Positions 1-64,000 of a DNA stretch of 64,000 nucleotides are shown here, piece by piece. The notes below the pieces were generated by a model. It searched no databases. It was given only the letters and a program-made list of their open reading frames with translations, and was not told the origin of the DNA. This DNA comes from Polytrichum commune (lineage: Eukaryota > Streptophyta > Polytrichopsida > Polytrichales > Polytrichaceae). The stretch spans positions 57,407,169-57,471,168 of the forward strand of contig OX485806.1 in NCBI GenBank assembly GCA_950295325.1, given 5' to 3'. Position 1 is the first letter of the stretch. Each line of letters starts with the position of its first letter. A program made the translations under genes and the position numbers.

Positions 1-861
1 GCCACGTATAAATCTCCACCCTTGTTGCCCGAGGCCTGAAGCCACTTGTTGTGGACGGACTCCGCAAGATTGCACGACGGCATCTCGGCCAACTGGTCTT
101 GAGTCAGAACCTTTTCCTGATTGGAGAGTGCAGAGGGAGTATTAGAGGGAGCACATAGAGAGGAAACTAAATCTAGTAAAAGACAATTATGAATCATGAA
201 GGGGATTTACCAGTTCCATGAAACCACCCCATTGAAGGTAGCGGAAGTGCCAGAAAGCAAGCCATAGCTGGAGGTGCTTGAGACCGTCCTCACTTGTACA
301 ATTCGATGATGCCCACCAAGACTTGATAGCTAGGTACCTAGTCTCCGCCTCTGCCATAGAGGACGCATTGCGATATTGAAGGCAAAGGTGTCTATGTTGG
401 TCTTGTAACTCATGCTTTATGTAGGATTTCGTATGTTTCTCGAGCGACTGTTTCCAATGGAAAAAACAAGTGCGCTCACGGCCCTCCATAGGAACTTTGG
501 GATCTCCTGAACCATACACAATGCGCACAGCGTTCCAATTGGCTTGCGCACTGTCCGCCATGAAGCCAATAAAGTTAGGATGCGGGATACCGTGGCGGGC
601 CATGACATGGTTGAGGTTCTGCTAGAAGAGCACTTGGGCATCCTTATCCTCCGATTGGAAATCACAACATGAAATGGTCATGACCCGTTGATAAGTCCCA
701 TCGTAGACATGAGTGGCCATGGTGGTCCACCCTTTGACCCGCTTGACGTGATCGGACATAATCCAGGCGTTCTCAAGGTCCCCACCCGGTTGCATCCGAC
801 GAACCAAATCCACCCCGCTTCCAGGACCAACCTCGGACATCTTGAAGACGAACACCTTGTC
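1..861 (-). pseudogene. MULE transposase fragment, element A
   Basis: This is the central part of a Mutator-like transposase. Exon 861-211 carries the catalytic core: an acidic SEDKD stretch, then MADSAQANWN and the C-x-FHW motif that follows the DDE aspartate in MULE transposases. A GT-AG intron at 210-117 is placed exactly as in the two other copies of the window. The next exon (116 to the window edge) reads EKVLTQDQLAEMPSCNLAES. The N-terminal zinc-binding part is missing: homology stops at 861 and unrelated DNA follows. An in-frame TAG at about 622-624 interrupts the reading frame at a position where copy C has tryptophan; copy B has the same TAG. Downstream the frame stays open for 131 codons to the intron. 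It lies divergent to the ParB-methyltransferase gene starting at 1,976, as in elements B and C. The SWIM end is outside the window. Confidence 0.85.
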
Positions 862-1108
862 GCAGGGTTGTCTATCGCGACGTCATGACGGTGTCGTGCC
901 GTGACGGACCCCTCCGTCACGACAAATAGGGTCCACGTAGGGTCAGCATAGGGGGAACGGACTAGGGTGGGTAAAATACTTACCTTCTTGCCAAGGTGGC
1001 GTCCTATGTGGCAGAAAACGCCGACGTGGTCGTGGATATGCCTAGCGCCAGGTAAATCATTTTGCCATTTTGTTTACCATTTTGTTAAAATCAAAGTAGT
1101 AAAAAACG
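862..1108. other. Junction segment with small hairpin
   Basis: Transposase homology ends abruptly at 861. The segment after it has no recognisable gene. It contains a 9-bp inverted repeat (CGTGACGGA / TCCGTCACG, 900-921, 4-base loop). It may be a remnant of the insertion or deletion that removed the transposase N-terminus. Confidence 0.4.
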
Positions 1109-1640
1109 ACTAAGGAGGGTGTGGGGCGGACGGGGGACGAGGGTGGGGGGGGGAACGGAGTGGACGGGGTCGGGAACGGGGGCGGGAATGGGGGGGGGGG
1201 AACGGAGTGGACGGGGTTGGGAACGGGGGCGGACGGGGGGGGGGGATTTTTTTTTTTAAAAATGGGGCGGACGGGGAAGAGAAAAAAAAACTGGGGCGGA
1301 CGGGGGCGTACGGGGTTGGGAACGGAGCGGACGGGGGGGGGATTTTTTAAAAAAAAAAAAAAAAGGCGGACGGGGAAGGGGGGAAAAAAAACAAAAAAAA
1401 ACTGGGGCGGATGGGGGAGCGGATGGGGGAGCGGATGGAGGGGCGGACGGGGCGCGGATGGGGGAGCGGATGGAGGGGCGGACGGGGCGGACGGGGCGGA
1501 TGGGGGAGCGGACGGAGGGGCGGACGGGGGGGAACGGGGCGGACGGGGGGAACGGGGCGTACGGGGTTGGGAACGGAGCGGACTGGGTCGGGGACTGGGT
1601 CGGGACTGGGTCGCGAACGGGAACGAAGTTCGGCCATTGA
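1109..1640. repeat. G-rich, strand-asymmetric low-complexity block
   Basis: About 530 bp of G runs on the plus strand, built from short units such as GGGGCGGACGG and GGGAGCGGATGG and interrupted by A runs and T runs. Long open frames predicted across it on both strands are composition artefacts (Gly/Arg or Pro/Ser/Arg only). Many runs of four or more Gs could form G-quadruplexes. It lies between the divergent transposase remnant and the ParB-methyltransferase gene, i.e. in the promoter interval of element A. Confidence 0.8.
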
Positions 1641-1975
1641 GCTGGAAGCCATGAAGGCAAAAAAACAGAAACGTAAATGAACAAAGATGCAAAGATTTAT
1701 AAGGAAGAAGAATGGTGAAGACAAACGTTGTGATGTCACCATGTGCATCACCGAAGGAACAGAATTCGAGGAACTAATGTATATAAAAAAGGAGTAGGGG
1801 GAGGATGCCAAAAAGGGAAAACAAGGGATGGCTGCCAAAAAGAGGGAAACCCTAACCCTGAAGCACTGGCAATATAAAGAACAATACAAGCAAAGGAACG
1901 AGTTATTATGTGAGTGCGATGCCCTAATAGAAGAGTATAGGAGAGAGACGATTATTGGGACGCCGGGACGCACAC
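1641..1975 (+). other. Presumed leader of the element A gene
   Basis: No ORF of note. The last bases before the start codon (ACGCACAC then ATGAAGGAAC) match the same region before exon 1 of the element B gene at 33,552, supporting a conserved start context. Confidence 0.4.
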
Positions 1976-2320
1976 ATGAAGGAACGAGGAAATAGTCAAG
2001 TCTCCACAGCCGATCCTGGAAGGAAGAGGAAGAAAAGAAAGGGAGGGACGAGTTTTAGCAATTCAAAGCAGAGGCGACGGAGAGAGCTTAGGAAGAAGGA
2101 GCAATCTTGTACACAGGGAAGTGAACCACCAACAGATTTGAGCAAGACGGGCGGAGAGGCAGAGACAGAGACGTCTAGCAGGAACGAGGAACTGGAACGG
2201 ATAGAGGAAGAACGGGAGAAGGGTGGATCACAAGAACAATCGATGGGAGAGAGTGAGCATCGAAGCGATTCGGATTCAAGCGAATCTGAGGAGGAGACAA
2301 AGGAGGACTCAATGGGCACA
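1976..2320 (+). CDS. Exon 1 of element A gene (basic/acidic N-terminus)
   Basis: Encodes 115 residues from an ATG conserved with element B. An early Lys/Arg-rich block (GRKRKKRKGG, then QRRRRELRKK) looks like a nuclear localisation signal and is followed by a Glu/Ser-rich acidic tail. The exon ends at ACA|GTAAGT in phase 0, as in element B (33,881). No enzymatic motif is seen. It probably targets or regulates the fused protein. Confidence 0.75.
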
Positions 2321-2769
2321 GTAAGTTTGGTTTAGCGTATTATGCACTAGGCTCAGATATACATTTAGGTAATTTACAAGATGGCATTTGATATTGAGTT
2401 ATGTAATGTGATTCTTCATGACCAACACGTTGAATGTTGAAAGCTCTCTTTTTGTTAAAGTTGGTTAGATGGGGATATACAACCGAACCCTCTCGGAAAC
2501 GAGAGGGTCAACAATTATGCACCACGAATAGGGTATTGGCTAAGCATGAAGTTGTGCGGGGCCGCCACCTCCCAAACATGGCCCATAGCAACTAGGCTTT
2601 CCGCCCATTATATTTTGGGGCAAGGTACCTAGGAAATAGAAGAGTTCGAAAATAGATGGAGGTAGTCCACCCTAGCCGACAACCTTGCGGTGTAGTGTCG
2701 AATGTGGAAGGAGCATCCACAATCCCATAGTTCGGAGAAGTTCGGCATAGACAGGTTTGATGTTTAAAC

Positions 2770-4060
2770 CTGCATTTTGTTTGAATAAGTGGCCATGTTT
2801 GCGGTTTCAAATTTGTAGTTGATAAGCAAGGTTCAGATTATGAGCCTAATTAGTGGCCATGTTAGAGGTTTCAGATTTGTAGTTGATAAGCAAGGTTCCG
2901 ATTATGAGCCTAATAAGTGGCCAAGTTAGAGGTTTCAGATTTGTAGTTGATAAGCTAGGTTCAGATTATGAGCCTAATAAGTGGCCATGTTTGCGGTTTT
3001 AGATTTGTAGTTGATAAGCAAGGTTCAGATTATGAGCCTAATAAGTGGCCAAGTTAGAGGTTTCAGATTTGTAGTTGATAAGCAAGGTTCAGATTATGAG
3101 GGAAATAAGTGGCCATGTTAGAGGTTTCAGATTTGTAGTTGATAAGCAAGGTTCAGATTATGAGCCTAATAAGTGGCCAAGTGAGAGGTTTCAGATTTGT
3201 AGTTGATAAGCTAGGTTCAGATTTTGAGCCTAATCTATAGCCATGTTAGAGGGTTCAAATTTCTAGTGTGTAAGCTAATTCCATATTTTTAGTCTAGTTT
3301 TGAGGTCCAATAAATATTTGGACAGGGGGGGGGGACCCTCTCGATTCCGAGAGGGTGGGGATAGTGGGGTTTTAGTGGGCCATGTGTAAGGTTTCAGCTT
3401 TGTATTTGATAAGCAAGGTTTTGATTATGAGCCTAATAAGTGGCCATGTTAGTGGTTTCATATTTGTAGTTAATGAGCTAGGTTCAGATTTTGAGCCTAA
3501 TATGTGGCCATGTTAGAGGGTTCAGATTTCTAGTATATACGTTAAGATCAGATTTTCAGTCTAGTTTTGAGGTCCACTACATATTTGGACAAGGGGGGGG
3601 GCCTCTCGTTTGCGAGAGGGTGGAGTAAGTGGGGTTTTAGTGGTCCATGTTAAGGTATCAGATTTGTAGTTAATGAGCTAGGTTCATATTATTAGCCTAA
3701 TATGTGGCCACGTTAGAGGGTTCATATTTCTAGTATGTAAGCTAATTCCATATTTTCAATCTAATTTTGAGGTCCACTAAATATTTGGACAAGGGGAGGG
3801 GGGACCCTCTCGATTCCGAGAGGGTGGGGATAGTGGGGTCTTAGTGGGCCATGTGTAAGGTTTTAGCTTTGTATTTGATAAGCAAGGTTTTGATTATGAG
3901 CCTAATAAGTGGCCATGTTAGTGGTTTCAGATTTGTAGTTAATGAGCGAGGTCTAGATTTTGAGCCTAATATGTGGCCATGTTAGAGGGTTCAGATTTCT
4001 AGTATATACGTTAAGATCATATTATGAGTCCAAGGTTTAGACCCTCTCGGAAACCAAAGG
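2770..4060 (+). repeat. Tandem array in intron 1 of element A gene
   Basis: Degenerate units of about 64 bp (AATAAGTGGCCATGTTAGAG and following) are repeated through intron 1. Every few units a palindrome occurs with arms close to CCCTCTCG / CGAGAGGG (near 3,333, 3,600 and 3,805; degenerate near 4,045; one earlier near 2,490), flanked by a G run. The same unit fills intron 6. Confidence 0.85.
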
Positions 4061-4485
4061 GTGGGTGTGAGGGGCCCAGGTTGAGTTCTTTGTTGTCAAT
4101 AGTGGATTCTGATTTGGAGATATAGTGAATAAGGGGATTTTTCTTGGAATCGACAGGGTGGGTCATGTAGGATTACAGGGGCAGGTTGGAGGTTTCTAAT
4201 TTGGAAAGACTATGCTTTGTTGTGTTTTCTAGTGTCTTAAGGTGTATTTTGTGCATGCAGGCATCGGAGTCTTTGGCTCTTCCTGTAGCACGGGTGCAAT
4301 ACATGGCGGATGGGGTTGTTATATTGTCGCCTCTTGAGGCTAGCCATGCGGCTTTGGATGACATCTCACAAGAAGAGGTGTTTGATTCATACATCTGATA
4401 CTGGTGTTCTTGTATTGTATCAATGCTTCATTCACATTCTGGGTTTAGAGTTTTTTTCTTATGCTTTGCTTCTCTTATGTTGTAG

Positions 4486-5063
4486 ATTGATGTTCCGGCT
4501 GTACCCGACTGCATAAAACCTCTTGCTGAGTTGAATCTACCTGAAGCAGAGTTAACGGTTCGTAGATCGCAAAAACAAAACTCCAACACCGTGATTCAGC
4601 AGGTTCGATTCAAGCCTCTAGGGAAGTCTCGTTTCTCAATTCCATTGTGTCGGTTGCGGACTCTTCCTCTTGTTCGGCCAATCAACGACGTTGATGTTTC
4701 TCGTTTGGAGAATGAGTTTGTGATGGGGTATCGTGATGGTGACCGAGCTATGTACGTCTCAACATACAACAACCTCGATGAGCCTCTTGATGTCTCCGAT
4801 GACATCAAGTCCTCCTGGAGTCCATTATGGCAGGAGGCCAATGCAGAGTTTGATGCCATACTCCAAATAGACTTCGACCTTGCTTACTTTGTTGGCAAAA
4901 TGTTCTTCGTGTGGGAAGGGAACCATCGATTGACAGCTTGGTGGAGGCACATCAACAATCATCACCCGTTGGACAAAAATTGGCATATATGGGCTGATTG
5001 TATTGTGGTGGATGCAAGAAATTGCACCGCTCCCTTCCTTAATGCTATGAATGACATCAACTG
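4486..5063 (+). CDS. ParB-like domain exon, element A
   Basis: The open exon encodes about 192 residues. An IPLCRL...LPLVRPIN segment resembles the first strand and 'xNPR' region of ParB N-terminal domains. VMGYRDGD and YVS follow, then FFVWEGNHRLTAWW (about 4,905-4,945), which corresponds to the D/E-G-N-H-R motif of the ParB/sulfiredoxin fold, then CIVVDARN and LNAMNDIN. Related exons are at 60,104-60,677 and 51,229-50,493. In ParB proteins this fold binds CTP and DNA; that this copy does so is inference. The exon ends in phase 2, as its homologues do (allowing for the 1-base deletion in B). Confidence 0.75.
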
Positions 5064-6009
5064 GTGAGTTCAACATTTAATGTTGTTGATCCTCTCTTTT
5101 GTTTGTTCGCATTTTTTCCTCTAACATTTTATTTGTCTAGGTCCACGGAGCATGACCATGTTAAGGACAACCTCCCCGCCAAGTTACTTCGCATTCGTAC
5201 GTTTGGAAAGATGAGGCTAGAGGAGTTCAAAGACCTCCTTTCCGTTTCGGACTACAAGATGTGTGAGTCCAAGATGGAGAAGAGTCCTACTTGGTATCCC
5301 CTGACATTAGATGTCTTCGTCAAGTTCTTATACAAGGTAAATTTTGTGTACATTTTCCACTCCCATCTTTCTCCCACGTCTATGTACGCTTCTTATCCTT
5401 ATTTTTGTTTGTTTCAGAGGGAGATATCCAACGCGGCTGATACCGCGGCAAGGTCATATCATGAGGCTACTCCGGAGGCTCAGAGAACTGCTACCGATAT
5501 TTGGAATGCTATGACAAAAGCCCAAGATAGGTTGATCAAAACCATTCGTTCTCGGAACTTTGAGAAGTTCATTTCCGTTGCCCACAAGGACAACGGTGAT
5601 GATTTCTTCAACGAGGTGTCTCTCCTATCTTTGTTTTTTGGTTTAGTTTTTCATCCTCCTATGAATTTTGCCGTGCTTGTTTTATCTTTATTTTACTTAT
5701 CTTTCTTCTATGTGGCAGATTGGCCGTCATTTCTCCACTTTCCTGGTCACTGATATGACAATTGAGAAACTTCAAAAGGTGGCCACCGCACATGTAGATT
5801 CCCACTTCAAGGGCAAGTGGCTACGTTGGTGGAACTCTCCTCCCGAGGTCAAGGATAAGAATAGATTTCCCTCCGATCTCCCTCTTAGGGAGAAAGTCCT
5901 CGACAACTGGCTCAACAAAGCTTCTTTCTGGGCTCAGGTGCATCCTCAGTATTTTGACTCCGTTTCTTCTTTTCCATTCTACATGTGGGATTCGAGTGGG
6001 TCATGCCAA

Positions 6010-8440
6010 GGTTTCGGATTTCAAGGGGATAGTGGGGTATTAGTGGGCCATGTTGAGGTTTCGGATTTGAATTAGATAAGCTAAATTCAGATGATGAGTC
6101 GAATAAGTGGCCAGGTTGATGTATCAGATTTCTAGTTAATAAGCTAAGTTCAGATTTTCAGCCTAATAAATGGCCAGGTTAAGGTTTCAGTTTTCTAGAA
6201 TATAAGCTAAGTTCTGATTATGAGTTGTATAAGTGGCCATGTTTGAGGTTTCAGACTTCTAGTTGATAAGCAAGGTTCAGATTATGAGTCTCATAAGTGG
6301 CCAGTTTAAGGTTTCAGATTTGAAGTTGATAAACAAGGTTCAGATTATGAGCCTAATAAGTGGCCAAGTTAGAGGTTTCAGATTTGTAGTTGATAAGCTA
6401 GGTTCAGATTATGACGGAAATAAGTGGCCATGTTTGCGGTTTTAGATTTGTAGTTGATAAGCAAGGTTCAGATTATGAGCCTAATAAGTGGCCAAGTTAG
6501 AGGTTTCAGATTTGTACTTGATAAGCTAGGTTCAGATTATGAAAGAAATAAGTGGCCATGTTTGCGGTTTCAGATTTGTAGTTGATAACCAAGGTTCAGA
6601 TTATGAGCCTAATAAGTGGCCAAGTGAGAGGTTTCAGATTTGTACTTGATAAACTAGGTTCAGATTATGAGGGAAATAAGTGGCCATGTTAGTGGTTTCA
6701 GATTTGTAGTTAATGAGCTAGGTTCAGATTATGAGCCTAATAAATGGCCAAGTGAGAGGTTTCAGATTTGTAGTTGATAAGCTAGGTTCAAATTTTGAGC
6801 CTAATATGTGGCCATGTTAGAGGGTTCAGATTTCTAGTATGTAATCTAATTCCAGATTTTTAGTCTAGTTTTGAGGTCCACTAAATATTTGGACAGGGGG
6901 GCGGACCCTCTCGATTCTGAGAGGGTGGGGTAAGTGTGGTTTTAGCGGGCCATGTGTAAGGTTTCAGCTTTGTATTTGATAAACAAGGTTTTGATTATGA
7001 GCCTAATAAGTGGCCATGTTAGTGGTTTCAGATTAGTAGTTAATAAGCTAGGTTCAGATTATGAGCCTAATAAGTGGCCATGTTAGAGGTTTCAGATTTG
7101 TACTTGATAAGCAAGGTTCAGATTATGAAGGAAATAAGTGGCCATGTTTGCGGTTTCAGATTTGTAGTTGATAAGCAAGGTTCAGATTATGAGCGTAATA
7201 AGTGGCCAAGTGAGAGGTTTCAGATTTGTACTTGACAAACTAGGTTCAGATTATGAGGGAAATAAGTGGCCATGTTAGTGATTTCAGATTTGTAGTTAAT
7301 GAGCTAGGTTCAGATTATGAGCCTAATAAGTGGCCAAGTGAGAGGTTTCAGATTTGTAGTTGATAAGCTAGGTTCAAATTTTGAGCCTAATATGTGGCCA
7401 TGTTAGAGGGTTCAGATTTCTAGTATGTAATCTAATTCCAGATTTTCAGTCTAGTTTTGAGGTCCACTAAATATTTGGACGGGGGGGGACCCTCTCGGTT
7501 CCGAGAGGGTGGGGTAAGTGGGGTTTTAGCAGGCCATGTGTAAGGTTTCAGCTTTGTATTTGATAAGCAAGGTTTTGATTATGAGCCTAATAAGTGGCCA
7601 TGTTAGTGGTTTCAGATTAGTAGTTAATAAGCTAGGTTCAGATTATGAGCCTAATAAGTGGCCATGTTAGAGGGTTCAGATTTGTAGTTGATAAGTAAGA
7701 TTCAGATCATGAGGGAAATAAGTGGCCATGTTAGAGGGTTCAGATTTCTAGTATGTAAGCTAATTCCAGATTTTCAGTCTAATTTTGAGGTCAAAAAAAT
7801 ATTTGGACCAGGGGGGGCCTCTTGTTTCCGAGAGGGTGGGGTAAGTGGGGTTTTAGTGGGCCATGTTAAGGTATCAGATTTGTACTTAATGAGCTAGGTT
7901 CAAATTATTTGCTTAATATGTGGCCATGTTAGAGGGTTCAGATTTCTAGTATGTAAGCTAATTCCATATTTTCAATCTAATTTTGAGGTCCACTAAATAT
8001 TTGGACAAGGGGGAAGGGCCTCTCGATTCCGAGAGGGTGGGGATAGTGGGGTTTTAGTGGGCCATGTATAAGGTTTCAGATTTGTACTTGATAAGCTAGG
8101 TTCAGATTATGAGGGAAATAAGTGGCCATGTTTGCGGTTTCAGATTTGTACTTGATAAGCTAGGTTCAGATTATGAGGGAAATAAGTGGCCATGTTTGCG
8201 GTTTCAGATTTGTAGTTGATAAGCAAGGTTCAGATTATGAGTCTAATAAGTGGCCATGTTAGTGGTTTCAGATTTGTAGTTGATAAGCAAGGTTCAGATT
8301 ATGAGCCTAATAAGTGGCCATGTTTGAGGTTTCAGATTTGTAGTTGATAAGCTAAATTCAGATTTTCAGCCTAATAAGTGGCCAGGTTAAGGTTTCAGAT
8401 TTCTAGTTAATAAGCTAAGTTCAGATTTCTAATGTCTTAA
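6010..8440 (+). repeat. Tandem array in intron 6 of element A gene
   Basis: About 2.4 kb of the same ~64-bp unit as in intron 1, in the same orientation. Palindromes with CCCTCTCG / CGAGAGGG arms recur near 6,905, 7,490, 7,810 and 8,015, each next to a conserved block reading GGTCCACTAAATATTTGGAC (or a close variant). Short ORFs here are repeat artefacts. Confidence 0.88.
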
Positions 8441-10498
8441 GGGGCCATGTTAGAGGTCTATGTTGTCAAAATTGGATTTTGTTTTTGATATATGGTTCAA
8501 GTTAGAGTGGAGTATGTTATCAAGTACCATCCCCTTACTATTTTCTTTGTTGTCATAGTTGGAGAAGGGGGTTGAGGGCGAGATAGCTTCAGTTAAAAAT
8601 GAGTGTTCCGTTGAAATCGATTGGAGTTCCGCGGAGGATATTTATCAACCGGCCAATTATGTTGAGCATTGGAGGCTGAATCTTTGGGACAAGGCATTTT
8701 TGGTTTATTTTGACGACAAGGGAGATTTGAAATTTATCAAAGGCCTTGATCTCATGGATTTTAAGGAAGGCCCCATAGCAATCAAACGCGTCGCTTACCG
8801 GTAATATTTTGAGTTTTCTTTTAGTTCATATAGTTTTTGTTTCATTTCTATCCCGCCACCGTTTTTGTTTATGATGTTCTTCATTTTATAGGTTCATCCA
8901 CCGTGAGCTCGTTTTGAAGAATGCTTTGCCTTCTTCGTGCTTGCCAACCTTCCTTGTAGATAGGGTCGATGTCAACTCCGATCTTTGTGTGTATACGCCC
9001 GTGCAAGTTTCCAAGTTTTCGGAGTCTCACTTGCAGGCTGGGGGATGGTACTTGGATTGTTCTAGAGGATTTGTGCCTGAGGTAGAGAAGCCTCTTTTTT
9101 CCAGCCTTGTGATTAGTGCTCCCGAGGTGACCTTTGTCCCCTTTGAGGAACCCGACATTGTTGAGCTTCCTCCTCCACCGCCCAAGGCACCAAAGGGAAA
9201 GGAAAGAGCTAGGAATACCGGCACTCAATCAACTCGGTCTGCCTCAAAGACCCTTGTTCAACCACCCACCCTTTTACAGAGTCCACCTAGCACTCCCTCC
9301 GTTGCTCCATCAGTTGCTCCATCAGCTGCCCCCTCTATCACTCCCTCCACATCTCGTCCACAAACTATTGCTACTCCTTCACACAGTGGCACTTCTCTAC
9401 TCTCCTTGCCTCGCAAGAGGAAGGCCGCCCTCTTGGATACGAATGCCACCTCTTCGGATTCCCCTACCACGCTTGCCCTCATCAAAAATGTGGACATGGT
9501 ACAACTCATGCTCGATTCCGACCTTGCAGGAGGTCCCCTCCCGGCATATACGCGCATCCAAGAGTCCAAGACTTCTACGTCGCCGATGATTGGTTCGGAA
9601 TGGCTGATTTGGACCTCCAATCTCCGGTGGACCCCTCTGGAGTGGTAAGCAACTATCCATCTCCTAGTCCATTTTTGTTTTGTTTTTCATTTTACTTATT
9701 CCGATTCTTATGAAATCGTTGTCATTTTTTCAGACTCGCAAATTCAATATCAAGGTTCTTATTCGTGCTAACTCCGTTCTGAAAGTGCGACCGGAGGCCG
9801 CCCAAGAGTATGGTTACTACCTCCAGCGAGATGGATGGTTGAATACTTTCACCGATGAGAAGAGCCAGACAATGCGCAGTGATGGGATACCCTGGAGAGG
9901 TGCTCGCAAAAAACATCAAGTTTTTTTTCTATCATTTTTGTTAGTCTCACCGATAATAATGATGTTATTATAGATTGGCAATGTGGTGTAGGTGGTTCGA
10001 TTACAGCGTGTTGCTCCATTGAGAGGCATATTGTGGCCCTTGAGAGTGACCCAGTGATTTTTAATGCGATACTACTCCCCATGCGTGAAAACCAACCTTC
10101 GCGACCTCCCCGCTCAAATGCCACACTGTCCACCTTTATGTTTGATCCTCCTAAGAAGATGACCAAACGCGCATTCGGTTTTCTTTGTACGTAAGTTTTA
10201 TTTCTATGTTTTCTCATATTTACGTTCTTGTCATTTTCCCATCTTTGTGTGTCATGTTGTTTCTAATCTTATTGCTTATTGGTTTAGAGCGCCAAGGGAG
10301 AACGCATGTATGAGTTCGAGTCCTTCCAAGACGTTCGAGCTCCCAACCTATGCTGCTAGTCTTGCCAATCTTTTAGCGGAAGCTCCGTTTCCACCTCCTA
10401 ATCGCATCCGACCTTTCAACAAACTAATGGAGGATTTTCTAGACATAGAGGCCGAGGAGGGTGAGGATAGTGATAGACATGGTAGTCCTAGTTCTTGA

Positions 10499-10899
10499 CT
10501 ACGCCTTGGACCTCCATTTTGTTTGTATTGATTTTACTTTATAAGTTTATTTCTTCAATTTTTATGTGGCTATTGCAAACCTCATTCAATCCCTTATTGA
10601 AGTTGGTTGGTGTTTGATTTCAATTCTCTAGATAGGTTGGGTAGACGGGTTGAGTATATTTTGAAGGTTGTGAGTGACTTTGAATGGTTTGAATGTTTGT
10701 GTTGAACTTTAACTCTTGGCCACATTCCATACCTCTTGAATGTTTGTATTAAGGCTTAACTCATATGTTCAATTGATGACGTAAGCCCTAATTTAATATA
10801 AACGTATTCGAAACCTAGACTATAAGATGTTTGATAACAAACACTATCTTCCACGCCTATAGGTTCGGTTGGTTCACCGAACAAGGTTCGGTTATTATT
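10499..10899. other. 3' flank of element A gene
   Basis: AT-rich sequence between the gene's TGA and the right TIR, no ORF. It presumably holds the 3' UTR and the subterminal region of the element. A short TTCGGTTGGTTCACCGAACAA inverted-repeat motif lies near 10,865-10,885. Confidence 0.4.
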
Positions 10900-11071
10900 T
10901 ACACGGGAATGGGGTGGCTTTTTCGACAAATTGAAGACAAACTATCACTAAATTCCACGGAAATAGGCACGACTTCCCCTAAAATATTCCAACAAATTTG
11001 AAAATCTCCGCTCTCCAATCTCCGCTCTCCAATCTCCGCTCTCCGAGCTATGCTCACATACTTGAGTTTCC
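10900..11071 (-). repeat. Right terminal inverted repeat of MULE element A
   Basis: Read from the outside inwards on the minus strand it starts GGAAACTCAAGTATGTGAGC, has three copies of GGAGAGCGGAGATT-like units, and then carries the conserved box CTATTTCCGTGGAAT (10,951-10,967). The same order is seen at 17,206, 24,974, 38,442 and 59,636. It marks the right end of element A. The left end is outside the window, so no target duplication can be checked. Confidence 0.8.
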
Positions 11072-11084
11072 GACTAGTGGGTAT

Positions 11085-11796
11085 GTGGACTGGAATGGAC
11101 CCTCTTGGTTCCGAGAGGGTCGTAGTGGAGGAATGTAGGACCAGATTTTGAACTTGAATGTTGAAGGCTTGTTTGTGAATATAGGTTGGACTAGTGGGTA
11201 TGTGGATTGGAATGGACCCTTTCGGTTCCGAGAGGGTCTTAGTGGAGGAATGTAGGACCGGATTTTGAACTTGAATGTTGAAGGCTTGTTTGTGAATATA
11301 GGTTGGACTAGTGTGTATGTGGACTGGAATGGACCCTCTCGGTTCCGAGAGGGTCTTAGTGGAGGAATGTAGGACCAGATTTTGAACTTGAATGTTGAAG
11401 GCTTGTTTGTGAATATAGGTTGGAGTAGTTGGTATGTGGACTGGATTGGACCCTCTCGGGTCCGAGAGGGTTTATGTGGAGGAATGTGGGAACAAATTTT
11501 GCACTTGAATGTTGAAGGCTTGTTTGTAAATATAGGTTGGAGTAGTTGGTATATAGGTTGGACTAGTGTGTATGTGGACTGGAATGGACCCTCTCGGTTC
11601 CGAGAGGGTCTATGTGGAGGAATGTGGGAAGAAATTTTGCACTTGAATGTTGATGGTTTGTTTGTGAATATAGGTTGGAATAGTTGGTATATAGGTTGGA
11701 GTAGTGTGTATGTGGATTGGAATGGACCCTATCGGTTCCGAGAGGGTCTTATTTGAGGAATGTAGGACCTGATTTTGAACTGAATGTTGAAGGCTT
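11085..11796 (+). repeat. Palindrome tandem array flanking element A
   Basis: Six units of about 118-138 bp, each holding a palindrome with arms CCCTCTCGG / CCGAGAGGG around a 2-bp centre. The unit is the same as in intron 1 of the element B gene (33,990-37,650). Element A therefore seems to have inserted into the intronic array of another element of the family, of which nothing else is seen here. Confidence 0.8.
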
Positions 11797-11918
11797 GTAT
11801 GAGCCCAAATGAGGTGCACATATGCGTACTTAGGCTTAGAGGTTACTAGAAGTAGAATTTGACCTTTGGACAGTTGTTGGAGATATCACCCATGGCTCGT
11901 AAGATTCTCAAGGAATGA

Positions 11919-12572
11919 ATGCCGGTGAATAGGAGGACTAGAAAGGTGAAGACTAGGGTGGCTGCTAGAATTCAATTGCAAGGAGGAGGGTGTGATGTCA
12001 AGGCAATTGAAATCGAAGTTGTGGTGGTGGACAAAGTGGTTCCGAACGTGTTAATGGATGGAGGTAGTGGTCTAAACATCTTGCCGGAGCACACCATGAA
12101 GAGGTTGGGTCTTACGGGTCCTTCACCTCTCATCATCAACATGACGAATCAAACTCCGGCCGTGCCATTGGGAATGATTAAGGATTGTAGGATTAACACC
12201 GATGGCGAAGAATATGTGGTCACTTTTTATGTCATCAAGATGCATTCTAACAAGGACACATTTCCCATCTTGTTAGGAAGGCCATGGTTGAGAATGTCAG
12301 AGGCTATAGTCGAATGGGGAGGGCCCCAGCCTTCCATCACTTATGGTCCTAAGGATAATAGGGTCAAGGTTTCTATAGGATCATTAGGTGGTTGGATGAG
12401 AAAGGAGATCTCCTCATCCTCCGAGGATGAGATTGATGACAAAGAAGACCACAATGATGGTAAGGCATTGGTAGGAGTGGTCCATGCGGGTGGTCATGGT
12501 AAAATCATGGATTCAGTATCAGGTGGCTTAGGTCCTAGTTTCTATTATTATGGGGATGATGGGGAATATTAA
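11919..12572 (+). pseudogene. Gypsy family 1 protease region
   Basis: Open stretch of 217 codons beginning at MPVNRRTRK. The retropepsin active site is the plant-type variant DGGSGLNILP, preceded by VVDKVVPNVLM, and the second half has FPILLGRPWLRMS and WGG. Copy 2 at 23,160-23,816 is closely similar on the other strand. The segment belonged to a gag-pol polyprotein; an in-frame TGA just upstream replaces a glycine codon. Confidence 0.85.
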
Positions 12573-12728
12573 CAGTGGTTGAAAGATTATCCTGAGTCGG
12601 AGTTTAATGTGATGGTGACGTCTCACCATGCATATTTGAACGACGAGGTTATTAGTTCTAGGGGTGAGGAATATTCCTTGTTGGAACCATATGAGGTGCT
12701 CACCGAAGAATAATGGATTTTAGGCGAA

Positions 12729-14158
12729 TTGACACCTTGGATAGATGGTGTGGAGGTTAGTGACGTTAGTCTAGTACATGTTGATGGGACTCAGGATGAG
12801 GAGGTTATTGTGGCAGCTGTGAGATTGGAGGAACCTCTGCACTGCAAGACTTCGTCGACGCGCATAATGGTTGGACAGGATGTCAAGGATTATCCTAAGG
12901 TTCCTCCGGATTGGTATAGGAACAAGGATGAACAAACTCATGTGTCGAAAGCGGATTGGAAGTATGTGGATGTGACAACCCGGAATGGGAATGTTAGACA
13001 AATGAAGATGGTGTCTAAGTTGGAGGAGAAAAAAATCAAGGAATATAGCGAGTTGGTGGATGAATTTAATGACATTTTTGCCTGGTTGTACAATGAGCTT
13101 AAGGGGATCCCTAGAGAGATGGTGGAGCATCGCATTCATTTGATTCCGGGTGCTAGGCCAATTAGACAAAAGGAGAGAAGAATGAACCCACAATTACATT
13201 TGGTTAAGGTCGAATTAAAGAGATTATTGAAGGTCGGGTTTATTAAGTCGGTGGATATTACGGATTGGGTTTCTCTAATGATCTTGGTGAAGAAAAGAAT
13301 GGAAAGTTGAGGGCGTGTGTCGATTATCGGAAGTTGAATACGTACACACAAAAAAATCATTTTCCATTACCATTCATCACCCTATTGTTAGTGGAGGTAG
13401 ATGGTCATGCAAGATACACGTTCACAGATGGGTATGTAAGCTACAATCAAATTTCCATCGTTTTTCAAGATATTTATAAGACGGCCTTCACCACTCTTTG
13501 GGGCACCTTTGTTTGGGTTATCATGCCTTTTGGTTTATGTAACGCTTCGGCTACATTCCAAAGGTTGGTCATGTACATTTTTACCGACTTGATGTACAAG
13601 TCTATGACTGTGTTCGTAGATGATTTTAGCACTCAGTCCAGTGCTAGTTCGCATTTATAGTGTATTAGGGAGGTTTTGATTAAATGTAGGAAAATGCAGT
13701 TTGCTTTGAATCCGGATAAAACATTCTTAGATGTTCGAAAGGAAGTATTAATGGGTTATGTTGTGAGTGAGAAGGGAAGAAAGCCTGACCCCGAGAAGAT
13801 ACCCGTGATATATGGATTTCCGCCTCCCACCAATGCTAGGAAAATAGCCAAGTTGTTAGGACATGTGGGTTGGTATAGGGAATTGATTCCAAATTATTCT
13901 AAGATAGCTGCTCCCATTACTTAGTTGCTAAGGAAGGATTGTAGATTTGAATGGACAGAGGCTCGCCAAAGGGCATTTGAGGAATTGAGGGATAAATTGA
14001 ATACCTATCCGGTGTTGGTACCACCGGACTAGGGAAAACCTTTCCAAGTGTTTTCTGATGCTAGCTCAGTAGCTGTAGGTAGTGTATTATATCAAGCAAC
14101 GGGAGAAAAGAAGAAGGATCAACATGTGGCTTATGCAAGCCGGCAGTTGACACCGGGA
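12729..14158 (+). pseudogene. Gypsy family 1 reverse transcriptase / RNase H remnant
   Basis: Polymerase motifs in order: HRIHLIPGARPIRQKERR, LRACVDYRKLN, FGLCNASATFQ, and the catalytic VFVDDFS (13,612-13,632), followed by the connection region LLGHVGWYRELIPNYSKIAAPIT and the RNase H start SDASSVAVGSVLY. One frameshift near 13,305 and three TAG codons break the frame. The sequence ends at 14,158. Confidence 0.88.
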
Positions 14159-14201
14159 CCCCCAAACCCTAAACCCTAAACCCCAAACCCCAAACCCAAA
14201 G
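14158..14201. repeat. Interstitial telomere-like tract (CCCTAAA type)
   Basis: Two perfect CCCTAAA units among CCCCAAA/CCCAAA variants, about 44 bp. It sits exactly where plus-strand gypsy family 1 ends and minus-strand gypsy family 2 begins. This is the plant-type (Arabidopsis-type) telomere repeat. Confidence 0.8.
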
Positions 14202-14245
14202 ACTTGGTGACAAGGCTCATCCCACTCTTGGGATAGCCATTTATT
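14202..14245 (-). pseudogene. Gypsy family 2 RNase H-proximal fragment
   Basis: The minus strand reads KWLSQEWDEPCHQVFG, matching 62,805-62,860 of the plus-strand family 2 copy. It seems to be the continuation of the minus-strand piece at 16,515-17,205, the two being separated by the 14,246-16,514 insertion and a small deletion. Confidence 0.7.
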
Positions 14246-14499
14246 TCACAAGTCGCACAAAGTGGGACAACCATCGATCCTCATGCTCTTATATGCAATG
14301 GCCATCCATTTTGCCTCAACATCCGCCAATGGTAAAGTCACTTGTGGGAGTCCAATATTCGACGGAAATACGGAAATACGGATCCATTTTCCATATTTTA
14401 CCCTGCTCGTATGAGGACAATAGGGTCTCTTAGGGTAAATTAATTGTACTAGGAAATAGGGCATTTTAAATCTGCCTCGCACGATAAAAATGATAAAAA

Positions 14500-14735
14500 T
14501 GAGCATTATTACCGGTCCGTCAAATTGGATTAAGAGGGGACCGTTTGATCATGCTCTGGACTGCTGGTCCGGACCAAGTAACGGTTACGCCAAGATTAAA
14601 CAACGGTCCGGAAGTGGAGAGACGGTTACAACGGACTTATGGCGGTTGGGGGGAAAACCGTTGGTGAACCGTCGGAAAACGTTTGGCAACCGTTTTCCGT
14701 TAAAACGAACGGTAACAACGGAAGGAAGAGGGAGG
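14500..14735 (+). promoter_or_regulatory. Cluster of AACGG/CCGTT motifs upstream of gag-like ORF
   Basis: About nine AACGG or CCGTT cores lie within 230 bp directly upstream of the gag-like reading frame. AACGG is the core of plant MYB3R (M-phase-specific) binding sites. Function here is an inference from density only. Confidence 0.4.
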
Positions 14736-14982
14736 AATGATATTTAAGGATCCCTTCCTTTTCCTCCCACTTTTTTTGTTCGCAAGAGGAAAATTGTTGA
14801 GAGAACGAGTGGTGAGGTTGTTTTTTTTTCCGAGCCGCCAGCAGTTGGATTGCTGGGACTCCGCAATTTCCAGTTACCGGCAGTTGGCTTGCCGGAACTC
14901 TGTAGCAATTAGTCGGAAAAAAGGGAATCCGGAGGGGAGAGAATTTCCGGAGCTGTGTCAGAGGTTGAGGAAAGGTAGGAAA

Positions 14983-16165
14983 ATGCCGGAAGCACGGGAA
15001 GAGGATAGGAGGGAATCCATCCCGATTCCGCTCAAAGCCCTCATCCCTGCAATTCCGAGGGAGGACAGGGAGCTGCAGGAGCTAGTGGAGGATCTCCGGG
15101 TCATGGGCTGCGCGGGGTTGCTCTCCAAACCCTGGAACCTCCGAGCGGAAGATACCCTCCGGGAGTTCAAGTTTGAGAGAGGGAATCAGTGGCTAGGAAC
15201 CAAGAGAAAGGATCCGGATAGTTGGACTCCGAAAGTTTGGAATAGTGTCTATGGGTTTCCGAGAGGAATTGCAGAGGGATGGGCCGGACGCCGCGATGGC
15301 CTGTTCGCCGGAAAGTTTAGAGGGGACGCGGATCCGAAGGACGGCTTTCACCCCGGGAACTGCCGGAACCTTAAAGAGCGGAGGGTCTTAGAGTTCCTCC
15401 TGCCCATCCTTAACCCGGACAAGCCTAAGCGGATTAGCCTTACCATGGCTAACACCCTGTTCAGTGCTATGTCCGGAGTCGGGCCCGTGAATTGGGGGTT
15501 GATAATTCAGGAAATAGTAGGTGGTGCGAGAAGTCGCCCTGGTCCAGAATCCGCCAACGTCTGCGAGACCCAACCAGCAGGGAGGCGGCTCTCGACCTGC
15601 CAGTTCCGGGAGAGCTCCGAAAAGGATCCGCTCTCCCCAGGTAAGGCGGAAGAGCACCGGGTCTGTTAGATCCGGACGAGGCAAGTCCTCTGTTCCACAG
15701 ACTTCGGATCGGTCCCGGACTCCGGACAGAGCTCGGACCCCGATAAGGCACCAAACTTCGGATCGAGAGGCAACTCTGAGTAGGGGTAAGGCCCCTATGA
15801 CCCAAGCCTCGCCGTCGTCTCCTCTAGACTACCAAATGGTGAACACATTCCCTCCGCCACCCTCAAGGGCGGCCTCCAATAGGGATCCACGGACTACCTC
15901 GATATCGGGCGAGTAGAATTCGGAACAGCACACCGGAAGCGATCCTTTCCCGATTCGGAGCGTCCGGGAGGGAAGTACAATTTCCGGATCACCACAGACA
16001 GAAGGAGCAACGGACTCGCAGGATGAGATTGCTCCTTCTCCAAACATGAGGAGGATGCTTACGCGGCTGCAGAAGGCATCGCCGGGAGGGGCCTCATCCG
16101 CCGTCAACGGCCTCGGCAGCCATTCGAAGGAAAAAACAGCTCAGAAGAAGCACCGCTCTTCTTAG
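14983..16165 (+). pseudogene. Gag-like ORF of the non-autonomous element
   Basis: The likely start is ATG 14,983 (MPEAREEDRRES), although the frame is open from 14,737. The first ~180 residues are a compact domain with WTPKVWNSVYGFP, HPGNCRNLKERRVLEFLLPI and a C-terminal GPVNWGLIIQEIV, reminiscent of gag-type proteins of plant retroelements; I do not recognise a named family. After a frameshift near 15,515 the sequence continues in another frame as an Arg/Ser/Pro-rich basic tail to TAG at 16,163, with an internal TAG near 15,914. Base composition is clearly richer in GC than its surroundings. Confidence 0.5.
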
Positions 16166-16514
16166 CTTAGGATGGTAGTTAGATTAGTTAGGCAGAATAG
16201 AGGTAGGAAGATAGGATTTAGGAGTTTTTGAAGTTAAGGAATAAAATTCTCTCTTGGGTTTTTGTCAGCGGAAAATCTGGATCTTGATCCGGGAAATCGG
16301 AGAGGAATGAAGCAGTTAGGGTTTTCTTAGCGGCGGCCGCCTGGGTTGCCGCCATCAGGTTAGGGATTTTTGGGCCTCTACTTAAGGCTGAATAAGGAGC
16401 TGGAGAGGGGTTCCTTCTCCATTGTTGTATTCTGATTGCTCAAACTCTAATAAACTCCTTACTTTCTCACTCCTTGACTTTCGTTGATTGATTTTGTGTA
16501 CGAATGATTCGGAC

Positions 16515-17205
16515 AACTTCCTTTGTCACCACATACCTCAAGAACTCAATCTCTCGTTGAGCAACATTATTTTTTATTCCTTGGCGGTAACTTTTTGAAC
16601 AACACATTGGTGAATACATCCTTGTACCTCACCAACATCCCACCAATGTGGTTTGGGAAGGCCCATCTTTCCTAGCCTCCCCATACGTTCTTTGGAGTTG
16701 CTCTAATTGAACCACGACCATTATGTTTTCTATTTTTCATTTGGTTCATTAAGACCAAATTCAACTTGGAACCTCCTACCATAGGAATCCTTGTCAATTT
16801 GAACTTCAATTCCTTGCCATTATGACACATCATAATGCACTGCAAGAACACCGGCATGCACCTCACATCTATCATGTGAGTTTCAAAGAAGGCGGCCTTC
16901 ACAATGACATGCATTTCATCTATTTCACATAGTGTGAAATTTTGACGAAAATCCAATGTCCCACATTGAAAGGTTACATGCATCACGGCCTCCTTTGGCT
17001 CATGCGGTTTGCCCTTTCCAAACCGCACCTTGGTGGGCTTGCCCGCTCTATCAATTGGCAAGCCCCAACTCCCTTGTGAGTTTTGGGCTCAAGAAGGAAT
17101 GCCTTGCCTCTTTGTCAACCCATGAGACATTTCTCCCATTCATTTGAGCCTCAAGGTACAAAAGACTTGGCCTCGGCTTAAGGCTCCCAGCCTTAGCCAC
17201 AATGC
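16515..17205 (-). pseudogene. Gypsy family 2 protease region, minus-strand copy
   Basis: Open frame 17,061-16,672 reads from MPIDRAGKPTKVRFGKGKPH, through VTFQCGTLDFRQNFTLCEID and FFETHMIDVR, to GGSKLNLVLMNQM. It matches 62,090-62,500 of the plus-strand copy. The polymerase part continues in a shifted frame, as it does in the other copy. It is cut at 17,205 by the left end of MULE element D. Confidence 0.8.
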
Positions 17206-17330
17206 GGGAAACTTAGTAGTGTGAGCGTAGAGCGGACATTGGAGAGCAGAAAATTTAGATTTTGTTGGGTAATTTTAGGAGAAACAGTGCCTATTTCCGT
17301 GGAATTAGAGATAGTTTGAATCCAATTTGT
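17206..17330 (+). repeat. Left terminal inverted repeat of MULE element D
   Basis: Begins GGGAAACTTAGTAGTGTGAG, continues with CGTAGAGCGGACATTGGAGA, and carries the box CTATTTCCGTGGAAT at 17,291-17,305. Same order and spacing as the other TIRs. Confidence 0.8.
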
Positions 17331-17490
17331 TGGAAAGGCACCCCATGCCCGTGGACATAAGGGTTTAGGTGTTGGAAAGGCACCCCATGCCCGACAAAAT
17401 GTAGGTTAAGTTAGGTGCCAACCTCAAGACTTACAAAAATGTGTATTCAGTTCAAGTAGCTATATACAAATTACTCTACTTTTTTTCCAT

Positions 17491-18054
17491 CTACACCCTA
17501 TCGGCCGGGCATGTCCAATATGGATAAAATGATTCAAAGATCATGCCATAGATCTCCACCGCACACCAGCAGCTCTCCAATTCATACCTTAGCTTAGCCA
17601 ATGAACGCAATGACAAATCCCCCAAGTGTAATATAAGAATCTTCCTGGGAATTTTTGAGGTGACGTGCCTGTTGTGTGAGAACCAAAAGGAGTTCATTTG
17701 AAATTGATGTATGAAGTTATGTTCGCGTATCAAACACACCCTCGGGACACCATTGGGACCCATGGAGTATTCATGCTGAGCCAAACAAAAAGCATTGTAC
17801 TGCACACTTTTATTTACAATCGTTTTCCATGCTTTGCAACATAGCCTCAAACTATGGATTAGCAAGAAACGGAGTTGGGTGTCCAATACCGTCTCCCGGC
17901 CTGTATCCACATTTGCGGCACCCACCAACAAGTTTGGGACCAATACCGTCAATTGTACATCTTTGTCCAAATACAACACAAGTGGCTCCATTACGTGGGA
18001 TTGGCGTGATTTTCCCCACCCTGATACATCATTTAAACCACAAACATTCATCAT
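17491..18054 (-). CDS. F-box-like ORF carried by element D
   Basis: 187 codons, ATG at 18,054, TAG at 17,491. A central SLRLCCKAWKTIV stretch resembles the end of an F-box helix region, followed by a His/Arg-rich part (REHNFIHQF, SHNRHVTSKIP) and a leucine-rich tail (LILHLGDLSLRSLAKLRYEL). I do not recognise the family with certainty. It lies between the TIR and the methyltransferase 3' end, where elements A and C have no such ORF. It may be a captured host fragment or an older insertion; expression is unknown. Confidence 0.45.
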   Translation of the reverse strand: MMNVCGLNDVSGWGKSRQSHVMEPLVLYLDKDVQLTVLVPNLLVGAANVDTGRETVLDTQLRFLLIHSLRLCCKAWKTIVNKSVQYNAFCLAQHEYSMGPNGVPRVCLIREHNFIHQFQMNSFWFSHNRHVTSKIPRKILILHLGDLSLRSLAKLRYELESCWCAVEIYGMIFESFYPYWTCPADRV

Positions 18055-18059
18055 ATGAA

Positions 18060-18330
18060 TGAAAGTTGAAAATTTGGCCTACCCATCTAGGCTCTCGGAA
18101 GTGAGAGCATCCAAAAAATCAAAAACATTCAAAACCTGAATCAAAGTTGAGAATGTGGCCAACACATATAGGCCAGAGGAAGCGAAAGCATCCAAACAAT
18201 CTAAAACATTCAACACCTGAATCAAACTTCAGAATGTGGACTACACATCTAGGGCCATCGGAAGTGGAGCATTCAAAAAATCAAAAAGATTCATCACCTG
18301 AATCAAAGTTGAGAATCTGGTAGAAACGGA
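18060..18330 (+). repeat. Short tandem repeat, three ~85-bp units
   Basis: Units contain ATTCAAAACCTGAATCAAAG and GTTGAGAATGTGG and an imperfect palindrome around TCGGAAG. Degenerate, no coding content. Confidence 0.6.
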
Positions 18331-18599
18331 GTTGAGAGTCCGAACACTCACCAGGATGGAGTAGCATAATGCTTGCGCTTGAAAGTCTTCCATGCCAAAT
18401 TGGAGAGCATGTGCTTGGAGTGCTACCATGTGAAAAGGGTGCACGGGGATGTGACCATAATTGGTAGGATATATGCTTTGAATGCATTAGATTAATGGGA
18501 TGAATCTGAACTTGATTAGGGGATCTTAGCTAGTACAACACATAATGACAGAGGATGCAATATATAACATTATGGCTATAATGCCACATGCAAAAATCT

Positions 18600-19680
18600 G
18601 GATCTTACCCCCTACCTGTGGACCCTCTCGGAACCGAGAAGGTCCCTAAATAGTCCCACCCCTTGACAAATATGAACCCAAAAAAGAAAGGTTCAAGATA
18701 TAGTCCAACCCGAGATAGTCCAACCCCTTAACTGGACAAATATGAACGCAACAAAAAAAAGACTGAACCCGTCAAACCCAACTTGTTTAGACACCTATAA
18801 ATGTGGTGCAAACCCCCAACCACTGGACCCTCTTGAAACCGAGAGGGTCACTAAGTAGTCCAACCACTTAACTTGACAAATATGAGCCCAAAAAAAAAAG
18901 GTTCAACCCGTCAAACCCAACTTGTTTAGACACACAAAAATCTAGATGAAACCCCCAACCCATGGACCCTCTTGGAACCGAGAGGGTCCCTAGATAGTCC
19001 AACCCCTTAACTAGGCAAATATGAATCCAACAAAAAAAAGACTGAACCCGTCAAACCCAACTTGTTTAGACACCAAAAAATGTGGATGAAACCCCCAACC
19101 CATGGACCTTCTCGGAACCGAGTGGGTCCCTAGATAGTCCAACCCCTTAACTGGAAAAATATGAACCCAACAAAAAAAGACTGAACCCATCAAACCCAAC
19201 TTGTTTAGACACATAAAAATGTGGATGAAACCCCCAACCTATGGACCCTCTCGGAACCGAGAGGGTCCCTAGATAGTCCAACCCCTTAACTGGACAAATA
19301 TGAACCCAACAAAAAAAGACTGAACCCGTCAAACCCAACTTCTTTAGACACATAGAAATGTGGATGAAACCCCCAACCTATGGACCCTCTCGGAACCGAG
19401 AGGGTCCCTAGATAGCCCAACCCCTTAACTGGACAAATATGAACCCAACAAAAAAAGACTGAAACCGTCAAACCCAACTTGTTTAGACACCTATAAATGT
19501 GGTGGAAACCCCCAACAGGGGGACCCTCTCGGAACCGAGAGGGTCCTTACATTGCCGAACACATTAACATTAGAAATATGAACCCAACCAAAAAAGATAC
19601 AACCCCATCCACCCGAACCTATCTTAAATCTTGTTCTTGATTCCTATACTAAGACCCTCTCGGTTCCGAGAGGGTCAAAT
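18600..19680 (+). repeat. Palindrome tandem array of element D
   Basis: About seven units of ~139 bp. Each holds CCCTCTCGG-AA-CCGAGAGGG (best copies near 19,243, 19,382 and 19,521; one with a TT centre near 19,652), followed by TCCCTAGATAGTCCAACCCC and an A-rich part. Small ORFs read from it are artefacts. Confidence 0.88.
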
Positions 19681-19907
19681 TCCAGCCAAAAACAAACTAG
19701 TTGAACCTATGAACCCACTAGTTGGACATATGTAGAAATACAAGCTGTGAACCTTCAAGAGCAAATGAAATCGAACAACAAAATAAGATGACGGAGGAGT
19801 TGAATGTGGTTTGAAAAAGGGAAATGGAAATTCAACAAATGAACTTATAAATAACTCAAACATAAAGAATACATAGGAGATAGGAGTTCCAAACGCACGA
19901 GGCGTAG

Positions 19908-20712
19908 TCAACAATTATGACTACCATGTCTATCACTATCCTTGCCCTACTCAACCTCTAGGTCTAGGAAATCCAATACTACTTTGTTTAGAGGGCGGGT
20001 GTGAGTAGGAGGTGGGGACGGTGCTTCCGCCAAAAGATGGGCAAGGTCAGCGGCATACGAAGGAAGCTCGAAGGGGTTGCAAATACGTCCGCATTAAGGA
20101 TACGAATGGGGCTCTCATTTTGAACTTTGCACATATAGGACAAAAAAACAAAAAAATGAGCACAAGCCAAAAAGTCCGATTCGAGAAGATAGAAATGCAA
20201 AAAAACAAGTAAGAAGCCAAGAACGAAATTACGCAGACAACAAATCAAAAATGCGCTTCGCCATCTTCCGGGGAGGAGGAGCAAAAACCGATCCTCATTG
20301 TAGGGCAGCATGTTGAGAAGTGTGTTCTTGCTCAGTCTTACGCATGGGGAGGAGGATGGACTTGAAGATGTCGATATCCAACTCAAGCACCACAATATGG
20401 TGTTGAATAGAACGACATGCAATGACAGAACCTCCTAGAAAAACGAAATGTGAAAAGATGAGCATAAGGGAATGAATGGGAAATGAAGCAAGTAAAAAAA
20501 AAACAAAACAATAAAGAAGAAAAACCAACCAAGGCCACATTGCCAATCCATGATAATGTCGTCCTTGTCCGTGAGGGCGGACAAAATGATGGAGAAGAAC
20601 TTGGGGCGTTTTTCACGAGCACCTCTCCAAGGTACCCCGTCTTCCCTCATCGACTGGTTCTTGGCATCGGCAAAGCTGTTGAGCCAACCATCTCTCTTGA
20701 GATTGTAACCCA
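19908..20712 (-). pseudogene. Methyltransferase 3' end of ParB-MTase gene, element D
   Basis: Exon 20,712-20,530 reads GYNLKRDGWLNSF...VPWRGAREK...IIMDWQCGLG. A phase-1 intron interrupts motif I exactly as in element C. Exon 20,434-20,233 continues GSVIACRS and HHIVVLELD. The final exon (about 20,110-19,908) ends FELPSYAADLAHLLAEAP ... SDRHGSHN with TGA, matching element A's terminus. A TGA in exon 2 (near 20,293) and a TAG in the last exon (GAG in A) inactivate it. Upstream exons were removed by the gypsy insertion at 20,712. Confidence 0.8.
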
Positions 20713-21976
20713 TGTGTGAGGCCAAACCACCCATACTTATGCGTCGTAGTCCGGGTGAGGGCATGGAGCTCACATTAATCCCTATGTCATTGTCAATGTC
20801 AATATGGTCGGGCTCCACCGCATTCCACATTGATGTGAACACACCAGGTTCTTTATAACATGAGTACAAGATTTGAAAAATGATCCTTTCCTTTATTGCA
20901 CTCTTCCACACAAGTTCACAATACCACACACAATCCCTCACCTAAGATTCACTCCCTAATTTCACCACATTACATTGAGTGGCTCCCTAATCCTCCATTA
21001 ACCCCATTTACTAGCCTAATATCTTGTTTTTACCCTATCCAACCTTTCCACCATGTAATATAGCATTAATACTAACCCCCCCTACGCTAATTAAGATTCA
21101 GCCTCGGTTCCCTAATCACGAAACTACGCTGTTAAGCTTTGGGACTCTGCCCGTCATCACTCGTCACCGGGTAGGCAGTCGGTCCTTGAGCCAGCAGTCT
21201 GGCCACCTAGCTCAGCTCTTCGGAGTTCTGGCCACCGAGCTTAGCTTTTCGGAGTCCTGGCCACCGAGCTGAGCTCTTCGGAGTCTGGCCACCGAGCTTA
21301 GCTCTTCGGCATTCTGTCTACCGAGCTCAATTCTTCGGCATTCTGGCTACCGAGCTCAGCTCTTCGGCATTCTGGCACTTAGCTCAGTCCTCAGAATTCT
21401 GGCTACCGAGCTCAGCTCTTCGGCATTCTGGCACCTAGCTCCGCCCTCGGAATTCTGGTTACCGAGGTCAGCTCTTCGGCATTCTCGCATCTAGCTCCGC
21501 CTTTCGGAGCCGCATTCTGGTTCTTCTCCTAGGAACAACAACCACACAAAAAAGGAGCAATCTCCTCTTTCTCTCCGCATTTCTCCACCCCCTTAGGAAC
21601 CCGAACCAAACTTATGCATAAATCACCCTTCAACCCTTAAAACCAACACACTAAAGCCCCAATGCAAACATTAACCCCGAACCCCTTGTGGGCAAGCTCC
21701 ACGCCCAATTCGGACACCTATACCGGCCTTAAGCCCAAGCTCACATTCCCTTTCCTAATAACAAAAGTACTAACTACAATTACTTTAACTAAATCTAATT
21801 AACACTACCCTTTCTCAACACACAAATGACGTAAATCACTTGTTAACACAAAAACACACTAAACCCAAAGGTTACACTCTTTTTAGTTTTGAAATAGCAA
21901 TCACAATAAAAAAAAGACAAACTCCTAATAACTTTTGAAGTTAACCACACATGTGGGCACCATTTTGGGCTCACAT
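20713..21976 (-). repeat. LTR of gypsy family 1
   Basis: 1,264 bp bounded by TGTGAG...CTCACA. The outer end (TGTGAGGCCAAACC...) recurs at 62,908, and the inner end (TGTGAGCCCAAAATGG on the minus strand) recurs in degenerate form at 11,797. It interrupts the element D methyltransferase exon. Confidence 0.7.
21170..21520. repeat. ~45-bp tandem repeat inside the family 1 LTR
   Basis: About eight units with CTACCGAGCTCAGCTCTTCG and GCATTCTGG. The family 1 LTR fragment at 62,908-63,531 carries a different 24-bp repeat in the corresponding position. Confidence 0.75.
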
Positions 21977-22418
21977 AATTGGCGACCATCGGGGGATGGA
22001 TCCCAAAGACTCTTGCTTCGCAGGCAAGTTGTTGATCAAGCTCGATACTCCTTGCACCGACTCCCCGCGGTTCGACTTGGAAAACTTTCCCGCTCAATGT
22101 TTCCAATTGCATTGAGTTGTTGGGAAACACCTCTCGAACAAGATAGGCGCCTAAGCAAACAACATCAAACTTACCCGGGAAGTCAAGTTTCCGTGCATCT
22201 TGAATCATCATCATCATTCCCGGTTGTAGTGTTTTTTTCTTGTGTCGCTTGTCAAAGATTATCTTTCTTCTCCTTTGAATTGCCTCGATGTGTTGAGCGG
22301 CCATCCGTCTTCTCTCATCAAGCTCCTCCAAATTCGTTAGCCGATTCTTCAATGACTGACTTTCTATAAGACGTGAGCTTATTGCAACCTTGAGAGACTC
22401 CACTGCAAACTGGATCAA
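21977..22418 (-). pseudogene. Gypsy family 1 integrase C-terminus
   Basis: The minus strand reads LTNLEELDERRRMAAQHIEA, IQRRRKIIFDKRHKKKTLQP, DARKLDFPGKFDVV and VREVFPNNSMQLETLSG, the typical C-terminal region of plant Ty3/gypsy integrases just before the 3' LTR. The catalytic core is deleted. Confidence 0.82.
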
Positions 22419-22589
22419 TGTCTAGGCAACCTTCTCCTAGGACTAGAAAAACACTGGTCTTCGACTTCATCATCAGACATCTCGATGTAACACTGTTGGT
22501 ATCCCAAATGAATCCTAATACCACCTTTCACCCATAGTTTCCAGAGTTTAACCCAGCATTGTTGTGGGTCGCAAGAAAACCACTCTAAC
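22419..22589. other. Deletion junction within gypsy copy 2
   Basis: About 170 bp linking the integrase C-terminus to the protease-RT linker. No recognisable RT or RNase H. It marks an internal deletion of the polymerase domains. Confidence 0.5.
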
Positions 22590-23816
22590 ATCAACTCCTA
22601 ATGGGCACATTCACATATTTCCAATCCGCCTCCGTCACATGAACTTGCTCATATTTGTTTCTATACCAATCCGCCGGTACCTTAGGATAATCCTTGACAT
22701 CTTATCCAACCACAATTCTCGTCGACGTAGTCTTGAAGTGCAAAGGTTCTTCTAACCTAGCAGCTTCTATAATAGCCTCCTCATCTTAAGTCTCATCCAC
22801 GTGTACTAGACTTACGTCACTCACCTCTACACTATCTACCCAAGGTGTCAATCCCCCTAAAATCCACTCCTCCTCGGTGAGCATCTCACATGGTTTTAAC
22901 AAAGAATATTCTTCGCTCCTTGAACTAAGAATATCATCTCTCAACATTGCAAGGTGGGACGTGACCATAATATCGAACTCCGACTCCGGATAATCCTTCA
23001 ACCATTGGGCATACTCCCCATCATCCCCATAATTATAGAAACTAGGACCTAGACCACCCGATCTTGCGTCCCACCCGAATGAACTACTCCTACCAATGCC
23101 TCATCATTCTTGCCCTCCTCCTTGGCATCACCTTCATGTTTCGAAGATGAAGCAATTTCTTATCTAATCCAACCACCTAACGATCCTATGGAAACTTTGA
23201 CCCTATTATCCTCAATACCATAAGTAATAGATGGCTTGACTCCCCCCCAATCCACTACGGCATCCGACATTCTCAACCAAGGTCTACCCAACAAAATGGG
23301 AAATGTATCATTGTTAGAATGCATCTTGATGACATGAAAAGTGACCACATACTCTTCTCCTCCTGTGCTAATCCTACAATCCTTAATCATTCCCAATGGT
23401 ACGGCCGAATTTTGATTCGCCATATTGATGATGAAAGGTGACGGACCCGTAAGACTAAGACCCAACCTCTTCATGGTATGCTCCGGTAAGATGTTTAGTC
23501 CGCTACCTCCATCCACTAACACATTCGGAACCACCTTGTCCACCACCATAACCTCAATTTCGATTGGTTTAAAATCACGTCTTTCTCCTTGCATGTGAAC
23601 TCTAGCCGCCATCCTAGTCTTAACCTTCCTAGTCCTCCTAGTTACCGGCATTCCTTTCTTGAGTCTTCCTAGCCACGGGTAAAATCTCCAATAATTGTCC
23701 AAAGGTAATATCAGCTTTAATTGAGCTAAAATCGGCCCATAAATCCTAGCCACTCGACTTCTCCACTTTGGCCTTGCCAACACCATCAAACTCATCCAAA
23801 GAAATTCCCGGTCCAT
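22590..23816 (-). pseudogene. Gypsy family 1 protease and linker, copy 2
   Basis: Protease frame 23,816-23,160 has the DGGSGLNILPEHTMKRLGL site and FPILLGRPWLRMSDAV. The linker continues DGEYAQWLKDYPESEFDIMV, SRSEEYSLL and LTEEEWILGGLTPWVD. Two TAA codons (near 22,785 and 22,700) occupy positions encoded by CAG in copy 1. Confidence 0.82.
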
Positions 23817-24973
23817 TCTCCCAACTCACTACCGTCTAAATCATGAATGACATTAGGCCTCTCCCTATCATGAAGAATCACATTCTTCTTCTCTAACTCC
23901 CTAGTGGCTCTTCTAGCTACTCTAGCTACCTTATCCAATTCGGAAAGGTTAGGAGCCTCATCCGAAGAATACTCCTCTTGACCCTCTACTCCTACCTCAA
24001 ATGGGGTCTTCCCTCTCCTAGCTCTAGTGGTCACCGCTAATGCTGGTGCCTCATGAGTGTCCTCATCTCCTAGACTCTTCAACTCATATGTGATTGCGTT
24101 GGTGTGTGGAGGCCATTCACCTTGTTCCTCTCCAAATGGAATTTGGAGAGGAAGGGTGTCATCATGATGTGACTCCACTACACCATCCATAAACCTGACA
24201 TCCTGAGAATTAGACGGACCCGGATCCGTAGGAGGAGCTTGTCGCCTATTATCGAAATTTTGTGGACCCCCTTGCCTACCTTGAATCGGAATGTAGCCAT
24301 TCGCCGTTTGCAATCCCGCCGGTGGATGAAAGGTTTGTCTCGCATTACCATGGTCGTAATACAAATACGGTGGCCTAAGGTCATTCGGTGGTCCACCTTG
24401 AGGTCTAGCTCCCCTCATGTTGTCCCTCGCTTGTTGTTGTGAATTGGCCACCAGGTAAGTCACACTAATAATCTTATCCGGTTGATGACATTTGTCCGAA
24501 GGATGGTTTCCTCCACAATTGCTACAACCATGACCTTGGCCCTTGGACCAGCATCGACCTTGTGCATGCCATCTTCCATAAAATGGATGGAACTCCTTCT
24601 TCTCCATGTTTTGACCACCTTGACCTCTAGGAGGACGTCCCCTATTGTTACCTTGTCCATATTGAGGGTGTCCTTGACCTCTTTGGTTTTGTAAAGGTGG
24701 ACCACCGTTTCCTCTTTGATCACGGTTTTGTGCACTTCTACAGAACTGACGAGTGTGGCCAGGTTCGCCTCATTGAACACACCACAATCCCGATGCATGT
24801 CTACTCGACTCAACCAGAGGAGAGGACCTGGTTGTTGATTCTTGATCATCAAAGATATTTGATCCGTAAGACTTTGCATTTGATTAATCACGGCCTCTTG
24901 AAATCCCAATTGACTAGCACCCAACCGTCTCTCCACTTCCTCAAGGTGAGGATCCGCTCTTGGGGCCGGTAAT
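23792..24973 (-). pseudogene. Gypsy family 1 gag with zinc knuckle
   Basis: It reads from PRADPHLEEVERRLGAS (24,960 downwards) in one frame and FHPFYGRWHAQGRCW in another (24,607-23,792), with a zinc knuckle CSNCGGNHPSDKC (C-x2-C-x3-H-x4-C). A frameshift lies between the parts. The N-terminus is beyond the element B insertion. Confidence 0.75.
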
Positions 24974-25165
24974 GGGACGACACAGCTATGTGAGCCTAGA
25001 GCGGAGAACAAAGATTTGGAGAGCGGAGAGCGGAGATGAAGAAAGAATAGCAAACTTTTCAGATTAAATCTAGCAAAAATGTTAAATAGCAAAGTATACT
25101 TGGAATATTCCAAATAATTCCAAAAATAGTATAAATGTATTACCTATTTCCGTGGAATGGATAGG
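24974..25165 (+). repeat. Left terminal inverted repeat of MULE element B
   Basis: Begins GGGACGACACAGCTATGTGA, nearly as the right end of element C, continues with GATTTGGAGAGCGGAGAGCG and the box CTATTTCCGTGGAAT (25,144-25,158), then GGATAGGTCC, also shared with C's right TIR. Confidence 0.82.
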
Positions 25166-25543
25166 TCCAACAATAAATGAAAATGATCTGAATTTGAAAT
25201 GAAGTCGTTAAATTTAGAATACGGGAAGTGCAAAAATGATATAAGAATTATGATAAAATAGATAAGTATATGATTTAAACCAAGGGTGATTCCAAAAAAG
25301 AATAATTGAAAATGATTTTATCGAATTTGGTATAATTGAAGAATGAGTCAATGAAAATACAAATGGCGACCAACTTGCTTCATTTTTATTCCATCACTTT
25401 TATATTTATCCTATATGTGAGTCAATTCTAGAGTTTGGACTCGCACAATTATTATTTGTGGAGATTATCTTCAGCTCAAAATATAAAAGGACATAAGTTA
25501 GACTCGTATCCAATACGGATGTAGAGTGTTTAGGGACACAATG
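25166..25543 (+). other. Subterminal region and leader of element B ORF2
   Basis: AT-rich, no ORF. Its TATATGTGAGTC...TTGGACT segment matches the sequence upstream of ORF2 in element C (59,180-59,250), so it is the ORF2 promoter/leader of the family. Confidence 0.5.
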
Positions 25544-26480
25544 TGTCGCGCACCTCTCCATGAGGAGTGCCCGCAACACCATGGGCACAAGGGGGACCCC
25601 GGAGTGACACCCGGGACTTGTGGCGCCATTGGTGAGAGGGCCCAAGTACTCTTAGCATGGGTGAGGGCCCGGGGCGTTGAGAACGCCTCTCACCCACGGG
25701 GACTAAGAGTCATGAGGGTAAGGCCATAAGTTATGAGTAGCTTATGGCGGTGGAATTCTAGAATGCTAAGGAACACCTCAATCGGAGGTGCTAGCTAGGA
25801 GATATGGCCATTTGAGTGGGGCGCTGTCCCGGGACAACACCCTGGGACAGCAGTGACCTGGGAGTGGTGCCCGGGACTGTCAAGGTTTAAAGAGCCATAA
25901 CTTCCTCAATACTTGCCTGAATGAGGCAAGTGAGGGGTCCATCGGCATCTACGCAAAGAGTAGGTGACGATAGAGTGGTCGCTCAATAGCATCTGACATC
26001 ATATGTAGAAGTTATGGTGGTCTGAAGCTGCTGGGGGGTTCCAGCCCCAGCGGCTAAGGGAAAATGTCCACTTGGCCCCAACCCTTGTAGAGAGACAAAA
26101 GGATACTTGATGGTGGGGTAGGGGCCCCGCCCAAAGTCCTAGAAGCTTATATGGGTGAGGCGGCTTAGCCGACCGACCCCCCCGGAGCATACTTGGCAAT
26201 GTGCTCCGGGTAGTTGTAGTGTTGTTTTGGCAACACGATGATCAACTCAAGAGTGGACTTCCATGGATGGAAGTCCACCTTAGACATTGGCTACCTACGA
26301 AGGGGAGAGTCCCGAATGCATGTGTAGGAGGGTTTGGTGACCTAGCCATGAGCTTGAAGGTCCGCGGTTTTGGGAGCTAACCATGCATGTGCGTGGGATG
26401 TGCAGGTTAGCGCTCGTGGCACTTGCTAGGTTGGAAAGGCGGTCAAGCTAAGTGAAGGAAAACTAGCAAGGGTTGCGACA
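25544..26480 (+). mobile_element. Solo LTR of gypsy family 2 (subfamily 2)
   Basis: 937 bp, ends TGTCGC...GCGACA, flanked by the 5-bp duplication CAATG (25,539-25,543 and 26,481-26,485). Predicted ORFs inside are not genes. The insertion lies 2 bp before the ATG of ORF2; the duplication itself contains that ATG. Confidence 0.93.
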
Positions 26481-26482
26481 CA

Positions 26483-26980
26483 ATGGGAGAGGAGAGAAAC
26501 ATGTTCGCTGGCCTAGGATGGGAGAAGGAGATTAGGAGTCTAGGAGATCCCCATGTTCCTTTTAATCCATCGCCAGAACATGACAAAGGTGTTGGAAAGC
26601 AATGTAGTGATGACTACGAGCTCACTCCATTTTTGCAGTCCACACAAGCCTGGAGGTGGAGGATGCAGGAGGAGCAGAAACAATATGCAAAGAAAAATAA
26701 AATGCGAGCAGATGTGCAGGAGAAGGACGCTGATGTGAATGAAGAGGCGGATTTGAATGAAGACAAGACGACGAACGGGGAGGATGAGGTGAAGGTAGTA
26801 GGCGAATCTTCGAGGTCTTTGTCGTTTCGTGAGAGGATGAGAAGATTGTCGCCGCATCGTCGTCCACTGAAGGATCGAATGAGGAATAAAAGGGTGTCAT
26901 ACATTGATTTGGTTCGACCGAGTCCACCTCCATCAAGAAGGGACGATGAAACATCTAGAAAGTTGGCCAAACGGAAGTAG
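26483..26980 (+). CDS. Element B ORF2, MULE accessory protein
   Basis: 165 codons, intact. It has a conserved N-terminus (MFAGLGWEKEIRSL), a TQAWRWR motif, a charged Lys/Glu/Asp-rich middle (coiled-coil or disordered), a conserved VVGESSRSLSFRERMR block and a basic end (KLAKRK, TAG). The homologue in element C (59,133-58,678) is also convergent with the transposase. No known domain is recognised. By position it corresponds to mudrB of maize MuDR, which is likewise convergent with mudrA, but no sequence relation is claimed. It could aid transposition, nuclear import or anti-silencing. In both copies a TGA follows the TAG after one codon. Its native leader is now separated by an LTR. Confidence 0.75.
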   Translation: MGEERNMFAGLGWEKEIRSLGDPHVPFNPSPEHDKGVGKQCSDDYELTPFLQSTQAWRWRMQEEQKQYAKKNKMRADVQEKDADVNEEADLNEDKTTNGEDEVKVVGESSRSLSFRERMRRLSPHRRPLKDRMRNKRVSYIDLVRPSPPPSRRDDETSRKLAKRK

Positions 26981-27197
26981 ATTTGATAGACATAGGTAGC
27001 ACCTTCAAATTGAACATGAAATGTTCAACCGGGAGAGAGATATATGACACATTTGAATATTGTAATACAAAATTTTGAAGCGAATAAAAATAATCCATGA
27101 GATTATATTTATTATAGCAATCAATTATGAGTTCACATTCGGTCCAAAACTGACCACATCCATTAGGACAAAATGTAGTGCTAGGATGAGAATAATT

Positions 27198-30100
27198 CTA
27201 GGAAGTAGACTGCGTCAAGAGGCCCCCTTCGAGGATGAGTTTGACCTCATTGAAGCTAAAGGTAGGGGCGTGAATGAACAAGTCAACTTCGGGGTCTACA
27301 TTAAAGACCTTGACAAATATGAAGTAGAGGTGCTTACAATGCAGGAACGAATTTCGTTTACGGCCAAACTTTGATATCATATCCTTGAAGGCCGGGCAAT
27401 TACACTCGGGCAGGGAACTGACTGTGAGTTGGTAAATTGATTGGGTAGGTGCAGGTTTGGACTGCAACATGATAACGTAACCAAATCCAATGCGTGGAAT
27501 CATGGTGACCTTCAAAATGGTCCCGTCCATAGCTTATGCAGATGCGACCATCTGCATTTGTTTTGTTGATGGTGCGGTCGCAGACCGTCTCGTAGTCTTG
27601 GACTGCCTGGAAGAATGATACGAGTCTGGGTTGGCAGAAACGTCCACTCCAGATAGGTCGAGTGGAGGAGCCGATGTGTTGAAGAGGCGAGTGGGCGTGA
27701 TGCACTTTTTTTAAGGGAGCTGAAAGCCGGCGTTCTCAAGGTTAGGGATCTCCGGACGAGTGAGGTTGGTACCAATTTTGACAAGCCACACGAGCGGGAT
27801 TGGAGGTCGTTCTTGGTCTGCAGAGAATTTGTCGACCCACTTGCGACGGGATCCTTTGACACAACGTTCAATGTCGTCTGGGCAAAAAAAAAACTTCTCG
27901 ACCTTAGGTGTTGTGAATTTGTAATAGTTCCAAACTCCAATGTATGCCGGTGCAGGGGTGCTCTTGGAGTTGGAGACGATTTTGGCAGTGCATTTCTTCT
28001 TGGTGACAGCATGCATGGCCCAACATGCTTTGGAGGAATTGTAAGGAACTCGAGCAATATGCCAGAGCTTCTCGTCCACATTGGATTCTTGTACGGCAGT
28101 GACACGACGGAAATCCAATCCAGTAGGAGGGGGTGGTGGAACCTCGATCACTGTCGGGGAGGACTCCTCGACGATGGTAGGCAAAGGTGAAGCGTGAGAT
28201 CTTGTGGTTCTCTGAGCGACACGAGGGCGAGAGAAGTTGAGGGTGTCGGGGCGGTGGGTTTCATCATCAGCTCCAATGGGGATGTCAGGCTTGCGTTTCT
28301 GGGAGCCAAAGACCTCGGGACCCTCAAGGTGGGGACTACGAGTACAAAATTCCTCTTTGCTAGGCATGTCAAAAAGAACCTTTTGCAGGATAGCGGGGTC
28401 ACCAGTACATTGAGCATGACGTTGAGCAGCACGAAGCTTGAGTTCTTCTTTGCTAGGGCCATCGCCCCCAACGCCACCCTTAAGAAACTGATGGTACGCC
28501 ACAACTTGGAGGAAGGCTCGAATATAGTCATCCACAGTGGCCACGTATAGATCGCCACCTTTGTTGCTAGACGCTTGGAGGCATTTGTTGTGAATGGACT
28601 CGGCAAGGTTGCAATTGGGCATTTGTGCAAATTCCTCGGCGGTCATGATTTTCTCCTGCGAAATGGAAAGGGTGTGCAAGAAATAAAAAAAGCTTGAAAA
28701 AAAGATAAAACAGAAAAAAAAACAATAACACTAAAGACGCACCAATTCCATGAAGCCACCCCATTGTCGATAACGAAAGTGCCAAAAGGCCAGCCAAAGC
28801 TGAAGGTGTTTCAGCCCCTCCTCGGAGGTGCAGTTAGACGAAGCCCACCAGGCCTTGATGGCGAGGTACCTCGTTTCCGCCTCGAGCATAGAGGATGCGT
28901 CGCGATACTGGAGGCAGATACGTTTGTGTTGGTATTGCAAGTCATGCTTGATATATAGCTTGGTGTGTTTCTCCAAAGACTGGGTCCAATGGAAGTAGCA
29001 CGTTCTCTCACGCCCATCCATGGGAACCTTTGGGTGTCCGGACCCGCAAACGATCCTCACGGCATTCCAATTGGCTTGGGCACTGTCTGCCATGAAGCCT
29101 TTGAAGTGGGGCTTGGGGATTCCATGGCGGGCCATGACATGGTTGAGGTTATGCTAGAAAAAAACTTGAGCATCCTTGTCCTCGGATTGGAAGTCGCAGC
29201 AAGCGATGGTCCTGATGCGCTGGTAGGTACCGTCGTGTACGTGGCAGGCCATGGTGGTCCAATTGGCGACGCGTTTGACATGGTCGGACATGATCCAAAC
29301 ATGCTCAAGATCATTGCCAGGTTGCATGCGCTTAACCAAGTCGACCCCACTACCAAGGCCGACCTTGGACATCTTGAAAACAAAAACCTTGTCTGTAGCG
29401 TCACCTTGGCCTGGGAATTGATTCCGCTGGACATAGGCCCAGGTGCTGACACCTCGAAGCTTGGCGATGCCATCCATAACCCCCAATCTACATAAGTATT
29501 TGAAAGTGGTAACCTTGTTACGGAGGTGGGGGGAATGCAACTCCTTGCAACGATCAAAAACAGGCTCAAGTTCTTCCAAGGAAAGGAGTTGATGAGGATC
29601 AGTATCATTGCGGAGGAGGAACTCACCCACAAGGTCCTTGCTGGCTTCAAGGACGATTTTGCTATGAGTGGCTTGGGGCGTTCGCTTGACGTGCTCCTCG
29701 ATGAGGGCGTCGATGCGCTGTTGGCTATCTCTGCAATTGCCAACATTGACGGGATGATGATGGTTGCCGAGATGAATACAGGCACGCTGAGTGGTGCCTT
29801 TGCCGTGGACGTAGAAGATTTTGGCAGGACATGGTGCAATGCATTTGGGAGGCTCCTTACATATCCGACACATTAGAGTGGATCCCAAAGGCAAGGGTCC
29901 ACCAACGAGGAAGGGCTCCTTGGTGAATCCGTCGAAATCAGTATCATTGACAGGGGAAGTCCGATGAGCACGTTGTAGGTAATCGCACTGAGGATTTTGG
30001 CATTGGAGGTGGCCAACACAACTGGAGGAGCGAAAAGCAAGGCCAATGTCATTGGTGATATTGGTGGTCTGGGTCTTAGTCCAAACATGGCCGTCATAGC

Positions 30101-30485
30101 GTTTGTCCATGCCGTCCATGGATTGGGCCTTCTTATGAGAGGAAGAGACACTAAGTGGGGGTAGGACAAACATAAAATCACCATCAAAGCAAGGCGGCAG
30201 GTAATTCATCTCTTGAATTTGTAAGGTATCATAATCCAGCTTCTTGAGGATGTTCTTCCTACCGGGCATGGAAGCAAAAGAACGTAGAAATTGAAGAATG
30301 GAATTTCGGGGTTTGGCTGGAAAGGGAGGAAGAGGAGACGGAGGAGGCGGGGTAACAAAGGTGGAACGGACGGAGGATGGGGATGGCTTGTGAATGGGAG
30401 TGGATACGGGGGGCTCATCACCGTCAGAGGAATCGGAAAGATGTATGACAGTGTGCATACCGGGTTCAGTCTTAACTTTGACCAA
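27198..30485 (-). pseudogene. MULE transposase, element B
   Basis: Exon 1 30,485-28,743 and exon 2 28,655-27,198, GT-AG intron conserved with A and C. Domains: Ser/Pro-rich N-terminus; SMPGRKNILKKLDY; DKRYDGHVWTKTQTTNITND followed by a Cys/His module; C-x2-C...C...C...H-x3-H (CRICKEPPKC to GNHHHPV, a FLYWCH/WRKY-like zinc finger); DDE core with FMADSAQANWNAV and CYFHW; then AESIHNKCLQAS; and a SWIM zinc finger CNCPAF...HCKH (about 27,415-27,335). About 830 residues. Stops in frame: TAG 29,154-29,156 (shared with A), TAA 27,711-27,713 and TAA 27,534-27,536. Otherwise the frame is kept. Role: cut-and-paste transposition acting on the TIRs. Confidence 0.9.
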
Positions 30486-30651
30486 GGGAGGAGTATTGAA
30501 AGTGGAAGCAAAGGAATGGGGAGGGGTACGGATACCCGTGGATACATTCGTGGAAGGACATAAGGACTAGATTTTGAATTGAATGTAGGGTACGTTGTAT
30601 GAGTAGATAGGGAAAACTTGTGTCCACTAGTTCGGTTCATAGTGCCGGAAA
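30486..30651 (-). other. 5' region of element B transposase
   Basis: Short stretch between the transposase start and the LTR insertion; divergent promoter side. It continues after the LTR into the intergenic array at 31,649. Confidence 0.4.
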
Positions 30652-31643
30652 TGTCGCGCACCTCTCCATGAGGAGTGCCCGAAACACCATGGGCACAAAG
30701 GGGACCCCGGAGTGACACCCAGGACTTGTGGCGCCGTTGGTGAGAGGGCCCAAGTGATCCTAGTGTGGGTGAGGGCCCCGGGCGTTGGGAACGCCTCCCA
30801 CCCACGGAGACTAGGAGGCACAAGGGTAAGGCCATAAGCTATGCGTAGCTCATGGCGTGGTGATTTGAGAATGCTCAAGAACACCTCAATCGGAGGTGTG
30901 AGCTAGGAGTTATGGCCATTAGAGTGGGGCGCTGTCCCGGGACAGCGCCCTGGGACAGCGCCCTGGTACAGCAGTGCCTGGGTGTGATTCCCGGGACTGC
31001 CAAGGTTCAAAGAGGCATAACTTCCTCAAGACTTGCCCGAATGGGGAAAGTGAGGAGTCCATCGGCATCTACGTGAAACGCACATGAAGATGGAATGGTT
31101 GGTTGTTATGATCAGACATCATACAAGGAAGTTATGATGGTCTGAAGCTGCTAGGGGGGGGGTTCTAGGCCCAGCAGCTAAAGGAAAATGTCCACTTGGC
31201 CCCAACTCTTGGTAGAGAGACAAGAGGTTGGTTGACGGTGGGGGAGGGGCCCTGCGTGAAGTCCTAGAGGATTATATGGGTGAGGTGGTGTGGCCTCACC
31301 CACCCAAGGCCGAACGGCAAGGCCTCCATGGGTTTTGGCCCATTGTGAGGCCATATTTGCCTAGTACGCTTCGGGTTGTTGTAGTGTTGCTCCGGTAACG
31401 CCATGATCAACATAGGATTGGACTTCCATGGATGAAAGTCCACATTGGGGAAATGGGTTACCAATTAAGGGGTGAGTCCCGAAACTAAAGTAGGAGGGTT
31501 GGTTCCCCTCCTATGAACTATATGGTCCGGGGTAGGAGGAGCTAACCATTAGCATGGCGGAATGCGAAGGGTTAGCGCTCGTAACCTTTGCTAGAATTGA
31601 AAATTGGCAAGATTGTCAAGGGGGGCTAGCAAGGGTTGCGACA
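30652..31643 (+). mobile_element. Solo LTR of gypsy family 2
   Basis: 992 bp, TGTCGC...GCGACA, 5-bp duplication GGAAA (30,647-30,651 and 31,644-31,648). It interrupts the intergenic region of element B between the divergent transposase and ParB-methyltransferase genes. Confidence 0.93.
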
Positions 31644-31648
31644 GGAAA

Positions 31649-33470
31649 GGACATAAGGACTAGATATTGAATTGAAGGTAGTGTATGATGTATGAGTAGA
31701 TAGGGCAAACTTGGGGGCACTAGTTCGGTTGACAGTGCCGGAAAGGACATAAGGACTACATTTTGAATTGAAAGTAGTGTATGTTGTACGAGTAGATAAG
31801 GTAAACTTGGGTGCACTAATTCGGTTGATAGTGCCGGCTAGGCCATAAGGAATAGTTTCCGAATTGAGGTATAGGGTTTTTGAATTGAATACATATCACT
31901 TGTGTGGTGTAGCTTGGCATAGTTGTTGAGGTGAATGTTGTGAGGCATGTATGTGTAGCAAGGGTTCACTTGTCTAGGCCATTACGGCTTATAGTTAGTC
32001 GGCCATGAGGACCGGGTAGGCCATGAGGACTAGTTTTTCAATTGAGGGTTAGGGTTTTGAATTGAGAAGCTCGTGTGGACAAACTCGGCTAGGTATTGGG
32101 AGGCGGGCAAGAGACTAGAAATGGAGGTGAATGCTGTGAATTACATATTCCTTATGTTTTAGGAATAGGACCCTCTCGGATCCGAGAGGGTCATTGATGT
32201 TTCTTCCTAATGACCAGATTTTGATTGAAATGATTTGAGGCATGAATGTTTAAGTGTATGTTTGATATGTTTTCGGTTTCGGCCTTGTTGTGTATGGGCA
32301 GGGGTGGGACCCTCTCGGATCCGGGAGGGTCATCAGGTAGTGCTTTGAAGGGCAAGATTTTGATTGAAATGATTTAAGGCATGTATGTTTAAGTGTATGT
32401 TTGATATGTTTTATGTTTCGGCCTTGTTGTGTATGGGCTGGGGTAGGACCCGAGAGGGTCATCGGGTAGTGCTCTAAAGGGCCTGATTTTGATTGAAATG
32501 ATATGAGGCATGTATGTTTAAGTTTATGTTTCATATGTTTTCTGTTTCGGCCTAATTAGGTATGGGCTGGGGTAGGACCCTCTCGGATCCGAGAGGGTCA
32601 AGGAGTAGGGCTTTGAAGGGCCAGATTTTGATTGAAATGTTCAAGGCATGTATGTTTAAGTGTAGGTTTGATATAATTTTTGTGTCGGCCTAGTGATGTA
32701 TGGGCTCGGGAAGGACCCTCTCGGATCCGAGAGGGTCAAGGAGTAGGGCTATGAATGGCTAGATTTGGATTGAAATGATTTGAGGCATGTATGTTTGATA
32801 TGTTTTATGTTTCGGCCTTGTTGTGTATGGGCTGGGATAGGACCCTCTCGGATCCGAGAGGGTCAAGGAGTAGGGCTATGAATGGCTAGATTTGGATTGA
32901 AATGATTTGAGGCATGTATGTTTGATATGTTTTATGTTTCGGCCTTGTTGTGTATGGGCTGGGATAGGACCCTCTCGGATCCGAGAGGGTCATCGAGTAG
33001 TGCTATGAAGGGCCTGATTTGGATTGAAATGATATGAGGCATGTATGTTGAAGTTTATGTTTCATATGTTTTTTGTTTCGGCCTAGTTATGGATGGGCTA
33101 GGGTAGGACCCTCTTGGATCCGAGAGGGTCATCGGGTAGTGCTTTGAAGGGCCTGATTTTGATTGAAATGATATGAGGCATGTATGTTGAAGTTTATGTT
33201 TCATATGTTTTTTGTTTCGGCCTTGTTATGTATGGGTTGGGGTAGGACCCTCTCAGATCCGAGAGGGTCATCGGGTAGTGCTATGAAGGGCCAGATTTGG
33301 ATTGAAATGACATGAGGCATGTATGTTTAAGTTTATGTTTCATATGTTTTCTGTTTCGGCCTAGTTATGTATGGGCTCGGGAGGGACCCTCTCGGATCCG
33401 AGAGGGTCAAGGAGTAGTGCTATGAATGGCCAGATTTTGATTGAAATGATTTGAGGCATGTATGATTAAA
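31649..33470 (+). repeat. Intergenic palindrome array of element B
   Basis: From about 32,160, about ten units of 126-140 bp, each with the fully self-complementary CCCTCTCGGATCCGAGAGGG and the spacer TTTGATTGAAATGATTTGAG...TTTCGGCC. The first 500 bp is a related shorter repeat (GGACATAAGGACTAG...TAGTTCGGTTGACAGTGCC). It lies between the two divergent genes. Confidence 0.88.
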
Positions 33471-33989
33471 TGTATGTTTAAGTGTATGAGAGGAATGCTG
33501 AGAGAGTAGAGAGCGCAAGAGAGAGCAAGGGAGGGAAACTTCTACGCACACATGAAGGAACCAGATCAAAATACAGTCTCTACAATAGATCCAGGAAAGA
33601 AGGAGAAGAAGAGAAAGGGAGGCACGAGTTTCAAGAATTCAAAACAGAGGAGACGGAGAGAGCTTAAGAAGAAGGAGGAAACGTGCATAGAAGGAAGAGC
33701 GACCCCATCAGAGTCGAAGAATACGTGTGCAGTGAACAAGGGAAGGTCGAATCTGCAGTCGATAGACGAAGAAGGGGAGGACGGTGGTTCACAAGCACCA
33801 TCTATGGCAGAGAGCGAGCATCGGAACAATTATAATCAGAGTGGGTCTCGCGAGGAGACAAGGGACAATACGACTATTACAGTAAGTTTGTTGTTGAGGT
33901 TATATGGACAAGGGGTACGACAAGTATTAGGAATATAGAAATATGAGAATGGAAATTCAAATCTCTAAATATGGAAGAAACCTTGTATA

Positions 33990-36900
33990 TAGGTTGGAAT
34001 ACTTTGTATGTGTAATGGAGTGGACCCTCTCGGTTCCGAGAGGGTCCTAGTGTAGGACACGATTTTGCACTTGAAGGTTGAAAGCTAGTTTGTGTATATA
34101 GGGTGGAATACTTTGTACTTGGAATGGAGTGGACCCTCTCGGATTTGAGAGGGTCTCAGTTGAGGAATGAAGGAAAAGATTTTGCACGGGGAGGTTGAAA
34201 GCTTATTAGGGTTTAAAGGCGGGAATACTTTGTATGTGGACAGGAGTGGACCCTCTCGGGTGAAAGTTGAAGGCTTGTTGGTGAATATAGCTTGAACTAG
34301 TTGGTATGTGGGCTGCAATGGACCCACTCGGAACCGGGAGGGTCTTAGTCGAGGAATGGATTCTGCATGGGCAAGTTGAAAGCTAGTTAGGGTTTATAGG
34401 TTGGACTAGGGTTTATGTGGACTGGAATGGACCCTCTAGGGTCCAAGAGGGTCTTCCTTGAAGAATGTATGACCAGATTTTGAACATGAGTGTGGAAGGC
34501 TTGTTTGTGAATACAGGTTGGAGTAGTGTGAATATAGGTTGGAGAAGTATGTATGTGACCTGGAATGGACGCTCTCGGAACCGAGAGTGTCTACGTTGAA
34601 GAATGTGTGACCAGATTTTGATCTTGAATGTGGAAGGATTGTTTGGGCATATAGGTTGGACTAGTGGACTGGAATGGAACCGAGAGGGTCTTACATGAGA
34701 AATGTAGGACCAGATTGTGATCATGAATGTGGAAGGCTTGTATGTGAATATGCATAGGGTTTGTTGGTATATAGGTTGGACTAGTATGTATGCGGATTGG
34801 AATGGACGCTCTCGGTTCCGAGAGTGTCTAGGTTGAAGAATGTATGACCAGAATTTGAACATGAATGTGTAAGGCTTGTTTGGGCATATAGATTGGAGTA
34901 GTGTGTATATAGGTTGGACTAGTGGACTGGAATGGACCCTCTCGGAACCGAGAGGGTCAAACATGTGGAATGTAGGACCAAATTTTAATCTTGAATGTTG
35001 AATGTTTGTTTGTGAATATAGGTTGGACATGTTGGTATATAGGTTGGAGTAGTGTGTATGTGGGCTGGACTGGACTGGACTCTCTCGGTTCCGAGAGGGT
35101 CTTAGTGGAGGAGTGTAGGACCAGATTGCAATTTTGAATGTTGAAGGCTTGTTTGTGAATATAGGTTGGAGAAGTGTGTATGTGGACAGGACTGGACCCT
35201 CTCGGTTCCGAGAAGGTATTAGAGGGGGATTGTATCACCAGATTTTAGTCTTGAATGTGTAAGGTTTGTTTGTGAATATAGTTTGGAGTAGTATGAATAT
35301 AGGTTGGACTAGTGGATTGGAATGGAACCTCTCGGAACCGAGAGGGTCTTACATGAGAAATGTGGGACCAGATTGTGATCATGAATGTGGAAGGCTTGTA
35401 TGTGAATATGCATAGGGTTTGTTGGTATATAGGTTGGACTAGTATGTATGTGGACTGGAATGGACCCTCTCGGTTCCGAGAGGGTCTAGGTTGAAGAATG
35501 TGTGACCAGCATTTGAACATGAATGTGTAAGGCTTGTTTGGGCATATAGGTTGGAGTACTATGTATATAGGTTGGACTAGTGGACTGGAATGGACCCTCT
35601 CGGAACCGAGAGGGTCAAACATGTGGAATGTAGGACCAGATTGTAATCTTGAATGTTGAATGTTTGTTTGTGAATATAGGTTGGACATGTTGGTATATAG
35701 GTTGGAGTAGTGTGTATGTGGACTGGACTGGACTCTCTCGGTTCCGAGAGGGTCTAGCTTGAAGAATGTGTGACCATATTTTGATCTTGAATGTGGAAGG
35801 ATTGTTTGGGCATATAGGTTGAAGTAGTGTGTATATAGGTTGGACTAGTGGACTGGAATGGAACCTCTCGGAACCGAGAGGGTACGTCTTACTTGACGAA
35901 TGTTGGACCAGATTTCAATCTTGAATGTGTAAGGCTTGTTTGTAAATATAGGCTGGATTTGTTGGTATATAGGTTGGAGTAGTGTGTATGTGGACTGGAA
36001 TGGACCCTCTCGGTTCCGAGTGGGTCTTAGTGGAGGAGTGTAGGACCAGATTGCAATTTTGAATGTTGAAGGCTTGTTTGTGAATATAGGTTGGAGAAGT
36101 ATGCATGTGGATTGGACTGGACCCTCTCGGTTCCGAGAGGGTCTTAGAGGGGGAATGTATGACCAAATTTTAGTCTTGAATGTGTAAGGCTTGTCTGTGA
36201 CTATGCATAGGGTTTGTTGGTATATAGGTTGGACTAGTATGTATGTAGACTGGAATGGACCCTCTCGGTTCCGAGAGGGTCTAGGTTGAAGAATGTGTAA
36301 GGCTTGTTTGGGCATATAGGTTGGACTAGTATGAATATAGGTAGGACTAGTGGACTGGAATGGATCCTCTCGGAACCGAGAGGGTCTTACATGTGGAATG
36401 TACGACCAGATTTTATTGTTGAATGTTGAAGGCTTGTTTGTGAATATAGGTTGGACATGTTGGTATACAGGTTGGAGTAGTGTGTATGTGGACACAACTG
36501 GACCCTCTCGGTTCCGAGAGGGTCTTAGTGGAGGAGTGTAGGACCAGATTGCAATTTTGAATGATGAAGGCTTGTTTATGAATATAGGGTGGAGAAGTGT
36601 GTATGTGGACTGGACTGGACCCTCTCAGTTCCGAGAGGGTCTTAGAGGGGGAATGTTTGACCTAATTTTAGTCTTGAATGTGTAAGGCTTGTTTGTGAAT
36701 ATAGTTTGGAGTAGTATGAATATAGGTTGGACTGGTGGAGTGGAATGACCCTCTCGGAACCGAGAGGGTCTTACATGACGAATCTTGGACCAGATTTTAA
36801 TGTTGAATGTGTAAGGCTTGTTTGTGAATACAGGCTCGACTTGTTGGTATATAGGTTGGACTAGTATGTATGTGGACTGGAATGGACCCTCTCGTTTCCG

Positions 36901-37650
36901 AGAGGGTCTAGGTTGAAGAATGTGTGACCAGAATTTGAACATGAATGTGTAAGGTTTGTTTGGGCATATAGGTTGGAGTATTATGAATATAGGTAGGACT
37001 AGTGGACTGGAATGGACTTTCTCGGAACCGAGAGGGTCTTACATGTGGAATATAGGACCAGATTTTAATGTTGAATGTTGAAGGCTTGTTTGTGAATATA
37101 GGTTGGACATGTTGGTATATAGGTTGGACTAGTGTGTATGTGGACTGGACTAGACCCTCTCGGTTCCGAGAGGGTCTTAGTGGAGGAGTGTAGGACCAGA
37201 TTGCAATTTTGAATGTGGAAGGCTTGTTTGTGAAAATAGGTTGGAGAATTGTGTATGTGGATTGGACTGGACCCTCTCGGTTCCGAGAGGGTCTTAGAGG
37301 GGGAATGTTGGACCAGATTTTAGTCTTGAATGTGTAACGCTTGTTTGTGAATATAGTTTGGAGTAGTATGAATATCGATTGGACTCTCGGTTCCAAGAGG
37401 GTCTAAGTGGGGGAATATATGACCAGATTTTGAACATGACTGTGGAAGGCTTTAGGGGGCATATAGGTTGAATTGGTGTGTATATAGGTTTGACTCGTGG
37501 ACTGGAATGGACCTCTCGGTTCCGAGGGGGTCGTCATTGAAGAATGTGTGACCAGGTTTTGAACATGAATGTGGAAGGCTTGTTTGTGAACATAGGTTGG
37601 AGTCAGTGGTATATAGGTTGGATTAGAGTGTATGTGGACTGGAGAAATTT
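33990..37650 (+). repeat. Intron 1 palindrome array of element B gene
   Basis: About 25-30 units of 115-150 bp with CCCTCTCGG-TT-CCGAGAGGG or -AA- centres and the spacer TTGAATGTTGAAGGCTTGTT...ATATAGGTTGGA. Long minus-strand 'proteins' rich in Ser, Thr, Pro, Tyr and Gln predicted here are translations of the repeat. Higher-order blocks of several units are themselves duplicated (34,400-35,000 versus 35,250-35,870). Confidence 0.9.
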
Positions 37651-37751
37651 AGATAAATTCAACTAGTGTGAACTCATTGTGTCATGAAATTGTACAGGGA
37701 TCGCAATCCATGGACATCATGCTATCGGAGGAGCCCTCAATGGAGGAACAT

Positions 37752-38441
37752 TGTCGCAACCCTTGCTAGCCCCCCTTGACAATCTTGCCAATTTTCAATT
37801 CTAGCAAAGGTTACAAGCGCTAACCATTTGCATTCCGCCATGCTAATAGTTAGCTCCTCCTACCCCGGACCTTAAAGTTCATAGGAGGGAACCAACCCTC
37901 CTACTTTGCTTTTGGGACTCACCCCTTAATCGGTAACCCATTCCTAGATGTGGACTTCCATCCATGGAAGTCCAATCCCTTGTTGATCATCGTGTTGCCA
38001 GAGCAACACTACAACAACCCGAACCATACTAGACAACTATGGCCTCACATTGGGCCAATCCCATGGAGGCCGTGCCGTTCGGCCTCGGGTGGGTGAGGCC
38101 ACACCACCTCACCCATATAAGCCTCTAGGACTCTACACGGGGCCCCTACCCCACCGTCAACCAACCTCTTGTCTCTCCACCAAAAGTTGGGGCCAAGTAG
38201 ACATTTTCCCTTAGCTGCTGGGCCTAGAAGCCCCAGCAGCTTCAGACCATCATAACTTCCTTGTATGATGTCTGATCATAACAAACGACCCCCCCCCCAT
38301 TGTCATCTACGCTTCACGTACATGCCGATGGACTCCTCACTTGCCCCAATAGGGCAAGTCTTGGGGAAGTTATGCCTGTTTGAACCTTGGCAGTCCCGGG
38401 AATCACTCCCAGGCACTGCTGTACCAGGGCGCTGTCCCGGG
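37752..38441 (-). mobile_element. Solo LTR of gypsy family 2, first part (split by element C)
   Basis: Minus-orientation LTR starting TGTCGCAACCC, preceded by AACAT (37,747-37,751). It stops at GCTGTCCCGGG (38,431-38,441), the target duplication of element C, and resumes at 59,637. Both parts together give about 974 bp, the size of the intact LTRs. Confidence 0.92.
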
Positions 38442-38620
38442 GGGAAAGTTAGTATGCGAGCGGAGAGCGAAGAGCAGAGAGCGAAGAGCGGAGAACTCAA
38501 TTTGAGACATGATATGAGAGAGAAAATGCACCTATAACCGCGGGATTGAGGGAAAATGGAAGAACTATTTTTAGAAAATGTGGAGAGGTATGGACTCTAT
38601 TACCGTGGAAATAAAGTAAC
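38442..38620 (+). repeat. Left terminal inverted repeat of element C
   Basis: GGGAAAGTTAGTATGCGAGC, then repeated GGAGAGCGAAGAGC units, then a diverged box CTATTACCGTGGAAA at about 38,596-38,610. Confidence 0.85.
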
Positions 38621-40071
38621 ATTTCCCTATTCATAAAGTTAATAGAGTTTTGAAACATAGAAATATTAAAATAAAATTCAAAATTAGGGCTTACATCACT
38701 ATGACGTTACAATTATAATTACCGAAATGGTGTGCTATATTACATAATACGGTAAATTAAATAATATTTACTATTTGAACGTGACACGAAGGAGGTTGGC
38801 GAAAACAAATCTCCACATACGGTCCACCCTCTATTACTGTTACACCTATAAGTGTTAACCATTTCCAAATGCTTACTTTATTCTACTCCATACATATTGC
38901 ACACTATAAATGTTAAACCTGTTAATTGTTAACAAAATGGTGTTCACTTCTTTGTGAAGTTGACTCTATAAATGTTAACGACTGAAATACATTCATAAAT
39001 ACATGAGGGTTAACAGTATAAGATTTAGAAAGATCTGTTGTCAAGTATCGGACTTGTTTTTGGAGGGGCCTAGACAGATGATAAATCCCATTCGCAAATG
39101 CCCACAACTGGCACATATTCTCCTACCGACGAGTCTGCAAATAAAACTAAACACCTAGCCTACCCAAAAAAACACAAATACAACCTTATGACCAATAAAC
39201 TGAATTCTAAAAAATTCAAAACAGATATCTAAGTTACCACTTGGATTAGCAAACATTGGCAGTGTACTTTACCATTTATTCAACCCAGCATCTGCCTAAG
39301 ATCGCAAGCAATCATTGAAAAAATGTATGAAAACGATAATAGAAGCCATAACCATTATCATCAAGATTGCCTTCTTCATCTGCATCACTATCACCAAGGA
39401 TAGTAATTACGCCTGGCAGGTTCTCAACCTGTATGCCTTCCTCTACCCCCAAGGCTTCCTCCACAATGACAACATCATCAATGTCTTCCTCCTCCACGTC
39501 ATCAACATCAATGTAGACCATTGTGTAATATAGGTGTGCACCTCATATCATTTTTGATAATTGGAATATTGAAAACCACACCACACTTTATAAATCCAAA
39601 TACCAATCAATCAAACCCAAAATCACTCAACCATGAGGTCGTCACTACTAGATTCCCTACTTCCAAAGATACTACCCTCATGGCCGCCCTCATTTTGTTA
39701 ATTGTTAACAAAATGGTGTTCCCTTCTTTGTAAAGTTGAATCTATAAATGTTAACGACTGAAATACATTCATAATTCACACATGATTTGTAAACTTGATA
39801 TTGAATAAAGTTTTGATTGGGTTTGCAATTTTGTGTATGGTATTCTCTCAGAATTATTCTTCACAATTGCTTATAGTTAAGACATGTTAAGATTTGTATA
39901 TTGCTCAACATTTGAGGGTGAACATTATAGATGGTGATCAAAAATGAAGAATGCAATGCGGGAACAACGAAAAGATGCATTCAATGAGATAATTGGAATA
40001 TTGAAATCCACACCACACTTTATAAATCCATATACCGATAAATCAAACCAACAAATCAATCAAACCCAAAA
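38621..40071. other. Subterminal region of element C with duplicated 3' gene ends
   Basis: AT-rich, no full gene. A block around 39,537-39,785 duplicates the last codons and 3' flank of the gene ending at 40,072: both copies read SIFGSRES on the minus strand before the stop. A second pair of direct repeats (TTGTTAACAAAATGGTGTTC) is at about 38,930 and 39,700. An acidic ORF at 39,521-39,312 (minus) may be another degenerate terminal exon. Confidence 0.5.
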
Positions 40072-40656
40072 TCACTCAACAATGAGGTCGTCAATACTAG
40101 ATTCCCTACTTCCAAAGATACTACCCTCATGGCCGCCCTCATCTGAAGTGGAATCTAAGCTATGGCACTCATTATCCACCTCCGCAGAAAGGTCGAAGAA
40201 GTCTAAGGCACGGGGGTCATAACCCGGAGACGGAGTACTAGCTTCGGTAGGAGAAGGTTGTGCCGCTAGTACCATCGCCATATCATGGGCATAGATAGGC
40301 AATGTGAAACCCATGGTGGGAGTACCCAACACATCCGCACCAACGCCAAGTCTAAAAAAAAACACGAAAATTGTAAGAAAGAGGATGGAAAGTGTAAAAG
40401 CCGAATGGACAAGGAAAATAAGCGAAGAAGGTCATCATATTCACTTACTGCGAGGGCTCTGGCCTCGATCGCTTCAAGGCCGGCTGCCTCTTCTGCGTGC
40501 CTTGTGTAGCCTGCGTGGGAGCAACAACAATGGATGGAGCCTTCACCGCAGGCTGAACACTCTTGAGTGGCTTAAGGACACGGTTGAAGGTGTCCTCGTC
40601 CTCCTCAAGAGCAACGACATGGCGCCCAAGCTGCCTGCATGCATGGATACAAGTCC

Positions 40657-43600
40657 CTGTTGCAGAGTAAGCCACATTTCAGTCAACCCCCTTACTCAGT
40701 TAGCCACAAAATCAACATTTCAGACCTCATTCAAGGCCTAACTAAGGCCACATTTCAGACAGCCCCCTTACTCAGTTAGCCACAAAATCAACACTTTGAG
40801 CCTAATTCAAGACCTAACTAAGCCACATTTAAGTCAGCCCCCTTACTCAGTTACCCACAAAATCAACCCATCAGACCTCATTCAAGGCCTAACTAAGGTT
40901 ACATTTCAGTTTGCCCCCTTACTCAGTTAGCCACAAAATGAACACTTTGAGCCTAATTCAAGACCTAACTAAACCACATTTAAGTCAACCCCCTTACTCA
41001 GTTAGCCACAAAATCAACACTTTGAGCCTCATTAAAGACCTAACTAAGCCACATCAAAGTCAGCCCCTTACACAGATAGCCACAAAATCAACACTGTGAG
41101 CCTAATTGAAGGCCTAACTAAGGCCACATTTTAGTCAGCCCCTAACACAGATAGCCACAAAATCAGCACTGTGAGCCTAATTCAAGAACCAACTAAGGCC
41201 ACATTTCAGTCAGCCCCTTACTCAGTTAGCCACAAAATCAACAATTTGAGCCTCATTAAAGACCTAACTAAGCCACATTCCAGTCGGCCCCTTACTCAGT
41301 TAGCCACAAAATCAACATTTTGAGCCTAATTGAAGGCCTAACTAAGGCCACATTTCAGTCAGCCCCTAACACAGATAGCCACAAAATCAACACTGTGAGC
41401 CTAATTCAAGAACCAACTAAGGCCACATTTCAGTCAGCCCCTTACTAAGTTAGCCACAAAATCAACATTTTGAGCCTCATTAAAGACCTAACTAAGCCAC
41501 ATTCCAGTCAACCCCTTACACAGTTAGCCACACAATCAACATTTTAAGCCTAATTGAAGGCCACATTAAGGCCACATTTCAGTCAATCCACTAGTTCATA
41601 TAGACAAATTTCTAAGTTGTTAGAGGTTCTGAAGTTGGTCTGGGATGCTTTATCGGATCCGACTATGCCCTTTAGGCCTAACTTGAGACCTCACAAACAT
41701 GCACTCCTAAACCATATGGCCAGAAATTAGAATCCCAAAGAACTAACTAAGGCCACATTTCAGTCAGCCCCTTACTCAGTTAGACAAAAAATCAAAACTT
41801 TGAGCCTCATTAAAGACCTAACGAAGGCCACATATCAGTCAACCCACTAGTTCATATAGACAAATTTCTAAGTTGTTAGAGGTTCTGAAGTTGGTCTCGG
41901 ATGCTTTATCGGATCCGACTATGCCCTTTAGGCCTAACCTGAGACCTCAAAAACATGCACTCCTAAACCATATGGCCAGAAATAAGAATCCCTAAGAACT
42001 AACTAAGGCCACATTTCAGTCTGCCCCTTACTCAGTTAGCCAGAAAAACAACACTTTGAGCCTAATTCAAGACCTAACTAAGCCACATTTAAGTCAGCCC
42101 CCTTACTCAGTTAGCCACAAAATCAACACTTTGAGCCTTATTGAAGAGCTAAGTAAGCCATATTTAAGTCAGCATCCTTACTCAGTTAGCCACAAAAACA
42201 ACACTTTGAGCCTAATGGAAGACCTAACTAAGCCACATTTAAGTCAGCCCCCTTACTTAGTTAGCCACAAAATCAACACTTTGAGCCTTATTGAAGAGCT
42301 AAGTAAGCCATATTTAAGTCAGCCCCCTTACTCAGTTAGCCACAAAATCAACATCTCAGACATCATTCAAGAACTAACTAACGCCACATTTCAGTCAACC
42401 CACTAGTTCATATAGCCAAATTTCTAAGTTTTTAGAGGTTCTCAACTTGGACTTGGATGCATTGTCGGATCCGACAATGCCATTTACGCCTAACCTGAGA
42501 CCTCACAAACATGCACCCCTCATGTCGCAACCCTTGCTAGCCCCCCTTGACCATCTTGCCAATTTTCATTTCCTAGCAAAGGTTACGAGCGCTAACCCTT
42601 CGCATACCGCCATGCTAATGGTTAGCTCCTCTCACCCCGGACCTTATAGTTCATAGGAGGGGAACCAACCCTCCTACTTTGCTTTCGGGACTCACCCCTT
42701 CAATCGGTAACCAACCCCGTTAATCGGTAACCAATCCTTAGATGTGGACTTCCATCCATGGAAGTCCAATCTTATGTTGATCATCGCGTTGCCGGAGCAA
42801 CACTACAACAACCCGAACCATACTAGGCAACTATGGCCTCACATTAGGCCAATGCCAATGGAGGCCGTGCCGTTCGGCCTCGGGTGGGTGAGGCCACACC
42901 ACCTCACCCATATAAGCCTCTAGGACTCTACGCGGGGCCCCTACCCCACCGTCAACCAACCTCTTGTCTCTCTACCAAGAGTTGGGGCCAAGTGGACATT
43001 TTCCCTTAGCTGCTAGGCCTAGAAACCCCCCAGCAGCTTCAGACCATCATAACTTCCTTGTATGATGTCTGATCATAACAACCAACCACTCCATCTTCAT
43101 CTACGCTTCACGTAGATGCCGATGGACTCCTCACTTGCCTCATTCAGGCAAGTCTTGAGGAAGTTATGCCTATTTGAACCTTGGCAGTCCCGGGAATCAC
43201 TCCCAGGCACTGCTGTACCAGGGCGCTGTCCCGGGACAGCGCCCCACTCAAATGGCCATAACTCCTAGCTCACACCTCCAATTGAGGTGTTCTTGAGCAT
43301 TCTAGAATCACCATGCCATGAGCAACGCATAGCTCATGGCCTTACCCTCATGCCTCCTAGTCTCCGTGGGTGGGAGGCGTTCCCAACGCCCGGGGCCCTC
43401 ACCCACACTAGGATCACTTGGGCCCTCTCACCAACGGCGCCACAAGTCCCGGGTGTCACTCCGGGGTCCCCCTTGTGCCCATGGTGTTTCGGGCACTCCT
43501 CATGGAGAGGTGCGCGACACCTCAACCATATGGCCAGAAATTTGAATCCCTAAGATCTACCTAATGCCTCATTTCAGACAGCCCCCTTACTCAGTTAGCC

Positions 43601-43789
43601 ACAAAATCAACACTTTGAGCCTCATTAAAGACCTTACTAAGCCACATCAGAGTCAGCCCCTTACTCAGTGAGCCACAAATTGAACATCTCAGACCTCTAA
43701 CATCTAAGGCCAGATTTAAGTCAACCAACTAGTTCATATAGCCAAATTTCTAAGTTTTTAGAGGTTCTCAACTAGGAATTAGGACATAC
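40657..43789. repeat. Repeat-filled intron 7 of element C gene
   Basis: Units of about 75 bp (TTAGCCACAAAATCAACACT, TTTGAGCCTAATTCAAGACC) with interspersed blocks holding the palindrome TTGTCGGATCCGACAA or its relative (near 41,652, 41,911 and 42,470). A solo LTR occupies 42,523-43,519. Small ORFs are artefacts. Confidence 0.87.
42523..43519 (-). mobile_element. Solo LTR of gypsy family 2 inside element C
   Basis: 997 bp, TGTCGC...GCGACA, 5-bp duplication CCTCA (42,518-42,522 and 43,520-43,524). Inserted in intron 7. Confidence 0.93.
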
Positions 43790-45042
43790 CAATGCCCGCA
43801 TTAACGTCCACCACAACCTGTCCAATGTCCGTAGTGGCCATTATCAAGGAGGACATGAAAGCAACATCTTTCTCACGGGGACCACGCCAAGCTTTGGAGC
43901 CGTCCATGAGAGGAGTTGCGGTATAATTCATAATCGCATCATCCATGTCGAGCTCAATGCCAAGAGCCTTGAGCTCATTGGCATCGCGAAGTCGAAATGA
44001 CGAGTGCCGCGGCCGCTTATCAAGGTCGGATCCAATTGTTTTGGTGGCACGAACAAGTAGTACAACCTGGAAGAGGTTGGTGGTCTTGTCCTTATGCTTA
44101 GCTGAAGATAGGCGAAGACGGTTGACTCCCAGCCACTCCTTGAAGATCGTGAACCCAAAAGCAGCAAAGTGGTCTTCAATGCTCTCCCTAAAGTCACCAT
44201 TGTCATCAGGATGAAAGAGGAGGAGAGCTCCATCGTCATGCAGGATCTCATCCGCAAAATCAAAGAGCTCACCTAGAAAATCGCTATCCAATGCATTCCA
44301 CGAAGGTACACTATAGGAAGGATGGGAGACATTAGGTACAGGCAGGTTCTCCGGGATGTCGGCAATGACAAGATCAGCCATGCCCACATCTGACCTCGCA
44401 ACACCTAGAGCTCTCTTGGGATGGGAGGGTGGAAGAGAAAGAATGAAGTTTGAAATCTCATGAAAATGACGACGTTGATGAACAATGGAGGAATTCAACA
44501 TGAATTCTGAAACAACGGGAGGACGCCTAACAGATGAAAGAATGGGCGGAGGAGGCGGCCTGGATAGAGTAGGTAATTCACTTAGAGTTGCAGTGGATGC
44601 AACTGCCGCCTCAGGTGAAGCAGGGGGAGGGGGATCATCCTCCACAGGCTTGAGCTTCCTCGCGCGCTTCTTGAGTGATGACTCGTCTTGAGTCGCACGC
44701 TTCCTCCTCTTGGACTTCTGAGTGTTGGGCTCATCGAGAGTCGCAACAACCTCATCCACCTCCTAAAGCTCACTCTCTAGAAGAACAACCTCATCGCTTT
44801 GAGCAGGAGGCAGGTTCAGCTCTCCACCGGAGAGGCGAATCTTCAACTCCGCCTCCTCATCCGGTTGCCACGTCTTCTTACATTCCAAGTACCAGCAACA
44901 CTCGCGGAGATGCGGGAGGGAAAAGTTGCGTTTTTGAGCCGGGGAAAAAACGAATGTGGGTGAAGAGGAATCTGACCATGCGTCTAGAAATGGAGGGAGC
45001 TTCTTCAAAGCCTTCTTCTTGAAAAGCTCATGCTTGATGTAC
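43790..45042 (-). pseudogene. Methyltransferase main exon, element C
   Basis: About 417 codons. The first ~95 residues (YIKHELFKKKALKKLPPFLD...CCWYLEC) match exon 8 of A. A TAG follows at 44,763-44,765, then a Lys/Arg-rich and Pro/Ala-rich linker, then the catalytic part with ADLVIADIPEN in the place of DPPY, strands ALLLFHPDD and FTIFKEWLGVNRLRL, VVLLVRATK, and the start of motif I. DIPE instead of DPPY/NPPY suggests changed or lost catalysis. Confidence 0.72.
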
Positions 45043-48000
45043 CTTCACAACCAAGGAGTGAGGCCAATCAACAACTTATAAAAGAACTAACGTATCGAAA
45101 GATTAAGTGATTGAGACTTCCTCACACCTCATTCAGACCTCGCAAACTAGGACCTCTAAATGATATGGCCAGAAATTTAAATACTTAGTACTTAAGTAAG
45201 CCACATTTCATTCTGCCCCGTTACTCAGTAAGCCACAAAATCAACAATTTGAGCCTACCTAAAGGCCACATGAAGGCCACATTTCAGTCAACACACTAGC
45301 TAATATAGCCAAATTTCCAAGTTTTTATAGGTTCTGAAGTTGGTCTCGGATGGTTTATCGGATCCGACAATGCCCTGTAGGCCCCCACCCTGAGACCTCA
45401 CAAACATGCACCCCTCAACCATATGGCCAGAAATTTGAATCCCTAAGAACTAACTAATGCCTCATTTCAGTCTGCCCCTTACTCAGTTAGCCACAAAATC
45501 AAAACTTTGAGCCTCATTGAAGACCTAACTAAGGCCACATTTCAGTCAGCCCCTTATTCAGATAGCCACAAAATCAACACTATGAGCCTAATTCAAGAAC
45601 TAACTAAAGCAAGATTACAGTCAACACCTTACTTAGTTAGCCACATAATCAACACTTGGAGCCTAATTGAAGGCCTAACTAAGGCCACATTTCAGACAAC
45701 CCCTAACATAGATAGCCACAAAATCAACATTGTGAGCCTAATTCAAGAACCAACTAAGGCCACATTTCAGTCAACCCACTAGCTAATATAGCCAAATTTC
45801 TAAGTTTCTAAAGGTTCTGAAGTTGGTCTCGGATGCTTTATCGGATCCGACAATGCCCTTTAGGCCTTACCTGAGACCTCACAAACATGCACCCCTCAAC
45901 CATGTGGCCAGAAATTTGAATACTTAGTACCTAACTTAGCCCACATATAAGTCAACTCACTTATGGAGTTAGCCACAAAATGAATTTTTCAGACCTCATT
46001 CAAGGCCACACTAAGCCAACTTTCTAAGTTTTTAGAGGTTCTCAACTTCGTCTTGGATGCTTTGTCGGATCCGACAATGCCCTTTAGGCCTAACCTGAGA
46101 CCTCACAAACATCCACCCCTCAACCATATGGCCAGAAATTTGGATTATAAAGACCTAACTAAGGCCACATTTCAGGGTGCCCCTTACTCAGTTAGCCACA
46201 AAATCAAAACTTTGAGCATCATTAAAGACCTAACCAAGGCCACATCAAAGTCAGCCCCTACCTCAGATAGCCAGAAATCAACACTGTGTGTCGCGCACCT
46301 CTCCATAAGGAGTGCCCGAAACACCATGGGCACAAGGGGGACCCCGGAGTGACACCCGGGACTTGTGGCGCCATTGGTGAGAGGGCCCAAGTGATCCTAG
46401 TGTGGGTGAGGGCCCCGGGCGTTGGGAACGCCTCCCACCCACTGAGACTAGGAAGCATGAGGGTAAGGCCATGAGCTATGCGTAGCTCATAGCGTGGTGA
46501 TTCTAGAATGCTCAAGAACACCTCAATCGGAGGTGTGAGCTAGGAGTTATGGCCATTTGAGTGGGGCGCTGTCCCGGGACAGCGCCCTGGTGCAGCAGTG
46601 CCTGGGAGTGACTCCCGGGACTGCCAAGGTTCAAAGAGGCATAACGTCCTCATAACTTGCCGAAATGGGGCAAGTGAGGAGTCCATCGGCATCTATGTGA
46701 AGCGTGGATGGAGATGGAGGGGTTGGTGGTTAGCATCAGACATCATACAAGGAAGTTATGATGGTCTGAAGTTGCTGGGGGGTTCTAGGCCCAGCAGCTA
46801 AAGGAAAATGTCCACTTGGCCCCAACTCTTGGTAGAGAGACAAGAGGTTGGTTGACGGTGGGGTAGGGGCCCCGCGTGAAGTCCTAGAGGCTTATATGGG
46901 TGAGGTGGTGTGGCCTCACCCACCCGAGGCCGAACGGCAAGGCCTCCATGGGCATTGGCCCATTGTGAGGCCATAGTTGCCTAGTATGCTTCGGGTTGTT
47001 GTAGTGTTGCTCCGGCAACGCGATGATCAACATAGGATTGGACTTCCATGGATGGAAGTCCACATTGGGGAAATGGGTTACCGATTAAGGGGTGAGTCCC
47101 GAAAGCAAAGTAGGAGGGTTGGTTCCCTCCTATGAACTATTGGTCCGGGGTAAGAGGAGCTATCCATTAGCATGGCGGAATGCGAATGGTTAGCGCTCGT
47201 AACCTTTGCTAGAATTGAAAATTGGCAAGATTGTCAAGGGGGGCTAGCAAGGGTTGCGACACTGTGAGCCTAATTCAAGAACTAACTAAGGCCACATTTC
47301 AATCAGCCCTTTACACAGTTAGCCACAAAATCAACAATTTGACTGTTACTGAAGGCCACATTAAGGCCACATTTCAGTCAACCCACTAGTTCATATTGAC
47401 AAATTTCGAAGTTATTAGAGGTTGTGAAGTTGGTCGCGGATGCTTTGTCGGATCCGACAATGCCCTTTAGGCCCAACCTGAGACCTCACAAACATGCACC
47501 CCTCAACAATATGGCCAGAAATTTGGATTCCCAAGAACTAACTACTGCCACATTTCAGGCTGCCCCTTACTCAGTTAGCCACAAAATTAAAACTTTGAGC
47601 CTCATGAAAGACATAACCAAGGTCACATTAAACTCAGTTCCTTACTCAGTTAGCCACAAAATCAATATTTTGAGCCTAATTGAATGCCACATTAAGGCCA
47701 CATTTCAGTCAACCAACTAGTTCATAAAGCCAACTTTCTAAGTTTTTTAGAGGTTCTCAACTTGGTCTTGGATGCATTGTCGGATCCGACAATGCCCTTT
47801 AGGCCTAACCTGAGACCTCACAAACATGCACCCCTCAACCATATGGCCAGAAATTTAAATACTTAGTACATAACTAAGGCCACATTTTAGTTAGCCCCCT
47901 TAATCAGGTAACCACAAAATCAACATTTCAGAACTCATTAATGGCCACACTAAGGCTACATTTAAGTCAACCCACTAATTCATATAAACAAATTTCTAAG

Positions 48001-49293
48001 TTTTTAGAGGTTCTCAACTTTGTCTCTTATGCTTTGTCGGATCCGACAATGCCCTTTAGGCCCAACCTGAGACCTCACAAACATGCACCCCTCAACAATA
48101 TGGCCAGAAATTTGAATCCATAAGATCTAACCAAGGCCACATTAAAGTCAGCCCCTTGCTCAGTTAGCCAAAAATTCAACAATTTCAGACTTCATTAATG
48201 GCCATACTAAAGCTACATTAGAGGTTCTCAACTTGGTCTTAGATGCATTGTCGGATCCGACAATGACCTTTAGGCCTTACCTGAGACCTCACAAACATGC
48301 ACCCCTCAACTATATGGCCAGAAATTTGGATTATAAAGACCACACTAAGGCCACATTAAAGTCAGCCCCCTTCATCAGTTAGCCACAAATTAAACATTTC
48401 AGACCTCATTAATGGCCACACTAAGGCTACATTTAAGTCAACCCCCTAGTTCATATAGCCAAATTTCTAAGTTTTTAGAGGTTCTCAACTTGGTCTTGGA
48501 TGCTTTGTCGGATCCGACAATGCCCTTTAGGCCTTACCTGAGACCTCACAAACATGCACCCCTCAATCATATGGCTAGAAATTTGAATCCCTAAGAACTA
48601 ACTAATGCCTCATTTCAGTCAGCCCCCTTCCTCAGTTAGCCACAAAATCAACACTTTGAGCCTCATTAAAGACCTAACTAAGCCACATCAAAGTCAGCCC
48701 CTTACTCAGTTAGCCACAAAATCAATATTCTGAGACTCATTCAAGACCACATTAAGGCCATAATTAAGTGAACCCACTAGTTCATATAGCCATTTTCTAA
48801 GTTTTTAGAGGTTCTCAACTTTGTCTCTTATGCTTTGTCGGATCCGACAATGCCCTTTAGGCCCAACCTGAGACCTCACAAACATGCACCCCTCAACAAT
48901 ATGGCAAGAATTTTGGATTCCCAAGAACTAACTACTGCCACATTTCAGGCTGCCCCTTACTCAGTTAGCCACAAAATCAATATTGCAGACCTCATTAATG
49001 GCCACACTAAGGCTACATTTAAGTCAACCCACTAATTCATATAGCCAAATTTCCAAGTTTTTATAGGTTCTGAAGTTGGTCTCGGATGGTTTATTGGATC
49101 CGACAATGCCCTTTAGGCCCAACCTGAGACCTCACAAACATGCACCCCTCAACCATATGGACAAAAATTTGTATACTTAGTACCTAAATAAGCTACATCT
49201 TAGTCGCCAACTAGCTCACGACGAGCTCTAAAAGGAATAGATTAAATGGTTTTAAATAAATGAGGAGAACAAATGATGTCTCAACTAACGTAC
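45043..49293. repeat. Repeat-filled intron 6 of element C gene
   Basis: Same repeat family as intron 7. About ten palindromes TTGTCGGATCCGACAA (for example near 45,842, 46,067, 47,448, 47,779, 48,037, 48,250, 48,508 and 48,838), each followed by TGCCCTTTAGGCC and CTGAGACCTCACAAACATGC. A solo LTR is at 46,289-47,261. The position corresponds to intron 6 of element A, also repeat-filled but with a different unit. Confidence 0.87.
46289..47261 (+). mobile_element. Solo LTR of gypsy family 2 inside element C
   Basis: 973 bp, TGTCGC...GCGACA, 5-bp duplication CTGTG (46,284-46,288 and 47,262-47,266). Inserted in intron 6. Confidence 0.93.
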
Positions 49294-50492
49294 CGAAAAA
49301 TTAAGCGCTTGACAATGTTGTCAGAGCCTTTGACATCCTTCCACCACGTCCCCTTTCCGTAGATATCTGAACCTGAAAAGTGACCTATGAACACCTTATC
49401 CCAAAGGTAGATCCACCACTTCTCCAAGTAATATGGCAATGAATCAACTTCGACATCTCCGTCAAGCCCACCCAATGCGTCAAGTATATCAGGTAACTCC
49501 TTGACCACTGCATCCTCAAGCTGTGGATAAATTCAAGGCCAAGATAAGAATCGGCATAGAATGAAGAGTTGATTGGTAAGTAAGGATAAGGAGGATAGAC
49601 GTACCCCTGCCCAGAACGCTGCTTTATTGAGCCAAGGTTTCAAGGTGTCCTCGCTTGCAGGACTTTTGGGGAACCGGATAGCTTCACGATTGAAATTTCC
49701 ACTGTTCCACCACTTTAGCCAACGGACTTTATACTATGGCTCCACAGCAGCTGTGGCAATGAGTTGCAATTTCTCCAATGTCATCTCAATCTTCTTAGAA
49801 TGGTGGCCGCTATAATGCCTAGTAACCTGAAACAAATGTCATCAAAAAAGAAGGCGGAGTAAATTTAATCATGAATTTACGAGAAAGTGCTGAAATGAAT
49901 GCGAGCAATACCGAAGGTATAATTCCGAAGGTTGGTGAGAACCTCTTCCAGGAAGTCTTTTCCAAGGGCCGGGTTTGCGATTGATTGTTGCTTGTTGAAC
50001 TTGTGTCCAAGTTCCTTTGTCGTCTTCTTTATCACAGCGTCCAATACTTCACCCAACCCGTTCCCCGACTGTTCCTCTGGAGGCACTTCCTCCTTGTATA
50101 TTTGGGTAGCCTCATCTACCGCATCGGCTATCTCTTGCTGAACATATATTCTAAATTGTTAGATCACGACTAAAAGTAATGAATGCGAAGTAGAGGGTTG
50201 AGAAATTTGGAGTGACTTACATTGAAAATGAAGGACACCATAAGATCCTGGGTCAGCGGGTACCAAGGGCTCTTGGGGCCTCTGCTCTTGCACGCTTGGA
50301 ATTGCTCCTCGGTCAATAAGGGCTGATAGTAGCTAAGATCATACGAACCGTATTTTTTAATGCGGTGTAGAGTGTGTACGAGGCTAGTTTTAATGTGCGC
50401 GGTTTGGTTAGCCCTGTTGCGGTAGAGACAAATGTCATTAAATGCAAATAAAAAATGAAGGAAACAACGATATGAAAAATTATCATACTTAC

Positions 50493-51229
50493 TTATTGAT
50501 GTCGTGCATTGCGTTAAGGACGTCCCCACGCCCACCCGTTGTGTCCAAGATGACACATTCTGGGCAACCATGCTTCTCGTACGAGAGTGCATCGTCTTTG
50601 TGATCTGTTTCAATACACTCCTTCCAGGCTAACAAGCGATGGTTACCATCATACACAAAGAACATACATCCACTGAGGCTCATCAAGTCTTTATCCTTGC
50701 GCAAAAGAGACTCAAACTTATTATTTTCTGCATTCCATAGGTCTCCCCATTCACGCCTGTCTTTCGCTGAAATGAATCGATTATCTCCGGACTCATTTGT
50801 AGTAGACACATAAAAAGTGGCTGACCCAGCTCGGTATCCAAATTGAAATGCCGACATGAGCTTTGTAATGTTGCTGCGGAAGGTTGGGCGAACCAATGGC
50901 ATGTGAATCAACCTGCACAGGGGGATTCTCATGGAGGACTTTTCCACATGTAGGATTCTCATGCCCTCAACAACTGAAAAGCTATCTTTCTTTAAATTGT
51001 GGCGAATTCGATATTCCATTGCACGAACACCCACATCCGAATCTGCAAGTGAGCCGCAGAGTGGCATCCCGGGTGTCGGCGCCTCGCTACTACCTGGTGT
51101 AAGCCCAGTATTTTGATCACATGACAAGGGAGACCCTTGCTCCCTATGCTCCTCAACACTAAGGGATGACCCAGCGCCAATACGACCCCCAACATCCACA
51201 GACTCACGATCGGCATCCATCTCAACGAT
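50493..51229 (-). CDS. ParB-like domain exon, element C
   Basis: Open 245-codon exon. A variable Ser/Pro/Gly-rich start (MDADRESVDVGG) is followed by MRIPLCRLIHMPLVRP, FQFGYRAG, YVSTTNES, MFFVYDGNHRLLAWKE, CVILDTTG and LNAMHDIN. The DGNHR motif is the clearest sign of the ParB/sulfiredoxin fold. In elements A and B the corresponding region is split into exons 2 and 3, so here an intron was lost or never present. The next exon continues NQTAHIKTSLVHTL, like the helix after the ParB core. Confidence 0.75.
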
Positions 51230-51339
51230 CTGCGGACAACCAATTTATTGAAAGAATGAAGAGCATTCAAATGAACCCAACTTACATTACAATCAACCCC
51301 CCAAAATCCTAAAAAATCAAACCTCATTCATGCCACAGT

Positions 51340-53100
51340 ACTGTCAACCCCCTAGTTCAGATAGCCAGAATTCTACGCTTTTAAGGGTTCTTAAAGCTGT
51401 TTCGGAGGCAATGTCGGATCCGACATAGCCCTTAAAGCCTAACCTAACACCAAACAAATATGGACAACTATACCATATGGCCAGAAATTTGAATAGTTAG
51501 TACCTAACTATGCCCACATTTCAGTCAGCCCACTTATAGAGTTAGCCACGAACTCAACATTTTGAGCCTCACTTAGGACACACTAATGCCTCATCTCAGA
51601 CGCCCCCTAGTTCATATAGCCAAATTTCTAAGTTTTTAGAGGTTCTCAAATTGGTCTTGGATGCTTTGTCGGATCCGACAATACCATTTAGGCCTAAGCT
51701 GAGACTTAACAAACATGCACCCTCAACAGTATGGCCAGAAATTTGAAAACTTAGTACATAACTAAAACCACATTCAAGTCAGCCCCCTTACTCAGTTAGC
51801 CACAAAATCAATATTCTGATCCTTATTCCAGACAACATTCAGGCCACATTTAAGTGAACCCACTAGTTCATTTAGCCATTTTCTAACTTTATAGAGGTTC
51901 TCAACTTGGTCTCTTATGCCTTGTCGGATCCGACAATGCCCATTAGGCGTAACCTGAGACCTCACAAACATGCACCCATCAACTATATGGCCAGAAATTT
52001 GGATTATAAAGACCTAACTAAGGCCACATTAAAGTCAGCCCCCTTACTCAATTAGCCACAAAATCAACATTTCATACCTAAGTAATTGACACACTAAGGC
52101 TACATTTCAGTCAACCCCCTAGTTCATATAGCCAAATTTCCAAGTTTTTAGAGGTTCTCAACTTGGTCTTGGATGCTTTGTCGGATCCGACAATGCCCTA
52201 TAGGCCTTACCTGAGACCTCACAAACATGCACCCCTCAACCATATGGCCAGAAATTTGGATTATAAAGACCTAACTAAGGCCACATTAAAGTCAATTCAC
52301 TTATGGAATTAGCCACAAAATGAATTTTTCAGACCTCATTCAAGGCCACACTAAGCCAACTTTATAAGTTTTTAGAGGTTCTCAACTTGGTCTTGGATGC
52401 TTTGTCGGATCCGACAATGCCCTATAGGCCTTACCTGAGACCTCACAAACATGCACCCCTCAACCATATGGCCAGAAATTTGGATTATAAAGACCTAACT
52501 AAGGCCACATTAAAGTCAATTCACTTATGGAGTTAGCCACAAATTCGACAATTTCAGCCTCATTCAAAACCTAACTAAGGCCACATCAAAGTCAACCCCT
52601 ACTCAGTTACCCACATTCCAAGTATTGTGAGGTTCTCAGGCTGGTCTTGGATGCTTTGTCGGATCCGACAATGCCCTCTAGGCCTAACCTGTGGCCTCCC
52701 AAACATGCACCCCTCAACCACATGGCCAGAAATTTGAATCCCTAAGTACTAACTAAGGCCATTTCAGTCTGCCCCCTTACTCAGTTAGCATGAAAATGAA
52801 CACTTTGAGCCTCATTAAAGACCTAACTAAGCCACATCTAAGTCAGCCCCTTACTCAGTTATCCACAAAATCAACATCTCACACCTCATTCAATAACTAA
52901 CTAAGGCCACATTTAAGTCAACCCACTATTTCATGTAGCCAAATTTCTAAGTATTTAGAGGTTCTCAACTTGGTCTTCGATGCTTTGTCGGATCCGACAA
53001 TGCCCTTTAGGCCTTACCTGAGACCTCACAAACAAGCACCCCTCACTTCATATGATGACTACATAATTCATATAACCACAAAATAAACCTTTTTGACCTC
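51340..53100. repeat. Repeat-filled intron 1 of element C gene
   Basis: Same units as introns 6 and 7, with seven or eight GTCGGATCCGAC palindromes (near 51,416, 51,669, 51,924, 52,180, 52,406, 52,661 and 52,988). Confidence 0.87.
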
Positions 53101-53568
53101 ACCTGAGACCTCTCCACGAGGCGACCACTGCCCTCCCCTCGAATCCCTCCCCCTCTCCAAATTGAGGCTGCAACCTTGAACTCTGTGTTCACTCCTCGTA
53201 TTTGGAGGAATACCCTATTTTTGAGGTTTGTTGTAATGCGGGGAACGATGGTATGTTACTGTTGCGTCAGTCTTGTTCCCTTCCTCTTCCGAGTCATTGT
53301 GACCACCCTTTGCATTGTGAGTGCTTCCACATGCCCACACTTGCTGCCTTGTTTACCTCACGATTACTACCCCTAATTTCTAGTGCATATATATTAACAA
53401 TGTCTAGTGCCAAACTTGCAATGATACGACAAAGCATCGAAAATATCATTACTCGAATGCATAGGATAGTTTCCTCTCATGCCATAATGTTTCCTTTCAA
53501 GCCAACTATACACGGGACTCATAAAATTTAAATAAATTCAAACTAAATGTAATGTAAGCAGAGCATAC

Positions 53569-53847
53569 CTTAATTTCTTCATTGTCCAAGGAGGTGTCTT
53601 CCTCTCCTAATGAGAATAACCTAATGGGAGCAACCTCCGCCTTTTCAAATGACTCAACATTTCGTTTTGAACGACTGTGATTAGCTTTTGTTGAATTATC
53701 CCCTTTTCTTCCCATGGTTGACCTCAATTTGTACAGGGTCACTACCTTATCTATAGTAGCGAACCTCTCCTTTCTCTCAATGCGCCTCTGTTTCTCATTA
53801 GTCTTCCTCTCTTCTCGATCTGCTCTCGCTCTTGACCGAGTGTTCAT
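53569..53847 (-). CDS. Exon 1 of element C gene
   Basis: 93 codons from ATG 53,847 to a GTATGC donor, phase 0. Arg/Lys/Glu-rich start (NTRSRARADREERKTNEKQR) then mixed polar. Little identity with exon 1 of A and B but the same charge pattern, position and phase. Probably a nuclear-localising N-terminus. Confidence 0.6.
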
Positions 53848-54420
53848 CTCTAACCATGCTCAAGCATCTATGCGCCATCATTATGTTCCTATTGTTTTGG
53901 ATTTAGATAATTAACCTGCAGTTTCCTTATTTATTCCTTGGTTTATGCACACTCCATTCAAACACTAAAAAAGGCGCCACTATTGTCTATTCTACCTAAT
54001 CGGTGTCAGCTATATTGTTGTGATTAAGGGATGACTACTATTGTAGTACATCCTATTCATACATGACACTGGTTTTCTAGAATTTACATAAATAACTATT
54101 GATTATTAATTGATCTAGCGGGTTATCATATATTCGGACATTGCAGTCCACCCTAGGTGTATATAATACCCGATTACTTGTACTTGGCTGATATAATTTG
54201 GAGTATCGTGACCTACTTGCCGCTCTCTTTCAGACTCCTTGGTTTAGGGTGTTACACATTTAGAAGTATCATTCATGTTTTCCTTCATAGATCATCCGTC
54301 GTTTGGATCTTGTCCATCATCGTTGTCTTTGGCAATGCATTTCTAATATAAAGGTATCCCACTATGTCGAGAAACCTCTTTCATATTTCCGTCATCGTGC
54401 AAGTCCTCATTCCCCTCATC
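53848..54420. other. Divergent promoter interval of element C
   Basis: About 570 bp between the minus-strand ParB-methyltransferase gene and the plus-strand transposase. AT-rich, no ORF I would support, no palindrome array (unlike element B). Confidence 0.5.
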
Positions 54421-57400
54421 ATGGCTCATGTGCCTGCTAACGGAGAAGTGCCCATGGCAATCCTCTATGCTGATGGACAGAGAGTCCCACTTACCTTTCG
54501 GATGGAGGACAGCGGTCTAGCTTACGTGACGTCCCAGCGTTTGAGTAGTCGGTTCGGTTTCAGAGAGGACACTATTAATGTTGAGGAGGATATATTTTTG
54601 ATGTTCTCACGTCAGAACTTACACACACCCTTGGTCGCATTTCGCATCGAGATGAGAACAATAACATGTTTTGGACTCTTCATCCAGGTAGTTACCGAGT
54701 CTATGGCCTCACTGAATCTCAGATGGCTGCTTCTACTGAGATCCTCACTCCTCGCTCTTCCTCTACCTGCACCATTCAAACTCCTATGCCACGTGATGAG
54801 AAGGTCAAGCTCGAGCCCGGTCTCGAGACGCCTATTGTAGAGAACTCTAGAGTAGAATCTGTAATTACGCTTTCTTCCGATGACGAGGTCAGTCCCACCA
54901 AGCCCCCGCCTCAGGTTATAGTTGGTGGGGACCCTCCTAAAGTATATCCTTTGTCGCAAGATACTGTTAGCATAGTACCATTTCTTAAAAAACTTGCAGG
55001 AATGCCTGGGAGAAAAAACATTCTTAAAAAATTAGACTACTCGGTGATTAGACACGAGAGGGTAGACTACCTTCCTGCTGTGTTTGATGGTGCGGTTATA
55101 TTTGAGTTGCCACCCACTGGTCACACGGCCGCACGGTCACAGGCCAAATCAATGCAGGGAATGGACAAGCGATACGACGGCCATGTATGGACGAAGACCA
55201 TCACCACCAACATCACAAACGAATTTGGTTTGTCCTTCCGTTCTTCCGCATGCGTTGGACACCTGCGTTGCAACAACAAGGAGTGCGAATATTTGATCCG
55301 CCGACCTCGCATTTTCCAAGTCAACGAAACAGAGTTTGAAGGTTGTACCTTCCAAGCCTTTGTAGTGGATCGAGCACCCCCCCTGACTCTACGCTTGTTT
55401 GCAAGGTATGTAAAGAGCCCCCAACATGTATTGCTACATGTGGGGCGAAAATTTATTATGTTGCTGGCAAAAACAATCACACAAGAGCGTGCATCCACAT
55501 TGGAACTCACGATCACCCTGTCAAGGTGGGCGACTACAGAGACACTAAGGCTGAGATCAGTGGCCTAATTGAAGAACAGATCGAGAAGACTCCCCAGGCT
55601 ACCAAGAGTGCAGTGGTGCTGGAGGCTAGCAAAGTTCTAATTGGCAATTATCTTCTTCAACCTGATGATGTGCCACCAAAGAAGCTTAGTCTAGAGGAAC
55701 TTGTTCCTGTACTTGACCGATGCAAGGACATGGCTTCCCCGAACATCCGCAACAAGGTCATGAGTTTCCGTTTCCTCAGAAGGTATGGTGTCATGGACTC
55801 TATCACCAAACTTCGCGGAATCAGTTTATGGGCCATTGTTCAGGAGAACAAATTCCTTGGTCAAGGGGCTGATCTTGATAAGGTTTTTGTCTTCAAGATG
55901 TCGGAAGTTGGGCCTGGTAGTGGGGTAGACTTGGTCAAGCGTATGCAGCCCGACGAAGATCTGGAGAATGCTTGGATGATGTTCGACCATGTGAAACGGG
56001 TTAGACAATGGACCACAATGGCATGCCACGTGTATGACTCCATGTATTGTCGTGTCATGACCATTGCAAGCTGTGACATGCAATCGGAGGACTGTGATGC
56101 CCAGATCGTTTTCTGGAAGAATCTCAATGCTGTGATGGAGAGGAATGGTGTTGTCCATACCAACTTCAAGGGTTTCATGGCCGACAGCGCCCAGGCCAAT
56201 TGGAATGAAGTTCGGGTCATATATGGCAACGGGAAGAAGGAGGACCGCATGGATGACCGGGAGAGAACCTGTCAATTTCACTGGACCCAGTCTATGGTTA
56301 AGTATACCGAGAAGTACATTCCCGAAGAATTCAAGGAGCAGCACAAGAAGATGTGCCACCAGTATAGGACGGCGAGGACCATGGACGAAGCAGAGAGTAT
56401 GTACCACGGGCTACATGCATGGTGGGTATCTGCCGGGGCAGTGACAGAGAAGGCCCTAAACAAACTAGAGCTCTGGCTTGCATTCTGGCACTACCGTTAT
56501 CGCCAATGGGGAGGCTTCATGACCGGGGTATGTTTTCCCAATACATTTCATTTTATTTTCATTCTTTTCAATGTGCTCTTATCTCAAACAACTCTTCTGT
56601 AATCTCTAATTGCTTCCAAAAATTTTATCGCAGAAATTTACAGAAGAAGAACTAGCAGAAATGCCTTCATGTAATCTCGCTGAATCAATACACAACAAGT
56701 GGCTTCAAGCCTCTGGGAACAACGGCGGCGACCTCTACGTTGCTACAGTTGACGACTTCGTTCGAGGCTTCCTACAAGTTGTCAATTACACCAGTTCCTC
56801 AAAGGTGACGTGGGCAAAACATGCCCTACAAAGAAAGAGCTGAAACTAAGGATGGCAGAGCGTAGGGCGAAGCAAACAGGTAATCCTTTAGTGCTTGAAG
56901 ACCCCATGATGGACATGCCTGGAGCAGATGAATTTTGTACCCGTATTCCTGGCATGGCTGGAGAAGAGGTATTCGGGTCCTCGAAGCGGAAGGCATATCT
57001 GCCTCTTGGAGCTGAAGAGGAGTCTCATCGGTCTGACAAGGTTAACTTCTCACATCCAAGAGGTTCAGGACGTGCTGTGAGGGCTCATCCTGTGCAGATG
57101 CCCATCATTCTTCAAGATACTGAAGATGATACGATCGTCCAAGATATTCATCATGAGCCTGAGCCTGAGAACATCCCTGCGTCCTCGCCGAACGAGGGGG
57201 GATCCGTCATGTCAGTGTTGTTGAAGAGACAAAGGTTGACGTCAAGGAGTGGCACATATCAAGACTCCCCAAGACCTCGGCGAAGTGCTGCTGGGCCCAG
57301 AGAGCTGTCACGAAGAAGAAGTGTACTGAGAGAATTGTGAGAGGCGCCAATTTCACCGCCGCGCCTACCTACACCGGAGTTTGGACTAATATACGCAGGA

Positions 57401-58119
57401 ACTAATCTGAGAGGACAAAATTCTTCTTCTGCTCCAATGACATTGACCGGTGCGTGAAGGGTACAAGGCGCAAATGGGTTGCTCAGCACTCAGCATACCA
57501 TGAAATGCCGCCGATTCCAGACGTTTGGCCGGTGAAGCTAGGCAAAAACCTCAAGCCTACTGAAATTCTTGCCCTTGAAGCGGCTGGATTCCAGCTCCCG
57601 TTGAAAAAGCCGGTCTCTCCAAGACGTTTGTTCTCTTCTGCTCCGCCGCCTGCAAATCTGAGCGCGGTACCCGTTCCTGCAGAACCAGACCGCTATCCTG
57701 GCAAGAGAGACGACAAGATTGTGAAACGCACTGCCACTCGCCCAAATCCCCCGCAACGACTCTCCATGGCCTCCTCCGACTCTTTGAAAGCTTGCATCCG
57801 TTCCATCAATATGATACCTCATCCAGGACATGGTTGCATTATCGGGTTGGATTCGGGTGTTTCTCCTACCATCACACAGTATCAGGTCACCATCAGTTCT
57901 TTCGTAGGTTGCACTTGCCCTGCATTCAAGAAGACGATGACCAAGTTCCGAGGGAAGACCCAATTCTCTTATTGCAAGCATGTGTATTTCATATTTTTGA
58001 AGGTTTGCAACCGTCATCCCGAGGCCGACCTTTTCATTCACGCGCCTACCTTTAGCTTCAACGAGGTCAAGCTAGTCCTAGAAAGCGGACTCTTGACTCA
58101 CCCTTTGGCTAAAAACTAG
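54421..58119 (+). pseudogene. MULE transposase, element C
   Basis: Exon 1 about 54,421-56,527, intron 56,528-56,633, exon 2 56,634-58,119 (TAG). Domains as in copy B: MPGRKNILKKLDY; MDKRYDGHVWTKTITTNITN with a Cys/His module; zinc finger CKVCKEPPTC...HIGTHDHPV; DDE core with SEDCDAQIVFW, FMADSAQANWNEV and CQFHW; AESIHNKWLQAS; SWIM finger CTCPAF...YCKH (57,910-57,981). It has tryptophan at the site where A and B have TAG. Damage: frameshifts near 54,640, in a C7 run at 55,377-55,383 and near 56,785, and a TAA at 57,403-57,405. Few changes, so inactivation looks recent. An N-terminal ~75-residue extension (MAHVPANGEV...) was not found in B. Confidence 0.88.
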
Positions 58120-58229
58120 GAGGCAACCTACAAACATCCTAGATTCTTTTCAATGGACGGTGTCCATTCAAAATTCCCTTGTCATTACATGTACTTAGTC
58201 AGCAAGACAATATTCATAATATATTTTTC

Positions 58230-58235
58230 AATAAA
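58230..58235 (+). terminator. Possible poly(A) signal of transposase C
   Basis: AATAAA 111 bp after the transposase stop. Position is plausible; no experimental support. Confidence 0.35.
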
Positions 58236-58440
58236 AAGTGTTTTGTCATTCATACTATATAGACTATGCACGGCTACCTAAACCCTTACTAGCAGCTTAG
58301 GCAGAAAATATATATTTACAAGATTGCCTAAATTTTCTGGAAATACATTCAAGCATCAACAATTTAAGATACATGACGTTTCTCTTCGGCCTCTAGCGCA
58401 TTCAAGTGACTCTTCATCTGTAGCTCTACTCCGCATAGAA

Positions 58441-58564
58441 TACACAAAATGTAGTGAACTATGAAAGGAATATGGTTGAAAGAGATATGGCCAAATTCGA
58501 GTCATCGAATTTGGACACACCTCTTTCAACCATGTTCCTTTCATAGTTCACTACATTTTGTGTA
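58441..58564. repeat. Long hairpin (foldback) between convergent genes
   Basis: Arms of 44 bp (TACACAAAATGTAGTGAACT... and its complement) with a single mismatch, and an inner 10-bp pair CCAAATTCGA / TCGAATTTGG around GTCA. Sits between the 3' ends of transposase C and ORF2 C. Absent from the short interval in B, so it is either a MITE (ends TACACAAAATG, possible TA duplication) or a later addition. Confidence 0.8.
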
Positions 58565-58677
58565 CTCTTATCTCTTCCGAATCCCTCATTTCCAAGAACC
58601 GTCACCGCCAAAACCAATTGCAATAATTGATTAATATAATAAAGGTATGATTACAATGCTTCCTATGTCTATCAACT

Positions 58678-59133
58678 CTATTTCCGTTTCACATACTTCT
58701 TGGATGAATCCGAGGAAGGTGGACCCGGTCTAAGCAAATTCATATAAGAAAATGTTTTATCTCTCTTTCGATCCTTCAACGGTAGATGATGCGGCGGCAA
58801 GGCTCTCATCCGTTCGCAAAATGAAAGAGACTTCGAAGATTCCCCTACAACCTTCACCTCCTCCTCCTCCGTTTTGTTCGATTTGTCTTCATCCAAATCA
58901 GCGTCCTTCTCCGGCACATCTTCCTACCTCTTTTCTTTTTGCTCCTCCCGCGTCCTCCACCTCCATGCTTGTGTAGACTGCGAAAATGGAGTCAGGTCGT
59001 AGTCATCACTACTTCGATTTCCAGCAGCAAACGAAAATTCCGGCGATAAATTAACCGAAATATGAGGATCTGCTAGACTCCTAATTTCCTTATCCCATCC
59101 TAATCCAACAAACATATCTCTCTCATCACCCAT
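58678..59133 (-). pseudogene. Element C ORF2, MULE accessory protein
   Basis: Homologue of 26,483-26,980: shares MF.GLGW.KEIRSL, the STQAWRWR motif, EKDADL, VKVVGESSKSLSF and the basic end VKRK-TAG. ATG at 59,133. One in-frame TAG at 58,924-58,926 separates the N-terminal third; the rest is open for 80 codons. Convergent with the transposase, 559 bp apart. Same uncertain function as copy B. Confidence 0.75.
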
Positions 59134-59464
59134 TGTATGCAAATGTATATACAATGATGTTGGGTATGAGTCCAATATATAATCTATTCGGCCACATACG
59201 ATAATTGCTAAAGTCCAAGATATAGAGTAGACTCACATATAAGACAAAGAAAAAAGTGATGAATGAAAACGAAGGAAGTTTATTATTTTGATTCCTTTGT
59301 ATTTTGATTGATTCATTCTTCAATTACACCAATCTCCGAAAATCCATTTTCATTGATTTTTTCTTGTGATCATCCTTGGTTTTAATAATTCAACCACCTC
59401 ACGGTTTCCAAATTTAATGAGACCATTCCAAATTCAGGGCCATATTTTAAATTTTATGACCTAT
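59134..59464 (-). other. Leader and subterminal region of ORF2 C
   Basis: AT-rich, no ORF. TATATGTGAGTC near 59,235 is shared with the element B leader. Confidence 0.45.
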
Positions 59465-59636
59465 ACATCCCACGGAAATAGGTCTAATTTTTTACTATTA
59501 TTGGCAGATTCTGGAATATTCCAAATAGATTATTTTTGTATTTGGAATATCCTAATTTTAGTCTAACAAGTTTACTATTTTTGTCTCATCTACGCTCTCC
59601 GCTCTCCAAATCTACGCTCGCATACAAGTCTCGTCC
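59465..59636 (-). repeat. Right terminal inverted repeat of element C
   Basis: Inverted relative to the left end: GGACGAGACTTGTATGCGAG, GATTTGGAGAGCGGAGAGCG, and the box CTATTTCCGTGGGAT at 59,467-59,482. Confidence 0.87.
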
Positions 59637-59931
59637 GCTGTCCCGGGACAGCGCCCCACTCAAATGGCCATAACTCCTAGCTCACACCTCCGATTGAGGT
59701 GTTCTTAAGCATTCTAGAATCACCACGCCATGAGCTACGCATAGCTCATGGCCTTACCCTTGTGCCTCCTAGTCTCCGTGGGTGGGAGGCGTTCCCAACG
59801 CCCGGGGCCCTCACCCACACTAGGATCACTTGGGCCCTCTCACCAATGGCGCCACAAGTACCGGGTGTCACTCCGGGGTCCCCCTTGTGCCCATGGTGTT
59901 TCGGGCACTCCTCATGGAGAGGTGCGCGACA
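59637..59931 (-). mobile_element. Solo LTR of gypsy family 2, second part
   Basis: Begins with the second copy of GCTGTCCCGGG and continues to ...GCGCGACA, followed by AACAT (59,932-59,936), the same 5-bp duplication as at 37,747-37,751. This proves that 37,752-59,931 is one insertion in exon 2 of gene B. Confidence 0.92.
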
Positions 59932-60103
59932 AACATAATGTTGAAGTTGAGATTCACGTGGTATGAATAAGGCAGAGCTTCATCTATTTTGACAATATAT
60001 GTGTCAGTTACTGAATTCCCTTTTTCTCTTTGATTATATCTTGGGGTGGTCGTGTATTGAATTTTTTGGCCACTACAAAATGTTTTTGTGGCTACCCTTG
60101 TAG

Positions 60104-60677
60104 AATGATGCACCTGTGGGAACCGACTTTTTGCGTCCTCTTGATGAGTCCAATCCAGAAGAGACTGAGCTCTTGATTCGGAGATCGCAAAAAGAAGACT
60201 CTAATGTTGTGATTTACCGGCTTCGAATCAAGCATCTTCTGAAGTCGCGGTTTTGTATTCCATTGTGCCACTTGCGATGTCTTCCACTTCGTCCCATCAA
60301 CGAGGTTGATGTCGCTCGGTTGGAAAATGAGTTCGTCATGGGTTACCGTGACGGTGACCAGGCCTTGTATGTATCTCCCTACAACAACCTCAATGAGGTA
60401 CTTCATGTCTCCGATGACATTCAAGGTTCTTGGAGTAAATTATGGCAAGAGGTCAATGAGGAATTCAACGCCATGCTCCAAAATGACCTTGACCTTGAAC
60501 ACGTTGCTGAAAGATGTTCTACGTGTGGGAGGGTAACCATCGTTTGACAGGTTGGTGGAGGCACATAAATAAGCATCACTTGCTTGATAAAGATTGGCAT
60601 ATATCAGTTGAAAGTATTGTCGTGGATACAAGACATTCTACCGCAGTCTTCTTGAATGCCATGAATGACATCAATGG
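60104..60677 (+). pseudogene. ParB-like domain exon, element B
   Basis: Exon 3 of gene B: SRFCIPLCHLRCLPLRPIN, VDVARLENEF, VMGYRDGD, then GNHRLTGWWRHIN and IVVDTRHS. A single missing A near 60,511 shifts the frame just before the GNHR motif. GTAAGA donor at 60,678. It is very similar to element A's exon at 4,486. Confidence 0.8.
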
Positions 60678-61041
60678 GTAAGATGAGATTTATTTTCCTT
60701 GTTTTTTTATTTGTTTCTTATGCGTGTTACTATGATTCTCATGATGAGGCCATAGTTGCCTAGTATGCTTCAGGTTGTTGTAGTGTTGCTCAGGCAACGC
60801 GATGATCAACATGGGATTGGACTTCCATGGACGGAAGTCCACATCTAGGAATGGGTTAACGATTAAGGGGTGAGTCCCAAAAGCAAAGTAGGAGGGTTGG
60901 TTCCCTCCTATGAACTATAGGTCCGGGGTAGGAGGAGCTAACCATAAGCATGGCGGAATGCAAATGGTTAACGCTCGTAACCTTTGCTAGAATTGAAAAT
61001 TGGCAAGATTGTCAAGGGGGGATTGCAAGGGTTGCGACACG

Positions 61042-61053
61042 TGGTATCAGAGC
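61042..61053 (+). other. Primer-binding site (tRNA-iMet type)
   Basis: TGGTATCAGAGC, two bases after the LTR end GCGACA; complementary to the 3' end of plant initiator tRNA-Met. Confidence 0.88.
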
Positions 61054-61059
61054 AGGGTT

Positions 61060-61990
61060 CCAAATTTTGAGCTCGCATGTTGAGGGAAACATGGCTATAA
61101 AAAAATGCGAGTTGTGATGGTGAGCCCATGATTTGCAAAAGGTTGTGAGGTTCAAATTGGAACAAGGATCATGTGCAAGTGGAGTTTGACCATACCATTG
61201 GTTCTAATGACAATGGTGGGCACTAAGGTGGATTCGGTAAGGAAAATGGAGGAGTGCTTTGAAAAGGGCTCCCGCAAACCTCAAAAAGTATTTGGGGTCT
61301 AGAATACCGAATGCACCTAAAACCTTGGAGGGTATTAATGTTGGATTGAAATTCCAATTTGAAATTGCTTAGAAAGTGGTGATGTTGGAATTGGTGCAAA
61401 TGAGGCACCCGGAGCCTCTTAAGGTCTATGTGCGCTATTCAAACGCACAAGTGAAGGATACACCTAAAATGGACGAGCTTTGTGAGACATGCATCGTTTT
61501 AGGTGGGAATTCAAAAGCGGGTGGTGAATACCTTGTTTAAGTCCCCAAAGTTTCTTGAGGACATGGCGGGGATCATCAAGATTGCAATAGCATTGAATTC
61601 CAAAAAGAAGTTGGATGGTACCTCACCTCAAAGTGGCTTTAGCCGAAAGAGGTCTCAAGGAAATGGACGCAAGTAGTCTGGCCCATTACACCAAGGCAAA
61701 TCATGCTCGTTTCGCGGACGGAATGTGAGAAGGTGGCTTTGTGGTACGAAGCCAAATCATATTTGTGCCGTATGTGGAATGTTAGAAGTTGGTTTTATGC
61801 TACTAATCCATATAATGGTTGCGCCGCGGACGGAAGGTTACAATGTGAATTGGTGGTACCAAGCTAGAACATATTTGTGCCGCGGACGGAATGTTAAAAG
61901 TTGGCTTTGCGTACCAAGCCAAAACATATTGTTGTCGTGGACCGAATGTTAGACTATGGCTTTGTGGCCAAGGCTAATAGCCTTAAGCCA
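61060..61990 (+). pseudogene. Gypsy family 2 gag remnant
   Basis: Position after the primer site implies gag. Only short frames remain and no zinc knuckle is readable. A 70-90 bp unit with GCCGCGGACGGAATGTTA-like variants is repeated near 61,700-61,960. Confidence 0.45.
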
Positions 61991-62907
61991 AGGCCAAGTG
62001 TTTTATACCTTGAGGCTCAAATGAATGGGAGATATGTCTCATGAGTTGACAAAGAGGCAACGGACTCTTTCATGAGCCCAAAGCTCACAAGGGGGTTGGG
62101 GCTTGCCGACGCGTAGAGCGGGCAAGCCCACCAAGGTGCGGTTTGCAAAAAACAAATCACATGAAGCAAAGGAGGAGGCGATGCATGTCACCTTTTAATG
62201 TGGGACATTAGATTTTTGTCAAGATTTCATTCTATGTGAATTTAATGAGGTGCATGTCATTGTAAAGGTCACCTTCTTTGAAACTCACATGATAGATGTG
62301 AGGCCCAAGCCGGTGTGTTTGCGGTGCATTATGATATGTCATAATGGCAAAGAGATGAAGTTCAAATTGACAAGGAGTCCTATGGTAGGAGGATCCAAGT
62401 TGAATTTGATCTTAATGGACCAAATGAGAAATGGAAAACATAATGGTTGTGGTTCAATTGAAACAACTCCAAAGAACTTATGGGGAGGCTAGGAAAGATG
62501 GGCCTCCCCTAAACCACTTTGGTGGGATGTTGGTGAGATACAAGGATGTATTCACCAATGTGTTGCTCAAAAGTTACCGCCAATTAGTGAAAAATAACTT
62601 TGCTCAACAAGAGATTGAGTTCTTGAGGTATGTGGTGACAAAGGAAGTTGGTGGATGAACATGAAAAATGTCAAGGCAATCCAAGAGGAGAATTGGTCCT
62701 TGACTCAAGAAAAAAACTTAGGTCATTTGTTGGCCTAGCCAACTACTACCACCACTTCATTCGAGGTTTTTCTAAGGTTGCTAGGACCTTAGTGAATTTG
62801 TTGAAAAAATGGCTATCCCAAGAGTGGGATGAGCCTTTTCACCAAGTCTTTGGGGGAGCTTAAGACCAAGTTCTCTTCGCCACCCGTGGTCAAGTTCGCG
62901 GAGCTTG
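61990..62907 (+). pseudogene. Gypsy family 2 protease / polymerase remnant
   Basis: HVIVKVTFFETHMIDVR, IMICHNGKEMKFKLTR and GGSKLNLILMDQM (62,250-62,430), then in a shifted frame QLKQLQRTYGEARKDGPP and MLVRYKDVFTNVL; most of RT is deleted; then EIEFLRYVVTKE, FVGLANYYHHFIRGFSKVAR and the RNase H start. A TAA near 62,198 replaces a CAA codon of the minus-strand copy. Confidence 0.8.
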
Positions 62908-63531
62908 TGTGAGGCCAAACCGCCCACCCTTAAGCATCCTAGTCCGGGTGAGGGAATGGGGATCACATTCATGTTCACATAACTCTTTCTTGTCAACTTG
63001 TAAGAATTCCTTACATTTCCCATCAATCATTGCACACCAATTTATTCCATGAACTGAGTACAAGCGTTGAAAAATGCTTTTCTATAGTATTTCAATCCTA
63101 ACACACCCTAAATCAATATTACGTCATAATCTAAGTAACTAACTATTCCATCATCTATTGTATCACTTTGGGCTCCCCCCCCTTATCTCACATCGGTCTA
63201 GACCTCGTTAGGCAACCACCTAATCCCCTTGAGGCCCAGCCTCTAAACCTTTAAGCAGCAACATTAATCCAAAACCTTAGGCCCAACAGTAATCCAGCCC
63301 TTAGGCGCAACAGTAATCCAACACCTTAGTCGCAACAGTAATCTAGCCCTTAGTCGCAACAGAAACCCAGCACCATAGTCGCAACAGTAGTCCTGCCCTT
63401 AGTCGCAACAGTAATCCAACCCTTAATCGCAACAGAAACCCAGCACCATAGTCGCAACAGTAGTCCTACCCTTAGTCGCAACAGTAATCCAGCCCTTAGG
63501 TCCAACAGTAATCCAGCCCTTTGTTGCAACC
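62908..63531 (-). mobile_element. Fragment of gypsy family 1 LTR
   Basis: Starts TGTGAGGCCAAACC like the LTR at 20,713 and shares TAGTCCGGGTGAGG and GAGTACAAG...TTGAAAAATG. It lies in the RNase H region of family 2. Cut at 63,531 by the next LTR. Confidence 0.65.
63240..63531. repeat. 24-bp tandem repeat in LTR fragment
   Basis: About twelve units of CCCTTAGTCGCAACAGTAAT-CCAG with substitutions. Different from the ~45-bp repeat in the other family 1 LTR. Confidence 0.8.
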
Positions 63532-64000
63532 CTTGCTAGTTTTCCTTCACTTAGCTTGACCGCCTTTCCAACCTAGCAAGTGCCACGAGCGCTAACCTGC
63601 ACATCCCACGCACATGCATGGTTAGCTCCCAAAACCGCGGACCTTCAAGCTCATGGCTTGGTCACCAAACCCTCCTACACATGCATTCAGAACTCTCCCC
63701 TTAGTAGGTAGCCAATGGCTAAGGTGGACTTCCATCCATGGAAGTCCACTCTTGAGTTGATCATCGTGTTGCCAAAACAACACTACAACTACCCGGAGCA
63801 CATTGCCAAGTATGCTCCGGGGGGTCGGTCGGCTAAGCCGCCTCACCCATATAAGCCCTTACCCTCATGACTCTTAGTCCGCGTGGGTGAGAGGCGTTCT
63901 CAACGCCCGGGGCCCTCACCCATGCTAAGAGTACTTGGGCCCTCTCACCAATGGCGCCACAAGTCCCGGGTGTCACTCCGGGGTCCCCTTTGTGCCCATG
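63532..64000 (-). mobile_element. Gypsy family 2 LTR (subfamily 2), cut by window end
   Basis: Starts TGTTGCAACCC (one change from TGTCGC), closest to the LTR at 25,544. An internal part is deleted at about 63,857 (CATATAAGC joined to CCTTACCCTC). It continues past the window. Confidence 0.85.

Follow-up and report, generated by a model that had tools for sequence, protein, structure and literature searches.

A MULE-type transposon of Polytrichum commune carries a gene joining predicted ParB-like and methyltransferase-like folds

Background

To our knowledge, few systems have been described in which a transposon encodes an anti-silencing factor. The domain of VANC-type proteins is DUF1985, and in the ParB-methylase fusions of bacteria and phages ParB comes first. 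VANC binds tandem-repeat motifs in the introns of VANC21 and VANB21 and upstream of VANA21 (PMC5735166). MULEs duplicate 8-11 bp of target sequence, and the extra ORFs or domains that some carry include mudrB, mutB, vanB and vanC, as well as PMD, DUF, SET, FAR1 and Ovarian Tumour; the available part of that source makes no mention of a methyltransferase among them (PMC6446971). Among the papers listed by literature searches for this combination, judged by titles and the starts of abstracts, none is about a MULE with a ParB or an amino-methyltransferase.

Here we analyse a stretch of 64,000 nucleotides of the P. commune genome (the window; C4:57407169-57471168 of a 407.8-Mb, 64-contig genome), in which nested transposons are numerous. 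We show that a MULE-type transposon in the window carries a multi-exon accessory gene, the product of which has a predicted ParB/sulfiredoxin fold in its N-terminal part and a predicted permuted amino-methyltransferase fold in its C-terminal part.

Results and discussion

A complete MULE-type element

The element, which we call element C, is inserted in an LTR copy and comprises the following features.

38430..38440, forward strand: left target-site duplication, 11 bp
38441..59635, unstranded: complete MULE-type element C, 21,195 bp, inside the LTR copy, delimited by the split LTR and the 11-bp direct repeat
38452..38487, unstranded: left terminal inverted repeat, best-matching stretch, GTATGCGAGCGGAGAG..., which agrees with the right end in 30 of 37 columns (E 2e-5)
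54585..58119, forward strand: transposase gene, divergent; ORF pieces 54585-55568, 55340-56602, 56753-57340 and 57406-58119
58924..59232, reverse strand: gene 3, a small third ORF at the far end, related to 26456-26980 (forward strand)
59589..59625, unstranded: right terminal inverted repeat, best-matching stretch
59636..59646, forward strand: right target-site duplication, 11 bp

Element C cuts the LTR into 37752-38440 and 59636-59935, two pieces that are contiguous in the uncut copies of the window (30652-31646, 42523-43520 and 46288-47261), and the 11-bp CGCTGTCCCGG stands on both of its flanks. It thus has both a target duplication (11 bp) and terminal inverted repeats (30 of 37 columns), as expected of a MULE. 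The core ORFs of the transposase had no transposase match in Pfam, and the label MULE therefore rests on the length of the duplication, the ends, the gene order and a SWIM finger in the last ORF piece (57406-58119), which scores just under its threshold (PF04434, E 0.0015, 18.5 bits against a cut-off of 19.6). The transposase resembles 27211-30130, in inverse orientation, and the order gene 3, transposase, accessory exon 1 is repeated at 26456-33881. In element C the accessory gene is divergent from the transposase, and exon 1 is likewise divergent in a second copy (copy E, below). The complete element bears out an earlier proposal, made from the sequence alone, that the ParB-methyltransferase gene is MULE-type cargo.

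Structure and copies of the accessory gene

The copy of the gene in element C (copy C) lies on the reverse strand and has nine exons, with every intron GT-AG. Its spliced frame is interrupted by two stops, whereas the other two frames contain 41 and 104.

53569..53847, reverse strand: exon 1, ATG, basic N-terminus
51230..53568, reverse strand: intron 1, tandem array, 7 TCGGNNCCGA palindromes
50493..51229, reverse strand: exon 2, ParB/Srx-fold domain (predicted), DGNHR at 50636-50650
50221..50413, reverse strand: exon 3
49943..50137, reverse strand: exon 4
49605..49826, reverse strand: exon 5, in-frame TAG at 49734-49736
49294..49520, reverse strand: exon 6
45043..49293, reverse strand: intron 6, tandem array, 9 palindromes, nested LTR 46288-47261
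43790..45042, reverse strand: exon 7, with linker, motif IV-like, motif X-like and start of motif I; in-frame TAG at 44763-44765
40657..43789, reverse strand: intron 7, tandem array, 3 palindromes, nested LTR 42523-43520
40449..40656, reverse strand: exon 8, remainder of motif I and LGRHVVALEED
40072..40351, reverse strand: exon 9 and stop codon

What the sequence-only reading observed in copy C holds overall, and the coordinates that it gave the gene are correct to the base: the exon 1 ATG begins at 53847 and the stop codon ends at 40072. The motifs that it named were all located, namely DGNHR in exon 2, the motif IV-like ADIPENLPVPN (44331-44363) in exon 7, and motif I (VVVDVNAGI, 43791-43817), which runs over the exon 7/8 splice into LGRHVVALEED (40598-40630). 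Exon 7 also holds a motif X-like WRGPREK (43869-43889).

The gene is present in at least five copies in the window: A, B, C, D and a remnant, E.

1976..9644, forward strand: copy A, exons 1-7 (1976-2320, 4486-5063, 5141-5336, 5418-5615, 5719-5937, 8559-8800 and 8892-9644), stop-free
9734..10498, forward strand: copy A, 3' exons with motif X, motif I (frameshifted) and C-terminus
19900..20785, reverse strand: copy D, only 3' exons of the methyltransferase part
33552..33881, forward strand: copy E, reduced to exon 1, with an ORF from 33510; the transposase at 27198-30566 (reverse strand) diverges from it
60104..60678, forward strand: copy B, exon 2 only (ParB-like), one frameshift; an LTR fragment is next, at 60745

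Exons 1-7 of copy A (2531 nt) are free of stops, against 31 and 53 in the other frames; the copy is frameshifted near its 3' end, its motif IV stretch is missing, and transposase-like sequence adjoins it at the window edge. Copies B and D are fragments, and the window copies are decaying. Four copies had been placed inside MULEs; a complete element is established for C only.

Copies A and C are only about 35% identical in exon 2, and their exon order and the phases of introns 1-6 (taken from exon lengths) are identical. Because such divergent copies have a common exon structure, we argue that the two parts, ParB and methyltransferase, probably belong to one gene, as had been supposed. No copy in which the two are separate genes was seen in the window, which holds none that is intact throughout.

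Tandem palindrome arrays in introns and flanks

Tandemly arrayed palindromes built on a common core, TCGGNNCCGA, occur in the non-coding DNA of element C and of its relatives in the window; the sequence-only reading of the gene made no mention of them. They are located in introns 1, 6 and 7 of copy C and in these further stretches:

11072..11798, forward strand: array downstream of copy A, 5 palindromes
18628..19669, reverse strand: stretch downstream of copy D, tandem array, 6 palindromes
32118..33480, unstranded: array between transposase and E exon 1, 6 palindromes
33939..37750, forward strand: stretch that follows exon 1 of E; its tandem array has 21 palindromes, most of them GACCCTCTCGGNNCCGAGAGGGTC

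The core occurs at 58 sites in the window, against a mean of 0.51 and a maximum of 2 in 100 dinucleotide-preserving shuffles; the motif was picked after the arrays were seen, and tandem duplication multiplies the counts and makes the sites dependent. All 58 sites lie in the array introns and flanks, together with one in intron 5 of copy A. Intron 1 of that copy has none, and its stretches with 64-bp arrays hold one palindrome. Two classes can be distinguished, GACCCTCTCGGNNCCGAGAGGGTC (39 sites, in A, D and E) and GCATTGTCGGATCCGACAATGC (19 sites, in C), the outer arms of which differ and are frequently but not invariably self-complementary (arm lengths 4-12). The core is more strongly conserved within units than the flanks are, both in C (1.00 versus 0.83-0.88) and in A, D and E (0.92 versus 0.56-0.63), a comparison that is biased because the sites were selected by their core. 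We estimate that two classes would have four inner arm bases in common about once in 256 cases by chance. The VANC-type arrangement of arrayed motifs, intronic as well as upstream of the transposase, is thus seen here (58 sites); upstream sites occur in E only, and the interval that separates the transposase from exon 1 in C has none.

The arrays could instead be binding sites of the transposase or by-products of satellite formation, unrelated to the ParB-methyltransferase protein. The two classes do differ outside the core, and nearby LTRs also contain palindromes; we nevertheless consider this somewhat unlikely, as the arrays are located in the introns and flanks of the gene itself and the core is common to two otherwise different classes. 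That the palindromes may be bound by the transposase counts against the explanation that we prefer, in which the accessory protein is a self-targeting factor.

It is unlikely that the protein assists transposition as a cofactor of mudrB or nickase type, with a ParB-like part that nicks or clamps DNA for excision or integration and a methyltransferase fold that serves as a scaffold. The divergent position beside the transposase in C, and of exon 1 in E, would suit such a role, and the ParB-methylase fusion of Bacillus cereus is described as a nonspecific nicking enzyme (PMC5512222). A cofactor role alone, however, leaves the intron arrays unexplained.

Predicted folds and the altered active site

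A GxxR-type motif at a strand-helix junction is typical of the ParB/sulfiredoxin superfamily. Among the best 120 of 436 ParB-exon matches, the motif reads EGNHR in 66, DGNHR in 33 and another xGNxR in five, and is absent from 16. The predicted structure supports a ParB/sulfiredoxin-fold domain in exon 2, as had been suggested, and has the fold of that superfamily; a Foldseek comparison of the model with the PDB gave 47 matches, several with low probability and none at E 0.001. By sequence, no relationship to ParB was found in Pfam, NCBIfam, PDB profiles or PHROGs (best 0.29). ParB_N (PF02195) matched none of 44 family members at E<=1, one of which matched PF18064 (CB_ParB_C) at 0.16; nor did its profile match the window copies, and a search of the plant's own genome gave three matching places, none inside the window. 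Pfam returned nothing at E<=1 for 777 residues of the copy A product or for the middle piece of C, and thus no VANC-type domain; no relationship of the protein to VANC was found.

The permuted methyltransferase fold is supported by both a sequence profile and a predicted structure. Spliced C scores 31.9 bits with PF01555 (gathering score 26.7) and the relative P0142, with its intron translation removed, 21.8 bits, below the cut-off; uncut P0142 and the partial P0190, P0207, P0170, P0178 and P0180 had no match with PF01555. The P0142 model, for which the average pLDDT is low (53.9, with most of the core blocks at 60-90), shows the permuted order IV ... X, I and a Rossmann fold. A 41-row profile of the domain gave no PDB match at 0.01, perhaps because most rows lack exon 8 or contain translated introns.

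Motif IV of this domain is altered and yet conserved, as judged from an alignment of relatives. The catalytic (D/N/S)PP(Y/F/W) was found in none of the 52 sequences that have the stretch, among the best 120 of 245 methyltransferase-exon matches. The site reads D-[ILV]-P-E in 31, D-x-P-D in three and D-x-P-K in five, and 13 deviate further, in a tally made by hand in which some of the 52 may be decayed copies; copy C has DIPE. D[IL]PENLPVPN is conserved over subfamilies that share only about 30% identity, which speaks for function. Motif X (WRG[AP]REK), motif I (D-x-x-x-G-x-G) and an acidic residue that follows the next strand show wide conservation, which makes SAM binding, and a SAM pocket, plausible.

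These observations bear on whether the protein is an active amino-methyltransferase, directed by its ParB-like part to place 6mA or 4mC on the DNA of the element. In its favour are the plausible SAM binding, a predicted fold that matches active methyltransferases, and the D and second P of motif IV, which are retained in 39 of 52 relatives. In the same 39, however, E, D or K stands in place of the aromatic residue, and I, L or V in place of the first P. Classical catalysis is doubtful, because changing the S and Y of SPPY to A (APPA) abolished the activity of the rotifer enzyme (PMC8885841), and with PP[YFW] absent from all 52 relatives the enzyme may be dead. We therefore regard ordinary 6mA/4mC marking, which had been suggested earlier, as weakened and an active enzyme as quite unlikely.

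Relatives, selection and origin

The gene of copy C is not a chance assembly. The ParB-exon profile matched 436 proteins at E<=1 (2068 candidates, best 4.4e-97) and the methyltransferase-exon profile 245 at E<=0.1 (7020 candidates, best 9.5e-184), in accord with the view that the gene is widespread. The full-length copy C product had no match at E<=0.01 among 7997 candidates scored, perhaps because the database holds exon-sized ORFs. Methyltransferase-exon relatives that are open throughout exist (e.g. P0121, 431 aa), and the broken state of copy C is thus not general. Among listed entries with a longest contig above 4 kb (40 ParB, 31 methyltransferase), two contig sizes, 43,482 and 53,305, are common to both lists and are the only methyltransferase contigs above 40 kb among the matches listed. 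This exact coincidence suggests that the two parts are probably linked elsewhere too.

Between copies, dN/dS was 0.22 and 0.17 for A versus B in exon 2, and 0.26 and 0.29 for A versus D (0.29 from the sole aligning frame of three). These values, which suggest purifying selection, are rough, with dS of 0.54-1.06 over short stretches, and A versus C is saturated. A captured host gene or passive passenger, useless to the element, is very improbable: MULEs tend to take up host gene fragments (PMC6446971) and the window copies are decaying, but dN/dS points below 1 for old copies, the position beside the transposase is identical in C and E, and the motif blocks are conserved over divergent subfamilies.

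Acquisition from a prokaryote or phage, as proposed by the sequence-only reading, did not find support: pattern scans for the ParB part yielded 48 stretches in genome_contigs and 66 in viral_contigs, with no confirmed relative in either, and no close prokaryotic relative was found. Against phage records the ParB part matched two, at E 0.5-0.8, and the methyltransferase part 57 at E<=0.1 (best 2e-5), mostly annotated DNA methyltransferases. Two phage yardsticks, Dori gp42 and ReqiDocB7 gp036, keep DPPF and match PF01555 (5.1e-45 and 7.2e-27), with no ParB match. The folds and the known ParB-methylase fusions (PMC5512222) nevertheless make a prokaryotic origin plausible.

A proposed self-targeting factor and its comparison with known systems

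The intron and flank arrays give element C an anatomy most like that of VANDAL21, which leads us to propose, tentatively and as the best explanation of the whole, that the accessory protein is a self-targeting factor with an anti-silencing or regulatory role. Its ParB-like part, possibly a nucleotide-regulated DNA clamp, would be loaded at or near the palindromic arrays, and its methyltransferase-fold part would bind SAM and DNA and alter, read or shield the local methylation state. The element might thereby stay expressed against host silencing, or its transposition might be timed. The protein would then be a functional analogue, not a homologue, of VANC. That a parS/ParB-like system operates, in which the protein loads at the arrays and spreads while the D-x-P-E-N-L site writes, reads or blocks a DNA mark, marking the element against silencing, we think rather improbable. 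Of the earlier interpretation, the fold domains, the single gene (by its exon structure), its role as cargo and its wide occurrence are supported; prokaryotic or phage acquisition found no such support, and 6mA/4mC marking is weakened. The likeness to VANC that it drew gains support from the palindrome arrays and is still one of analogy.

If self-targeting is true, a second, unrelated protein occupies a VANC-like anatomy, which would suggest array self-targeting as a general MULE strategy. A ParB-type domain would then be functioning inside a eukaryotic nucleus, and the family would offer a methyltransferase active site that is altered and yet conserved. The gene points to a new means by which a transposon may influence its own chromatin, and a binding assay on the palindromes could test the idea directly.

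Element C resembles MULEs with extra ORFs or domains (PMC6446971) and, more particularly, the VANDAL MULEs of Arabidopsis, which have an accessory gene and element-specific tandem motifs in accessory-gene introns and upstream of the transposase; the VANC21 motif, however, is the nine-base YAGTATTAY in one orientation, whereas here the motifs are long palindromes (PMC5735166). Unlike VANC, the element C protein has predicted ParB and methyltransferase folds and no other Pfam match. Fusions such as B. cereus Bce_0392 likewise join a ParB fold to a DNA methyltransferase, but are prokaryotic, whereas the present gene is spliced, eukaryotic and transposon-borne, with a changed motif IV (PMC5512222); no sequence relationship of the ParB parts was found. 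The N4CMT of bdelloid rotifers (structures 8s9m and 8s9o) differs in its catalytic SPPY and, in the available part of its description, appears neither as transposon cargo nor as a ParB fusion (PMC8885841). Finally, the DNMT- or Dam-carrying retrotransposons of dinoflagellates and charophytes also encode a DNA methyltransferase, but theirs are cytosine-C5 or Dam-like enzymes on retrotransposons, whereas here a DNA transposon carries a predicted permuted amino-methyltransferase fold joined to a ParB-like one (PMC5890265).

Intron differences between gene copies

The introns are not uniform among the copies (A, C and D) of the MULE-borne gene whose predicted product joins ParB-fold and permuted methyltransferase-fold parts. 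One intron (9645-9733) is present in A and absent from C, and motif I of the methyltransferase part is interrupted by an intron in C and D and uninterrupted in A. Immediately downstream of gene C lies a second, partial copy of its 3' end (39556-39774).

Sites of intron differences between copies
9645-9733
9977-10020
40657-43789 (intron 7 of C)

A search of the genome's own assembly with PF02195 (ParB_N) gave three matches on other contigs, C12 and C23; all three (L003, L004 and L005) are located close to contig starts and are possibly bacterial contamination.

Repeats, a third ORF and the insertion site

Words such as GCCTAAT, TTTCAG and GTGGCC occur both in the array units of A, which are 64 bp long, and in those of C, which measure 75 bp, so the two sets of arrays may be distantly related.

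Tandem arrays with word sharing, A versus C
40668-42401
2784-4030
6046-8457

An LTR-like repeat family with a unit of about 1 kb is dispersed across the window, introns 6 and 7 of C also holding members; near 61041 is TGGTATCAGAGC, which is PBS-like.

LTR-like repeats of about 1 kb
30652-31646
42523-43520
46288-47261
25543-26480

Two elements have in common, at their far end, a conserved third ORF of small size (MGEERNMFAGLGWEKEIRSLGDPH...), and a family search with it returned no match of weight.

Small third ORF, conserved in two elements
26456-26980, plus strand
58924-59232, minus strand

Close to its centre, a perfect palindrome of the LTR (GGGCGCTGTCCCGGGACAGCGCCC) is interrupted by element C, the complete MULE-type element carrying gene C (target-site duplications at 38430-38440 and 59636-59646), a position that perhaps reflects target preference.
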